From Hexactinellida sp. DTS-2022 (Eukaryota; Porifera; Hexactinellida), in the NCBI GenBank assembly GCA_028753945.1, contig JAPNXP010000017.1, positions 1,302,001-1,366,000 on the forward strand: 64,000 bases of DNA. The letters run 5' to 3'. Shown in pieces: positions 1 through 64,000 of this stretch. The number at the start of each line of letters is the position of its first letter. Positions within the stretch are counted from its first letter, which is position 1. The translations under genes were made by a program, and so were the position numbers. The notes beneath the pieces are model-generated. The model saw only the letters and a program-made list of their open reading frames with translations, was not told the origin of the DNA and did no database searches.

Positions 1-564
1 AGAGAAGAGGAACACGCTAATCAAATGGGGTATTTTGTCCGATTTTATCCAACTCTTCCGTGCATATCTCGATGCTAAGTACATGCACAAACTAGCGGTT
101 AGAATGAAAGTCATCACTAGGCTAATGTTCCCCAAGTACGGTCCTGTTTGTCCAAGGAACAGTTCAAAACTTCGTATTCGACTATTATTTGTTTGAAATT
201 TAATATGAATAACATAGTATAAATACTCCATAGATAGATTCTTATTACTTAAGCTTTGAAAATGGTTTTTGTAACTTGGAAGATATGATAAGAAAGTTGC
301 CATGAACCCCGTCCATTCCACTAAGTTCATAAAGAAGAGGAATACATTCTTAAGGAAATCAGTTTTAGAATTGTAAGCCTGTATTTGTTGTTGGAGATCA
401 CATTCTCCTTCCTGTAGACACCGCGGTGCATGTCTGTATATCTTCCATTTGCGCCGAATAGCATCTAACAGGTAGACAGACCAGAAGCAAGACACGATAG
501 TTGTTAAAACTATTCCAATAAAGCTTATAAGGGTAAAGATGCTATATAGCCAAAATAATTGCAT
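1..564 (-). CDS. Multi-pass membrane protein, partial at left edge
   Basis: I do not recognise a named family. Reading the complement from an ATG at 562-564, the frame stays open for 188 codons to the window edge without a stop. It starts with a hydrophobic helix (about residues 1-28) directly after the initiator. A basic and Cys-containing stretch follows, then two more hydrophobic segments (about residues 80-95 and 150-172), which suggests at least three membrane passes. The frame is also open upstream of the ATG to about position 663, so an earlier exon joined by splicing is possible. Nothing visible indicates an enzyme. I infer an integral membrane protein of unknown function; the C-terminal part lies outside the window. 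Confidence 0.6.
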   Translation of the reverse strand, partial: MQLFWLYSIFTLISFIGIVLTTIVSCFWSVYLLDAIRRKWKIYRHAPRCLQEGECDLQQQIQAYNSKTDFLKNVFLFFMNLVEWTGFMATFLSYLPSYKNHFQSLSNKNLSMEYLYYVIHIKFQTNNSRIRSFELFLGQTGPYLGNISLVMTFILTASLCMYLASRYARKSWIKSDKIPHLISVFLFS

Positions 565-1173
565 TGTAATTTTTAATATTTGGAAAGTACATTCTCTTAT
601 ATACGTCTTAGCAATTAGGTATGTTTGAATAATTATTATACATTGGATAACTTCTGGGATTCCTCAATCAAATTGTATTACTAAATTATATTTTCTGTAG
701 TTAATGTGTCTGTAAATTCTGTTTACTCTCTTTAAATGTACCTTAGATGACTTGTAATTTATGCTACAACATAGCATATCACTGAACTTCTTACAGTTAA
801 TGAATTAAAATATACAACTAAAATTATATCCTAGTTATTTGTTGTTGTTGTTGTTTAGTAATAAATAAGTATCCATAAAGTGCTCATATCAAAGAGACAG
901 TTCCGTAGTGGTTGATTTCCCTTGGCGAAGCAAACAAGTTAATACACAGATTATTGTTAAAAATACGATATTTGACATCATATAATTATAGTCTGTTCCA
1001 TGGCTTATTTTGATCTCGGATATGGAAAATTTCTGTCACACTTGTCACGGTAACAATCAGTCTTTCTGTGAGGAATTGAATATGTTTAATCGTTCCTTTG
1101 GTTTCGGTAGCTTAGCTACTCAACAATACGAGTGATCTGGCTTTATTCATGAAATCTCTGCCGTATCTTAGAT
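565..1173. other. Intergenic, no gene seen
   Basis: AT-rich sequence with a short GTT microsatellite near 840-855. I see no coding frame, RNA gene or clear element ends here. Confidence 0.5.
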
Positions 1174-1527
1174 CAGGGTTCCTCAAACTTTCATTTATAT
1201 AAGGCCACATAATCTTTTTAAAAATTTCCTCAGGCAGTCAGGCCGTAAACAATATCGAGAAATTTTTCGTAATTTATAACAAAACTATTATGTTGTTGTA
1301 ATACTAGAACTATACTAATTTCTAAGCAAAAAGTGCATAATGGACTAGTCAAAACTGTTTACTAGTACATTAATCAGTGTGTATAAGTGTACAGGCCAGA
1401 TGAAAATTATTAAATTATAAATATCTCTCAGGCCACACATAATATAAATTTATATTGGGCTATCAGGCCATACATAAGGTTGTTTCAGGCCGCATGCGGC
1501 CTGAAAAACCTAGTTTGAGGAACCCTG
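1174..1527. mobile_element. hAT-like non-autonomous element (354 bp)
   Basis: The ends are inverted repeats, CAGGGTTCCTCAAACTTT on the left and AGTTTGAGGAACCCTG on the right. The element is flanked by an exact 8-bp direct repeat, TCTTAGAT, at 1166-1173 and 1528-1535. An 8-bp target duplication with CAG-type termini is the signature of hAT transposons. There is no open frame inside, so it would need a transposase in trans. Confidence 0.85.
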
Positions 1528-1740
1528 TCTTAGATTGTAGTCGACTATACTAAACAATAACTAATTTACTATTTGGAAAGTTTGGAATATAGATTTCGCA
1601 ATATACTTGTTTACGTATTATACCAGTGAGAATCTAGTTTCCAGGTTAAATTATATTGATAATATAAATAACTATTGAAAGGTTAGCCAAATAGGATTTC
1701 ATGAGTTCCAACTGGACCGGTCTTAATTAAATACGAGCCC

Positions 1741-2520
1741 TTCGGTCTCGGTCGCTTTGCGACGGATCGGTGCTACGCACCTCAAGTTAACTGCCGGTGT
1801 ACGGCCTTAATCTTCACCTTTCCTGGCATAAAATGGTGGAAAGGGACGTTACATACATCCCTTAATAAGATTTCCATAGTTTAACTTGTTTTTCAAATTC
1901 TAAATGTATAAATGCGAAATTCGTGTTCAGCATCTATAATACCCGTTGAAAGCTAACTTCTAGGTTGATTTGGAATTTCATCAATTTGTTTACCTATTTT
2001 GTAACCAAGAACAAAAATATTCATATTAGAAATTTATAAATGCGAAATTCGAAATCGGCAACTTGTTTACCTATTACAGTCGAAATTGGATTATTTTGTA
2101 CAATTCTTTTCATGGATAGTTCGACAAAATAATCCGATAATACAAATATACCCGGTGGGATATCTATGCAAAATGGTATATATATCATAATTTTTCTCGA
2201 ATATTAGGACAAATAATCCGATAAAACAAAATAATCCGATTTCGACTGTATAACATTTTGAAGTTAGTTTATATCTCAATAATACATGCGGTTTCTATTC
2301 CCCCATCACTTTAATACAATCCGGACAAACAAACACACAAACACACACCCAACAATCGAGAACAATCGACAACAATCGAGATTCGGTCTCGGTCGCTTTG
2401 CGACGGATCACTCTCTCACAAAGGCCGCTTCGCGACCTTTGTTCGTTCGTGGTAGATACTACGTAATACAAATAACGGCCGCTTCGCGGCCTATGGAGAT
2501 AGGGTGCCAAACTAAATAAA
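1741..2520. repeat. Dispersed repeat with GC-rich hairpin motifs
   Basis: A 25-bp motif starting TTCGGTCTCGGTCGCTTTGC occurs at 1741-1765 and 2382-2406, and in reverse orientation at 3504-3528. A diverged copy lies near 49213-49232. Palindromes such as GGCCGCTTCGCGGCC (near 2477) sit close by. The stretch 2260-2345 reappears inverted near 48895-48990, including a CCGGATTGTATTAAAG-type string. I read this as fragments of one repeat family, possibly Helitron-like because of the hairpins, but I see no replicase and cannot define the ends. Confidence 0.5.
2077..2248. mobile_element. TA-flanked MITE (Tc1/mariner or pogo type)
   Basis: The terminal inverted repeats begin CAGTCGAAATTGGATTATTT on the left and end AATCCGATTTCGACTG on the right, flanked by TA on both sides. 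There is no coding capacity. A TA target site points to Tc1/mariner/pogo mobilisation. Related TTATCCGAT fragments lie near 3205-3245. Confidence 0.75.
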
Positions 2521-3865
2521 TATGTTAAATAATGCAAAATTCTTATATAAGCATTCCCAACTATAAATTGATATACTATCTATCCAATTCCGAAAGAAAA
2601 TTTTGATTCGGACATTTCTTTGACCTTTCTGACGTCACTGCACTAGAGGTCAATATCGCCGTTAAATAGTACAAAAAAATTCCGCAAGAATTCCGGGAAG
2701 TGACCTTTGCATAGCTCGCATATCTCGAAAAGTATAAGTCGGAGAGAAAAAAACTATCCCTCAAAAATGATCCTTTTGGGATTTTTCCGTGTCGATTTTC
2801 AACTTTAATACAAAGTTAGAGAGTAAATAATTAGAGAATCCTTATATAAAGCTGAGCTTTGTACAGTTCAGATTTTTTCCCATACTAAAAGCACAGGCTT
2901 ACTTTCTAAAGGTCAATTTCAAACTCTGGAAAAAACTGACCTTTCTCAGTGCCTGAATACACATAGTGAAAAACTGAACTCTACTAGAGCTCTATATAAG
3001 TAATTTCTAATAATTATATAATGCCCAAATTCTGATAAAATGAGTGAATATTTGAAAATCTATAGAAAAAAGAATAAAATCGATATCGAAAATTCTGTGT
3101 GGCAAAATCCCTACTAAATTGTAGTAGAGTTAAATTGGCACTAAATTAGAATTTGCGTCAAACAGAGAAAATTGCTAGAATTTATATTGACTACAGTACT
3201 GTATTTCTCGGTCAATTATCCGATTTGGGCAACCAATTATCCGATCGGAAATTCGGAATTAGTTTTGATACTGGGTTGTTTAGTAATTTAGTATAAAACA
3301 AACTAATACGAAATAAATATATTCCTAAATATTCAAATATTAATTATAAATTATGGCTTCGAGTTCATACGATGCAGGACAACACTCTGCCACATCATCT
3401 ACAGTTGCTATTTCACTAGGTGGAGAGCAATTTCAAATGAATTACGGTAAAGAGGTGTAGTAAGGCCGCGCAGCGGCTGTCAATTGAGGCGTGAATCGCC
3501 AAACCGTCGCAAAGCGACCGAGACCGAAGGGCACGTTATCATAATAATATTAAGTTTAATAATTAAGCTTGTTTTTATGAATATAATAACCAATCGAGCT
3601 TGGGCTTGTTGACTGCTACTTACTTATGTTGAGTATGTAGTTGCTCCATTCAATATTAACTATGTTCCTATGCAGGCTTTCAAATGATATGATAGAATAA
3701 TATTTTAATAATTAATAAGCGTACATTAGTACAGATACTACGTAGTATAATAGAATAACATAAATATAAATCTAAAAAATATGAATAAATACCCTAAAAA
3801 ATATGAATAAATACCCTAAAAAGTAAAAAGCGTAAAACTGATGTGGTAACGCATTGTTAGTTTCA
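2521..3865. other. Intergenic, repeat fragments only
   Basis: AT-rich. It holds fragments of the repeats described at 1741-2520 and 2077-2248 (near 3205-3245 and 3466-3530). The short open frames here show no recognisable protein features. Confidence 0.45.
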
Positions 3866-6436
3866 TTACATGCAGAAACCCGGTTCTTGAATCCATGCTA
3901 GTAAGCATTCATTCAGTAAATTAGCTGCTCTATTGCGTGTAGCTTCAGCCAAATTACATACTATTAAGCTCACCATGTCTGCTAGATCCACTGCATTACG
4001 AGTTCCCAAACGTTCGTAATTAGCTGCAAGTTGGAGTTGGTCAGCTAAGGCTTTAGCCATCATAGCACCTAGGCCGATTTCTTTATCCAAATTGGTTGCT
4101 ACACTAGCGACCAGCCATTCTGAAATATCTCCGGAAGAAGTACCACCTGTAGTACCCAGAATTAATCGATCTTTTCTAGAGATATCAAAACACCACCTAC
4201 CATCACAGTACTTCAAATTTCCGATAACTCTTTGACCAAGATACGTGGCATAACCCTCAGAAAATGCAAAACCCTGATAGATGGGAGAGCCGTCATGGGA
4301 TCCACCTCCTCTTAGCTTTGCACCAGTTCCAAACATTATCAAATGTCCCATTTCATGTAACAGGACAGAGGGATCCCACTCATCTGGATCCATAATACCA
4401 CCACCTATATAAATTGTATGTGTTCCTGAATTGTAGTAAGATACGGGATATTGAGTGCCTAGGGCATACTCTAAACGTTGCCAATTTACCATCAGCGGAT
4501 ACCCACTAGTTTGACCACCATACGCGCGATATATAGGCAGCATGCGTGTTAACGTGATCATAATGAAAAATGCTCCAGAACTCTCACTCAACAAAATACA
4601 AACATCTATTGTTGCAGTAGGATTTAAGTTGGGAGTGATCGATTGATTAGCTCGATATGCATGTACGTTTCCCGCATGATCTGTCACTGTTATCATATTG
4701 TTTGAAGATAGGATTTCAACGTGAACTGGAGCATTTTCATTTGTGGGGTGATAGGGGACTGAAAACCTTCCTCTATTTGTATTAGTGACATCACGCACTA
4801 CCTGAGATGACCCAATTACATTTTCTTGATCGTCTACCACTCGGACTATACTCCCTAGGGGGTTAGCTGTAGATAGAGGAGTTGTAAAGCAGACTGTACC
4901 GTCAACTCTGTAACTTTGACAACTGACATTGAACACTAGAACTTCTCTTCCACTTCCTGCGCCCCCGCTGTCTTCATCTGTATGTACAAAGAAACCAGAC
5001 ACAGGTGGTTCAGTTATATAGCCACAACCTTCAACAAAAACTTCGAAATCAATCTGTTCAGTTATACCACAAGAACGGTAGAGATCAATCCTGACAGTAT
5101 AAGTTCCTGATGTTGCTAATTCATAGTAGATGTTCTCTATCCTGATATGATCCAAGTTACAAGCTGGATTAGAATCCAGATCTAGGAATCCCGCTTGTAA
5201 GGATGCGATTCTATGTGAATAGTATATTTCTTCATTGTTAGGATCAATTACATGCAGATCCATGTCTACATCTAGATACCAGGTTAATCTAATATGGAGA
5301 TTCCCCTGTTGTGACGTAGAAGTAGTAAACTGTACACTCTGTATGGGTCCATACCCTCCATCATTATTCCTAAGACGCACCAACATTATTATTTGTTCAC
5401 CACTACCAATAGAACCTTGTGGGAGTTCAATCATCAATAGGAGCGTTTGAGTTTCAGAATTCGCCTGGTGTGTTGATCGACGTTGATTGTTTTGATTTTG
5501 GAGGGAGGAAATGGGAATAATAAAATGCTGGCCAAATCCTTCGAAACCAACTAGTACTTCACTTACATTAGGATTTCCAACTTGAATGGGAATCTGTACA
5601 CTTTGACCTGTAGTTATGGATAAACTTAGAGGGAGTGTAAAGTTTAATGTGCTATCAGTTGTGTTGACCGTTGGAAAACTTTGCATGTCAATTATCCCTT
5701 CTTCGATTGTAAATGGATTTGTTTGTCCATTTTGAAAGAATATTTCAATTCCTGGGATCATTAGAATGCGTCCAACAGTGCTGTACACTACTAAAGGGAT
5801 TGAATAGATGCGTTCCTCTGCTGTTAGGTTTGCTGGAATAAGTATTGTGCCTATCAAGAATCCGCCACTTTGGCTGGAAGTAAAAAAGGTGTTTTGCCCA
5901 AATAATGAAGTAAAGTTAGCTACAAAATGTGATGCATTGCCTGAGACCCCTACTCTAATCGTTAGTGATGCATTTGGATATGTTTCTCCAGGATAGTCCA
6001 GCGTGACTAGAGTCAGCTTTGGATCTTCAATGAGTACAATAATTTCCCCGAAACCCCTGCTATTCTCAAGCGATATGGCTACAATGGATACAGTGTGGTT
6101 TCCATCCTCGAGACCATCTGTTGGAATTTCTAGGGTAGAGGGGAAAAATTTCAAAGAGAAATTCTCAACACCATCCAAATAGACAATAATATTATCTTGT
6201 AGCCTTGTGCCACTGGGTAAAGAAAACTCTAGAATAATGAATCCTTCAGAAAATGCCTGTCCGGGACTCAATGTGCTGTCGACGCTTATGCTAAACTCAG
6301 ACGGAGGTCTCAGTGCTAACCAGACACCCACGGCTACTGCTGCAGCTACTATCACTCCTAACAGCAAAAAGAAGAAGAGACCGAGGCAAATTAGAACCTT
6401 TTTCTTTGACCCCGTTTTGTTGTCACCTCCTTTCAT
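3866..6436 (-). CDS. Type II membrane zinc metallopeptidase with YfaP/DUF2135-like domain
   Basis: Intronless gene. The frame is open from 6595 (909 aa), but I favour the ATG at 6434-6436 (residue 54 of the longer frame). It gives a short cytoplasmic KGGDNKTGSKKK tail followed by one strong membrane helix (residues 67-95), a type II topology. The extracellular part has about 300 residues of beta-rich, N-glycosylation-site-rich sequence. A domain around W439-DVDMDLHV resembles the bacterial YfaP/DUF2135 fold and is followed by Cys pairs. The C-terminal catalytic domain carries HEMGH at 747-751 and SEGYATY with E780 as likely third zinc ligand, so HExxH-x28-E, a gluzincin-like arrangement. The substrate is unknown. 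Peptidase activity is inferred from the motif; the exact MEROPS family cannot be assigned by eye. No stop or frameshift is seen. Confidence 0.75.
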   Translation of the reverse strand: MKGGDNKTGSKKKVLICLGLFFFLLLGVIVAAAVAVGVWLALRPPSEFSISVDSTLSPGQAFSEGFIILEFSLPSGTRLQDNIIVYLDGVENFSLKFFPSTLEIPTDGLEDGNHTVSIVAISLENSRGFGEIIVLIEDPKLTLVTLDYPGETYPNASLTIRVGVSGNASHFVANFTSLFGQNTFFTSSQSGGFLIGTILIPANLTAEERIYSIPLVVYSTVGRILMIPGIEIFFQNGQTNPFTIEEGIIDMQSFPTVNTTDSTLNFTLPLSLSITTGQSVQIPIQVGNPNVSEVLVGFEGFGQHFIIPISSLQNQNNQRRSTHQANSETQTLLLMIELPQGSIGSGEQIIMLVRLRNNDGGYGPIQSVQFTTSTSQQGNLHIRLTWYLDVDMDLHVIDPNNEEIYYSHRIASLQAGFLDLDSNPACNLDHIRIENIYYELATSGTYTVRIDLYRSCGITEQIDFEVFVEGCGYITEPPVSGFFVHTDEDSGGAGSGREVLVFNVSCQSYRVDGTVCFTTPLSTANPLGSIVRVVDDQENVIGSSQVVRDVTNTNRGRFSVPYHPTNENAPVHVEILSSNNMITVTDHAGNVHAYRANQSITPNLNPTATIDVCILLSESSGAFFIMITLTRMLPIYRAYGGQTSGYPLMVNWQRLEYALGTQYPVSYYNSGTHTIYIGGGIMDPDEWDPSVLLHEMGHLIMFGTGAKLRGGGSHDGSPIYQGFAFSEGYATYLGQRVIGNLKYCDGRWCFDISRKDRLILGTTGGTSSGDISEWLVASVATNLDKEIGLGAMMAKALADQLQLAANYERLGTRNAVDLADMVSLIVCNLAEATRNRAANLLNECLLAWIQEPGFCM

Positions 6437-6596
6437 TATTAACGCACTATGAAAGGGAGATAATAATAGGCATTCAAACCGGTGCATTCTAATGCACTTT
6501 AATCTACTATGTACATACAGTCGAAAACGGGTTTTAGACACCTTTGCCATTTCCCTTGTATGGCGTATCATCGAGCGCGTATTATCGAGCGACAAA

Positions 6597-7891
6597 TCCT
6601 ATCGTGTTTTTTGCAAATTCTCTGAATCTTAATTTGTCCCTTTGGGATTTCATTCAAGTCCCACAGTTTGAGCCCCAAATTACTGACTTTTCTGCTAAAC
6701 TCATTAGTTATTCGTAAATCTTAGTTTTTAGTCACACTTATGTATTGTTTTTGTAGTGTCTCCAAATTATTGGAATATTAATTGCTGTTTCGTATTTGGA
6801 TGGTGTATTTACTATGTAGAACGGGATTTATCTAGAGGGTGCAGAAATCCTGATTTCGACTGAGATTGAAAAGTTAATTATTTGTGTAACAAACAATTTC
6901 AGATGCTCCATTGACGGGGATCATTACCATATTATTTACTTTTCCCTTAAATCTATCTTATTAAAACTCAATTATTGTGTGTAGATGTGATAATTATGCA
7001 TGTTTGCTTATGACAAAATTGGTAAACAAATTGTAAAATATTAGAATTCGCTTTAAGGATTAGCATTCGAGGTTAGAATATGTAAATGCATATACGTACT
7101 TATTATAATTTAGTACGGTTTACTGGCAAATAAGGTCATTTGTTGATGTAAAGTTGAAATAAATAACTAAAATAAGATAAATATTTTAATTAATAAAGCA
7201 GGGTTCGCAATTTTTGCAGCATACCGGCCACACTTCGGTAAGGACATATCATTACTGGCCGGATCTAACAAAAATTTTTTCGTATGAAACTAATTGGCTT
7301 ATAGCCTTACTATACATACAAAAATCACTAGCGGATCTAGAAATGTTTCAAGATGGGATGCCCAATAAACAAAGCGGGCGTAGCGATAGACTTATAAGGG
7401 GTCTGGAGGCTTTCCCCAGAATTTTTTTAAACTTATATATACGTACGTGTATATATTTAGAAATACATACTCAGAGGTATACACGTTAATTAAATTGTGG
7501 TTAGTAAAATAGTCAAAGCATGGCAATCCTATAGTATAAGGATTCTGAAACAAAAAGATACCAAATTTCAAGTATCAATTAAAGGAAAAAAATTCCAAAT
7601 ATACTAAACTTTTACTGACACTCAAATATAAACTAGATCTTTCCGAATCTACTCAAGTTTTTCAAAATAATTCCAATTCTACTCAACTTTTCAATAAATT
7701 CACAGATTTACTCAAGTTTAGAAAGGCTAAAATTGGTCTATCTTATATATTAAATCACAATGTTTGTTTGTTTTTGTTTGTTGTTTGTTTGTTTGTTCAG
7801 AATTGATTGAGGAACTGGTAAAAGCTACAGACTTGAAATTTCGCAGGGGGGGTAGGGAATACTGTATGTACAAACAAGTTCTAATATCTTA
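6597..7891. other. Intergenic, no gene seen
   Basis: AT-rich. It includes a GTTT-rich run near 7762-7798 next to a G-run at 7845-7852. Short open frames at 7214-7489 lack any recognisable feature. Confidence 0.4.
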
Positions 7892-8020
7892 AAAAAAATC
7901 CAAAATTGCAGCCTGTGCCGATGCATGTTCCTTTGGTGGCACTATATTTTGGTGGTGGTCTATTGATAGTGCCTCCAATGGAACATGCTGTCGACACAGG
8001 CTGCAATTTTGGATTTTTTT
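7892..8020. repeat. Near-perfect 129-nt hairpin
   Basis: The left arm begins AAAAAAATCCAAAATTGCAG and the right arm is its complement, ending in GGATTTTTTT. The arms pair for about 55 bp with about four mismatches and one 1-nt bulge around a loop of roughly 20 nt. It could be a small foldback element or a transcribed hairpin RNA precursor. Sequence alone does not decide. Confidence 0.6.
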
Positions 8021-8129
8021 CGCCATGTCATGAACGTCACATGGTGTTTACACCCATTTATCAATTTGTTACGGGACAAAGGAACGTTTGATAAATTTCA
8101 TGCTTCTTTCTATCTTAAACCATCTTGAG

Positions 8130-8395
8130 TTTAAGTTTATATTTCCATTATAAATGCGTTTTAGACCCCCCCCCTATCACTCTAATACAATTCGGGCACC
8201 AAACAAGTACACAAACGAATAGTCATAAACTAGAAATTCCATCTCAATAATCCATTGTTTATATATCAGTTATCGTTGTGAAATTGAATTCAGCATACTC
8301 GCTTACTTTGAATGACATATGGGATTAAGTCTATATTTCCATTATAAATGCGTTATAAACCCCCCCTTACACTCTAATACATTTCGGGCACCAAG
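8130..8395 (+). repeat. Two direct copies of a 75-85-bp repeat
   Basis: Segments at about 8130-8200 and 8323-8392 share the order TATATTTCCATTATAAATGC, a C-run, CACTCTAATACA and TTCGGGCACCAA. They resemble the repeat near 2260-2345, which also has an AATACA and C-run core. No coding content. Confidence 0.5.
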
Positions 8396-9277
8396 CACAC
8401 ATATGTATTAGAAATCGATTTATAGAGTAGCAAGCTATTGAATCAAATTGAATTATTCATATAAATAGAATACTTTATTGTAACTATGATATCATAAATT
8501 GATTTGTATAGTAATAGCTATTGAATGTAAATTAATTATTCATATATACTAGAATTCTTTATTGTAACTATGATATCAACAATAGCTTGAATCGAAATAA
8601 CACTGAATCTAATTGAATTATTCATAAATAGTAGATCTTCATCGAAACCACGAAATAATTGCATAATTGAATATTAATGAATTTACGATTTTAGAAAGTT
8701 AAGGGTGAATTGTGGGAAATGAGGACGGATTAAAAAAATCGTGAAGAGCTATCAGTTGCAAAATACTTTTCTGATACTAATGATTCTAAAAGTTTTCTTG
8801 TTATTGCATTTATTTTCTTATGGGACAAAAAAAGCTGAAAGTCCCGTTAAAAATTTATTCGAAATTAAAAAAATCGGGCCACGAGTCGAAATTGAAAAAT
8901 CGGGCCACGAGATGCACATTAATCAACAACCAGACACCTATCCTGAAAATCTTAGAGCTCTAGCACTTATGGTTTAGCCTGTGGAGGCGACACGGAGAAA
9001 AAACATCCAAGGCAGTGAGATTAGAACTGGGCCACTATACTATAGTATAGTCGGCACAGTCAAAATTCACATCTTCCCATCACAAAAGGTGTCAAAACCT
9101 TTAGCCAATTAAACTCGAGGGTTGTTCCAGTATGGATTAGCAGTTAGCATTCAATTAGTATAATTGAATGCTCAATACAATAACTTTTCCACATCCCAAA
9201 GTTAGGGGTGTCTACTGGTACAGTTTCTTAGTGATATTTAATTTTGTATTTGGAGTTGGTATATTATTATACACTGA

Positions 9278-9571
9278 CAGGACAGGATTTAGACTTGCGT
9301 GGCCCGAAGGCTGAACCACACGAGTGGCCCGAAACATTACCGACATTGTTCGATTCCCCAAATTTCAATTGTTTTAACAAACTAAAAAGTGCCATCTTGT
9401 ATAGTTACGAATCTCTGTTAATATTTTTGTTTAGGTTCGAATGACAAATATATTTATAATATATAGAAGTAAGAAATTTTAAGCTTTTCAATCTCAAAGA
9501 GCGACACTTCATAAGTGTCCGTCAGGCCCTAAGGCTATAGCCTACTTAGCCTAATGGTAAATCCGGCTCTG
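9278..9571. mobile_element. hAT-like non-autonomous element (294 bp)
   Basis: The left end is CAGGACAGGATTTA and the right end is the complement of CAGAGCCGGATTTA. The flanking 8-mers TACACTGA (9270-9277) and TACACGGA (9572-9579) differ at one base. The CAG-x-GGATTTA ends and 8-bp duplication fit a hAT MITE. The small open frame inside (9244-9444) is not a gene. Confidence 0.65.
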
Positions 9572-10528
9572 TACACGGACAATCCTGTACTGATATTTAG
9601 GCATATATGGTGAATCTCAGAATTGCATAATTTACTACTAGGAATACTCTAGATGATGTAGAGATTGACTTTTATGATTTTTTTTTTCTTAATTTTCAAT
9701 AAATGATGGTGTTTTTTAATAAAATATGACGTAATCTCCCAAATATGGAAATTTTTCAAAATTGTTGAATCTTTTTGAAATTTTCAACATATTATTAGAA
9801 GACTATTTCTTCGCAGTAATAGTCTTTATTTTAATTATTTTGCAGAAGAAACGATCCTATTACGTCATTTCTAAATTCGAAATTTTTTCCAAAAAGACAC
9901 TGGGCATAAAAATCTAAAAAATTTAATTTTTATCCTAGAAAGTCAAACTTTTTTTTAAAATGCTCAGTATATGTAGGCGCATGTTTTCAATCGCGGTTGT
10001 AAGGGCATTATAATACAAAAAAATTGAATTAGTAAACTTTTAATGCAAAAAAGTGGGATTTTTTTGACCAATTTCACAAAAATGACAATAACATAGAGTA
10101 GATTAAAGAAAAAGCACATTTAGGTCTGATTGAAAACATTGAGTATTGACTCAGGTATAATATATAATTGACATGTTTCGGGCTAAAAACTAAAATAAAA
10201 ATTTTATGTAATTCTTTGGCTAGTATGGATTAGGCCTATATTGACATTGTCTAGTTCATAACTAAGGATATATACATAGTAGAACTCTAATATTTTCAGG
10301 GATATCTTAGATATATTAGTACTATCCAAAAACGCAATAAAAACATTAGGTCGTCGGGTGTCAAAATATCAGTACAGAGCACCCTTAATAGGATCACTTC
10401 TAAACCTGGATAACATTCCGCATAAGACAATTAATCATTAACTAATAAAGGGAATCCTTTGGTTTTCTAATTACGTATCTAGTTTTAATTAATTAATATC
10501 TACGACTACGAGGTAATCAGTGAATTCA
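9572..10528. other. Intergenic, no gene seen
   Basis: Very AT-rich with T-runs and A-runs. A 14-bp inverted repeat (CTGTACTGATATTT near 9589, complement near 10364) is present, but no target duplication supports an element. Confidence 0.4.
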
Positions 10529-12532
10529 TTAATTGCCCGTAGATATTAAATCCACCCGTAATATTGGTTCATAATGTACTCCATTATGATTAATATAGAT
10601 AGAGCCTGCATTATTTCCTGGAGGAGACTCCAAAGTATCAATTAGTTTAGCCCCTCTACCTGAGAATACCATCCACTTGTTACCCATGTCTGAACTAAAT
10701 ACCCAAATATCCGTATGCAATAATAAGGCTGTTGCAAATAACTCCACATCAGTACCCCACGTAGAATTCCTCTTCATATTAGATTTCACTACATAGTCCG
10801 CCACGTTACGATAGTTAATTACACTCCTAGGAAATTTATTGGCAATAAACTTATTGCATGCATCCTTCAGCTTACCAACCATATTCTCTACAACTTTCAA
10901 CCGTATTAAATTAAAACCATCAATATTTCCTGTCAACCAGTACGACAATGATGCGAATAAACAATTTCCATCTCCAGGAATTCGCAAACACTTCGAAGGA
11001 ACATATTCTTTTAAATTAGAATTGCCTGGGATATTATCTCTTATGGAATTTGTAGAATCCAACAACTGTAGATGTAAATCTTCACACAACTTCTTCTGTC
11101 CCCGATATGTAAGTGGTTGGAATGCCGGTAACTTATATTCCATGGTAGCCATTTCTACTAAATCTAAATCACCAATTATTTCAACTACACTTGCACGCAC
11201 TATATCATTAATAACTGTAGCAACATCTACTGGATTTTCTTCACAAATAGTAGCTTCCTCTCTGTCTGTTGAACGTTTACTTATACTTTCTACATTAAAA
11301 CTTTTATTTTTACTACTTAAACTTTTAGACTTGAAATTTTTAAATATCGTACTAACTTTATCAACAGTTGGTTTAGTATAACTAAATTTACTCTTCTTAC
11401 TTCTAGACCACTCCTCTTTGCACTCCTCATTCTCCACGCGTAATCTCTTCTTAACTTTAAACACTTTATGAGCCAGTGGAGTGAAAGCAAATTTAAACGC
11501 CGCGATCCTATCGTCAATATTATTATAAACTGTTCTGATGAAATCAGCAGCTCGTATCCCGGTCTCTGAATTAAATATGCTGTGTTTAACAATTCTGAAC
11601 CAATTCTCAACAATCGCATTACTGTCTGTTGCATTCTCTGACGAATTAACTGTACATAAAATTATCCCACTCCACAATGGTAACAATGGCATATAATACG
11701 TGAGAAGAAATTCAACTATATGGGGGTTATAAGATACACTAGGATCAAGTTGCGAATTATTGTCGAATTCGCTTATTGAGACTAAGGTATTACGATAAAT
11801 CATTTCAAAATGTCTGCCAAAGGGGGATTTCTCTCTGTAAGTTACAGCATTACTCTTAACTTCAGTCTCATCCTCGAATTCATTGGGGGCATCATTACTA
11901 ACATTAATCTCCGCCTTAATACATTCTTCTAGTTTGTTTAATTTAGTGCAATAAACACTAGTTTGCTTCTTACTACACAAAATATAACAAAGTAACCCGA
12001 AAAGTTGATTAATTTCATTCATTTGTCTACAATTAACCATACGACCAAATACATGCAATATTATTATTTTTAAAGCCTTTTCTAATTTGAATTTCCTATT
12101 TAAATTATAACTAATTCTGTGCATGATATGAGACGAGCAGAGATGGAGGACTGTTATAATATTATCACCTAAGTTCTCATTATTAGCTATAAATTCCCAA
12201 CAATATTGGAGATAATGAAAAATAGTAAATTTGTTAAACGCTAAACATGTACTGTGTATCATAGCCCAACTAAAATCTATCTCAACTTTCTTAATTTTTA
12301 ACTCCATTGTGTTAAATAATTTTACACTCAAACACCATTTATTTAGGAAGTGTGAGATTTCAGCGGTGCTATGATCGCTACTTATCATTTCAGCTAATGG
12401 GATGGGACTAGTGGAAAACTCCGGGTGTTGTATTGTAAGGGCATAGTAATATATTTTCTTAGAACAGGAAGGGGGTTTAGAAATAAGAGAACCAGTCGCA
12501 TCTAAATTCAAGACAATATCTTTACTTTTCAT
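10529..12532 (-). CDS. C-terminal part: DDE transposase core and OTU domain
   Basis: The 667-codon frame begins right at the insertion. Near the start is LNLDATG (D11), then VEIDFSWA (D86), LHLCSSH (C132, H135) and NAIVENWFR (E309). The order D-D-CxxH-E with ENWFRxxK resembles MULE-like RNase-H-fold transposases. A charged linker (about 360-430) leads to an OTU cysteine protease domain: PGDGNCLF (D521, C524), TWGTDVELFA (592-601) and NHNGVHYEP (H653). All three OTU catalytic positions are present. OTU enzymes remove ubiquitin or related modifiers; a role in protecting the transposase or altering host factors is only inference. The superfamily name is uncertain. Confidence 0.75.
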   Translation of the reverse strand: MKSKDIVLNLDATGSLISKPPSCSKKIYYYALTIQHPEFSTSPIPLAEMISSDHSTAEISHFLNKWCLSVKLFNTMELKIKKVEIDFSWAMIHSTCLAFNKFTIFHYLQYCWEFIANNENLGDNIITVLHLCSSHIMHRISYNLNRKFKLEKALKIIILHVFGRMVNCRQMNEINQLFGLLCYILCSKKQTSVYCTKLNKLEECIKAEINVSNDAPNEFEDETEVKSNAVTYREKSPFGRHFEMIYRNTLVSISEFDNNSQLDPSVSYNPHIVEFLLTYYMPLLPLWSGIILCTVNSSENATDSNAIVENWFRIVKHSIFNSETGIRAADFIRTVYNNIDDRIAAFKFAFTPLAHKVFKVKKRLRVENEECKEEWSRSKKSKFSYTKPTVDKVSTIFKNFKSKSLSSKNKSFNVESISKRSTDREEATICEENPVDVATVINDIVRASVVEIIGDLDLVEMATMEYKLPAFQPLTYRGQKKLCEDLHLQLLDSTNSIRDNIPGNSNLKEYVPSKCLRIPGDGNCLFASLSYWLTGNIDGFNLIRLKVVENMVGKLKDACNKFIANKFPRSVINYRNVADYVVKSNMKRNSTWGTDVELFATALLLHTDIWVFSSDMGNKWMVFSGRGAKLIDTLESPPGNNAGSIYINHNGVHYEPILRVDLISTGN

Positions 12533-12533
12533 C

Positions 12534-12839
12534 CATAGGCGTCATTAATGGGGGGGCAGGGGGGGCAGGCCCCCCTAGTTTTTAAAACTGGGGGGGCCGA
12601 GTATCCCAGCCCCCCCCCAGTTTATTAACCTCGATGTTTCATAGATTGATTGTTTTTTACAATGAATGCGACTATTCATTCTACAGATTCATTCGCAAGG
12701 TGTTAAAAAACAAATTGTTAATTTATTGTTAATTGTGTAGTGATATTAATAATGAGATAATATTAACAATGAGGTATAGAGATAAACCTTTTTTGGCCCC
12801 CCCAGATTTTGAAGGATACCAAAAATATCGACGCCTATG
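12534..12839. mobile_element. hAT-like MITE inserted in the transposase gene (306 bp)
   Basis: The ends are CATAGGCGTC and GACGCCTATG, an exact inverted pair. The flanks are a perfect 8-bp duplication TTTTCATC at 12526-12533 and 12840-12847. G- and C-homopolymer tracts sit inside both ends. A related element with a GCGCCTATG end lies at 37334-37601. Confidence 0.9.
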
Positions 12840-12847
12840 TTTTCATC

Positions 12848-14866
12848 AGTTTTAGAATTTCCAGCTGCTTATAAGAATACATATGAATAATGAAAGGATC
12901 CTGTACGAAATACTGAACATAGCCTGGTAGGAGGGATTCAGGAAGTAGATAACGGAAATACTGCTGGGTTGCTGTTATATCTTCCATATATAAATTAGAA
13001 AATCGCTCCTTAGATTTCAATTCAGCTTTAACTTTCCGCAAACAATCTTGTGATTTAAGAGAAGTAAAATTACCATAACAGAGACCAGGATTACTTGAAT
13101 TATTAAACTGTTTATTATAAATTTTACTAACCGAATTATTAAGTAATAATTCTCCCATTTTACTACGCTCACTGCAAGATAGATGTCGACTAAATGCACT
13201 CTGCCCATCTGTATGTTGAAGTGACAAATATCCTTCTGAGTAAATTTTGACAAGTATGTCATTATCTACCAAATTTAGTGCATCATCAATATAAAAGATA
13301 TAAGATCGACAATTTTCAAACTTACAAGACGCTCTAGCTCTGAAGAAAGGACTATTAACCTTACGACTATCAGGTTTCTTCAACCAATAATTTACAAACT
13401 TTAAAACACACATTTGGGCTAAATCTTTAAATTTTTCAGCAAAAATATTAGTCCAATTACTAACCAATGAAGTTATACCAGTAGAATTGGTAATACAAAT
13501 ATTATCCCACTCACTCAGTTCGAGATAAAACTCCCCACAGTTACCACTCAAATTAGTTAGAACTTCAATCTCAGAACTCTCTATCACCATTTCTGTTTCA
13601 AAGTTGTCAGTTTTAATATTAGGCACATCGTGAGAACGAGGAAGTGGAAGTTCACTTACAACTCTAACACAAAAATCAGTACATTTACTTTCTAAGCACT
13701 TAACACCATCAGCATTGTACACATCTCTTAACACATTTACCCAAGTAATAAAAAGACTCAAGTCATCTCCACTTAAAAACACATATTTCTTACCAAACAT
13801 TTGATACAAGAAACTACATTCAAGCTGTACTTCAGACAACCACAAAACCAATAAAGGAGTACATTCCACAAAACTTTTACAATAAGTACTTACTATCGTG
13901 GGAATAAAATCAAAACACTCATCAAAATAGCAAGTTTCCTCGAATTGCAAAAAACCAGAAAGATTTTGTGGACAAGTTAATCCATAAAACATAGCACCGT
14001 CTACCCATAGCTGACATTCAGTTGTATTGAACATGTAATACACATCGTGACTATCACTATTTAGAGAACTCATATTTGCAGTCTGAGAATCTCTTTTCAA
14101 CCGGTCATACATAGCTTGGTCGGACGCAGAAGATGCCCACACAATAAGAAGTTTATCGTCAACTAAATCAAATTCAAGTTTTCTTAAATCTAAGTTATCG
14201 AGTGCCGAAAATAAATCAGAACACGCAGCTACACTTAAACTTACTTCCTTAAGAATAGTGGAAGTTACCAATGATGCTCTCCTCTGAATAGTTAAGTTTG
14301 TAAGGCTACAACTCACGTGAAATTGTTCCTCCGAACTAGGGGGACTTACTAATGGTTTAACTTCGCTCAAAGCATCCCTCACCAGGGTTGTTATGTTATG
14401 AGAGTTGTTTCTCCATTTCAAATACAAGCTGTGTCTCTTGACAGGCTTGTTACACGAGTAAACCTTCTTACAGATCGAACCCCAAATGGAACTAGGCGAA
14501 CTGTAGCTGACAGACAGGGACTGGATCAATTGATCAAATGTTAATGTTGTGGAGAGGAGTGCGTCGATAATAGAGTTTATCTCTGCTGGTAGTAGTTCTA
14601 AAAAATAACAATAAAGGCTATCCTTATTCATAACGTATATCAATCAAATTACCTTGTTTGTGACGAGTATCTTGAGTTGGGGTGATAGGCCCAGGATTCA
14701 TCTCGATGCCGCCAATGACGAGTAGAATTGCTATTATACAAGCAATAAGAGCCGAGATCAGTGAAACAGATGAATCAATTTGGTCTGTTGTTGATTGATT
14801 ATGGTTATTGCATTTGCGGCTACAATGTAAACCGATGCGAGCACGCCACAATTCAATAGAAATCAT
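12848..14866 (-). CDS. N-terminal part of transposase: 2A-like leader plus unknown region
   Basis: Exon 1 has a hydrophobic helix (about residues 35-50) followed by GGIEMNPGP. This matches the 2A-like ribosome-skipping consensus ExNPGP, with Gly instead of the usual Asp before I-E. Such leaders are known at the N-terminus of some non-LTR retroelement and other invertebrate proteins. The exon 2 part (14597-12848, about 583 residues) is Cys-rich but has no motif I can name. An alternative unspliced start (ATG at 14631) lies inside the proposed intron. The first in-frame stop after the break comes from the inserted element's terminal repeat at 12835. Confidence 0.65.
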
Positions 14867-15979
14867 TGACGGAGAACAATAAGAAATTAATCAAGAAAGA
14901 ATTGTAGATGAGAACTAAAATTCAAGAAATAGGGGAAGAAGAAATAGAAGTAGAAGAAGAAAAGTGAAAAGTGAAAAGATTGATAAAGATTTAAAAAATA
15001 ATGAAAACAAAATAGTGTAAAGTTGGAAATCTATTTCTATTCTTAGGAAAAACTTATATATTCTAAGAATAGCCTATAGGCGCAACCTTATTTCCTTTTA
15101 AAATGTGTAAGTGGAACTAACGATTGTGTGACGCAAATTCGACTTATGAGAAATTACTGTTTAGGCATGTAGGTTGTATAGTTATTATGAGCTCGCCGCA
15201 TACAACTTGTAGTATGAAAATTTAATTCATTAATGTTTTCCACGAAAAAAAAATTCTGAAAGAAATGACTAGCGACCCCTGTTTTTTTTTCGGGGAATTG
15301 AATAATAATATATCAGAGAAAGTACTTGTAAAGTTTGAATCGATTCTGATTATATTTTATCTCGGAAAATTGAGCTCAAAGTTTGAAAAGAGAAAACGAT
15401 AAAAACAGAGATTTATACCATTTAAAAAATACTTATTTGTCTGTTATAAAGTGAATATTCGAGAATCTAATGGCATTGAGGTAAACCTCCGTGTCTCCTC
15501 TAACGAATGATATCAAAATAAATTAGATTCAGTTTGATATTGGATAGGAATTGACACTTTGAACTAACCCTACTCGATGTACTTTCCAAAATTATACTTC
15601 CACTCATTTTCCAAAATTCAAGTTTGAATGTTTATAACTCCAAAATTTTTGGGAAATTTTAAATAAAAATTAAATCACATAAACCTCCATTTCTCCAAAG
15701 TATGATTACAAATTTTCAGAATTGTAAACAAATTTTGAGATAGTGATTTTTTATGAAATACCAACCCTGAATTGTATGATAAAAATAACTAACTGAAAAC
15801 TATTTTTTTTTATAATAAATCATATTACAGTAAACCTCCGTATCTCCTCTCTCCAATGATAGTAAATTTATTCAAATCTGATCACTAAAAGTGAGTCAAA
15901 TATGTGACTGGAGTGACCCTGGTCGAATACTAAGCCAACTTCACACTCGTACCAAACTGCTACTTTTAAGACTTGTTCA
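14867..15979. other. Intergenic, no gene seen
   Basis: AT-rich; GA-rich just upstream of the transposase gene (14930-14975). The phrase GTAAACCTCCGTxTCTCCTC occurs at about 15480 and 15831, perhaps two fragments of one repeat. No gene recognised. Confidence 0.4.
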
Positions 15980-16119
15980 ATGGGTACTCCAGCCAGTGCG
16001 GCTTTGGAGGTCGAGGCTGATCGGGTGGAGTGTGCTTTAAAAATGGTGGTGTCAACACCGGAGCTATTTAGAGCCTCTTTGACCCACCTTCCAATTGTTG
16101 AGGACGTGACGGGTCTGAC

Positions 16120-17553
16120 TGAATGGTGGAAAATGGTGGAAAATGGTGGAAAACATCCGAGAGTGGTGGAAAATGGTGGAAAACTACTTGACTGAATGGT
16201 GGAAAATGGTGGAAAATGGTGGAAAATGGTGGAATTTCTGAATTTTCGTCGAAATGACTGAATGGTGGAAAGTGGTGGAATTTCTAAAAATCGACTGAAA
16301 GGTGGAAAATGGTGGAAAACGACTGAATGGTGGAAAATGGTGGAAAACGACTGAATGGTGGAAAATGGTGGAAAACGACTGAATGGTGGATAATGGTGGA
16401 AAACGACTGAATGGTGGAAAATGGTGGAAAACGACTGAATGGTGGAAAATGGTGGAAAATGACTGAATGGTGGAAAATGGTGGAAAACGACTGAATGGTG
16501 GATAATGGTGGAAAACGACTGAATGGTGGATAATGGTGGAAAACGACTGAATGGTGGAAAATGGTGGAAAACGACTGAATGGTGGATAATGGTGGAAAAT
16601 GACTGAATGGTGGAAAATGGTGGAAAACGACTGAATGGTGGATAATGGTGGAAAACGCCTGAATGGTGGATAATGGTGGAAAATGACTGAATGGTGGAAA
16701 ATGGTGGAAAATGACTGAATGGTGGAAAATGGTGGAAAACGACTGAATGGTGGAAAATGGTGGAAAATGACTGAATGGTGGAAAATGGTGGAAAATGACT
16801 GAATGGTGGAAAATGGTGGAAAACGACTGAATGGTGGATAATGGTGGAAAACGACTGAATGGTGGATAATGGTGGAAAATGACTGAATGGTGGAAAATGG
16901 TGGAAAACGACTGAATGGTGGATAATGGTGGAAAACGACTGAATGGTGGATAATGGTGGAAAACGCCTGAATGGTGGAAAATGGTGGAAAACGACTGAAT
17001 GGTGGATAATGGTGGAAAACGACTGAATGGTGGATAATGGTGGAAAATGACTGAATGGTGGAAAATGGTGGAAAACGACTGAATGGTGGAAAATGGTGGA
17101 AAACGACTGAATGGTGGATAATGGTGGAAAACGACTGAATGGTGGAAAATGGTGGAAAACGACTGAATGGTGGATAATGGTGGAAAACGACTGAATGGTG
17201 GAAAATGGTGGAAAACGACTGAATGGTGGAAAATGGTGGAAAACGACTGAATGGTGGATAATGGTGGAAAACGACTGAATGGTGGATAATGGTGGAAAAC
17301 GACTGAATGGTGGATAATGGTGGAAAATGACTGAATGGTGGAAAATGGTGGAAAACGACTGAATGGTGGATAATGGTGGAAAACGACTGAATGGTGGATA
17401 ATGGTGGAAAACGACTGAATGGTGGATAATGGTGGAAAATGACTGAATGGTGGAAAATGGTGGAAAACGACTGAATGGTGGAAAATGGTGGAAAACGACT
17501 GAATGGTGGATAATGGTGGAAAACGCCTGAATGGTGGAAAATGGTGGAAAAAC
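16120..17553. repeat. 28-bp minisatellite, about 45-50 units
   Basis: Tandem units of 28 bp read ACTGAATGGTGGAAAATGGT plus GGAAAACG. Each unit is two copies of an 11-bp core (AATGGTGGAAA) plus a spacer. The main variants are AAAATGG versus ATAATGG in the middle and ACG versus ATG at the end. The first 130 bp and the last 60 bp are irregular, with shortened or GAATAGTGGAAT units. No sustained coding frame. Confidence 0.95.
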
Positions 17554-17707
17554 GGGGGCTGACTGAATAGTGGAATCTAGTGGAATCTTTGACTGAATAG
17601 TGGAATCGAGTGGAATTTGATTAAATTGTTAAATACTACGTATATGCTATAAGCTACGTGTGTATCATATTACGTTAATTTTCGCCCATGTAAAATTGTT
17701 TGCAATG

Positions 17708-17916
17708 ATTGAACTAGTGTTGTGCATGAAGTGGGACAATATGATACTATATTAGTATTCTTACTAATCATCTCTATTGAACTGCCCAATGAATACCAAC
17801 TGGATTTGATAAGGAATTGTTGATAAATAATGTAATAAGATGTGTCTAAATAACATGGTAACAAAGCCTAACTAATAAATCCTATTGTGTCACTTAATGC
17901 ACAACACTAGTTCAAT
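17708..17916. mobile_element. MITE with 20-bp perfect terminal repeats (209 bp)
   Basis: Left end ATTGAACTAGTGTTGTGCAT at 17708-17727; its exact complement is at 17897-17916. Similarity continues inward to about 38 bp with four mismatches. I could not define a target duplication. It abuts the 3' end of the DIRS-like integrase frame, whose stop codon comes from this element. Confidence 0.75.
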
Positions 17917-18560
17917 TAAGGGTAGAGAGGGGGCAAATGTTCACATTCCCTGAGAACCTGGGTACAATGACCTTCTTCATCGATTTCTTCTTCCAGGTTT
18001 TCGAGCCTGGGATCTGGCATACCGCTTGTTCGGAGTGTATATCTATGAACCTTATGTCCAGAGCTTCTAGTTCGGAGCACCTGGAGGCGGTAACTATCGC
18101 AAGGAGTGCGGCAGTTTTTATTGTGATGTGTTTCATGTTGGTTGTAGGACCAATGGATGCTAGCCACTCGAGAAGTTGGTTAATGTCCCATGTGTGGGCG
18201 TATCGTGGTTTCTTTGGCTCTATGGCATCCATGCCTCTAAGGGGTCTGCATATAAGGACTTCCTTACCCAATTGTGAGCCACCTATGACTTCAAGGTGGG
18301 CGGATATTGCAGACCTTAGGGTTCCAACCCAGCTACACGATTTGCCATCTTCAAAATTGTCTGTGAGGAAGTTCAGTAGGTCGTTGGTAGATGGCGATAA
18401 AGGATTGAGATTCCTGTGATCGCACCAAGATTCCCATTTCGTCCAGGCCGATTTGTAAGATTTAGCAGTGGAAATACTCCACGATTTGAGTATAATCGTG
18501 ATAGCTTTTTCCGGAATGCCTTTGGCTTGCAAGGCCTGCCTGATACAGTGCAGGCTAGTA
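17917..18560 (-). pseudogene. Tyrosine recombinase fragment of DIRS element
   Basis: SAM-like N-terminal region with SISTAKSYKSAWTKWESW, then the catalytic core start with the TASRCSELEAL motif, whose Arg is the first catalytic residue. The fragment ends at CPLSTLN, where the flanking MITE begins. The HxxR box and the nucleophilic Tyr are therefore missing. Confidence 0.75.
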
Positions 18561-19031
18561 TTCGCATTCTTCCCGTAAGCGTCTGAGGGTTGTTGTCTCC
18601 CAGTTGGTTCGTAAGGAGGTTCGAGACTTGTGGGAGTAGGATTGGTGGCTGAGTTAGAGTTTGTAGTAGTAGGGGCCACCAAGGTCTGCTTATCCATAAT
18701 GGTGCAATCAGGATTGCTAGTTCTACCTGATCTTGGAGCAGTTTGGTTAGGGTACGCCCTATCAGGATTGTTGGGGGGAACACGTAGGGTAGAGAGAATT
18801 GGGTCCAGTTGAGAGTGAACGCGTTGATCGCTAGTGCATATGGGTCCCTCTTCCAGGTCACAAAGCGTGGAAGTTGAGTGTTGAGGCGGGACGCGAATAA
18901 ATCCACTGTTGGGATCAGTTGCAGTGTACTGAGGATTTTGTTGGAAAATTGCAGGGAGTAGTTTCCAATCTCCCCAGTCGTATGGGATTTCGCGAGACAG
19001 CTTGTCTGCTGTTACATTCTCTTTCTCTTTC

Positions 19032-19300
19032 CTAGGGAGGTATTCGGCGGTTATGGTTATGTTCATTTGAATTCCGAACTTGAGTATTAGGATTGCTAGG
19101 TTGTTCAGCGCTTTGGAATGGGTCCCCCCGAATTTGTTCAGGAATTGTATGGCTGTCTTGTTGTCCATTTGTACTAGGACATGAGTATTTGGTTGGGTGT
19201 ATAGTTTTATCCCAAAATATGCTGCTTTGAGCTCCAAGTAATTGATGTGGTTCAGCTTCTCCTCTGCTGACCAGCGGCCAGGGCATGTTTGGGTCCCCAT
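19032..19300 (-). pseudogene. DIRS RNase H region
   Basis: The motifs LNHINYLELKAAYFG, QMDNKTAIQFLN and AEYLPRKENxxADKLSR-like match the RNase H of DIRS elements: E, D and a final D in a row. The frame continues downstream into a linker that has its own frameshift near 18500-18900. Confidence 0.65.
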
Positions 19301-19399
19301 CCGAGAAGAGACGCATCCGTTGAGATGCTCATGTCTATCTCTTTGGGTAGGATTGGAGAAGGATTGTGGAGTTTTGCCTTGGTTCAGGTCGGCTCTGGA

Positions 19400-20842
19400 G
19401 GCTGGGCTCAGCGTCAGAATGGTATCGTAATTTCAATTGCTGGATTTCAGGGCCTGATTGGCGTCGTACTGAAGTGAGCGGTAATAGACAGGTGCTGTCC
19501 GAATCGCCACTTTCGTGAAGTTCATTAGTCCAACTACAGATAGTAGGTTTCGTAGTTTGCATTGAGAATTTTTGAGCAAGAGTTTGCACTTGTTCTGTAG
19601 CCTCTTCATGGAGGCTTTGGGGACACTGAGCGTCATGGTCTTGGAGTTGACCGTGATTCCCAGAAATTATAATTCTTGTTGTGGCGTTGTGACCGATTTG
19701 TCCCAGTTGATTCGGAAGCCTAGAGACTGTAGTAAGTCTATTGTTCGAGCTAAGTGCATTTCTACGGTTTTGATGCTGCTCGCAGCTAGGAGAATGTCGT
19801 CTAGATAAATGATGACTTGGATGCCCAAACCTCGCAAAATTGAGATCGGTTTTTTCATTAATTTGGTGAATATGTACGGGGCTATATTTAGGCCGAAAGG
19901 CATTGCTCTGTATTGGTAAATGTTGTTGCTCCATATAAACTGAAGATATTTCTTCGATTCTGGAGCCATAGCCACTATCAAGTATGCATCTTTCATGTCT
20001 AGTTTGACCATGAAGTGGCCCTGTGCGAGTGTGTATTTGAGACAATGAAGTCCCTCCATCTTGAAATGGATTGGCTGTAGATAATTGTTGAGACTCTTCA
20101 AGTTTAAAATAAGTCTCCACCGCCGGATGACTTCGGTCTCAGGAAAGTTGCTACTTCGGTCCGTTCTATAGCCCCAAGGACCAGTAGTCGCTGGATCTCT
20201 AGTTCCATGACTAGCATGTGTTTCTGTGTGCGGATAATAATCGGCGGCGGTTGTGTGCACACTGGTTTGAATATTGGTTGTAATATTAACCCCTGGATGA
20301 TGGAGATTATCTCTTTCCCAGGGTTTAATGTGTACCAATTTTGTATGAAGAAGGGGAGGCGAGCTGCTAGGGTCTGTGGTCCCCAGGCTGCATCAGGTGG
20401 AGGACCCCTGATGCGTTTATTGTTTGTGATAATTTGGTTTGGGGAAGTTCTTCCCGGATTGTTGGCGGTATGGTTGATAGGTCCCACGGGAGCCCAATCG
20501 TCCTGTGGGACCCTTTCGAAAAAACTGGTTTGATCCAAATGGGCGTGTTTGGGTGAATGGCCTTTGGTTGGGGTTATTGGCTGGTCTCGGTTTTTTGGAA
20601 GGAGATGGGGTAGCCCAATGTTCGATTTGGGAGTGTTCCTTGGATTGTTCCAGAACCGTTTCAATTTGGCGGGACCAAATAGCAAGTCTGAGTCAGGCTG
20701 ACTGGACAATGTGTCAAAGTCGGGTGCAAGGGAGGAGTTGAGGCACCTCAGTGCTTGCTTCCTTCTGGAGTGTACAACATTTGACACTGCTGACCCGATC
20801 AATACAAGTGACGCAGAGGTGTGCTCAAGTACTTTTTTATGG
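19400..20842 (-). pseudogene. DIRS-type reverse transcriptase, frameshifted
   Basis: The N-terminal RT segment (frame to 20104) contains RLPFFIQNW and a GGG-ending motif. After a frame change near 20120 the palm follows with LDMKDAYL, the MPFGLNIAPYIFTKLM motif and the YLDDILLA catalytic box (near 19800-19820). The thumb, with VGLMNFTKVAI, is in another frame near 19460-19530. At least two frameshifts separate parts of one polymerase domain. Known DIRS RT order supports the call. Confidence 0.75.
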
Positions 20843-20849
20843 TTTAGAG

Positions 20850-20975
20850 CAGCGATTCCCAACCTTTTTCAAACGTGGACCCCCTATAGTCATTCTGTGG
20901 ACCCCCTCCCATTGACCGTAATACATCCTGTGGACCCCCTACAGCCATCCGTGGACCCCAGGTTGGGAACCACTG
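20850..20975. mobile_element. Short hAT-like MITE (126 bp)
   Basis: Ends CAGCGATTCCCAACC and GGTTGGGAACCACTG; flanks are an exact 8-bp duplication GTTTAGAG at 20842-20849 and 20976-20983. Inside are three near-repeats of TGTGGACCCCCT. It interrupts the 5' coding part of the DIRS element. Confidence 0.85.
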
Positions 20976-21594
20976 GTTTAGAGGTTCGTTATTTGAGGCT
21001 AGGGTGCATAGTGCAGTGAGGGGGCCTGTTTTGACGGATTTGGACCCCCCTTTACAGATTTGGACCCCCTCTTTAACTTGATAATCAAGTCATAATTATT
21101 GAGCCTTTACTTCCTGTTTGTCATCATACGTGCTTACTTTCCAACTATCTTGATTACGATTACCTATTAGTGTAGTCCTCGAATTAGATATTGTTATGCC
21201 GATTGGGTTAGATTTTGAGATGATATATAGATTGTCTACAATCCGTGACCTACGTTATAATAAGGCCTGTTCATTAGTGTTAAATTTTGGACCATGGATG
21301 TCGTTTAAGTCCATTGATTCTTTTACAATAAAATGTTATAGTAAATTAATGTCCTGGGTTCAATATTAGTAGTACACATTGAATTATAATGTATTTAAAT
21401 GTGAATGTGTTGTTATTGAATTAAAGACAACAATCCATTGAAATGAATGCGAAAGAGTTGATGATTTATCTCGATATCTATCCTCGAATGTGTATCCCAC
21501 ACATATTCTTGAAGGCAAGAACAGCAGTCATGCCAAGAAGAACTTTCGTGTGAGAGCCAACCAATTTCAGATTGGCGACAACGATACGATATTC

Positions 21595-22192
21595 GGTACA
21601 ATTTCACAATCTTACCTCACCTAGATATTTTAATGTTTTGTTAGAGGTTATTTTTTTATCCGATAGAGCTTTGAAAATAATGAGTGTTGGTCGAAACAGG
21701 GAGAAATCGGATCAAAATTGACTTAGTTAGGCCAAATTTTGTGTTATAAGCCAAAATCTATCGGAAACTTAAAATATAGCAAGATTATTTGGAATATCGA
21801 ATTTTGTGGTTAAACGCTTCCTTTTGATGAATGCCTATAGTTTTAGTTTTATTTTTTTATTTTTCAATAAATAAATAAAAAAATTTAATTTTAATTTTTT
21901 TTTTAATTTTTTTTAAAAAATTTAATTTTAATTTTTTTTTAAATTACGATAGGCATTCATCAAAAGGAAGCGTTTAACCACAAAATTCGATATTCCAAAT
22001 AATCTTGCTATATTTTAAGTTTCCGATAGATTTTGGCTTATAACACAAAATTTGGCCTAACTAAGTCAATTTTGATCCGATTTCTCCCTGTTTCGACCAA
22101 CACTCATTATTTTCAAAGCTCTATCGGATAAAAAAATAACCTCTAACAAAACATTAAAATATCTAGGTGAGGTAAGATTGTGAAATTGTACC
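21595..22192. mobile_element. Foldback element with 244-bp identical inverted arms
   Basis: The left arm 21595-21838 and right arm 21949-22192 are exact complements as far as I can compare by eye (both 244 bp), around a 110-bp AT-only spacer. The flanks CGATATTC (21587-21594) and CGATATGC (22193-22200) look like an 8-bp target duplication with one change. No coding frame. A transcript through it would form a long dsRNA stem. Confidence 0.85.
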
Positions 22193-22288
22193 CGATATGC
22201 AAGGTAAATTTCCTATAACATCAGTGGTCATGATAAAATTATTGGAATATTTTATTACAAATAATTACCGATAAAATTTATTGAATAG

Positions 22289-23162
22289 GACAAAATTGAG
22301 GTGTTGCGTGAAGATGGGTTAACCGACGCGCTGAAACTGTACCATGATAGTGCAGCCCATCCCGGGATCAATGCCACTATAAGATCCATCAGACAGAAAT
22401 ATTTTTGGGCAGGCTTGAACAAAGATGTAACTCAATATGTAAGTTACTAATCTGACAATCAACAAAGTTCATTTGTAGATAACATATTTAGTACGTAATT
22501 ATTGCAAAAATATTATTCTTTACAGATACCCTCTCAATTAATTAATTAAGTAATTAATGACATGTACAAATTATTAAGTATATAATTTATTCAAATTTTA
22601 AGTGGTGAAGGGCTTGAAGGCATATTATCAAGGATACAAATCCAGTCGAGAATCAAGCAAATACTCAAACTGCAAATAATGAAAGTATGATTTCATAATT
22701 TGCTTGTAATCATTATTTGCAAATACTCACCACCCAAAAAGCGAAGGAATTTGTTAGCCAGAATAAAGCTTGATAACTTCATAATAGACACCTGTTATTG
22801 GAACTAAAATAGAGTTAGAATTATGCAAGAATGCAAATGTATTGTAAACATCCTGTGTTGCCTAGTTGATCAATTCTTTTATTTTTAGGTCAAAACTTGT
22901 CGTTTGTCAAATAACATCAGCCTTACCTCCTCAACCACAAAGGAAACTGCAACCAATCCCTCCACCAGCTCAGCCTTGGTACCACATTGGTATAGATCTG
23001 GTCTGTGATTTGCAGGAAAACAGTGAAGGCTATAAACACCTCCTCGTCACTACCTGCTATCTCTCAAAGTTCTGCGCGGTACGCCCTTTGAGAAATAAGA
23101 CCACCAAAGAGGTTTTGACGCAACTAGAGGTTATCTACCTTACACTGGGGATTAATTATTGA
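22289..23162 (+). pseudogene. Integrase fragment with a spliceosomal intron (GIN/Ginger or Ty3-like)
   Basis: Exon-like segment 22289-22438 encodes YHDSAAHPG, IRQKYFWAGL and V..Y, the HH part of an integrase zinc-binding domain. It ends at a GTAAGT donor. The second segment starts after TTTTTAG at 22889 and holds the CxxC part, PIPPPAQPWYHIGIDLV and the first catalytic Asp, then stops at 23162. A 1-nt frame change near 22900 is needed to read both Cys. The second Asp and the Glu are absent. Introns in an integrase suggest a Ginger transposon or a GIN-type domesticated gene rather than a retrotransposon copy. Confidence 0.6.
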
Positions 23163-23235
23163 GAAGAATTAATGTTTTGTATGAATAGTATAATTCTCAA
23201 TATAGTACTGAAAGTATTACTAAGTAATCAAGAAC

Positions 23236-23396
23236 GAGTTAAAATCAGACGAACTGTATTTAATTGTATAGGCTCAATATATTACTGCAGTATACTATAC
23301 TATTTAGAACGAATTAAAATCAGACGGTAAAAAAGTATCCATGGTACTGCTATAGTAACGAGTTAAAATCAGACGCGAGTTAAAATCAGACGCAAC
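23236..23396 (+). repeat. Short interspersed motif GAGTTAAAATCAGACG
   Basis: Four copies of GARTTAAAATCAGACG lie within 160 bp (starting near 23236, 23312, 23360 and 23378), all on the same strand; the last two are adjacent. Function unknown. Confidence 0.5.
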
Positions 23397-23397
23397 A

Positions 23398-23667
23398 GTG
23401 CTGCTTCTCACAATGCCTTTGGGCAGCTGCGCGGTAGAAAGGTGCTTTTCATATACAACCAGAATAGCTAGCGACAGTAGAGCAGCGTTAAGTGGAGATC
23501 ATGTATCTGCTCTTGTCCGTATAAGTCAAGAAGGGCCACATTTCCCTACAATGAAGGAAATAGTGTGGCCGTTGGGCACTTCTCAAGTGAGTAAATCTGA
23601 GAGTCAAATGAATAACTTTCTAGAAAAGGTATTCGCAAAGTGGCGAATGAGTCCAAGACGCTTGTGA
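23398..23667 (+). pseudogene. hAT transposase C-terminal dimerisation fragment
   Basis: About 90 codons with GSCAVERCFSYTTRIASDSR followed by a leucine-rich ALV motif, matching the conserved C-terminal dimerisation segment of hAT transposases (S-x-VERxFS..RI...R). It ends with WRMSPRRL. No DDE part is present upstream, so it is a remnant or last exon. Confidence 0.6.
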
Positions 23668-23749
23668 AACCTTTTATTGTATTTTGTGTTAACTCAATTG
23701 TATTTTATTGTTAACACAATTAGAATTGAGCAACAATATTAGTTACTAT

Positions 23750-25240
23750 TATAGTATGAATTAAATAGGACATACCTAATTTCCGGAACGGGACGGTACG
23801 GAACGGTACCATTCCGGAAATTCAAAGTACCTAAATTACGGAATTCCGCGGAACGGTTCCGGAAAATATGAATACCTAATTTCCGGAACTAAATTATTCC
23901 GGAAATTCAAATGCCTATTTCCCGGAATATTCCGGAAATTATAAATGCCTAATTTCCGGAATATACGATTCCTTTAATTTTGATCCCTAATTTCCAGAAC
24001 AAAGATACCTCCTTTCACTTAACCCTCGATCGAAAGATATGTGCAACCCCGTGGATGCCCTACCGAGACTCCGAGTAAATCAATTTAGTGATTCCAATTT
24101 CCTATCTTCCTTTCCCGTCTAAAATTCCTATTTTTTATTCTTTTACACCCGGGCCTAAATCAATAGCGTTTTAGGGCCCGCTTAGTCCGAAATCGCTAAA
24201 TGTAGGGATGATCAGTCCAGTGATAGGGACTAGACCACTGCGCGGGATAATAATTAATTCATTCATTCATTCATGCGGGACAAAGGATCTGAATATTTTG
24301 CGGGGCGGGGGCGGCACCCGCATACGACCCGCGCAGACGACCCTTTAAAATATTACAATACTATTAGTCATACTAACTAAGTGTCGCACTCAGGAAGGAG
24401 GGCAGTGATACAATGTGCATTTAACAACGAGAGTTATCATTAATTAAAAACGTATGTAAGTTCCTAAACACTAAGTATGTATAAGTGACACGTGTCGGAC
24501 GTGTAGACTGTAGACAAAGTGGTGTAGAGCACCACCATCACCAAATGTTCTCACGCACGAACGCATTACATACTGATGAAACCTGTGTTCACTACCTAAT
24601 TGAAAGTCCAACTAATACCACTCCTGTAATTTATTTGTAGATAGGGTTCCGGTATTTAAATTGTTAATTTATGTACTTGAGCTGGGATAAATCAACTAAA
24701 GATTGATTAAACCTATAACAATATACTTAATCTATGCAAAACGCGGATCCCTAAATCGCTAGCGATTTAGGGCACCCCTAGAACACAATAGGTTAGCTAT
24801 TTCGGCCCCTGGGTCCCTAAACGCCCTTACACCGGTTTGTTTCATTTTACCTTGATAATTTAGCACATTTAGTACAAAATAGTATATCAGAATGCAAGAC
24901 CAAATGTTGTTAAAGTCTATAATAACCAATACCTTGGGGGTCTAACCCGTTCCGTAATTTAGGTACTTATATTTCCCGGAATGGTACCGTTCCGTAATTT
25001 AGGTACTTTGATTTTCCGGAATGGTTCCGTTCCATACCGTCCCGTTCCGGAAATTAGGTATGTCCATTAAATAGTACTTAATTAATCGAACAGAGGAAAT
25101 TCATTGTAAGTTAATTGAGTAATACGTAATATGTACATAGAAGGTAATTATATATAGTAGGGAAATTCTGTATTCAGTGGTTGTGATTCAGTGTTTGATT
25201 TCGATATAATTATATCTAGGACGTACTCTAATTATACTAT
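23750..25240 (+). repeat. 5' LTR, interrupted
   Basis: Begins TATAGTATGAATTAAATA and ends ATTATACTAT, so the ends are inverted TATAGTAT/ATACTAT rather than TG/CA. The LTR body resumes at 25066 after a 1298-bp insertion. The same body is found at 32284-32445 in the 3' LTR. Confidence 0.85.
23768..25065. mobile_element. 1.3-kb hAT-like element inside the 5' LTR
   Basis: Both ends read GGACATACCTAATTTCCGGA in inverted orientation. The exact 8-bp duplication ATTAAATA lies at 23760-23767 and 25066-25073. Subterminal TTTCCGGAA motifs repeat many times near both ends, as expected for transposase-binding arrays. No open frame of note, so it is non-autonomous. Confidence 0.88.
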
Positions 25241-25243
25241 AAT

Positions 25244-25260
25244 TGGTAGCAGAGAGTGGT
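25244..25260 (+). promoter_or_regulatory. Primer binding site, initiator-Met tRNA type
   Basis: TGGTAGCAGAGAGTGGT follows the LTR after 3 nt. It resembles the complement of the 3' end of initiator Met tRNA, TGGTAGCAGAGGATGG, with small differences. Confidence 0.7.
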
Positions 25261-25261
25261 T

Positions 25262-26191
25262 ATGGCAAGTGCACATGTGCAGGTAGAGAAATTTGAAAAT
25301 GGCGACATAGAATATTTTCTTGAACACTTTGACATATGTTCGCTCGCGAATGAATGGACGTTAGAAAAGAAAGCCTTGATGGTCGCTACCTGTTTAAGAG
25401 GTGAAGCATTAGAAGTGTACAAAACTTTGGATGCTGAAAGTAGGTTGAATTTCGAAACAGTGAAAGAAAAGTTATTGGGCGCTTTTAAGCCAGAAGACAC
25501 TAAATTTACTTCCTTAAGTGAATTCCAGAATAGATCCCTGCATCCTGGTGAAACACCTCAGAAATACTTATATGAGCTCAAAGGATTATTGAGAAAGGCA
25601 TTTCCTGAAATGTCAACAGAAGCAAAAGAGCAACTCATATTTGAACAATACATACGAGGATTTCCAAGAAAGATCTATGAAAACATACGGTTATCCACAG
25701 ATATCAGGACGTCTGATCAAGCAATGAAACGTGCACAAGTACTCTTACGTTTAGAAAGCGAATCTTTGGTACATACAGAAGGAACAGTAGTTTCAGTAAT
25801 GCAATCTAAACATGGCTTGGATAGTGATGAAAATATAGATCTAAGGACGCTGAACGAATCAGTAAAGTTGATAGCGAAACGTCTAGATAATTTGGACTAT
25901 ATTGACAATGCAAATAGAATATGTAATGTAGATGTCCGTCGTAGTACAAATTGGAGAACGAATTCAATAAGAAGAGGTTTCCAAGGCCAGGGTACTTTTA
26001 GAAGAGGCCCTGAACGTAACTATTTCAACAAAGAAAGAGAGTTTAGATGTCATGTTTGTGGGGGTCAAGGGCACATAGCACGAGAATGCGATCATAAAGC
26101 TGAGAGACTCATCAGATGTTATAACTGTAATCAATTTGGACATATGATGAAAAATTGTCCTAGGCCTCGGTTTGGGAATCCTTTAAACTAG
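25262..26191 (+). CDS. gag: Gag protein of Ty3/gypsy element
   Basis: About 309 residues from ATG 25262; an alternative ATG at 25256 overlaps the PBS. The N-terminal capsid-like region has helices typical of retrotransposon gag (LKGLLRKAFPE, EQYIRGFP). The C-terminus has two zinc knuckles, CHVCGGQGHIARECD and CYNCNQFGHMMKNC, both CCHC, which bind RNA. The stop at 26189-26191 requires a frame change to reach the protease. Confidence 0.9.
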   Translation: MASAHVQVEKFENGDIEYFLEHFDICSLANEWTLEKKALMVATCLRGEALEVYKTLDAESRLNFETVKEKLLGAFKPEDTKFTSLSEFQNRSLHPGETPQKYLYELKGLLRKAFPEMSTEAKEQLIFEQYIRGFPRKIYENIRLSTDIRTSDQAMKRAQVLLRLESESLVHTEGTVVSVMQSKHGLDSDENIDLRTLNESVKLIAKRLDNLDYIDNANRICNVDVRRSTNWRTNSIRRGFQGQGTFRRGPERNYFNKEREFRCHVCGGQGHIARECDHKAERLIRCYNCNQFGHMMKNCPRPRFGNPLN

Positions 26192-26238
26192 GAGGGGTTC
26201 ATCGGGAGAGTCGAGATGATACCCCTAGTATTGGATAT

Positions 26239-26928
26239 ATGACTCAATCTTATCCAGAATATTCGCATATTATTTTGGAATCACGTGAACCTTCAATACA
26301 ATTCGACCAAGACTTTGTTGCCTTGTGCAAGTCAGTGGAAACACCTAAATTATCTGTTGAAGTAGGAAAAGTTAGATGTCAGGCCTTACTCGATAGTGGA
26401 GCTAGTGTTAGTTTAATCTCAGAAAATATGTCTAACAAGTGTTCTAACTCAATTTCAAGAATCCAGAATGCTAGAAAGTTGCTCACTGCTACAGGTGACG
26501 AGATAAATATGATGGCAGAAGTTTGTTTGGAATTATCTATTGGTGGACTTCAATGTTCACAGGAGTTTATTGTAGCTTCACCATTAGTGGAGGATTGCAT
26601 ATTGGGAATGGATTTTCTGGCAAAACACCGAGTAGATATTAATTTTGAGTTAAAAACTATTAAAGGTCCAACACTGGGAACAGTCATGTTTGATAACCCA
26701 AAATTTTATAGAGAGTGCAAGTTTACCTCAAATAATATCTGTCCAGTTCATTCAGAACATTGTTTTGAAGAAACTACAGTTAACTCATCAGATGAAAGAG
26801 ATAGTGATGATTGGGAGTGTCACGGAGTTGTTCCTGATTACCGAAATATACTGGAATATGAGCTACCCCATGGCCTACTTAACCCTCGTCTGGCTAGGAA
26901 TGTAAAATTGAAACTGAAAGTTAATTGA
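26239..26928 (+). CDS. pol: Aspartic protease part of pol
   Basis: Retropepsin-like: ALLDSGASVSLIS carries the catalytic DSGA and DCILGMDFLAKH is the typical downstream flap/ILG motif. It lies in the -1 frame relative to gag. The last about 17 residues are encoded by the inserted foldback, so the true linker to RT is lost. Confidence 0.85.
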   Translation: MTQSYPEYSHIILESREPSIQFDQDFVALCKSVETPKLSVEVGKVRCQALLDSGASVSLISENMSNKCSNSISRIQNARKLLTATGDEINMMAEVCLELSIGGLQCSQEFIVASPLVEDCILGMDFLAKHRVDINFELKTIKGPTLGTVMFDNPKFYRECKFTSNNICPVHSEHCFEETTVNSSDERDSDDWECHGVVPDYRNILEYELPHGLLNPRLARNVKLKLKVN

Positions 26929-27772
26929 ATTTCAATTGAAAGTGAAAGTGAAAGTGGGGTTTTTCTATTTATACCTTTTACCCCAAGCCAGCCGAGGGTT
27001 AATATACGGCTAGATATGTCACCGAGAAGGCCATAAAACGAGAAGGCCAGTTTCAAATTTTCATTTTAGGATAAACTATGCCTCCTATTGTTGTTATTTG
27101 GGTTGTATATGGGGTAATCAACCATTGCGAGTTCATTAGAACCACTTTTGAGAATCTCAGATTTGTGGTTAAGCTGTTTAGGTGCCATTTAATGATGACA
27201 CCACAAATATACAAAAATGTAAAATTCGAGTCTAAAGAACTGCGAGAAAATGAAAATAATTTGCTAATATACTTAGAATACATTTTCCGAATATATAATG
27301 AGAATGAATATATATAAACCAGCAATTATAAACGTTTTATGTACAAAAATAGTAAGTTTAAATTCGGATACTACTTGTATTTTAGCATGTGGTTGCTTAA
27401 TAATTTTTAAATTTTTTTAAAATGTCGCCATTTTGTGATTTAGTAGTCTTTGGGGTATGAAATATATCCCTATATTAGTATTCCTATTATAAAATTATTA
27501 GAAAATAGGAAGAAACTGAAATTTATGATATTTGAAAAATTTTTCATTTTACCATAAATTGTTACCGTCATCATTAAATTGCACCTAAACAGCTTAACCA
27601 CAAATCTGAGATTCTCAAAAGTGGTTCTAATGGACTCGCAATGGTTGATTACCCCATATACAACCCAAATAACAACAATAGGAGGCATAGTTTATCCTAA
27701 AATGAAAATTTGAAACTGGCCTTCTCGTTTTATGGCCTTCTCGGTGACATATCTAGCCGTATATTAAGTAGG
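26874..27772. mobile_element. Foldback element in pol (899 bp)
   Basis: The right arm read in complement begins CCTACTTAATATACGGCTAG. The left arm is the same sequence but split at TTAA by another insertion. The arms are about 205 bp and surround a 370-bp AT-rich centre. CCATGG flanks both sides (26868-26873 and 27773-27778). The open frames inside are mirror copies of arm sequence and not genes. Confidence 0.85.
26883..26998. mobile_element. TTAA-flanked MITE nested in the foldback arm (116 bp)
   Basis: Ends CCCTCGTCTGGCTAGG and, in complement, CCCTCGGCTGGCTTGG. TTAA is duplicated at 26879-26882 and 26999-27002. The other arm has an uninterrupted TTAA at this point. TTAA targets are typical of piggyBac transposons. 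Confidence 0.85.
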
Positions 27773-27778
27773 CCATGG

Positions 27779-29437
27779 CTACCCATCGTGGAGGACGATT
27801 TCATGGATATAATTAATGAATATAAAGACTTATTTTCATCTGTTCCCGGTATTGCAAGGATAGAAGAGTTCCAAATTAGAACAGACAACAACGCTGGCTC
27901 GGTTAGGATTCCCCCCAGAATGGTACCCCAAGCTTATCAAGAAGAAGTAACCTCACAAATAGAAGAAATGTTAAGGAGAAAGGTCATCAGAGTCTCCAGT
28001 AGTTCTTGGTTGTTTCCTCCCGTTATGGTAAAGAAGAAAGATGGTTCTCTCAGATTCTGCATTGGCTATCGAGGATTGAATAAAGTTACATCTAAAGACG
28101 CGTATCCACTTCCCCTTCCTGATCAAGCCCAGGATAAATTGCATGGAATGAAATATTTCACAAAATTGGATCTCAATTCCGGTTATTGGCAAATTCCAAT
28201 TAGGGAAAGTGACAAACAGAAAACTGCCTTCTCCCCTGGGCCTGGGATGGGGTTATATGAGTTTAATGTATTGCCATTTGGGCTGACTGGAGGGCCAAGT
28301 TCTTTCCAACGAATGATGGATGAAGTGTTACGTGGTCTCGAAAAGCTTAAAGATAATTTTATTGACGACATATTGGTCTTCTCACCGGATAAAGTATCAC
28401 ATCTGAATGCACTTAGGAAAATATTCGACAGGTTGCGGAAATACAATTTGACATTAAGAGGCAGGAAATGTGAGATAGGAAGGAGCAAAGTAACCTACTT
28501 AGGCCATACCTTTTCAATTGCAGGAATGGAGCCGCAGATATCTAAAGTGGAATCTATAAATAGTTGGGCTCGTCCTAGTTGCAAAAAGCAAGTCAAGCAA
28601 TTTTTAGGACTAGCGAGTTACTATAGGCGTTATATTCAGGATTTCGCAACAATAGCAGATCCATTGAATCGGTTACTCAGATCAGAAGTAGCTTTCGTTT
28701 GGGGTAGTCAGGAGGAAGCAACCTTTATGAAGTTAAAACATATACTAACTTCATCACCTGTTTTACAGTGCCCCGAATTTAGCAAACAGTTCGAATTGTA
28801 TACAGATGCCAGTGGGACCGGTCTAGGAGCAGTCTTAGAGCAGGATGGGCATGTTATTGCTTACTATAGCAGAACTTTGCGAGATGCGGAAAGGAATTAT
28901 AGTACTATTGAACAAGAATGTCTAGCTATTGTTGAGTCACTCAAACGCTTCCGTCACTACCTAATCGGAAGACGGTTTGCTATAATTACTGACCATAAAC
29001 CATTGGAGTGGTTACACACTCAAAAGGCTGTAGGACGATTATGGCGATGGGGTGTGTTAATACAGGAGTACGATTTTGATATTATACATAGAAGAGGTAA
29101 AGAAAATATCAACGCCGATGCATTATCACGTTCACACGATGAAAACAGAGAGGAAAGTTGCTCTGCAACCAAAGTAATACTAGGTCCTGACTTTGAAGAA
29201 TTGAGGAAGCAACAGTTAAATGACAGGATAATAGGGAGAGTCATATTTGAAATGGAAGCCGTACCTAGAAAAGAACAATTTATCGGACGTCTGTGGAATA
29301 GTCAAGACTTTAATCGATTCAAACAAATTCAGTCTCAGCTCCTATTACACAATGGAATATTGTTACGAAATTATAAAGTAGAGCCTTTTTCAAACCTACA
29401 TTGTGTAGTAATAGTTCCAGATACAATGAAACAATAA
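27779..29437 (+). CDS. pol: Reverse transcriptase and RNase H of Ty3/gypsy element
   Basis: The open frame begins inside the foldback arm (27710); element sequence starts near 27779. RT motifs: MVKKKDGSLRFCI, KLDLNSGYWQI (first catalytic Asp at 28169), FNVLPFGLTGGPSSFQ and FIDDILVFS (28358-28384). RNase H: LYTDASGTGLGAV, TIEQECLAIV, TDHKPLEWL and INADALSR. All catalytic positions I can check are intact. The YIDD box has Phe instead of Tyr. The frame stops at TAA 29435-29437 within the pol reading frame. Confidence 0.92.
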   Translation, partial: LPIVEDDFMDIINEYKDLFSSVPGIARIEEFQIRTDNNAGSVRIPPRMVPQAYQEEVTSQIEEMLRRKVIRVSSSSWLFPPVMVKKKDGSLRFCIGYRGLNKVTSKDAYPLPLPDQAQDKLHGMKYFTKLDLNSGYWQIPIRESDKQKTAFSPGPGMGLYEFNVLPFGLTGGPSSFQRMMDEVLRGLEKLKDNFIDDILVFSPDKVSHLNALRKIFDRLRKYNLTLRGRKCEIGRSKVTYLGHTFSIAGMEPQISKVESINSWARPSCKKQVKQFLGLASYYRRYIQDFATIADPLNRLLRSEVAFVWGSQEEATFMKLKHILTSSPVLQCPEFSKQFELYTDASGTGLGAVLEQDGHVIAYYSRTLRDAERNYSTIEQECLAIVESLKRFRHYLIGRRFAIITDHKPLEWLHTQKAVGRLWRWGVLIQEYDFDIIHRRGKENINADALSRSHDENREESCSATKVILGPDFEELRKQQLNDRIIGRVIFEMEAVPRKEQFIGRLWNSQDFNRFKQIQSQLLLHNGILLRNYKVEPFSNLHCVVIVPDTMKQ

Positions 29438-30823
29438 TTCCTTGAGGGGGCACATGATGAAGCAGGACACCAAGGAGTGGAAAGAACACTAGATCGTTTG
29501 AAAAAAATGGCCTATTGGGTTGGTATGTCAACTACAGTGAATGAATATGTTCACTCATGCGACAAGTACCAAAAAGTCAAGCCATCACTTCCTACTCAAG
29601 CACCCTTGCTAAATACTCCATGTGGAAGGCCTCTACAGATGATGCAAGTTGATGTGTTAGAGGTTCCTCTCAGTTTAGAGGGAAATAGGTATTTACTAGT
29701 GGTAGAAGATACATTTTCAAAATGGCTAGAGGCTTATCCAATGAAAAATCAGAAATCGGAAACCATCACTAATCTATTAGTTCAAACCTTCTCTAGGTTG
29801 GGGATTCCAGAATATGTTCATTCAGATCAAGGAACAAATTTTGAATCTGCATTGTTAAAAGAGACTTGTAGAGCATTGGGGATACACAAGACACATACTT
29901 CTGCTTATCACCCCCAAGGAAACTCATTAGTTGAAAGGAGCAACCGAACCATCTTACAAATGTTGAGATGTTATGTGGAGGAGAGTTGGGAATGGGAGAA
30001 GTACTTACCTTTAGTTTTATACGCTTATCGTACAACAAAGCATGCCACTACTAAGGTTACGCCTTTTCAGCTCATGTATGGACGTGATCCTTTGGGATTT
30101 TTCCAAACGGAAGATTCTGCAACACATGATCCAACTTCATATGAGACATTTCTTCGTAAGAAAATGGCTACATTGAGAGATTTTGTTGAAGGTCACACTA
30201 TCGAGGCACAAAGTCGCCAAAAGGAGTTCTATGATGAAAGATCTCATCTTTCTAAATTATCACTTTTCAAGACTGGTGATGATGTGCTGTTGTCTATTCC
30301 ACATAGCGGAGTAGCTCGTAAGCTGAGAGATAGATGGGAAGGAGGATGGAGAGTCTTTGAAGTAAAAGGACCTCTCAGCTTAGAAATACGAAATACAGAT
30401 GGGCGAAACAAGTTAGTTCATGTAAACAGACTTAGACCTTACGTTCAACGGGAAAAATCAATAGATTCAAACACACAGCCAATCGAGTGTGAAATGACAT
30501 CGCCGCTGTCCCACTCAACTTTAGAGAGACCTAGATGGAACAACCTTAGCGAAACTCCAAATGAGGAAATTCATAATCAGTCCGGCAGAATATCCACATT
30601 ACCGGCGGAAACTTCCAGTTTCAACAGATCATGTAACGATTCCAACCTCGGAAACATGAATTCATCGATACAAGGCGATCAGGCGAATTCATCAAACCTT
30701 TCTATTAATTTGAATGGCAATGCTCTGAATCCAGTCAACACTAGCACGCCAATAAAAAGTGCAGGACGACCACAAAGGACAAGAAAGTTGCCAACTAAGT
30801 TTGGTGACTATGTGCTAAACTAA
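29438..30823 (+). CDS. pol: Integrase of Ty3/gypsy element, after an in-frame stop
   Basis: Same frame as RT, separated only by one TAA. Zinc-binding part: HDEAGHQG, then CDKYQ where CxxCQ is expected, so the second Cys is Tyr. Core: QVDVLEVP (Asp), HSDQGTNF (Asp) and QGNSLVERSNR (Glu), the DDE triad with about 35-residue spacing. The C-terminal segment has a GPL motif near KGPLSLEIRN like GPY/F integrase modules. The damaged zinc finger and upstream stop suggest this copy is not functional. Confidence 0.88.
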   Translation, partial: FLEGAHDEAGHQGVERTLDRLKKMAYWVGMSTTVNEYVHSCDKYQKVKPSLPTQAPLLNTPCGRPLQMMQVDVLEVPLSLEGNRYLLVVEDTFSKWLEAYPMKNQKSETITNLLVQTFSRLGIPEYVHSDQGTNFESALLKETCRALGIHKTHTSAYHPQGNSLVERSNRTILQMLRCYVEESWEWEKYLPLVLYAYRTTKHATTKVTPFQLMYGRDPLGFFQTEDSATHDPTSYETFLRKKMATLRDFVEGHTIEAQSRQKEFYDERSHLSKLSLFKTGDDVLLSIPHSGVARKLRDRWEGGWRVFEVKGPLSLEIRNTDGRNKLVHVNRLRPYVQREKSIDSNTQPIECEMTSPLSHSTLERPRWNNLSETPNEEIHNQSGRISTLPAETSSFNRSCNDSNLGNMNSSIQGDQANSSNLSINLNGNALNPVNTSTPIKSAGRPQRTRKLPTKFGDYVLN

Positions 30824-30844
30824 AAGCTCGAGGTCGAGTTTTAC

Positions 30845-30857
30845 GAAGGGGGAAGAA
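30845..30857 (+). promoter_or_regulatory. Polypurine tract
   Basis: GAAGGGGGAAGAA lies immediately before the 3' LTR, the expected place for plus-strand priming. Confidence 0.8.
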
Positions 30858-30858
30858 T

Positions 30859-32445
30859 TATAGTATGAATTAAATAGTAACGCTGTTTCCGTCCATTTTC
30901 GCTTTGTAATTTGAAATGTTCAAATTTTTACGATATTTTTACAGACACTGCGGAAGGATGGTATCTATCGAGGAGACTTGGGTTTTCATCGATCCGAACA
31001 TTATTTCCCGAGTTATGACTGTTTTAGTAGAGTAGCTTTTAATATTAAAACGCGGTTTTATAACTCCAAAGGTGTTGCCCACGTTAAAATAACTATTTAT
31101 TGTATTTATAACGTTTCAATATTCAGACATATGATAATCTGACAAAATTTTTGCAAAACTCAACAAAAATTTTTAGATAAAAGTGGAAATTGCAAAAGTT
31201 ATAGCCCTTCGGCGGTCTTCAGGGTACGGATTCTTAACTAATTTGTAACTCAGAGAGGAAAAGAGATAAATTCAAGTTAGACTAGTGAAAAATGATCAGA
31301 ACACATGGTTTCCCATATGTGAATAATACATTTTGTGAGCCTAGGACGCACCGTTTTCGATATTGCCCTATATGGTAGTGTGAATGTGACCAATTTTGAT
31401 GACACATGCAAATTTGTATCTCCTAAACGGGAGACTCTAGAGCTTAGCTCTAAATTACTAATCACATTGATATATCATTTCTAAATCATTGCAAAGTCAA
31501 AAATCACTCAAAACCAAATGGTTACCTTGCTAATAATCTCGAATGCCCATATAAGGAGTGTCATGTAATCATCAAAATTGAGAAAATCCAAATTCAAAAG
31601 CTAACTGGAGCTTAGTTCTAACTTTCAGGCACTATCAGTGATTGAATTCCAGCAAGATGGCCGATTTTAATTCCTTCCCGAATCAATATTCTTCGCTGTA
31701 GACGTGTCGCAAATCCTCTCTGCCACTTGAAAACCACCGTAACTAATTATAGCATGCCACTATTTTCAAAGCTTAGTTTTGGGGAACTTTTTGAAGTTAT
31801 ATCGCTGAGATTTGGAATATAGCACCATAATATGTAAACTAAGACCTGTTTCAGTTCCGATTGCCCGATTTCGTACTTAATTAAAATCTAGACACCTTTG
31901 GGAGCAAAAATGTGGCTCAAATGTTAAAAAACCGTCCGTTTTTCCTAGAATCGACCAATTCCGATGAAAAATTTGACTTTTTGATATTAGCACCTTCCCA
32001 GAGGACCTCAAGGAGATCTGATAGAATGGATTAGACCGAATCACATTTTTGTAATCTTTATCAATTCTTCAAAAGTAAGCTTTTAGTACTATATTATTCT
32101 ATATGGGAGCTTAAATATAGAATTTCAAAAAAAATCTGTACTTAGAAGCCTTATATTAGAGCACTAGTAGTCTTAAAATAGCTTACATATACACTCCTTA
32201 TAGAACTGAAAATATTGGCTTACTAGGATAAACGAGTAGTGTGTTGTATATACTCACTCCATCTCGATGGGCGGAAACAGCGTTACTTAATCGAACAGAG
32301 GAAATTCATTGTAAGTTAATTGAGTAATACGTAATATGTACATAGAAGGTAATTATATATAGTAGGGAAATTCTGTATTCAGTGGTTGTGATTCCGTGTT
32401 TGATTTCGATATAATTATATCTAGGACGTACTCTAATTATACTAT
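30859..32445 (+). repeat. 3' LTR, interrupted
   Basis: Starts TATAGTATGAATTAAATAG, is cut by a 1404-bp element, and resumes at 32284 with the same sequence as the 5' LTR. Ends ATTATACTAT. Confidence 0.85.
30880..32283. mobile_element. 1.4-kb TA-flanked element inside the 3' LTR
   Basis: Ends ACGCTGTTTCCGTCCAT and, in complement, ACGCTGTTTCCGCCCAT. TA is duplicated on either side, as shown by comparison with the uninterrupted 5' LTR target AGTACTTAAT. It holds no coding frame of note, so it is a non-autonomous Tc1/mariner-like element or another TA-targeting family. Confidence 0.85.
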
Positions 32446-32843
32446 ACTATATGTATGTTAGTTACTTAATGTAGTTGAGAAGATTTTGTACTAACGAAAA
32501 AAAGTAGGCGTATGCCAAATTCTGTAAATGTATTTAGGAGCGCGACTGTGAAAAGCTGTTTAAGTCCCTGGGTTAAATCATATATTAACTCCGTTAAAAT
32601 ACGAAATGCTTTTGGGACATTTAAATTTACTTCGATATAAAAGAATTCAATTGAAAAGGAATTATACCGCCCAAAGTTCCAGATAAAAAGTAGACAAAGT
32701 TATATAAGTTGAAAAAAACAGAAAATTTATCAATCAAATCTACAAAATAAACAAAATAAACGCGATTAAACCAAATAATATACACACATTTTATTACAAT
32801 TTCAAGTACTGGAATGAGATAGCCTATTGAGCTATTGTTCCAG

Positions 32844-33695
32844 TCAATAATTAACCCCTTTCTTCTTCGAGCCTCTGCTTGGGGGCAGATTCTGGTACTC
32901 GGATCCTGAGTGGTCTCTAGGGGGCAGAGGAGGGGCCAGGTTAGTTTTATGCGGGGGAAGTTCGGAGGCGATGGGAGTAGAACTTGTGTTAGCGTATATT
33001 ACGTCATCGCTTTTCTGCTTTACGAGACATTTCTGGTCATATTGTACGCTGGCGGACCTCTGGTGGTGAGGGGAGGCAGGGAGGGTTTGTATGCTGAGTT
33101 TGGTGGGTCTGCTCTGGTCCTGGAAGGTCGGGAAGCTCCCGGGCCCGCTCCAGTCAGAGGTGGCGGTGTGGGTCGACATTTGCGGTGCTAGGATGGGCAC
33201 ACTGGGGGTCAGAGGGTTGGGCTTCCTCGGGGTTAAAATGGGAGGGGAGGGACTACGTTTGATGGACGTTTCATACTCTGTGTTGGCGTCGGGGTAGAGA
33301 CACTGAGTCTGCAGGGAGTAGGACAGCTTGGTCAGCTGATGAGACAGAGACTGCTTCTCAGAGATGGAGAGGAAGTTTGATAAGTTTTCGAGGGATAATA
33401 GCAGTTCTACAATCCGAGGAGGCAGACTCAGCAGGGAATCTGGTGGCGAACGCTCGTGCTCTAACAGTGTATTATAGTCGCTGCCCACTATAAGAGTGTT
33501 AACGAGGTCGTCTCCAGTTAGGTCTGGGCTGTCCGGACAGTCGTACTCTTGTTTCGTGTGAAAAGCCGCAGTTACGCGAGTCACCACACGCGTGGTCTCT
33601 ACCAGGTCGTTGTCTTGTACCGGGGAATCTCCCTGGTTAATGTATCGCGGCGTATAATAAGGATAGTTGGGCGAGTAAGATGGGACAGTGTGCAT
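32844..33695 (-). CDS. Proline-rich protein with SH2/SH3 docking motifs
   Basis: 283 residues from ATG 33695, apparently single exon, no signal peptide or membrane helix. I do not recognise a family. The C-terminal half is rich in Pro/Ser, with PPLPPRD (class II SH3-binding type) and EYQNLP, a Y-x-N motif of the Grb2 SH2 type. Further tyrosines are in YNTLLEH, EYETS and IYANT. A Leu-rich stretch (about 90-130) could be helical. It may be a cytosolic adaptor, or the tail exon of a receptor whose upstream exons I missed. The nearby tyrosine kinase genes make a signalling role plausible, but this is inference. Confidence 0.55.
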   Translation of the reverse strand: MHTVPSYSPNYPYYTPRYINQGDSPVQDNDLVETTRVVTRVTAAFHTKQEYDCPDSPDLTGDDLVNTLIVGSDYNTLLEHERSPPDSLLSLPPRIVELLLSLENLSNFLSISEKQSLSHQLTKLSYSLQTQCLYPDANTEYETSIKRSPSPPILTPRKPNPLTPSVPILAPQMSTHTATSDWSGPGSFPTFQDQSRPTKLSIQTLPASPHHQRSASVQYDQKCLVKQKSDDVIYANTSSTPIASELPPHKTNLAPPLPPRDHSGSEYQNLPPSRGSKKKGVNY

Positions 33696-34830
33696 TGTGT
33701 AGAAATAGTATAAAGTCGTAGAAACAAGTATTCTGAATATCGTAATACTAAAGCTATATAAATATTATTGCTGAAATAATTAAAGGTCGGTAGACAACCA
33801 CAAATTCAGTCGATTTTTTAATTAATTTTAAAAACTGATAAATATTACGAGTGCTTATTCTTACGTGGACAAATTGGAATTTGTAATTTCTCGTATATTA
33901 GAGACAAGTAGTAATTAATAATACAAAGTGGTCTTTATTTATTCTTACATTAATTTTAATTAAATTCTCAAAAAAAGCTATTGTGCAACCAGAAAACACC
34001 AACAACAGTTTTAATTTATAAAGAAATATTTTATCTGAGGTGGTCTACGATTTAATCAAACGCAACATTAGGCCAGTGTTAATGGTAAACTGTTTCAGAT
34101 CCATACAAAGTCTACCTGAGGATGCGGGCGGGCGGCATCTCATTAGAATTATCTCATTATTTGATAACGATACACTAGTTATAATTATCAGAGCAAATAT
34201 TCTAATTTGTGAGTGCTTATTGGCGAAATATGCCATCTTTGGGTAATAAAGCTTGTTATAATTTCTGATTTTTGTTAATTGCTAATTCTGGCTGTTCTAG
34301 AGTCTATTAATATTTAATCTTACCAAAAAATTGCCAACGAACAGTGACATTACTTTGAAATGTAAGTGTAATAAGTGGAATAATTGGAATAATGACAATA
34401 TTCGTGCGGAAGTGATATCTGACGCGGGCGGCGGAGCTGAAACAAGATTCCAACTAACAGTGGCCTAAATAAATAGGTTCAATCAATTAGAGCGATAGTA
34501 ACTAAACAGATAAGTTAAGGCTTAACTTTGGTCCAATAAAAGCCTAGTCCGTTGTAATATCAAAATAACTTATTGGACAATAGTATTAAGGGAATAATAT
34601 TATAAAATCTAGCTAACTAAAATCCCCGAATACATTAGAATTGTGTTAGAATAAACTCATGTTTGCCATAAGTATCATAGCTGACATTCTACACCACTCT
34701 AAGTGATCAGAAATCCGACACATAACTCTGTGAGAGTACATAACCTGTGGCAACAGACTCTATACACATTTACATATGAACTAATTTATCTATACGTATT
34801 AATTATAATTACTAATCTCCTGGATAATTC
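33696..34830. other. Intergenic, no gene seen
   Basis: AT-rich region between the proline-rich gene and the 3' end of EIF2S2. Frames at 34040-34246 on both strands are mirror-like and lack features. Confidence 0.4.
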
Positions 34831-37800
34831 TTAGTTTGTTCTCCGACTGACGTTAGCAACATATCCCTGTCTGATGTTGTTCACAGCGCAGCGAGACCCG
34901 CAGGCCTCGCACTGTAGGAAGTGGAGACGGTGGTCCTTCTGTAGGACAGTGTCAGGCGACCTGCATGTGTGACATATGACGTATTCTCCTAAGGTAAATA
35001 ACAACAAGTAATAGTACTTCCCATAAATACGGTATTATTATGCTCACTTATATAAGCTCTCAGTACTGTCTCTATTTGAGCTCCATTGAACTTTCCCTTT
35101 ATGATTAGCTGGTTATTCCCATCAATAGCACCGCTATAAACAGAATAACGTGTCAGCATATTGGTAGTTGTTTAGTATACTAAAGTATGTAGTTCCTACC
35201 ACATTACGGTATGCATAATTAGTTGGCATTAATTAAATAATATGAATGTGGTATTATAAATGTAATAAGCAGACAAGGTTCCTGGAAATTTGTCTAAAAA
35301 ATTGTCTTAATCGATTTTCAAATAAAATTGAGTGAACTGTATTTAATAGAAAGTGCTCTGGGGATATATCATCATATTATATAACTTGTATCATTTTGAG
35401 GGCCAAAACATGGCTTGTCATGAAAAGTGAATACATATTAGAAGTAAGTCAGCAATATTCAAGCTTTGGAATAACATATGGAAGAACCATTTATAGAATA
35501 TATATCTGCATATATTAACACACCAAGCTCCCAACTCAGTCATCAGATACTCCAACAAATGTCTCGGCTGTCTGTGTAGCCTGGGATAAATAAATAAATA
35601 ATTAATAAATAAACAAATAAATAAATAGAAGTAAATACAGTCGACTCCGCTTAATAGTAACCGGTTAGTACATTTCTCCACTTAATGGGATCAAAATTTT
35701 ACAGGATGTATAGGACAGAGTTTGGCCTACAATATTTTCGGTTAATAGATATCTCCGCTTAATCGGGTCAAAGTAACCTGGTCCCGAGGTGACTCTATTA
35801 AGCGGAGTCGACTGTATTGTCAACGGATAATCTCATACGTTTTACAGGTGTCCTTGAAGTTAACGAAGGAAGTCCTGGCTCCTATTCTCACCACCTGTAG
35901 CGGCTTGATGACCAACTTCTTCTTTTCCACCGGACCCTTCTTAGGGTTTAGAGCGAACGCTCTCGCCAGTAGCTAAAGAATGGATAGCCATTAGTGGGTA
36001 GCAACATACAGTGTCTAGAGTTATAATGCAATCTTAGAGAATATTTTCACAATTTTTTTGCAGAGTAATGAGATTCATGTCAGGGAAGAACTATAAACTA
36101 AAAATAGTTATTAACTAAGTATACCTTGCTAAAACTTAATAATAATGTAATACAACACTTGGCAGTATAATTATGACGCGAGATAAATAGATTACTGACA
36201 GTATGGCCATTATTTGCTAACAGAAAATCTGTAATAAAACCATTAAGTCGGAGTTTCTTCTAGCCTGCTACAAACGTATAGAAGCTAGCTACCTCGTCAT
36301 AGCTGTACTCCCTGTTGCAGAAGCCGTAGGACTGTAGAGCGTCGTAGTGGTCCCGCTGGGAACCTGTCTTGCTAGCTTCAACTACAGATTGATACGGCTA
36401 GGCATAATATATTGACACATATATATGTATACAGTACAGTGGATTCTCGTTAATACCAATACAGCTGTACAGATAAGGCGAAATGTCAGTTAACAAAGTT
36501 TAATTAAATTCTCCTAGTATATACAAATGCATCAATTCACTCCGGTTAATACGAATTTCCGGAAATGAGAATAAATTTCGACGGTTTATGGTGTTCGTAC
36601 TAACGAGAGTCTATTATATACAGTATGTACAAGACAAATTGCTAATGGTTTGTAGTATTGAAGAGAGATAACTCACATATTTTCCCTTTCTTATCCAGTC
36701 CCAATAGCCCCAGGATGTCAGTAATATCGACATTATCAAATAAAGTATCCTAGAAAATAATGTTAAAATTTCGATTAGAAACTCAATAATTGATTGAATT
36801 CGTCCGTAAATGATAACTGTGATAGCTACAACAGCACTAGTACATGTCCATAGTCAAAATACACATACAGTGGACACTGTTACAAGAACATGCCGGTTAA
36901 TTTAATTTATTTGAAAAGTATCGAATATAAGAAGTATTAAGAACATACATATATACAGTGTTCTTATAACAAGTGTCCACTGTATACATTTAAATGTACT
37001 GAGAATTGAAGTTAAATTCATAGCACTTACGTTCCTCTTCTTTCGTTTCTTCCTCTTAGGAAAGTCCTCGTACTTTGCAATAATAGCGATATTGGACAGA
37101 GGAGCGACGGGAGCTAATATGTGCGCAGAAGTGTGCTGATTTCTGGGAGGTTTCTTCTACAAATATAGTATATAAGTAGCTGTGAATTTGTTAATAATCT
37201 CAATGCTAAGTTAATATATAAGTATGCTGTGAATTTAGTTAATCAATCATTAATGGAAGCAAAAAACGCATCTCTCGAATAATGACGCCAACAACAACAA
37301 GGGAAGCTTGGAATCAGTAATTATCCTGACTACCAGTGGCCCCCCCAGAAAAAAGTTGAAAGGGAGCAACATTAATGGTGTGGGTGTTACCGTGCCCTCT
37401 GGATAAAAAATAAAATGTTCAATATAATTTAGGATAGTAATATACGTATAATTCATTAAAAAAATGTCATTTGTTGCAATCAATTTTTTTATTCGGGGGG
37501 GCAAGCCCCCCCGACCACCAAAGAATCGCTCGCTACACTTGCTCCGCGCCCCCCCCCCCCCCCCAACTTTAACCTCAGACTTGTAAAACTTTGCGCCTAT
37601 GCTGACTACCATTCGACGTAAAACAGAACGCTGTATTCAGGTGGCGGTAGGCTCAGGGCTCATTGAAACACTTACCAAATAATATGTGAATTACAGTAGT
37701 ATAACCTTGTTAGTATGAACACCAAAGGACAGTAAAAATGCGCATTTCTAACCAATATCATTTGAAAGCTTTGTTAGGGGACTGAAAGAGTGATCGTACT

Positions 37801-38628
37801 AACGAGGTTCTACTGTACATATTGCTTTAACATTCCTAATTAATCAGAGAATAAGCTTACCCTGTCAGGTAGGTTGAGGACAGGAGCTGGAGGCTCTAAA
37901 GAGAATATACGCTTCAGTACAGATACAACTCGTATATAGAATGGGACTACAGAATACTAGGTACCGTCGTCTATGTCTTCGTCCTGAGTAGGGGAGGCGG
38001 GGGGCGGCTCCTCTGGACTCCCATTCTCGACTGGGGACTGGGGCTCCGGGTCCGGGCTCGGGAGAAGGGGCTTGTCTTTAAGGACCTTCTTCTTCTTCTT
38101 CCTGTTAAGCTTGAGCTCTTCAATCAAATCCTAAGAACACACCATAACACATACAGATAGTTGTACAGTAAATCTTCAGAAAGTTAAAACACTCTGGGCC
38201 GATGCAAAAGTTCACTTTTGAGAGGTGTTCACTTTTCATGATATATCATAACGTGTGTCTAAAACAATGGGAAAATTTTTGGGATCGAGAAAAAGTGTTC
38301 ATATTTTAGAGTTGTTCATTTCTTGAAGGTGTTCACTTTTAGAGGTTTACTCTAGTTGTACAGTAAATGTCACACAAATTCAACATGCAACATAGATTTC
38401 CATAGGTACATTAGACAAGTCAATTATACATGTATCAATTGCGTGTACCATTAGTGTCAATGATGGAGGTGTTTTAACCATAGTACAATATTAATATCCC
38501 TGTACTATATTAGTGTATATTGATAGGGACCACAACAAGATAATATACTGCTACGACTCATGAGCAATTAGAGAGTAACATTAACATACCTTGTTGAACT
38601 CGTCATATTCCTGATCTTCTGTACTCAT
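34831..38628 (-). CDS. EIF2S2: Translation initiation factor eIF2 subunit beta
   Basis: Ten exons: 38628-38590, 38130-37965, 37895-37861, 37156-37031, 36749-36677, 36381-36293, 35972-35839, 35580-35524, 35133-35048, 34988-34831. All have GT/AG borders and matching phases, and they sum to 320 residues plus stop (human about 333). The N-terminus has a lysine run (RKKKKKV) like the K-boxes that bind eIF5 and eIF2B-epsilon. The conserved core includes [32 protein letters not shown] and [15 protein letters not shown]. The C-terminal zinc ribbon is CHTC plus CEAC. It is part of the eIF2 complex that brings initiator tRNA to the ribosome. The short exon 3 and GT donors such as GTACCT and GTAGCT should be checked. 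Several introns contain MITEs. Confidence 0.93.
35638..35814. mobile_element. TA-flanked MITE in EIF2S2 intron 7 (177 bp)
   Basis: CAGTCGACTCCGCTTAATAG and its exact complement form the ends, with TA on both sides. Tc1/pogo-type. Confidence 0.85.
36437..36616. mobile_element. Pogo-like MITE in EIF2S2 intron 5
   Basis: Left end CAGTGGATTCTCGTTAATAC; right side has GTACTAACGAGAGTCT before TATACAGTA. Imperfect repeats, right border approximate. Confidence 0.55.
36868..36982. mobile_element. TA-flanked MITE in EIF2S2 intron 4 (115 bp)
   Basis: Left CAGTGGACACTGTTACAAGA; right complement begins CAGTGGACACTTGTTATAAG. TA flanks both ends. Confidence 0.75.
37334..37601. mobile_element. hAT-like MITE in EIF2S2 intron 3 (268 bp)
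   Basis: Starts CAGTGGCCCCCCC, ends GCGCCTATG, with exact 8-bp duplication CTGACTAC at 37326-37333 and 37602-37609. Long C-runs near the ends resemble the element at 12534-12839. Confidence 0.8.
37694..37815. mobile_element. Pogo-like MITE in EIF2S2 intron 3 (122 bp)
   Basis: Ends CAGTAGTATAACCTTGTTAG and, in complement, CAGTAGAACCTCGTTAGTAC, flanked by TA. Confidence 0.7.
38166..38354. mobile_element. MITE copy 1 of the GTTCACTTTT family
   Basis: Shares CATAACGTGTGTCTAAA, GAGAAAAAGTGTTCATATT and GGTGTTCACTTTT with the copy at 49313-49481. Terminal CAGTAAA is seen on the left only; right end worn. Confidence 0.65.
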
Positions 38629-39335
38629 TATCGAGGTTATTCTAAAGTATTCTTAAAAGCATTTGTATTTTAATATTCACACAAACAGTAGAGTATTGGG
38701 ATCCGTTTAATTGAGGGATTAACAGTGTAATTAATTAATTTGGGAGATAAACAGTAATTTTAAAAAAGAACATGATTATTCCTTAATGTTTGTAATAATA
38801 TAGTAACATGTAAAATCGATATATCCATATTCTAAGTTTTAACTAACAAATTGTAAGCAAGTTAATCAGCCAGTGTATTATACAGCCATTTGTAAATACA
38901 CTCATAACCAGATCCAATTTCATACGCCTAAATCACAAATTAATGTTACGCTATATGAGAGGATTCCAAATTTTCGCGGATCTAAATTCAAATTTTCCCA
39001 AATCATGCTCCAAAAGGAGCGTCTCGCGCTCCTAGATAATTCCTTGTAATCAGCTGATCTACAATTATCCTGAGAAGAATAAGAATGCTAAGCAAAAACT
39101 AAACACCACTCAATATGTTACCAATTAAATCGCTTATATTAAAATGAGTACAGGTATTCAATAATTGGGTAATTAAATTAATAAATTATGACGAATGAAT
39201 TGTGATATCTTATTAATAAAACTAATACAAGGTAGGCAATAGTTAATTGTCAAAAATATTCAACTCAAACCAACAATTAGTTCTTTGATTAAATCCGTAA
39301 AACCAATTCGTCATTGCATACAGTGGCTGGCAATA

Positions 39336-42300
39336 CTACACGCTATCAGAGCTGACAGAGTCGTTTAACTGCGACAGAGTTATCCCAGCCAAATGCTCTG
39401 CACTGATGCTGGGCCCGAGGTCTGACTCGTCTGTGAATTGGAATTTAGCTGTCGGGTGCGTGGGACTGGCCCTTAGCGCGGCCAGTTTGTACAGATGGTT
39501 GCTACTGACGGACAGAGAGAGGGGCAGGTGTTCAGTCCCTAGCACATCTTCTATCAACACAGACCCCTGGTTGTTGGTGGTGCTATAGTCGCTGTACATG
39601 TCAGCTCTCGGGCTAGCCACACGGTCGCTGTGTGAGTGGCTGGGAGAGTATATGATGACGTCATCAACACTCGTGTCGCCAGACTTTATGGTACACCTGT
39701 TGCGGTTGAAGAAAGCTAGGTTTGATAGCGTAGCAACCAGGCCGGGCTTAGCGGCGCCAGAAGGAATGTAGTACCTGGCGCTGTTGCTGTTCCTCGCGGA
39801 CTCGTGCTCCGACAGAACCTGCTCCACCTTCTCGTAGTCCCCCACCGCCAGAGAGGAGCTCTCGCTAGCGCACCTAAGCGCGCGAGGGCAGTCCGGCATC
39901 CTGGGGAGGGGCTGCGAGGACTTGGGCAGCCTCCCCTCCTGAGCTCGCTTGGCGGTATCAGTGAACATGCGGGATACATTGACGTACTCTCTGCTCTTAG
40001 GAATCCGTTTGATGGAAGTGTATATAGCGAAGCTCTCGGGTGTGAGCGTGTTGTAGAAAATCGTTATTTTAGAAAGCTCTCGATAGCTCCTGCAAGCAAT
40101 AAGGACCAGCACCAGAATAGTGCAGGCCGCTATGAGTAGGAGCGATAGGAGGGCGCTGCTAGTGGCAATGAGAGCAGTCAGGTAATCCGGTGACGTCACA
40201 GCTGAGATAGTAACTTCTGATTCCAACACGTTATTTCCAGCCGAGTCGGTTAATACTATCTCTGTCAGTGTTAGAGTGTTAGTGAAGTTAACTACAATCT
40301 GTATATAATCCGTGCTAATAGGATACTCAAATGTGAGTACACTGTGTGCAGTGAGGTAGGGGGGGACAGCACCAGGGGAGTGTACCGTTATAGATACAAT
40401 AGGAGAGTCAGTTGTGCTGAAGTGGAATAGCTGTATGGTCTTAATGCTAGCGGGTTTGTAAAAGGCGAATGAGAGAGGGAGACCTGCCGGGTGATGCGAG
40501 GAGATCCATTTGTAGCACTCTGTGTTGGTACAGTCTGGTGATACAACTTCTTCAACACCTTAATAGAGTCAGTATTATAGATCGATAAGGGAGAGTTTAA
40601 TGGAACGTACAAATGTAATATGTATATAATAACCAAATGCATCAAACTACGTACAGAATATTAATATAATGAAAGGAGTGTAATCGGGGACATATTAAAG
40701 AGATGAAATTACTTATCGGTCAACACCTTTTTAATGTATTTCAGGCATCGACAAGAAATAAATTCACCTTTGCGAAGCCGGGTTTTTATATTAAATAGGT
40801 GTTGGTCGGTATACTAGTATATTACGTATATGTAATCCTCAAATTGTTGTCTACTGAGTAATAACTAAGGCAGTTAATTCAAGAATATAACTTAAATAAG
40901 GCACTCACCGTTATTCAACACTCCTTTATCTCCGTACAAATAGCCATACTCCACTCCGCTACTCTCAGCATTAAGGTTGTCTGGTGTCGCTACTCTCACC
41001 TGCATTAGGTTATGCCTGCTGATGGGATAGGAGAGGACGGGAGGGAGGCAGCCCACGAGCTGTATAGACACACAGCTCTCCGAACCAACTGCTCCATAGC
41101 CAAATACCTATTGTTATAGACAGGTAACTCAATTCATTGCAATGCATTATAGACCAGGGGTTCTCAAACTTTTTACAAATAATCATAACTGTCGATCCCT
41201 CTGTAGGCACTAGGCAGTACATTAGAACCTCGTTAATACGAACACAAGGGGACCGTCGAAATCTGTCGTATAAACCGGAACCATGTGAATGCATTTGTAT
41301 ATGCTAGGGCCTAGGAAAATTTGACTTTGTTCGCCTAAATCGATATTTCATCTTTGCTCGTATTAATTAACGAGTCTACTCTACTGTATTAGTCTGTATA
41401 TCACTTCGGAGCCTCTAAGCCCAACTACAAACAGTAAATTACTGATGTGGCAATAATACTGAGGTACTTTTGAAACGGCTTCGCGGTGCCCAGTTTGAGA
41501 ACCACTGTTATAGACAAGCATACTGTTTGCCACAAGTAATACAAAATATTAGTAGAATTACAGAAGCTAATTACCAGCCATAACAGTAATTAGTGTACAC
41601 TTATGAACCTTAGTACAGCTGCAATGCGGCATTTGTTGTTATAATTAGCTAATTTCTCGCGAATCTACCTGAGCTGAACTCTAATTGAAATTTTAATTCT
41701 AAAATAATTAACCCACTAACCACAATGTGTTAATAAATTAAATAATACCTAAACATAATTAACCTATTTTCTACTCAGTATAGTACCTAATCCAGGCGAT
41801 AACTTTTTGAACTTAATTGATTATAAATTAAAAAGTGTACTTATTAATTGTTAATAACCGCAGTAATATACTGTTGTATCGAATGTGTATATGTATAAAG
41901 AATGCTGGTACTCACAGAGAGAGAGCTGGCTAGAATCGGCCGCTGTAACCTGATCAGCTGATGCTCTCCCCGCCCGACCCGCGCCAGGCCGCCAGCAGGC
42001 AGCGACGAGTTATATAGAGTAGCGATGTCTACGGACAATAGCTCTGTGTCCAGAGCAGTGTAGGCGAATGAGTAAGCAGTCAGACTCTCAGAGTCCGAGT
42101 TGCGAATCCCAATCCCAGTCACCCAGTATGTCTGCTCTAAGACAACTGTCAGAACTGAATGGGATGGGAATTTCAGTCTACAGTGGAGTGTGTTACTGGA
42201 CTGTGGATACGGAGCACAAGTGACGTCACATAACCCCGCACTGTTGTTGATCTGGTACAAGACAGGTTGGTCACATTCAGTTGCGTGTATTCGGATGAAA

Positions 42301-42347
42301 GAGATCAACAAAACTAAACTCACAATTACAATCTTATTGTAATACAT
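39336..42347 (-). CDS. Discoidin-receptor-like membrane protein without kinase domain
   Basis: Three exons: 42347-41916, 41107-40909, 40558-39336, with GT/AG borders and consistent phases (617 residues). Signal peptide at 1-22. Next is a discoidin (F5/8C)-like module whose end, ESCVSIQLVGC, spans exon 2. A second beta-sandwich region follows, ending in LTEIVLTDS, then one membrane helix (SSALLSLLLIAACTILVLVLIAC) and a tail of about 230 residues. This order, DS, DS-like, TM, matches discoidin domain receptors (DDR1/2), but the tail has no kinase. It does have tyrosine motifs (EYVNV, DYEKV, DYSTTN) and Pro-rich stretches. DDRs bind collagen; whether this protein does is unknown. Assignment to the DDR layout is inference from order and a few motifs. 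Confidence 0.6.
40713..40811. mobile_element. MITE of the CGGTCAACACCTTTT family
   Basis: Ends ATCGGTCAACACCTTTTTAA and, in complement, ACCGACCAACACCTATTTAA. It sits in intron 2 of the DDR-like gene. Related copies lie near 44229-44332, 56467-56556, 57791-57899 and 58249-58366. Confidence 0.65.
41155..41507. mobile_element. hAT-like element with a nested pogo-like MITE (353 bp)
   Basis: Ends CAGGGGTTCTCAAACTTT and AGTTTGAGAACCACTG, exact 8-bp duplication TTATAGAC at 41147-41154 and 41508-41515. Inside, about 41218-41393, a second unit begins TTAGAACCTCGTTAATACGA and ends AACGAGTCTACTCTACTGTA. It lies in intron 1 of the DDR-like gene. Confidence 0.85.
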
Positions 42348-43502
42348 TGCATTGTATATGCAGAGATAGGATTATAAATAAAATACCTTTCAAATTTCAA
42401 CTAATTTTAGTATTGACCTATATAAATAGGATAATCCTATTGGAAGTGTATGAGCAGCAATTAAGCACTATTAGTACGTGCAGTGATATAGTGAAATAAA
42501 ATAAACTTATAGTATAGTTGAGATAACCATTACACAACAAAGTGGGTAAGTTAGCCACCTGTACATGCACTCAAATAGCAAACTCATCAGCTGCAACAAT
42601 GTGTCTATGGAATGTAAGAATCTGCTTGGCAATAACATTTCTAAATACAGTAGGACATGAGGGCCTTGTAAGCCAAATGTTAGAAATAATCACGCAATTT
42701 GAGGCAAGATTTGATTCAGGTGGTTTAATAAATGAAATTTAATGCTGCGGCCGTTAGAAATACCAAGTCAAAACCCGTTAATTCGAACTCTCAAGGGAAA
42801 AATAAATTTTCATCGAATTAGCGAATGTTCTAATTAGAGGATTTTAACTATAGATACAAATCAAAATAGCATTTTAACCAATAGAATTTGGATGAAAAGG
42901 CTTTGAAGGAAACTGAAATAGAGTACTTATTAACCGTGTTCCTACTAACGAGGTTCTACTGTATCAATATTTATTAATTTCTTAGCCAATTTCACAATAT
43001 CGATAGTCCCTGCGTCCATTTATTTGGATTGGTTTTAACTCGATGATATACCGCTGAGAACTCGAAATGAATCAAATTTTAGTGTTTTTTTAACAATCAA
43101 TAATATATTATTCTCTACCAAGAATAATTCACGAATTATTGAATAATCATGAATTATAGTCAACTTCGTAAAATAATGTGTAGTATAGCATATTAGCATA
43201 TGTATATTGGTTAACACATTTAATCAATATATGTACGTAACTTGATTATAATTCCAAGTAAACATTAGAGATAAACTCTACAGCTAGTTCAATCCAAGGG
43301 CACAAGGCATAAGTGTAATCTTTAAATAACTCGTAGTATAATATAAGTATACAAATAATAACTAATATACTTGCCAAATAAGCTAATTGAGTTATTAACG
43401 AATTTCTCTGACAAGCACAATAATAAAGAATATATCAAATATAGTACAAAAGCTAGGAACCCGCTCTGTGACTTGCAGTCTGTGATGTGATTGGGAGATA
43501 GG
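42348..43502. other. Intergenic, worn repeats
   Basis: Between the DDR-like gene and the 3' end of DYNC1LI. A degenerate pogo-like MITE spans about 42775-42960 (CCGTTAATTCGAAC on one side, CTAACGAGGTTCTACTGTA on the other). No gene recognised. Confidence 0.45.
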
Positions 43503-46500
43503 CTATAAAGATGAGTCTAGTGCTGTGTTGTTGGTGGTTGAGGACGATGCGTTTTGGCTCACATTGTTGGGGGAAGTACCCTTCTTGGTAAGGAGGGCAT
43601 TGAAGAACTGGGAAATCATAGAATCTCCAGGCTCTCTCGGGTTCACAGCAGCACCGGCTGGGACCTAATGAACCCATTAATATCCGTGGTATTGTACTAT
43701 ATATATATTGGAGGAGAAGTTTAGTACTCAATTTTGCCTGTAACATTATAAATAAAGCAAATTAGTAATAAAGGTCATCCAAAGGACATGTGACCGTTAT
43801 ACACAGGTTGATAATAATATGAGAAATAATTTGTGAGATCTATTCTACGTGGCAGTTATAGACAAGTTCTACTGTAATAATTTAATACCCTTGATGGTGT
43901 GGTTGTAGAACCAGCGCCTCGATCTTTGGACTAAAATAGAATTAATGTTTGAAATAAATTATGATAAGTTCATTAGGGTTATAACTACATTTGGTATTAA
44001 TAACAAAGTGGTACATACAATGTTGGGCTGACTGAGAACAGGAGGGGTGCCTATGACTCTGTGAGGCGTCTTCTCTGATCTCTCGATATTGGCCTAATTG
44101 TGGAAATAATTAATTAACTGGATGCAGTGTGACAGCAGCTAATTGGGAATAACCGAGTCGACAATATAACTTAGCCTGGATATCTCAGTTATAGGTATTA
44201 AGAGTTTACTTAGCTTAAAGAGTTTACTTATATATCGGTCAACACCTTTTTAATATAAAATCAACTTCTCAAAGGTGAATTTCTAGTGTTAGATAAATGA
44301 CCTTGGAAGGGCACGAAAATTGGCCGATATAATAATCAATCCTAGTTACTGAAACTTGTGTTGATGGCATTGAAAAATTGCTCTTTGTTGTTGCTGTTGT
44401 TGTTCCATAGAAATAATACTTCAAGTATAAGAAATACATTAATATGTATGTATTTGCTTTTAACAGAAATTAACAAAAATAGCAAAAAGTGAGTTTCGAA
44501 TTGTCCCCGGTCACGTGGCCTCACGGATGCTTACTAGAGTCAGTACTGTAGGGTAGGATTTATTCATATAAGTATAATATAATAGTAATAGGTATGTTGA
44601 TTAGCTAGATATTGTGGTAAATTAGATGTTTGTAAGTGGGTAGGTGAATTAGGGCCTAATTGTATGTAAAACTTTTGAACCAACCACTTGCTTTTGGCTC
44701 AAGTGGAGACCGTTGGGGACTTGGCTCACAATTCTAATAGATTGCAACGAGTATTTATATGTCACAGAGTAAAGGATAAAATGTAATGGGTTGATGAGAA
44801 GTCTGTGAAGCCTGCCACAATTTAATGAGTATTAATTATTCTAAGTAGTATGCAATTACAATAGGAAAATGCTACGTATTTGATACAGTATATCGTTGGA
44901 ATAGTGGATTGTATCAAAATATATAAAGGTACTCCACGTCCACAATACAGGATTAATGCTAGACATTAGTGTTGTAAAAGGTCGGAAATTTTCCGAAAAC
45001 TTGCAAAAAATTGCCAAATTTCCAGAAATTTTACATCAAAAATTATTAAATATACCTAGTTTTTTTAATTTTGATAAACCATATATATATAATGAAGAGT
45101 TGTTACTGTGTGCTTGTTATTTTCCTCAAGACAGTCGAAGTCGAACTTAAGTAGCACAAAAATTTAGGCAATTTCAAATAAAGTTCCCTAAGCATAATTT
45201 GAAATATGTAATATTTCCAGAAATTTCCGGAAATTTCCATAGAAAACAAATTTTTTGGAAATTTACAACACTACTAGGCATAAACAAAATGTAAATATAT
45301 ATTTACTGTAGACTCTCGCTTATTCGAACACCCCCGAAATTATTAACCGGAGTCATGCAATAAACCTTGTACTCCTTAACTGATATTTCGCTATGCTTGC
45401 TTGTATTAACGAGATAATACTATATACGTAATTAATAAAATTTAGAATAATGTATACATAGACCTGAAGGTTATACTTCAAATTGGAAGTTAATTTAGGT
45501 TAATTTCTGCATAATTAATCCTGAGATAATAAAGTAAACTGACCTCTACATCAATCAAGAAGAGTTGGTCCTCATCACACTCCGCATAATCTTGATCCAA
45601 TTTAGGCTAAACGACAAAAGAATTAGCTAACAATTCAATTAAAACATAATATTTATACAAGCTAATTAGTAAATTAAAGGTTTACTTACCAACAATTAAT
45701 TAACAATTACAGATACATACCTTAATAAATCCCGGTCTCATGATCACGTCTTCGAAAGATTTATCAACAGAGATTGTCCGCAAATGGTCATTAAGAAATG
45801 CAATCTTGTTCCCATTGTCCCATCCGGAAGGTCTAAATTTTTGTAGAAAATTTATTTAATTCAAATCAATTAAAATAAATGAGGGAAAGTAAGTCTTGGC
45901 TTTTGTTATAATTATAACAGAAAAAAGAAAAGTTAAACCGGAAACCCAAGACACTGGATGTTGTTGTTTGTGTTTTAGAAATAAAATTTCCATCCAATCA
46001 ACTAATAAATGATATCAAGAAAAATACACAAATGCGCTTATTAAGAATTTTAATAGAAATCATTAACCATCATAATAATAATTAAGTCAAGATTAGGAAA
46101 GTAGAATGTAAATAAATGCTTTTTGGTCGAAAAGAATGTATGATACGTATATCATCTATTTTCTAGGCAAACGGATCATGAGTACATCATAATCAATTCT
46201 AGGACATAAAGAATAAACAAATAGAATAGTAATATATAATTATATAAAATGCTCGAAGGTTGAACGCTAATCATATCAACTATACATCATGTTGGTATTA
46301 TTATTAGAAAGTTGATGCAAGTAAATTCGTTAATAGATTTCCTAAGAATCAAAGAATGCTATGATAGATGTATTTAATATTAATCGTAATTAATAATCTC
46401 AATACTTTATAGAAAGATATATAAACAGGAGTATTGAAGTTGGTTTATATTTATTTATAAATTCAGCTATGAAGATCTGGATCACACAAAATAGAGCAAT

Positions 46501-49500
46501 ATTATTTATACTACAGTTAACAACAATCTGTATTATTGGGAGGGGCGCGATAGCAAGTGAGACATGTACGAAGGAAGGAATCACCAGAACAGTTAACTAC
46601 ACTAACGCTATACAAATTTGTTACAGAGATGGACTCCACAAGAGTTGGCTGTATGTGTGTGGGGATAATTGGAACATGTCTTCACTGGACGTATACTGCA
46701 GAGAAGCTGGCTACTTAGGAGGGGCGCTGAGTGGCAAGAGAAGTATCGAGGCTGTGTCGGGAATGGGAGGGAACAGTTCGAAACTGATGCTATACAACTG
46801 CACTGGATATGAGAAATCCCTGTTGGAATGTAACCACAGAGTTACCAATAGTGATTGCTCGTATGCGCGAGTAAATACGAGTGAGAATTGCAGAAAATGC
46901 CAAACAGATAGCAACTGCAACGGAGGGTACTGTGTGAATGGCACTAATTGTACGGGGGGAGTTTGTATTCAAGGAAAATGCGAATACAGCGGAGAAACAA
47001 ATTTAACCTCAACGCTAATAATTCCATTCGCTACAGTGGGAACTGTCGTATTCATAGTTTCGGTGATAACTGGTGGGTTTGCTGCTCTTAATTTCTATCG
47101 GAGAATTAAAAGAAGAAACTCACGAGACACAGTTACAACCGATATCCAACTACACGTGTTGACAGTAAAAGATTATTCCGTTGAAGCTAATATAAGGTTT
47201 ATTGGTTTTGATTCTAAAGAAATTTTCACAAACTATTGGAGCATCACTGATCACGAAACAATAACAGATAATGCACCAGAAGAAGAGACGTATTTGGCAC
47301 CAAACGACGTTCTAAACAGAGACGAATTCAGTTCTGTAGAAGGCGAGCTGTACGGAGTGTTAGTGGAAGGAGAAGTCACGAATTATGAGAAGTATGATAG
47401 GCTAAGTCAAATAAAGATCGAAGTGTATGAAGAACTAGCCTACAAATATAAGAATATCTTTCCAGACTATGAAACACAAATAAATGTAAACAAAAGTTCT
47501 AATAGAAACACATTTGTTTACATAGAGCCTCCCACCAGTCTCCCTCAGCTGGAGAACGTATTCGAGCACTGTTTCAACGAAATCAACAGAGGAGAGATAG
47601 AGGTGGGAAAGGAGTTCGCATCCGGTCAGTTCGGCGTTGTGTACCGGGCTGTGTACCGCACCCAGAGAGGAGACATTCCCGTCGCCATCAAGACCCTGAA
47701 AGAGACCTCCGACGCAGACACCAAGGTAGCATTCATGCGAGAAGCCGCCATCCTAGCTCAGTTCCAGCACCCGAATGTGTTGCGACTGATCGGAGTGCTC
47801 ACTGCGCAGCAGCCGTACATGATGGTCACAGAGCTGCTCAAGACGGAGCTGGCAGAACTCTTGCTTAAGTTCAGAGTGCTGCTAACCGCCACTAGCAGCA
47901 GCAGCAGCAGCAGCAGTGGAGCCAATCTGACTGCTCAGAAACTCAATCTCCCGAACCTGCTGCTCCGGTTTGCTCAGGAGATCTCTGCCGGGATGGAGCA
48001 CCTGTCCGGGAAACACTTTATCCACCGAGACTTGGCCGCTAGGAATGTGTTGGTAGCGAAAGACCTGTCTTGCCGCATCGCAGACTTCGGCATGTCTCGG
48101 GAGCTGGTCTCCGACAGCGAGTACTACACCTCGTCGGGAGGGAGGATCCCTCTCCGCTGGACAGCCCCCGAGGCTGTCTTCTACCAGAAGTACTCGGAGA
48201 AGTCGGACGTGTGGTCGTTCGGCATGACTCTGTTCGAGATTTGGTCCCTGGGAGGGAAGCCGTGGGGCAGTGAGGCCACCAACGAAGAGATAGTGGAAGG
48301 TCTCTCCGAGGGCCGGAAGCTGTCCCCTCCCACTGGCTGTCCCCGAGACGTGTACTCTGTGATGGTGGACACCTGGAGAATGGACGCTTCCTCCCGTCCC
48401 ACGTTCTCTGCTATTCTCCGCCTGCTGACCGACATCCATCTCTCTGTTGCCCCTCCTGTCTCTCCCGAGACAGACCCTGCTCTCTGTCTGGGGAATGACC
48501 CTCTGCTCTCTAGGGACCACTTTCCTGATCTACAGACGGTTCATTGACAGACCATTCCAATCTCAGTTCTCATTAATTCCTCTTTTTAAACTATTCTGAA
48601 ATATTTTATGTATTATTATTTCCTTCCATATCATAAGTTTAATCAATAGCTGTACCATTTCCAATCGACTTCTAAAGTTAATCCATTATTAATATTCATA
48701 GAAGTGACAAACAGTGGCATGGGGGTCTAGGCGCCCTACACTCTATAGCCTCCTTATCTTGCTCGAGAAATCCAATTACAACCGTGCCCTCAGATAGGGT
48801 AACTGATCCCACCACCTGTGAGATTATCCTACATACCTCCACGAATAGTGGATAAAATAGACAAATCTATCAATACTATAAAGTACAATTGTTGTTTGTG
48901 AGTGTGTTTGTTTGTTTGTCCGGATTGTATTAAAGAGCTAGGGGAATAGAAACCGCATTTATAATTGAGATAGAGATTAACTTCCAACGGTTATTAGAAG
49001 TAAACAAGCATGCTGAACACGAATTTCGCATTTAAAGAATTCTAATATGAATATTTATTGTTGTTGTTTACAAAAATAGGTAAACAAATTATTCACAATT
49101 TAAAATGAACATAGAGGTTTGATTCCAAATGTAACATATTTATACATTTTTAATGAAAATATTTATTGTCTATTGAAAAAAGCGAGACCGCGTAGCGGTT
49201 GAGTTATCCATCACGAAGCAACCGAGACCGAAGGGAGAGTAGTATTGAAAGAAAACAAATTTATCCGAATAACCTTTGTAGACCTGGCTTAGTAGTTTAC
49301 TAAATATAACTACAGTAAACCTTTAGAAAGTGAACACCCTGGGGACCAGCCAAAACGTTCATTTTTGAGAGGTGTTCACTTTCATGATCTATCATAACGT
49401 GTGTCTAAAGCAATGGGGAAAATTTGGGACCGAGAAAAAGTGTTCATATTGCGGAGGTGTTCACTTTTGGAGGTTTTACTGTATGACTAGATAAAGTTTG

Positions 49501-52500
49501 AACAGTATTTTCAGTTGGAAAGACAGGTTATTGTAAAAAGAAAATACTCAACTAATATACATAAAGTTGGCATAATATGTAAATCACAAAAGGTACAATC
49601 AATGCACCGTCTGCAGATCAGGAAAGTGGTCCCTAGAGAGCAGAGGGTCATTCCCCAGACAGAGAGCAGGGTCTGTCTCGGGAGAGACAGGAGGGGCAAC
49701 AGAGAGATGGATGTCGGTCAGCAGGCGGAGAATAGCAGAGAACGTGGGACGGGAGGAAGCGTCCATTCTCCAGGTGTCCACCATCACAGAGTACACGTCT
49801 CGGGGACAGCCAGTGGGAGGGGACAGCTTCCGGCCCTCGGAGAGACCTTCCACTATCTCTTCGTTGGTGGCCTCACTGCCCCACGGCTTCCCTCCCAGGG
49901 ACCAAATCTCGAACAGAGTCATGCCGAACGACCACACGTCCGACTTCTCCGAGTACTTCTGGTAGAAGACAGCCTCGGGGGCTGTCCAGCGGAGAGGGAT
50001 CCTCCCTCCCGACGAGGTGTAGTACTCGCTGTCGGAGACCAGCTCCCGAGACATGCCGAAGTCTGCGATGCGGCAAGACAGGTCTTTCGCCACCAACACA
50101 TTCCTAGCGGCCAAGTCTCGGTGGATAAAGTGTTTCCCGGACAGGTGTTCCATCCCGGCAGAGATCTCCTGAGCAAACCGGAGCAGCAGGTTCGGGAGAT
50201 TGAGTTTCTGAGCAGTCAGATTGGCTCCACTGCTGCTGCTGCTGCTGCTGCTAGTGGCGGTTAGCAGCACTCTGAACTTAAGCAAGAGTTCTGCCAGCTC
50301 CGTCTTGAGCAGCTCTGTGACCATCATGTACGGCTGCTGCGCAGTGAGCACTCCGATCAGTCGCAACACATTCGGGTGCTGGAACTGAGCTAGGATGGCA
50401 GCTTCTCGCATGAATGCTACCTTGGTGTCTGCGTCGGAGGTCTCTTTCAGGGTCTTGATGGCGACGGGAATGTCTCCTCTCTGGGTGCGGTACACAGCCC
50501 GGTACACAACGCCGAACTGACCGGATGCGAACTCCTTTCCCACCTCTATCTCTCCTCTGTTGATTTCGTTGAAACAGTGCTCGAATACGTTCTCCAGCTG
50601 AGGGAGACTCGTGGGAGGCTCTATGTAGTATAATCTATCCTGCATTGTGTAATACTCATTCTCGTTCTGACCTAGGGCTACTGGTTCCAGTGAGGCTATA
50701 CGATCGTATATCTCACAATTAACTCGATGATACTGCTTATATAGATCTGAGTCACCAATTTCCCCCTCTACCATCCCATCGTAGAGAGAGTTATCCTCTA
50801 AGGAAAGACTGCAGTACGACTCAACCTCCTGGTTACACGCCCCCTGGTTAGCTAGCACGATCTCGTCATACAGGGGTTCCTGAATGCAGGCAGAGTGCTC
50901 CGCTCCGTTGGATCTCACAAAACTACTTTGGTTAGTGATTGAAGAGGACAACTGGAATGAAGTAGTGAAATTAAATTCAGCTCTAGTGACAGCTAAGTTA
51001 GGAATTTCATAGTTCTCTACGGCAGCTTTTACACGCTTTAACTTCGAAATTGCGATTATAAACACACAGATAAGAGTAAACATTGCAGACAGTGCTATGG
51101 TGATAAGCAATCCGCCAAATAACGATACGAGTAGGATGAGTAGAAGCGTGGTTGAGTCTTTGAGAGGTTCGCTTGTTGAATTGGCAATGTCGATTAATCT
51201 GGTTACAGAAACAGGATTATATAAAGCTGTACTGCGGGAGGTAGAAATGTCGGACAAGTTCGGATCAGAAGTAGCACTAGTGAAAGAGGTGTTGACAAGA
51301 GGGTAAGTTATACTTTGTGACTCAGTTTCGCAACATTCTCCTGAAAACCCTGGAGTACACACACAGCTACCAATATAACAATAACCGTCATTGCTACACT
51401 CATCACAATTAGGCACTATGCATTCATCTGCACAGTCGTTTGAAGGGGTGTATAGAGGCAAGAGGCATTCCTCAGTGGTAATACTGTAACTACAGTCTAG
51501 CAAGGTATCTTCACTCCCATCACACACAACATCCTCCAACTTATGCAGTCCTCTTCCAATCGGTACTAAACTGGAGTCAGGAGTGAAGTTATCACTGACC
51601 CCAGCATAACTGTTCTGTCTACAATACACAAGTGTGTTATTCAAGTCCCAGGAATCACCAAAGCAGATAAATGTCCATTCCAGTTCATTATCATCGGCTA
51701 TATCTACACACACCTGCAGTGTATACCTGAAGAAGCAAATCGAACAGGACCTGACTCTCCTCAAGGCACCTCTCTCTTCACAAGACTCAGCTTTAACATT
51801 GCACAGAAATACCGAACACAGGAGAGTTAGCATACAAATAATCTTCATATTAATACGCATTTTTTCACAATTATTGATTAAGTTTCAGACTGACAAGATA
51901 TTTATATATTATTTCAGATAAATGGTACATACTTTGCACTTGTCTTCAGTGCAAAGTATGCACAACATCCAGAGGTTAATTAGTACTATAGTATTATAAT
52001 AGGTTAATTACTAATTATATGCCAACGACCTAGCAATAATATCAAACTACTCGGTAATACAACTAGTACATTGACACTCTAGGTAAGGGAGGCAATAAAT
52101 AGTTGTTAAATGGCTAAACAGAACTTAGATATTACAATAAATCTAATTAGAATTCCATGAACATGGTAAGAACGAATATAACGATGTCATTCTATGAGCT
52201 CGAAAGGATACTTATCCTGTAAATTGAATAAATACTTGATATGCAAGTAGTGGGGTAATTAGTAAGCTAGTAGCTACTACAATTATAGTCAATTAGTTGA
52301 TTATCGGTATATAATTGAAATTTCATGGGTAATTAATTAGAAGTTGCGTAACATCTACTATTTTAGAAAACAAGTATATTATTACGCTAATAATTGAAGA
52401 GTTTAGAAAAACAAATAGGTGGGAGGAGAGAATATTCTAACTGAACTTGTCAACAAAAATTATTAAAAAATTATATATCTTTCCTAGTTTGATTGTTTTT

Positions 52501-55500
52501 CAGTCGTTTCATTTGAAATTGTAATATAATGAGAGGACGTGTGCTATACCATTATCGACAGCCGACTCTGCATAATGAGTCATTTTACAGGAACAGAAAC
52601 ATACGAATGGAAGGTAATACAAAATATTTCGGTTAATTGGGTCAAAATTTGGTCATTCGAAGAAAATTTGGTTACTATCACAAAATTTTATTTTAATTAA
52701 TTCACACGGGAAAAATTCCGTGTTATAGAACTAGGTCAAATCCTGTTGGCTTGAATAAATAACAGTAAAACTCAGTTTGTAAAATAGACTTAATTTTCAA
52801 ACTAATTTTGCAAGTTTTAATGAATATATATGTTAAAGTGTATCCCGTTTAGATGATACAAAGCAAAAATACTCTTTTCTTTGGTGAATTTGGGTTGAAA
52901 TAAGCTAAATTATTTTGAACCATTCCATAGAGATAATGAAATATGTCGTATTTTAATGATCATAGTAGATAAGTAGGAATTAATAAACGTCAAAAAGAAT
53001 AATAACAAATTAGACCTTAGGAACTCGTATTACACAGTAGTATTTTACAGTCCTATCATAAACGAACAAGGAGATTAAACTTAAGGAGCAACGATTAAAC
53101 AGATCAATGCACCGTCTGCAGATCAGGAAAATGGTCCCTAGAGAGCAGAGGGTCATTCCCCAGACAGAGAGCAGGGTCTGTCTCGGGAGAGACAGGAGGG
53201 GCAACAGAGAGATGGATGTCGGTCAGCTGGCGGAGAATAGCAGAGAACGTGGGACGGGAGGAAGCGTCCATTCTCCAGGTGTCCACCATCACAGAGTACA
53301 CGTCTCGGGGACAGCCAGTGGGAGGGGACAGCTTCCGGCCCTCGGAGAGACCTTCCACTATCTCTTCGTTGCTGGCCTCACTGCCCCACGGCTTCCCTCC
53401 CAGGGACCAAATCTCGAACAGAGTCATGCCGAACGACCACACGTCCGACTTCTCCGAGTACTTCTGGTAGAAGACGGCCTCGGGGGCTGTCCAGCGGAGA
53501 GGGATCCTCCCCCCCGACGAGGTGTAGTACTCGCTGTCGGAGACCAGCTCCCGAGACATGCCGAAGTCTGCGATGCGGCAAGACAGGTCTTTCGCCACCA
53601 ACACATTCCTAGCGGCCAAGTCTCGGTGGATAAAGTGTTTCCCGGACAGGTGCTCCATCCCGGCAGAGATCTCAGTACTGAACTTCAGAAAGAGAGGAGA
53701 AATATCAACAGTTTTGTGAGAGTCTGAAGCTTTGACACTTAATAAGAAGTCCCTCAGCTCCGTCTTGAGCAGCTCTGTGACCATCATGTATGGCTGCTGC
53801 GCAGTGAGCACTCCGATCAGTCGCAACACATTCGGGTGCTGGAACTGAGCTAGGATGGCGGCTTCTCGCATGAATGCTACCTTGGTGTCTGCGTCGGAGG
53901 TCTCTTTCAGGGTCTTGATGGCGACGGGAATGTCTCCTCTCTGGGTGCGGTACACAGCCCGGTACACAACGCCGAACTGACCGGATGCGAACTCTGTCTG
54001 TAGATTTATTTCCTTTCTATCGATCTCGTGCATGCAGTGTCCAAACACATTTTCCAATTCAGGGAGGTTATCTGGAGGCTCAATAAAACTAGCTCCTTCA
54101 GCATACTCGTTGGATATTATGCTATCAGATCGGGGGACTTCGTAGGGAGAAACATCGGGAACGAATGGATTATACCCAGGCAGACACTCGTACAAGCTGG
54201 AATCTCCAACTTCTCCCTCTACCATGCCGTCATACAATCCGTTATTAAGCATATAGTACGCATCTCTACTCGGATCGCATAAGGTGTCAACGTACTCACT
54301 GTCTAATTGTGTAGGCTTAACCAATGCGTAGTCTATGTTAGTTTTGTACTGCTCGGAAATACTGGCATAGATGTTAGAAGTCATGAACTGAATGTTTCCG
54401 TTTTGAAGTTCGATGTCATTGGAGTACTGCTGTATAGAAGAGGAGTCATAAATAACTGGTAATGTACAGTAATTAGAATCCTCATCGGAATCTTTCTTTT
54501 TCCGATGACGGGAACAGCAGCACACGAGGGTAATAATAAGAAGCACAATAGAGACAATGCTACCAAAGATAACGACCACAATTACAGGGAGTACAATTTG
54601 GAGAGATTCGAAGGAAGACTTAAGACTTGAATCGTCATTGGAAGGATTCTCAGTTGGAATTGTATCTATCGATTTTGTATGTTTCGTTTCACTCTGTGAG
54701 TTTAAAATAATAGTGGAACAGTTGCACTATCAACTGGTGAATTCGTGATACTCATGATGGGAACAGTTGAACTATCAACTGGAGAATTCGTGATACTCAT
54801 GGTGGAAACAGTTGCACTATCAACTGGTGAATTCGTGATACTCATGGTGGAAACAGTTGCACTATCAACTGGTGAATTTGTGATACTCATGATGGGAACA
54901 GTTGCACTATCAACTGGTGAATTCGTGATACTCATGGTGGGAACAGTTGCACTATAAACTGGTGAATTCGTGATACTCATGGTGGAAACAGTTGCACTAT
55001 AAACTGGTGAATTCGTGATACTCATGGTGGGAACAGTTGCACTATAAACTGGTGAATTCGTGATACTCATGGTGGAAACAGTTGCACTATCAACTGGTGA
55101 ATTCGTGATACTCATGGTGGGAATAGTTGCACTATAAACTGGTGAATTCGTGATACTCATGGTGGGAACAGTTGCACTATAAACTGGTGAATTCGTGATA
55201 CTCATGGTGGAAACAGTTGCACTATAAACTGGTGAATTCGTGATACTCATGGTGGGAACAGTTGCACTATAAACTGGTGAATTCGTGATACTCATGGTGG
55301 GAATAGTTGCACTATAAACTGGTGAATTCATGATACCCATGGTGGAAACACTTGCACTATAAACTGGTGAATTCGTGATACTCATGGTGGAAATGGTTGC
55401 ACTATCAACTGGTGAATTCGTGATACTCATGGTGGAAACAGTTGCACTATCAACTGGTGAATTCGTGATACTCATGGTGGAAACAGTTGCACTATCAACT

Positions 55501-58500
55501 GGTGAATTCGTGATACTCATGGTGGGAACAATTGCACTATAAACTGGTGAATTTGTGATACTAATGGTGGAAACAGTTGAACTAGTATCAACTGGCGAAT
55601 TTGTGATGGGTAGAATAGACTCATTGGTGCAATGGTCTGATGGTTTATATTCCGTTAATTGACATTTAGAAGTGGTTGTACCAAAATCACAATTGAGAAG
55701 CGTTTCTTCATCTCCCTCACAATCAACATTTTCGATTTTAGTTGTACCACTAAAATATTTGAATGTAGTTCTATAGGAACCAGTATCTGTTGATGGCACG
55801 TTTTCAGCCCTAAGGTAATCTAGTTGTCCGCAGTAGACATTGACACTATTTACATCCCAATCCGAATCATAGCAAATGTAAGTCCAGTCTAAAGAGCCAG
55901 TAACATCCGAACAAATTTGTATAAGATAAAGAACACCCCACCGAATTTTTAATCTTAATTCCCCTTCCTCGCACTCTGATTGCACGTTTACTCCAAAGAG
56001 AGTTAATACGAGAATAATGAGAAATAGAAGCTTCATGTCTCAGTAGTTAATTATCAATAAATAAAGTTATTTGATTTTGATTATTTTTAAGAAAGTTATA
56101 TATTTGTGAAACTAGTCCTATTAAGACATTCGATATGCTACATACTAAGATAATGGGAAATTCTAAGATTTAGAGAATAGTGAGTTTACAAGCATATTAT
56201 TAGTTATTTATGGAACATTTCATAGAATTGAGCTGCAGTAGAGGGGAAACATAATGTTAGATAACAATTAATAATGACAATAATCGTCAATATATGATAT
56301 AGGATCGCTAAATTGATCAGGTATAATATTAAAATTAATAAATATTTTTAGAGGAGAAGCAGAGTTACTTTGAGATTTTCAAAATAATATAACAGTAAGA
56401 AAAGTGGGAAATACTATAAAATTTGGAATATTTTTAATATAATACGGACTCAAAACAATGAATAATATCGGTCGAAAGGTTATTTTTTTATTTTTTTATT
56501 TATGAAACCTTGGAAAGTCGGGTTTTTGTATTGAAAGGTATTGGCCTACAAATAAGGCAATTGACTATTAACAAACTACTCACATGAATATGCTGTCTCT
56601 CTCCACCACAGATGCAGTGTAGGAGAACGGCAGTCTGTACAGTTTGTGTACAATATACTGGTACAACAGAGAAATGTTCTTGTCTTCTTTAACTGACGTG
56701 TAAAAGAGAGCCGCTCCATCTACAGGGAATAGACAAAGGTAAAGCAAGACAGGTGTCAATATGTATAATATTTGTTCTTATTCTAATCAATTTACTAACA
56801 ACAAGGTTAATATAAGATATGAAGAATGAACTAGGGACTAAAAGGTTTATTAGAATTTAGAACAAAATAAACAGCTCACATTTTAAACAGAAGTTCCTTA
56901 TTTTCTGCTGTATAAAATCAAAATGTTCATCTCTGTAATCAAAGTCCTTCTCCAAGTCTCCCATTACATCTGTCTACACAATACATTGTATCAACGATTC
57001 AACATTGAAACATAACTAGTATGTCTGCTCAGTGCTCACCTTGGTAACCAGAACGAGCAGAGGAATGCCGAGGTTACGAGTGAGCACGTTGTCTCCCAGA
57101 GGCAGCAGGCCGGCCTGAGAGGGAGAGGCGGCCCCGGTCTGCTGTCCGCCCGGAGATGCGATCCTCAGGCCGGGCTCCGAGGGGTCTGTGTAGCTCTGGT
57201 ACTCCAATACAACTGTAGATAGAGAACAGTTATATTTAGCAATTGTGAAGTAGACCATGCACACAATACCGTAAACTGGGGCGACTTAGGCCCATGGGTT
57301 TTAGTTTGGCCCAAGAGTTACTAAATTCAGGAAATTTTTGAAATCAATCATATGCCAAGTAGATAGGTCCAACATTAATTGATAATACATTTAAGATACT
57401 AGAATTATACTTCTATGGGCATTTTGAGCGCATATTAAACAGTGAAATTTCAATGCCAGTGTTATTTTGTGATTTTATTTGACCATTGATCCAAATGCAT
57501 TATCAATATTATAAATATCTTCATAAATAATACATTTTAATTCCCATGTTCAGAAGAGCTAGAGAAACAAAACTATATTTATCTGATTATCTTAATCTGA
57601 TAAACAGTTGATATATGTTTGAAATACATAACTAAGTTTTTGGCAAAAACAACCTTGTGGCTTAAGTCGTCCCAGTTTACGGTTCGTATTTATCAATTGT
57701 TAAGTAGACTATGCCAGCACATTTATAATATGTAGAAACTGTTTGAGCTTAATCTCTAGGGGATATATAATTGGATCTAGGAATTACTTAACGTATATCA
57801 GCCAACATTCTTCTAATGTAATTTCCATGCACTGGTAAAGTCATTTTAACGACGATTTTATATTCAAGATTGTTTGCCGATATACGTATAAGTAAGCCAA
57901 TATAATAATGTTTCGAAATAGTTGGGATTGTTGGATATTTCATATTAATTAATTAATTAATTCTAAGAAGGTTACCTTTCTCCTCTAAGTCCTTGAGCTT
58001 GCGTGGGTTTACCCCCAGTGTATCTATGAAGGCGTTAAGCATAGCTGTCCACTTCTCGAGACTCTCTAGGATGGTCCATGGTTCGGACATGTCCACCAGG
58101 ACAATGGCCAGACTCTTGGAGATAACATCTTGTTTTAAAATGAATTGGAAACTGTTTTTCAAGTCTCCATATCCGCTCACGTGCCAGAATGCCATTTGAG
58201 CCAACACATCTGTTAAAGCACAGTATTATTATAAACACATCGGATTTCTTATATATCGGCCAACACCTTTTCAATAAAAAACCTGGCTTCGAAAAAGTGA
58301 ATTATGATATAAACAATGACCTTACCAATGAATGAAAATTACATTAGAAAAGGTGTTGGCCGAAATAAGATATTAATTCCTTAAGTAATACATTAATAGT
58401 GACTTACTATGACAGTGCAAATAACGCTGGTATCGGATTTAAGTGCAAATTAAAAGATAGATTAAAACGTGTCATTTGAATTGCTATAATTAGCCAAGAT

Positions 58501-60020
58501 GAAGGTTTGATAAAATAACAAGAATACAACATAAGATACCGGTTTGTGAAAGCACAACTAATTGCATATTAATAGCAAACAAACCTTCAGTAGCCTCGTC
58601 TACCGCAGACATGTGGTTGAAAGAGAGAGCATTCTTCTGCTTTATTTGAGGAAGCGCGAACTCTCTCTTCTTCCGCTGAATTAATTTCTCAATCAGAGCA
58701 GTCTTTCCACAATTCTCGGTACCTACACGAGTCTTATTAACCATGGATAAGCTACGGGCTTGTTCTCAGGGCTCAAACAAAGATAGTACCGAAATAATAA
58801 TTTCGTTTATGTGCACACTGCACTGCACTCAAATATCCATATTTAACAGAAATTCTTTAAATAAGAGAATACAATAGTTAGGCCACATAAAATAAATTAC
58901 TTGTTTATCATCCATATTTTTCGAGAAAATTGGGACGGCGGACGGGTTTTTATTTTTATTTTTTATTTCCATTAATATGCAAATAACATCATCCTATGCC
59001 AAAAGAAAATTTTAAATATTTAATTTAATCAGAAAATAACATGACAATGCCCAAATAATTAAAGTAATGCTCTAAAATATAGGACTTATTAAAAATTCAG
59101 GCATAGTAGGTACTTTACACAAGTTTATTGTTTATATTTTGTACAATTATGTTCCTAAGATAATAATAAAATAGATCCGGACGGATAGTAAAATTGGGGC
59201 GGGCGGGGATGATAAACAAGTTATTTACTTTATACGGCCTTATCATATACTATAGAGTCTTCACTCACCTAATAATATTACGTTTTTGGACTCAGGCATC
59301 CGAGTAGAACTCTTAGAGACATCTTCCAGTATTGATGTCCTAAACAACAACAATAATAATAATATAAATATTTTTGTAATAATAACAGTTACTCTATTAG
59401 TAATTAATTTGTCCAAAAGGAAATTAGTATTAAGAAACCTGCCGTTTTATAAATGCTAGTTCCTTACTAGAAGCTAGGGATACCTATAACTGTGTTATAA
59501 GCTGCAAAGCAATATACGTATTGATAGGCCATGAGAATTGACATACAGTATAATTATGATAAGTTATGATAATTATCACTATTTCAGTCTCCTTCAAAGC
59601 TTTTCAATACAAATGACATCGGTTAATACGAAATGGATAAGGGGATCGCATTATGACGGTCCCTGGTGTTCGTACAATCATAAATATAGATACAGACATG
59701 CTAATGTAAATACCATTATATGCCAACTAATGGAATGTTTCGAGTTATGTCACAATAACTCATTCTTACCGACATACTTATCATGTATCGACTACAGTCT
59801 AAGAACCATTTGTTTGATAGGAATGCATAGACAGCTGTGTAGAGAAACAACGTTGTAATTGGATCATTGAAAAGCCGCAGGATATAAATAGAATGGATCG
59901 GTTTGTAATTACATCTGTTGAGCTAACACAAACTCGTGTAATGCTGGCTTACCATAGACTAGCCTTCTCTATTGGAGAACTCTCAAAGTCATCTAAATTG
60001 TCTGAAAATATATCAGCCAT
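43503..60020 (-). CDS. DYNC1LI: Cytoplasmic dynein light intermediate chain
   Basis: Twelve exons: 60020-59953, 59339-59269, 58722-58585, 58209-57976, 57212-57040, 56973-56880, 56719-56584, 45832-45721, 45606-45544, 44093-44019, 43930-43889, 43664-43503. All have GT/AG borders and phases that add to 455 residues (vertebrate chains about 490-520). The start ATG 60020 gives [11 protein letters not shown]. The G-like domain has the P-loop [32 protein letters not shown] and [22 protein letters not shown] follows across the large intron. Near the C-terminus, [14 protein letters not shown] matches the amphipathic helix that binds cargo adaptors such as Hook and BICD. Intron 7 (56583-45833, 10.75 kb) contains three receptor kinase genes. 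Paralogue (LI1 or LI2) cannot be told. Confidence 0.92.
44229..44332. mobile_element. MITE of the CGGTCAACACCTTTT family
   Basis: Begins ATATATCGGTCAACACCTTT and ends TTGGCCGATATA, in DYNC1LI intron 9. Same family as 40713-40811; the inner part is diverged. Confidence 0.55.
46469..48547 (+). CDS. SRCR-EGF receptor tyrosine kinase A (intronless)
   Basis: 692 residues in one exon, plus strand inside DYNC1LI intron 7. Signal peptide 1-29; one SRCR-like domain 32-141 ([23 protein letters not shown]); Cys-rich EGF-like segment 141-171; membrane helix 182-210; juxtamembrane with several YxxL/V tyrosines; kinase about 376-660. Kinase motifs: FASGQFGVV loop (first Gly of GxGxxG is Ala), K408 in [14 protein letters not shown] (D521), DFG (D539) and activation-loop SEYYTSSGG. 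The HRDLAARN and WTAPEA motifs mark a tyrosine kinase. The insert between hinge and catalytic loop has a Ser run from an AGC repeat. Ligand unknown. Its last about 1030 nt are nearly identical to gene B. Confidence 0.93.
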   Translation: MKIWITQNRAILFILQLTTICIIGRGAIASETCTKEGITRTVNYTNAIQICYRDGLHKSWLYVCGDNWNMSSLDVYCREAGYLGGALSGKRSIEAVSGMGGNSSKLMLYNCTGYEKSLLECNHRVTNSDCSYARVNTSENCRKCQTDSNCNGGYCVNGTNCTGGVCIQGKCEYSGETNLTSTLIIPFATVGTVVFIVSVITGGFAALNFYRRIKRRNSRDTVTTDIQLHVLTVKDYSVEANIRFIGFDSKEIFTNYWSITDHETITDNAPEEETYLAPNDVLNRDEFSSVEGELYGVLVEGEVTNYEKYDRLSQIKIEVYEELAYKYKNIFPDYETQINVNKSSNRNTFVYIEPPTSLPQLENVFEHCFNEINRGEIEVGKEFASGQFGVVYRAVYRTQRGDIPVAIKTLKETSDADTKVAFMREAAILAQFQHPNVLRLIGVLTAQQPYMMVTELLKTELAELLLKFRVLLTATSSSSSSSSGANLTAQKLNLPNLLLRFAQEISAGMEHLSGKHFIHRDLAARNVLVAKDLSCRIADFGMSRELVSDSEYYTSSGGRIPLRWTAPEAVFYQKYSEKSDVWSFGMTLFEIWSLGGKPWGSEATNEEIVEGLSEGRKLSPPTGCPRDVYSVMVDTWRMDASSRPTFSAILRLLTDIHLSVAPPVSPETDPALCLGNDPLLSRDHFPDLQTVH
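48548..49598. other. Spacer between kinases A and B, repeats
   Basis: Still within DYNC1LI intron 7. Holds an inverted relative of the 1741-2520 repeat family (about 48890-49235) and a MITE at 49313-49481. No gene. Confidence 0.5.
49313..49481. mobile_element. MITE copy 2 of the GTTCACTTTT family (169 bp)
   Basis: Ends CAGTAAACCTTTAGAAAGTG and, in complement, CAGTAAAACCTCCAAAAGTG, flanked by TA. The better preserved copy of the pair with 38166-38354. Confidence 0.75.
49599..51860 (-). CDS. SRCR-EGF receptor tyrosine kinase B (intronless)
   Basis: 753 residues from ATG 51860 (alternative Met 5). Signal peptide 1-24; SRCR-like 26-143 ([23 protein letters not shown]); EGF-like 147-177 ([21 protein letters not shown]); Ser/Thr stalk; long hydrophobic helix 238-271; juxtamembrane with Tyr motifs; kinase with [10 protein letters not shown]469, [11 protein letters not shown] and activation-loop YY. 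From the YIEPP juxtamembrane motif to the stop codon the protein matches gene A residue for residue, and the DNA differs at only a few sites. The ectodomain is clearly different. Same strand as the host DYNC1LI gene, so its transcription must be kept apart from host splicing. Confidence 0.93.
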   Translation of the reverse strand: MRINMKIICMLTLLCSVFLCNVKAESCEERGALRRVRSCSICFFRYTLQVCVDIADDNELEWTFICFGDSWDLNNTLVYCRQNSYAGVSDNFTPDSSLVPIGRGLHKLEDVVCDGSEDTLLDCSYSITTEECLLPLYTPSNDCADECIVPNCDECSNDGYCYIGSCVCTPGFSGECCETESQSITYPLVNTSFTSATSDPNLSDISTSRSTALYNPVSVTRLIDIANSTSEPLKDSTTLLLILLVSLFGGLLITIALSAMFTLICVFIIAISKLKRVKAAVENYEIPNLAVTRAEFNFTTSFQLSSSITNQSSFVRSNGAEHSACIQEPLYDEIVLANQGACNQEVESYCSLSLEDNSLYDGMVEGEIGDSDLYKQYHRVNCEIYDRIASLEPVALGQNENEYYTMQDRLYYIEPPTSLPQLENVFEHCFNEINRGEIEVGKEFASGQFGVVYRAVYRTQRGDIPVAIKTLKETSDADTKVAFMREAAILAQFQHPNVLRLIGVLTAQQPYMMVTELLKTELAELLLKFRVLLTATSSSSSSSSGANLTAQKLNLPNLLLRFAQEISAGMEHLSGKHFIHRDLAARNVLVAKDLSCRIADFGMSRELVSDSEYYTSSGGRIPLRWTAPEAVFYQKYSEKSDVWSFGMTLFEIWSLGGKPWGSEATNEEIVEGLSEGRKLSPPTGCPRDVYSVMVDTWRMDASSRPTFSAILRLLTDIHLSVAPPVSPETDPALCLGNDPLLSRDHFPDLQTVH
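51861..53103. other. Spacer between kinases B and C, no gene seen
   Basis: AT-rich intron sequence. A short palindrome of TACTTTGCACTTGTC type lies near 51929-51962 (ACTTTGCACT, then AGTGCAAAGT). Upstream region of kinase B. Confidence 0.4.
53104..56036 (-). pseudogene. SRCR receptor tyrosine kinase C, split by a 1-nt frameshift
   Basis: The ectodomain frame (56036-54702, 444 aa) has signal peptide 1-20, SRCR-like 22-136, then about twenty 15-residue repeats. It ends in a stop at 54702. The kinase frame is open from upstream of 54579 through the membrane helix ([21 protein letters not shown]), juxtamembrane Tyr motifs and a full kinase. The two frames meet near 54714-54715, where a repeat unit reads GTTCCA instead of the usual GTTCCCA. 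One missing C puts them out of phase. Kinase: [26 protein letters not shown]. Its insert ([15 protein letters not shown]) differs from A and B. Either a recent pseudogene or a sequencing error in a repeat. Confidence 0.85.
54716..55600 (-). repeat. 45-bp coding minisatellite in kinase C stalk
   Basis: About 20 tandem units of 45 bp encode [15 protein letters not shown], with Asp/Tyr alternating after SPV and Val/Ile, Ser/Pro at later positions. The stalk is Ser/Thr-rich and likely O-glycosylated. Units differ by few bases, so copy number has probably changed recently. Confidence 0.95.
56037..56583. other. Upstream of kinase C, within DYNC1LI intron 7
   Basis: AT-rich. Contains a worn MITE of the CGGTCAACACC family at about 56467-56556. 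No gene. Confidence 0.4.
57791..57899. mobile_element. MITE of the CGGTCAACACCTTTT family
   Basis: Begins ACGTATATCAGCCAACATTC and ends GTTTGCCGATATACGT, in DYNC1LI intron 4. Ends are inverted with several changes. Confidence 0.5.
58249..58366. mobile_element. MITE of the CGGTCAACACCTTTT family (118 bp)
   Basis: Ends TATATCGGCCAACACCTTTT and AAAAGGTGTTGGCCGAAATA, in DYNC1LI intron 3. The best preserved copy. Confidence 0.7.
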
Positions 60021-61371
60021 TTCACACTCGGATAACAACTGTGATTACTCACATTAACAGCTACAGACTCAAAGCTGTGAGATATAACATACATACGGAT
60101 AAAGTAGATACTCAATTACTTATGAGTAGCCTAGTGTCACAAATAATATTAAATAACAGTGAACTCCGGTTATAACTAAATAGGATAAAATAAATACCCG
60201 CTTATAACGAAGTTATATATAGTAATACGGTATGATACCACTCAAAATACCAAATTCTACCACTCCATCCATTATACGGACATTAATTTGCTCTAATTTC
60301 CTAGTTCTCCCACCCTATACGTGTAATAAATTATAGCAACTCTCTATATTGTTACTTTTGGAGGTTTTGAAGTTAAATTTCGCCTCCATAATGATATGTC
60401 ATGTTTCGGGTAATTCCTCTCATTATCTTGATAAATGAACTCATTTTATCTGACACCTCGATAACAGTAAACTGTACAAGTTACACTAATTTTGGAAATG
60501 TATCCGAATTCTATGTACCAAATTGTCATATAATACAAGTTTTTGCAATAATAATGGTATTTTGATAATGGCTAGGAGGATCGAGGAGGGTGGTAATTTC
60601 GTGTCATTAGACACTAAAGTCAGTATAATATGAGGCGCTGTTTTGATAAATTTGATTTATATACATAACAATAGAATCCTTTCATTACCAAAGAAATACA
60701 GAAGCACTTCTGGTAGTTCATTAAAAACAAAAGTTATTTCTAAACAGCAACATTTGTCAAATAATAGCCGGTTACTACAATTGCTAGATCTCGAAGATAC
60801 ACTGGTTACTGTAATATGGCCATATGGCACCAGTACTATAAGCGTATACGGAGATCATCCAGATAGATACGACTATGCAACTTGCTATTACGTGACTCAC
60901 ATATGTTGATACATAATGGAAGTAAAGTAATAGCAAGTGGCATTTCATACAAAAATTTTTGCTAATAGGCGAACTCGTCATACATATTTAACATAAATAA
61001 TCATTTGGAATGCAACTTATATTAAAATTGCTATTAGGCAACTCCACCTGAAAATAAATTAAACTGGATTTTGGAATGTTGTCTATTGCAATATGATTGT
61101 CAATAGCATACCCTGTCGAGGTTTAGCTAACACGTAATTAATATTATATTAACAAGTCAATAGAATATAACATATCATAACACAGACATAAGACAATACA
61201 TTATATGTTTAATGAATAAAAGCATGGACAGTGCGTAAAACCAGTACAACGTATGCTGTCATGTTCCTCATTAAGAGCATACAATTAGTGTAATAGCCCC
61301 CACACAAGTCAGAGAGACAACACACACACAAATATAGTTAGCTAAGAGTATCAGTAGAAGAGGAGGTCTGT
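60021..61371. other. Intergenic between DYNC1LI and ATG8
   Basis: Contains the likely promoter of DYNC1LI, but no element I can define. AT-rich with worn repeats (CAGTGAACTCCGGTTATAAC near 60157). No gene recognised. Confidence 0.4.
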
Positions 61372-62373
<1,002 letters not shown>

Positions 62374-63295
62374 TTTGGATGTATTGACAATAAGTTAGTT
62401 AGTATGATCTGAAATATAAACTGAAGTCTGTGTAAGATTGAAAACAGTATATGTATTTACTGTGAGGTTAGCTAAGCCTATAGAATAAATGGTTGGTATT
62501 AGGTAACCTTTTATATTGCTTGGAAATGTGACGCTAGGCTAAATATAGGTTGCATAGCCATTGGTTTATATAATTATAAAAAATATTTACGTAAAGAATA
62601 TCATTTGTCATTAGAAAAAGCATATTATTAATGTAATTATGTAATATCAAAAAATTGTTGCCGATAATAGAGTAATGTAACTTGTGATTTATCGTTCGAA
62701 ATGATTGAACGAATATTCGTTTGGAATAATATTATAATGAAATGGATATTCGTTGAATATTTTAGGGCAACAACATGTCTTTAATTTTATTGCTTAGTCA
62801 TCAAAACGAACGAATATTAGAATATTCGTTCGTTACATTTCGAATATTCGTTGCAGCCCTAATTTCAAATTCTACAGCTACGCCACTGCAGATTTTACAT
62901 GTTTAATTTGTGTCCAGATTGCACAGTTTCTAAATTTTATCTGAGATTTGACTACTAAATTGTAGACAAGTGACAAGTGCAATTTGTAATAATTGGAATA
63001 GATCGCACTTGTACTGCAGGCTGCATAGCAATTTATTAAATAACAAAAAGCCTCACATCCCAAGCCTCCAATTAGGGTTTATAAACAATTCTAGCTCATT
63101 CTTAACCAAAATAAGCTCTGATTCCTGTAAAGAATAAGAATATAGAAAGGGAAGTAATAAGATTTCATTAATTAACTCAAAGAAGAGATAAAAAGTGATG
63201 TATTTAAATACAAGCATATACAGTTAGTATATAAATATATACAGAGTTATGAGGAATATAAGAATTTGAAGAGACGCTATACCAGTATACCTACA
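62374..63295. other. Intergenic, no gene seen
   Basis: AT-rich. Between 62690 and 62850 the motif CGAATATTCGT recurs in both orientations (GAACGAATATTCGTTTGG, ATATTCGTTCGTTACATTTC), perhaps a worn short hAT-like repeat. No coding frame recognised. Confidence 0.45.
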
Positions 63296-64000
63296 TTACA
63301 AAATCCCACTGGTGTAGTACTGATAGCTGTCGTATAACTTGGTAGTCCAAGAAGTGATAGACCTGTCTACCATGCTCTCTACGAGGTACGTAAGGTTGTC
63401 CTCTGTCACGCCCATGTGGAACCTGTCCCTTAAGCACCGAACCGTAGCGGACCCGCCGGAGAAACAGGGCAGCTGACATCCGGTCTGCAGAATCTCTATC
63501 AGCAGCACGATTCCCTCCATGTGTTTGCGCGCGGCCAGGAACCCCTTCAGCATCAGCTGTTTAAAGTACGCGAAACTCTCCCCACTGGCGCCCCCCATCA
63601 CCTCCACGTACTCGCTGTTCAGCTTGAAGGGGGACCGCTCGAACCCCAGGTTGCTGCCCGGGCTTATCGACAGCATGAATCCGAAGTCTATGTGGATGAG
63701 GTGTCCCGAGGAGTCGAGGAGGATGTTCCCGTTGTGTCTGTCCTTCAGCTGCACGAAGTACGAGAAGAGACAGTAGCCCGCGCAGCTCCTGGCGAACTCC
63801 CTCTGCGCCTGGAGGAACAGCGGCGACTGCTCGGGCCCGAACTGGTCCTGGAAGTAGTCCCGCAGGCTGCCGGAGGTCTGCGACTTTATCTGGTGCAGCG
63901 AGAGTGCGTCCTGTATCGGCTCTATAAGCCCAGCCGTGTTGGATACCACCACCACCGAGTAGGGGTACACCCAGAGGGGCAGCTCCTCCGCGCGCCACAC
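63296..64000 (-). CDS. PI4KB: Phosphatidylinositol 4-kinase beta, C-terminal kinase part (partial)
   Basis: The frame is open to the right window edge, so the N-terminal part is outside. About 234 residues of the lipid kinase domain, in one exon: IEPIQDALSLHQIK, SCAGYCLFSYFVQLKDRHNGN (catalytic loop, D87 in this fragment), HIDFGF (D105, metal-binding), LMLKGFLAARKH, LPCFSGGSATVR and the C-terminal TTKLYDSYQYYTSGIL. It makes PI4P at the Golgi from PI and ATP. The region is much more GC-rich than its surroundings. PI4KB is preferred over PI4KA because of the LPCF and YDxxQYxTxGI end. Confidence 0.93.
   Translation of the reverse strand: MWRAEELPLWVYPYSVVVVSNTAGLIEPIQDALSLHQIKSQTSGSLRDYFQDQFGPEQSPLFLQAQREFARSCAGYCLFSYFVQLKDRHNGNILLDSSGHLIHIDFGFMLSISPGSNLGFERSPFKLNSEYVEVMGGASGESFAYFKQLMLKGFLAARKHMEGIVLLIEILQTGCQLPCFSGGSATVRCLRDRFHMGVTEDNLTYLVESMVDRSITSWTTKLYDSYQYYTSGIL

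Follow-up and report, generated by a model that had tools for sequence, protein, structure and literature searches.

Three receptor tyrosine kinase genes lie within one DYNC1LI intron

Within the window, i.e., the whole 64,000-nucleotide stretch of Hexactinellida sp. DTS-2022 DNA under analysis (on contig C9), three SRCR receptor tyrosine kinase (RTK) genes, K1, K2 and K3, were found whole inside a single intron, flanked in frame by the exons of their host (Table 1), as the initial annotation had proposed. The host, named there as a dynein light chain gene, actually encodes a dynein light INTERMEDIATE chain, DYNC1LI. Its minus-strand model, based on splice sites and open frame, comprised nine exons with GT/AG borders. 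Exon 7 ended at 56584 (...ATATTCAT/GTGAGTAG), exon 8 started at 45832 (...AAATTTAG/ACCTTCC), and their join read in frame as ...DSIFI-PSGWDN. In line with the match in phase previously claimed for these exons, the joined 363-aa protein aligned with PF05783 as one stretch (E=3.9e-105; profile positions 2–335 of 471). Two separate DYNC1LI loci were ruled out, since all five genome-wide DYNC1LI matches (six candidates scored) fell at this one place on C9. Given that frame and splice sites are intact, the DYNC1LI transcript presumably has the entire nest removed with intron 7.

Table 1. Features of the DYNC1LI locus and its nested kinase genes (positions of the window).
Feature	Position	Strand	Basis
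DYNC1LI exons 1–7	56584..60020 (60020-59953, 59339-59269, 58722-58585, 58209-57976, 57212-57040, 56973-56880, 56719-56584)	-	Splice-site model, open frame, PF05783
DYNC1LI intron 7, 10,751 bp, GTGAGT...TTTAG, phase 2, canonical	45833..56583	-	Splice-site model
DYNC1LI exons 8–9	45544..45832 (45832-45721, 45606-45544)	-	Splice-site model, PF05783
K1, single-frame SRCR receptor tyrosine kinase, antisense to host	46469..48547 (ATG 46469, stop ends 48547, open frame from 46397)	+	ORF, Pfam
K1 homogenised kinase arm, 1,029 nt, 99% to K2, ends at stop codon	47519..48547	+	DNA alignment
K2, single-frame SRCR receptor tyrosine kinase, host strand	49599..51860 (open frame from 51884)	-	ORF, Pfam
K2 homogenised kinase arm, inverted partner of K1 arm, 1,051 nt apart, tail to tail	49599..50627	-	DNA alignment
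K3, SRCR receptor tyrosine kinase, host strand, two frames	53104..56036	-	ORFs, Pfam
K3 homogenised patch 1, 570 nt, 99% to K1	53104..53673	-	DNA alignment
K3 kinase insert region, diverged from K1/K2, between both patches	53674..53754	-	DNA alignment
K3 homogenised patch 2, 240 nt, 100% to K1	53755..53994	-	DNA alignment
45-bp x 19.8 tandem repeat coding Ser/Thr-rich stalk in K3, 15-residue unit	54713..55607	-	Repeat, translation

The intron had also been singled out for its size, and rightly so: the seven other introns of the model, which covers exons 1–9, measured 613, 546, 375, 763, 66, 160 and 114 bp. Intron 7 is long because K1–K3, which occupy 89% of it, sit inside; about 1.2 kb is left without them. 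A separate poly(A)-signal scan of the whole window returned 154 AATAAA motifs against 122 expected, a count reached in none of 100 shuffles.

Matches to the kinase profile PF07714 had E values of 1.7e-79, 1.8e-79 and 3.1e-80 in K1, K2 and K3, respectively. For PF00530 (SRCR), K1 and K3 scored 39.2 and 34.6 bits, above the Pfam cut-off of 26.1, and K2 fell just below it with 25.2 bits; in alignments of the mature SRCR ectodomains, K2 matched K3 at 37% and K1 at 29%, with cysteines in common. A signal peptide, an ectodomain and a single TM segment preceding the kinase were read by eye, with no predictor, in all three genes, in K3 across its two frames. From its sequence, each nested gene is predicted to be a single-pass receptor of its own, with signal peptide, SRCR, TM segment, tyrosine-rich juxtamembrane part and tyrosine kinase. 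Inspection by eye also located the 12-residue catalytic motif and DFG in the three kinases, which we assume to be active, and an alanine in place of the first glycine of the glycine loop in each of them. Among the best 60 of 724 matches to solved structures, the K1 kinase was closest to EGFR and Eph kinases. The two frames of K3 (SRCR and repeat, 54705-56039; TM and kinase, 53107-54726) join only via a small intron (e.g., 41 or 86 nt) or a frameshift, and this gene may be broken.

The kinase halves are homogenised between sharp borders

Aligned as DNA, K1 and K2 were 99% identical throughout the kinase half up to the stop codon and at background level beyond it; unlike these near-identical kinase halves, their outer halves were very different. 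The initial annotation had missed these sharply bounded homogenised halves, which are less ordinary than the nesting. The K1 and K2 kinases differed by six synonymous and no replacement changes in 340 codons, which indicates homogenisation with protein constraint still acting; for the K1/K3 pair, five changes of each kind were counted (p=0.07), so that constraint is not clear from it alone. Protein constraint alone was discarded as the source of the kinase identity, as 98% of third codon positions were identical between K1 and K2. Identity was patchy and far above that of the homologous flanks, the pattern looked for as a mark of gene conversion.

The same layout might come about without conversion, if a recent copy of a kinase half had been joined to different outer halves by duplication and ectodomain replacement. 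Domain shuffling is described as a known route for receptor kinases (PMC8662651), and near-identical kinase halves next to very different outer halves are what it would leave. However, the outer halves are homologous too, as the SRCR alignments indicate, and the internal patchwork of K3 already weakens this explanation.

Relatives of the nested kinases are dispersed across the genome

Out of 82 matches in the search for relatives, the 30 with loci were examined: K1–K3 themselves, five on contig C1 that were set aside as an outgroup, and the remainder, which together with K1–K3 made up the 25 used in mosaic and GC3 comparisons. The five C1 kinases fell outside the RTK family in the kinase tree, and L048, the only one scanned, was Eph-like by Pfam. 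Besides C9, related kinases were located on C5, C6, C10, C11, C16 and C18, and C10 and C16 carried bigger clusters. The proposal of a local receptor family expanding in a housekeeping intron consequently holds only in part, the nest not being a self-contained local family.

The kinase tree united K1–K3 (98), a grouping probably distorted by gene conversion. The ectodomain tree, with long branches, united K2 and K3 (94/95, just below the level starred by the tool) but did not place K1 with them, so that one founder followed by local duplication is no more than a possibility. Most C10 relatives were likewise single open frames, and the intronless state therefore need not date to insertion into the DYNC1LI intron, for which retroposition is one possible route.

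The location of the nest could also have been selected for co-regulation with DYNC1LI, e.g., for joint expression of transport and receptor genes. Its sole supporting point is that two of the three genes, K2 and K3, lie on the host strand, as had been described; against it, K1 is antisense, larger clusters of the family lie on other contigs, and nested genes are so numerous in several sponge annotations that a special cause is unneeded. We regard co-regulation as having hardly any likelihood.

Similar mosaics occur elsewhere in the family

Close-paralogue groups were chosen by identity, with L026 (one stop), L040 (a short open piece) and L029 (a frame shift near its end) used as open pieces only. 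Similar mosaics were found in four other groups of the RTK family, on C10, C16 and C18. In the tail-to-tail C18 pair, some 225 codons were 98–100% alike, with 47–73% and 51–62% on either side within one open frame; the diverged homologous sequence corresponds to the N-lobe and the C-terminal tail. The C10 pair L026/L029 was 91–100% alike through the kinase up to the L029 frame change and mostly below 50% before it, the C16 pair displayed two alike blocks flanking a diverged one, and identity was also patchy in a C10 quartet. In each of four homogenised pairs tested, none of 2000 shuffles contained a run as long as the longest identical one; in four other pairs, 138–752 of 2000 did. Diverged homologous sequence within an identical stretch (the K3 insert) or on both sides of it (the C18 N-lobe and C-terminal tail) argues further against ectodomain replacement. 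Some of the homogenised groups may in part be recent duplicates.

The Eph-like pair L049/L051 presented the reverse layout, with a homogenised ectodomain (14 blocks of 20 codons, 97–100%) and a diverged kinase. A constant kinase with a variable ectodomain therefore need not be selected, which weakens it as a necessary rule. Another close Eph-like pair, L050/L052, which lies outside the RTK family, was alike along its whole length, with no mosaic.

GC3 is raised in the homogenised parts

The within-gene GC3 contrast was tested in three genes. Converted and unconverted kinase codons gave 192/260 versus 30/65 in K3 (0.74 versus 0.46, p=4e-5), 191/230 versus 56/105 in L037 (p=3e-8) and 191/230 versus 55/105 in L038 (p=1e-8), the rise being confined to the converted part in each of them. 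Kinase GC3 excess also separated the five homogenised groups from 12 single genes (Mann-Whitney p=0.0006), though the excess of the C10 quartet was a modest 0.16, no higher than in two single genes (0.16 and 0.18). Kinase GC3 likewise amounted to 0.57–0.62 in 4 of the 12 single genes, which makes part of the GC excess a feature of these kinase domains at large. In L050/L052, the plain full-length duplicate, GC3 did not differ between blocks (0.46 versus 0.48).

High GC3 that tracks identical patches inside one kinase is not produced by copying alone, and we consider ectodomain replacement improbable. An assembly artefact, through which the nest was put in the wrong place or faulty joining or polishing of reads rendered the kinase copies alike, deserves attention given that near-identical 1-kb repeats are spots where assemblies fail. 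However, the window is free of N, and the kinase copies are separated by distinct sequence, no repeats of at least 60 nt having been found in intron 7 other than these copies and the 45-bp array. Similar mosaics on C10, C16 and C18 also speak against it, and polishing should not lift GC3 in converted patches only. Such an artefact appears very improbable.

Discussion

We favor, with a probability of roughly three in four (0.77), a reading in which DYNC1LI intron 7 houses outlying members of a dispersed family of receptor tyrosine kinases, old paralogues that have been partly overwritten by GC-biased ectopic gene conversion. Already largely free of introns, an SRCR-RTK of the subfamily otherwise located on C10 and C11 would have entered the intron in one or more copies, which then multiplied or joined there. 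K1, K2 and K3 would be old paralogues, in which ectopic conversion, aided by proximity and the inverted, tail-to-tail arrangement of the K1/K2 arms, would rewrite those stretches still similar enough to pair, and would halt where homology ends, i.e., at the stop codon, the juxtamembrane part and the K3 kinase insert. Conversion would at the same time raise GC at third codon positions. A common kinase with differing outer domains would be the likely outcome.

A more speculative and rather doubtful extension is that the family forms a recognition repertoire, in which conversion within local palindromes and tandems keeps the kinase uniform and the ectodomains (SRCR, EGF and mucin-like) become diverse, perhaps to sense microbes or self. 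New sites, the DYNC1LI intron among them, would be founded by intronless copies. If selection does keep the pattern, an early animal lineage would have in it an uncomplicated genomic way of obtaining a receptor repertoire whose members share their signalling. The locus clearly illustrates, in a natural setting, that one receptor half can be kept constant by ectopic conversion as the other diverges, and the borders (stop codon, kinase insert, and mid N-lobe in the C18 pair) are so sharp that the limits of conversion can be read from them. A further lesson is that trees built from kinase domains may misrepresent the history of such families.

Mammalian Hsp70 and histone genes are intronless paralogues with conversion-driven, GC-rich coding DNA and ordinary flanks. 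Whole coding regions are involved there, as opposed to one half or patches in K1–K3. Mosaic identity and high GC3 as marks of conversion have a precedent in the mammalian pairs BMP8A/B, DDX19A/B and TUBG1/2, described in PMC2720389 as inverted or direct neighbours in which one part is homogenised and the rest diverged, with GC3 raised in the homogenised part (significantly in two of the three pairs). The present case differs in involving non-mammalian receptor kinases, more than two copies, and borders at the stop codon and around the kinase insert.

Nesting itself is a known and often common arrangement, and the nest alone changes little. One table of PMC10282587 counts 2,432 nested genes (12.4%) in a glass sponge, 3,358 in Amphimedon and 5,032 in Sycon; for two other sponges it has 83 and 0, which its authors attribute largely to annotation method. 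According to the same paper, Aphrocallistes vastus shares a compact genome with short introns, many single-exon and nested genes, and tandem expansions; the main text does not contain "tyrosine kinase" (0 times), and no such nest is described in it. LRRTM genes in vertebrate alpha-catenin introns (PMC3933685) are similarly a single TM-protein family whose members reside in introns of a cell-biology gene family in wide use, with one LRRTM per host gene compared to three kinases here. Together with these sponge annotations, the human NF1 gene makes the word "unusual", previously applied to the nest, too strong: according to PMC7692384, one intron of this ubiquitously expressed gene contains three active protein-coding genes, EVI2A, EVI2B and OMGP, comparable with the three predicted ones here. 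The NF1 passengers are all antisense and described as different genes, whereas K1–K3 belong to one family, of which two members share the host's strand, and apparently undergo conversion among themselves.

Three receptor kinase genes within one intron of DYNC1LI

The DYNC1LI gene model, built from splice sites over exons 1–9, lies on the minus strand, with GT/AG borders throughout and one open frame, and the joined product of these exons matched PF05783, the dynein light intermediate chain family, at profile positions 2–335 of 471 (E = 3.9e-105). This match corrects the name "dynein light chain" used for the host in the initial annotation. The motif split by intron 7 reads FIPSGWDN when joined, and the phase-2 join in a single open frame bears out the earlier claim of phase-matched exons on either side; the remaining modelled introns measure 613, 546, 375, 763, 66, 160 and 114 bp. 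With regard to the possibility of two separate DYNC1LI loci, a search of the genome (112.4 Mb in 18 contigs, C1–C18) placed all five PF05783-family matches at a single locus, within the window (C9:1302001-1366000).

The presence of three SRCR receptor kinase genes (K1–K3) inside this 10.75-kb intron was likewise upheld, with K3 flagged for its two frames. Pfam recognised a tyrosine kinase domain in all three and an SRCR domain above the cut-off in K1 and K3 and slightly below it in K2, while signal peptides and transmembrane (TM) segments were recognised by eye. The K3 frame change is located at the end of a tandem repeat (45-bp unit × 19.8) encoding a Ser/Thr-rich stalk, and reflects either a small intron or a frameshift; several GT..AG introns, e.g., of 41 or 86 nt, could bridge it.

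Coordinates of features in the window
Feature	Position	Strand	Remarks
DYNC1LI exon 7 end	56584	minus	
DYNC1LI exon 8 start	45832	minus	
DYNC1LI intron 7	45833-56583	minus	10,751 bp, phase 2
Nest, K1 start codon to K3 start codon	46469-56036		89% of intron 7; remainder about 1.2 kb
K1	46469-48547	+	single open frame
K2	49599-51860	-	single open frame
K3	53104-56036	-	two frames
Two long open frames downstream of DYNC1LI	39339-42371	-	product resembles a secreted or membrane protein, with Tyr motifs and a TM segment noted on visual inspection; Pfam gave no match
Ty3-like retroelement	25250-30820	+	long open gag, protease, RT-RNaseH and integrase frames
Additional reverse transcriptase fragment	19670-20392	-	PF00078
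28-bp tandem repeat	16132-17551		about 45-50 copies, strong GC skew; long open frames through it probably spurious
Open frame with OTU-type cysteine protease domain	10532-12541	-	

A dispersed kinase family

The K3 kinase frame retrieved at least 82 genomic matches, a lower bound because 80 of 248 candidates were scored, and among the matches listed the closest relatives lie on C10 (1.38–1.42 Mb), C11, C18, C5 and C16. Of the 22 relatives whose loci lie on contigs other than C1 and C9, 19 were scanned with Pfam, as was one C1 receptor, and their outer domains differed (SRCR, EGF or none recognised). In the kinase tree, K1–K3 formed one clade (98), adjoined by the C10 pair L026/L029 (89). A tree of ten ectodomains paired K2 with K3 (94/95, marginally below the tool's star), leaving K1 outside, although this tree has long branches. 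Sequence comparison thus indicates that the nest is one outlying site of a receptor kinase family scattered over several contigs. Of the suggestion of a local family expanding inside the intron, the three kinase genes stand, but their relatives are scattered over C10, C11, C18, C5 and C16.

A broken relative of these kinases with several stops (C10:498477-499894) is a sign of family birth and death. SRCR domain matches numbered at least 153 genome-wide (150 of 247 candidates scored), many of them clustered, on C13, C15, C6, C5 and C14; at C13:1.25-1.29 Mb, equal-scoring SRCR units are spaced about 7.66 kb apart.

Mosaic identity among the kinases

K1 and K2 form an inverted repeat of 1,029 nt with 99% identity and 1,051 nt between the arms. 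In windows of 60 alignment columns, their identity was 98–100% inside the kinase; for all three K1–K3 pairs it was 20–60% ahead of the kinase (mostly below 50%) and 28–55% in full windows past the stop-codon window, flank values which represent background since the outer halves align poorly. K3 shares stretches of 570 and 240 nt with K1, separated by a kinase insert of merely 40–62% identity, and the K3 stretch upstream of the glycine loop reaches 56–67%. Over 340 codons, K1 and K2 show six differences, all of them synonymous (p = 0.0002 relative to the numbers of sites); in converted codons, K1 and K3 differ by five of each (p = 0.07), and K2 and K3 by six synonymous and five replacement changes (p = 0.03).

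Patchy identity was also found in the C10 pair L026/L029, the C16 pair L041/L042, the C10 quartet L031/L032/L035/L040 and the tail-to-tail C18 pair L037/L038, in which 98–100% identity over about 225 codons is flanked on each side, in the same open frame, by homologous diverged sequence. The longest identical runs of four homogenised pairs were matched by none of 2000 shuffles, versus 138 to 752 of 2000 for four other pairs, a comparison needed because shuffles disregard the natural unevenness of kinase conservation. L037/L038 (C18:0.997 Mb) has the sharpest conversion tract seen in the family, with a GC content at third codon positions (GC3) of 0.83 inside.

GC3 of the homogenised parts

Kinase GC3 was 0.68–0.71 in K1–K3, 0.73–0.74 in the C18 pair, 0.64 in the C16 pair, 0.58–0.59 in the C10 pair and 0.49–0.52 in the C10 quartet; 12 genes without a near-identical partner ranged from 0.27 to 0.62. 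Within single kinase domains, the converted part was GC3-richer in all three genes tested (converted versus unconverted codons: K3, 192/260 versus 30/65; L037, 191/230 versus 56/105; L038, 191/230 versus 55/105). With one value per group, kinase GC3 exceeded that of the 5' part of the same gene by 0.16–0.36 in five homogenised groups versus 0.03–0.18 in the 12 single genes (p = 0.0006), the quartet's 0.16 falling inside the single-gene range. The GC3 contrast was absent from the full-length Eph-like duplicate L050/L052.

In the Eph-like tandem pair L049/L051 (C1:10.64 Mb, long open frames), homogenisation covers about 280 codons of the ectodomain, which are 97–100% identical between diverged flanks and have a GC3 of 0.66 versus 0.49. 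Here the ectodomain is the homogenised half and the kinase has diverged; therefore, conversion does not seem to be aimed at kinases by design. Rather, to judge from these alignments, it seems to strike wherever neighbouring paralogues remain alike enough. That the family serves as a recognition repertoire with a shared kinase end is no more than a possibility.

Comparison with known systems

In the open literature, no paper was found on a nested gene together with a dynein light intermediate chain, nor, by title, on gene conversion in sponge receptor tyrosine kinases. A report on mammalian gene pairs, studied by the same two marks (mosaic identity and raised GC3), describes a significant GC3 rise in two of three pairs (PMC2720389). 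Nested genes are reported to number 2,432 (12.4% of genes) in the glass sponge Aphrocallistes vastus and, in the same source's table of five sponges, 3,358 in Amphimedon, 5,032 in Sycon, 83 in Oopsacas and 0 in Ephydatia, counts on which, according to its authors, annotation method weighs heavily (PMC10282587). Alpha-catenin introns are described as housing LRRTM genes (PMC3933685), and a single NF1 intron as housing three genes, like DYNC1LI intron 7 (PMC7692384). The interpretation offered for the DYNC1LI nest is partly supported, and the nest is a good example of a kind of arrangement already known.
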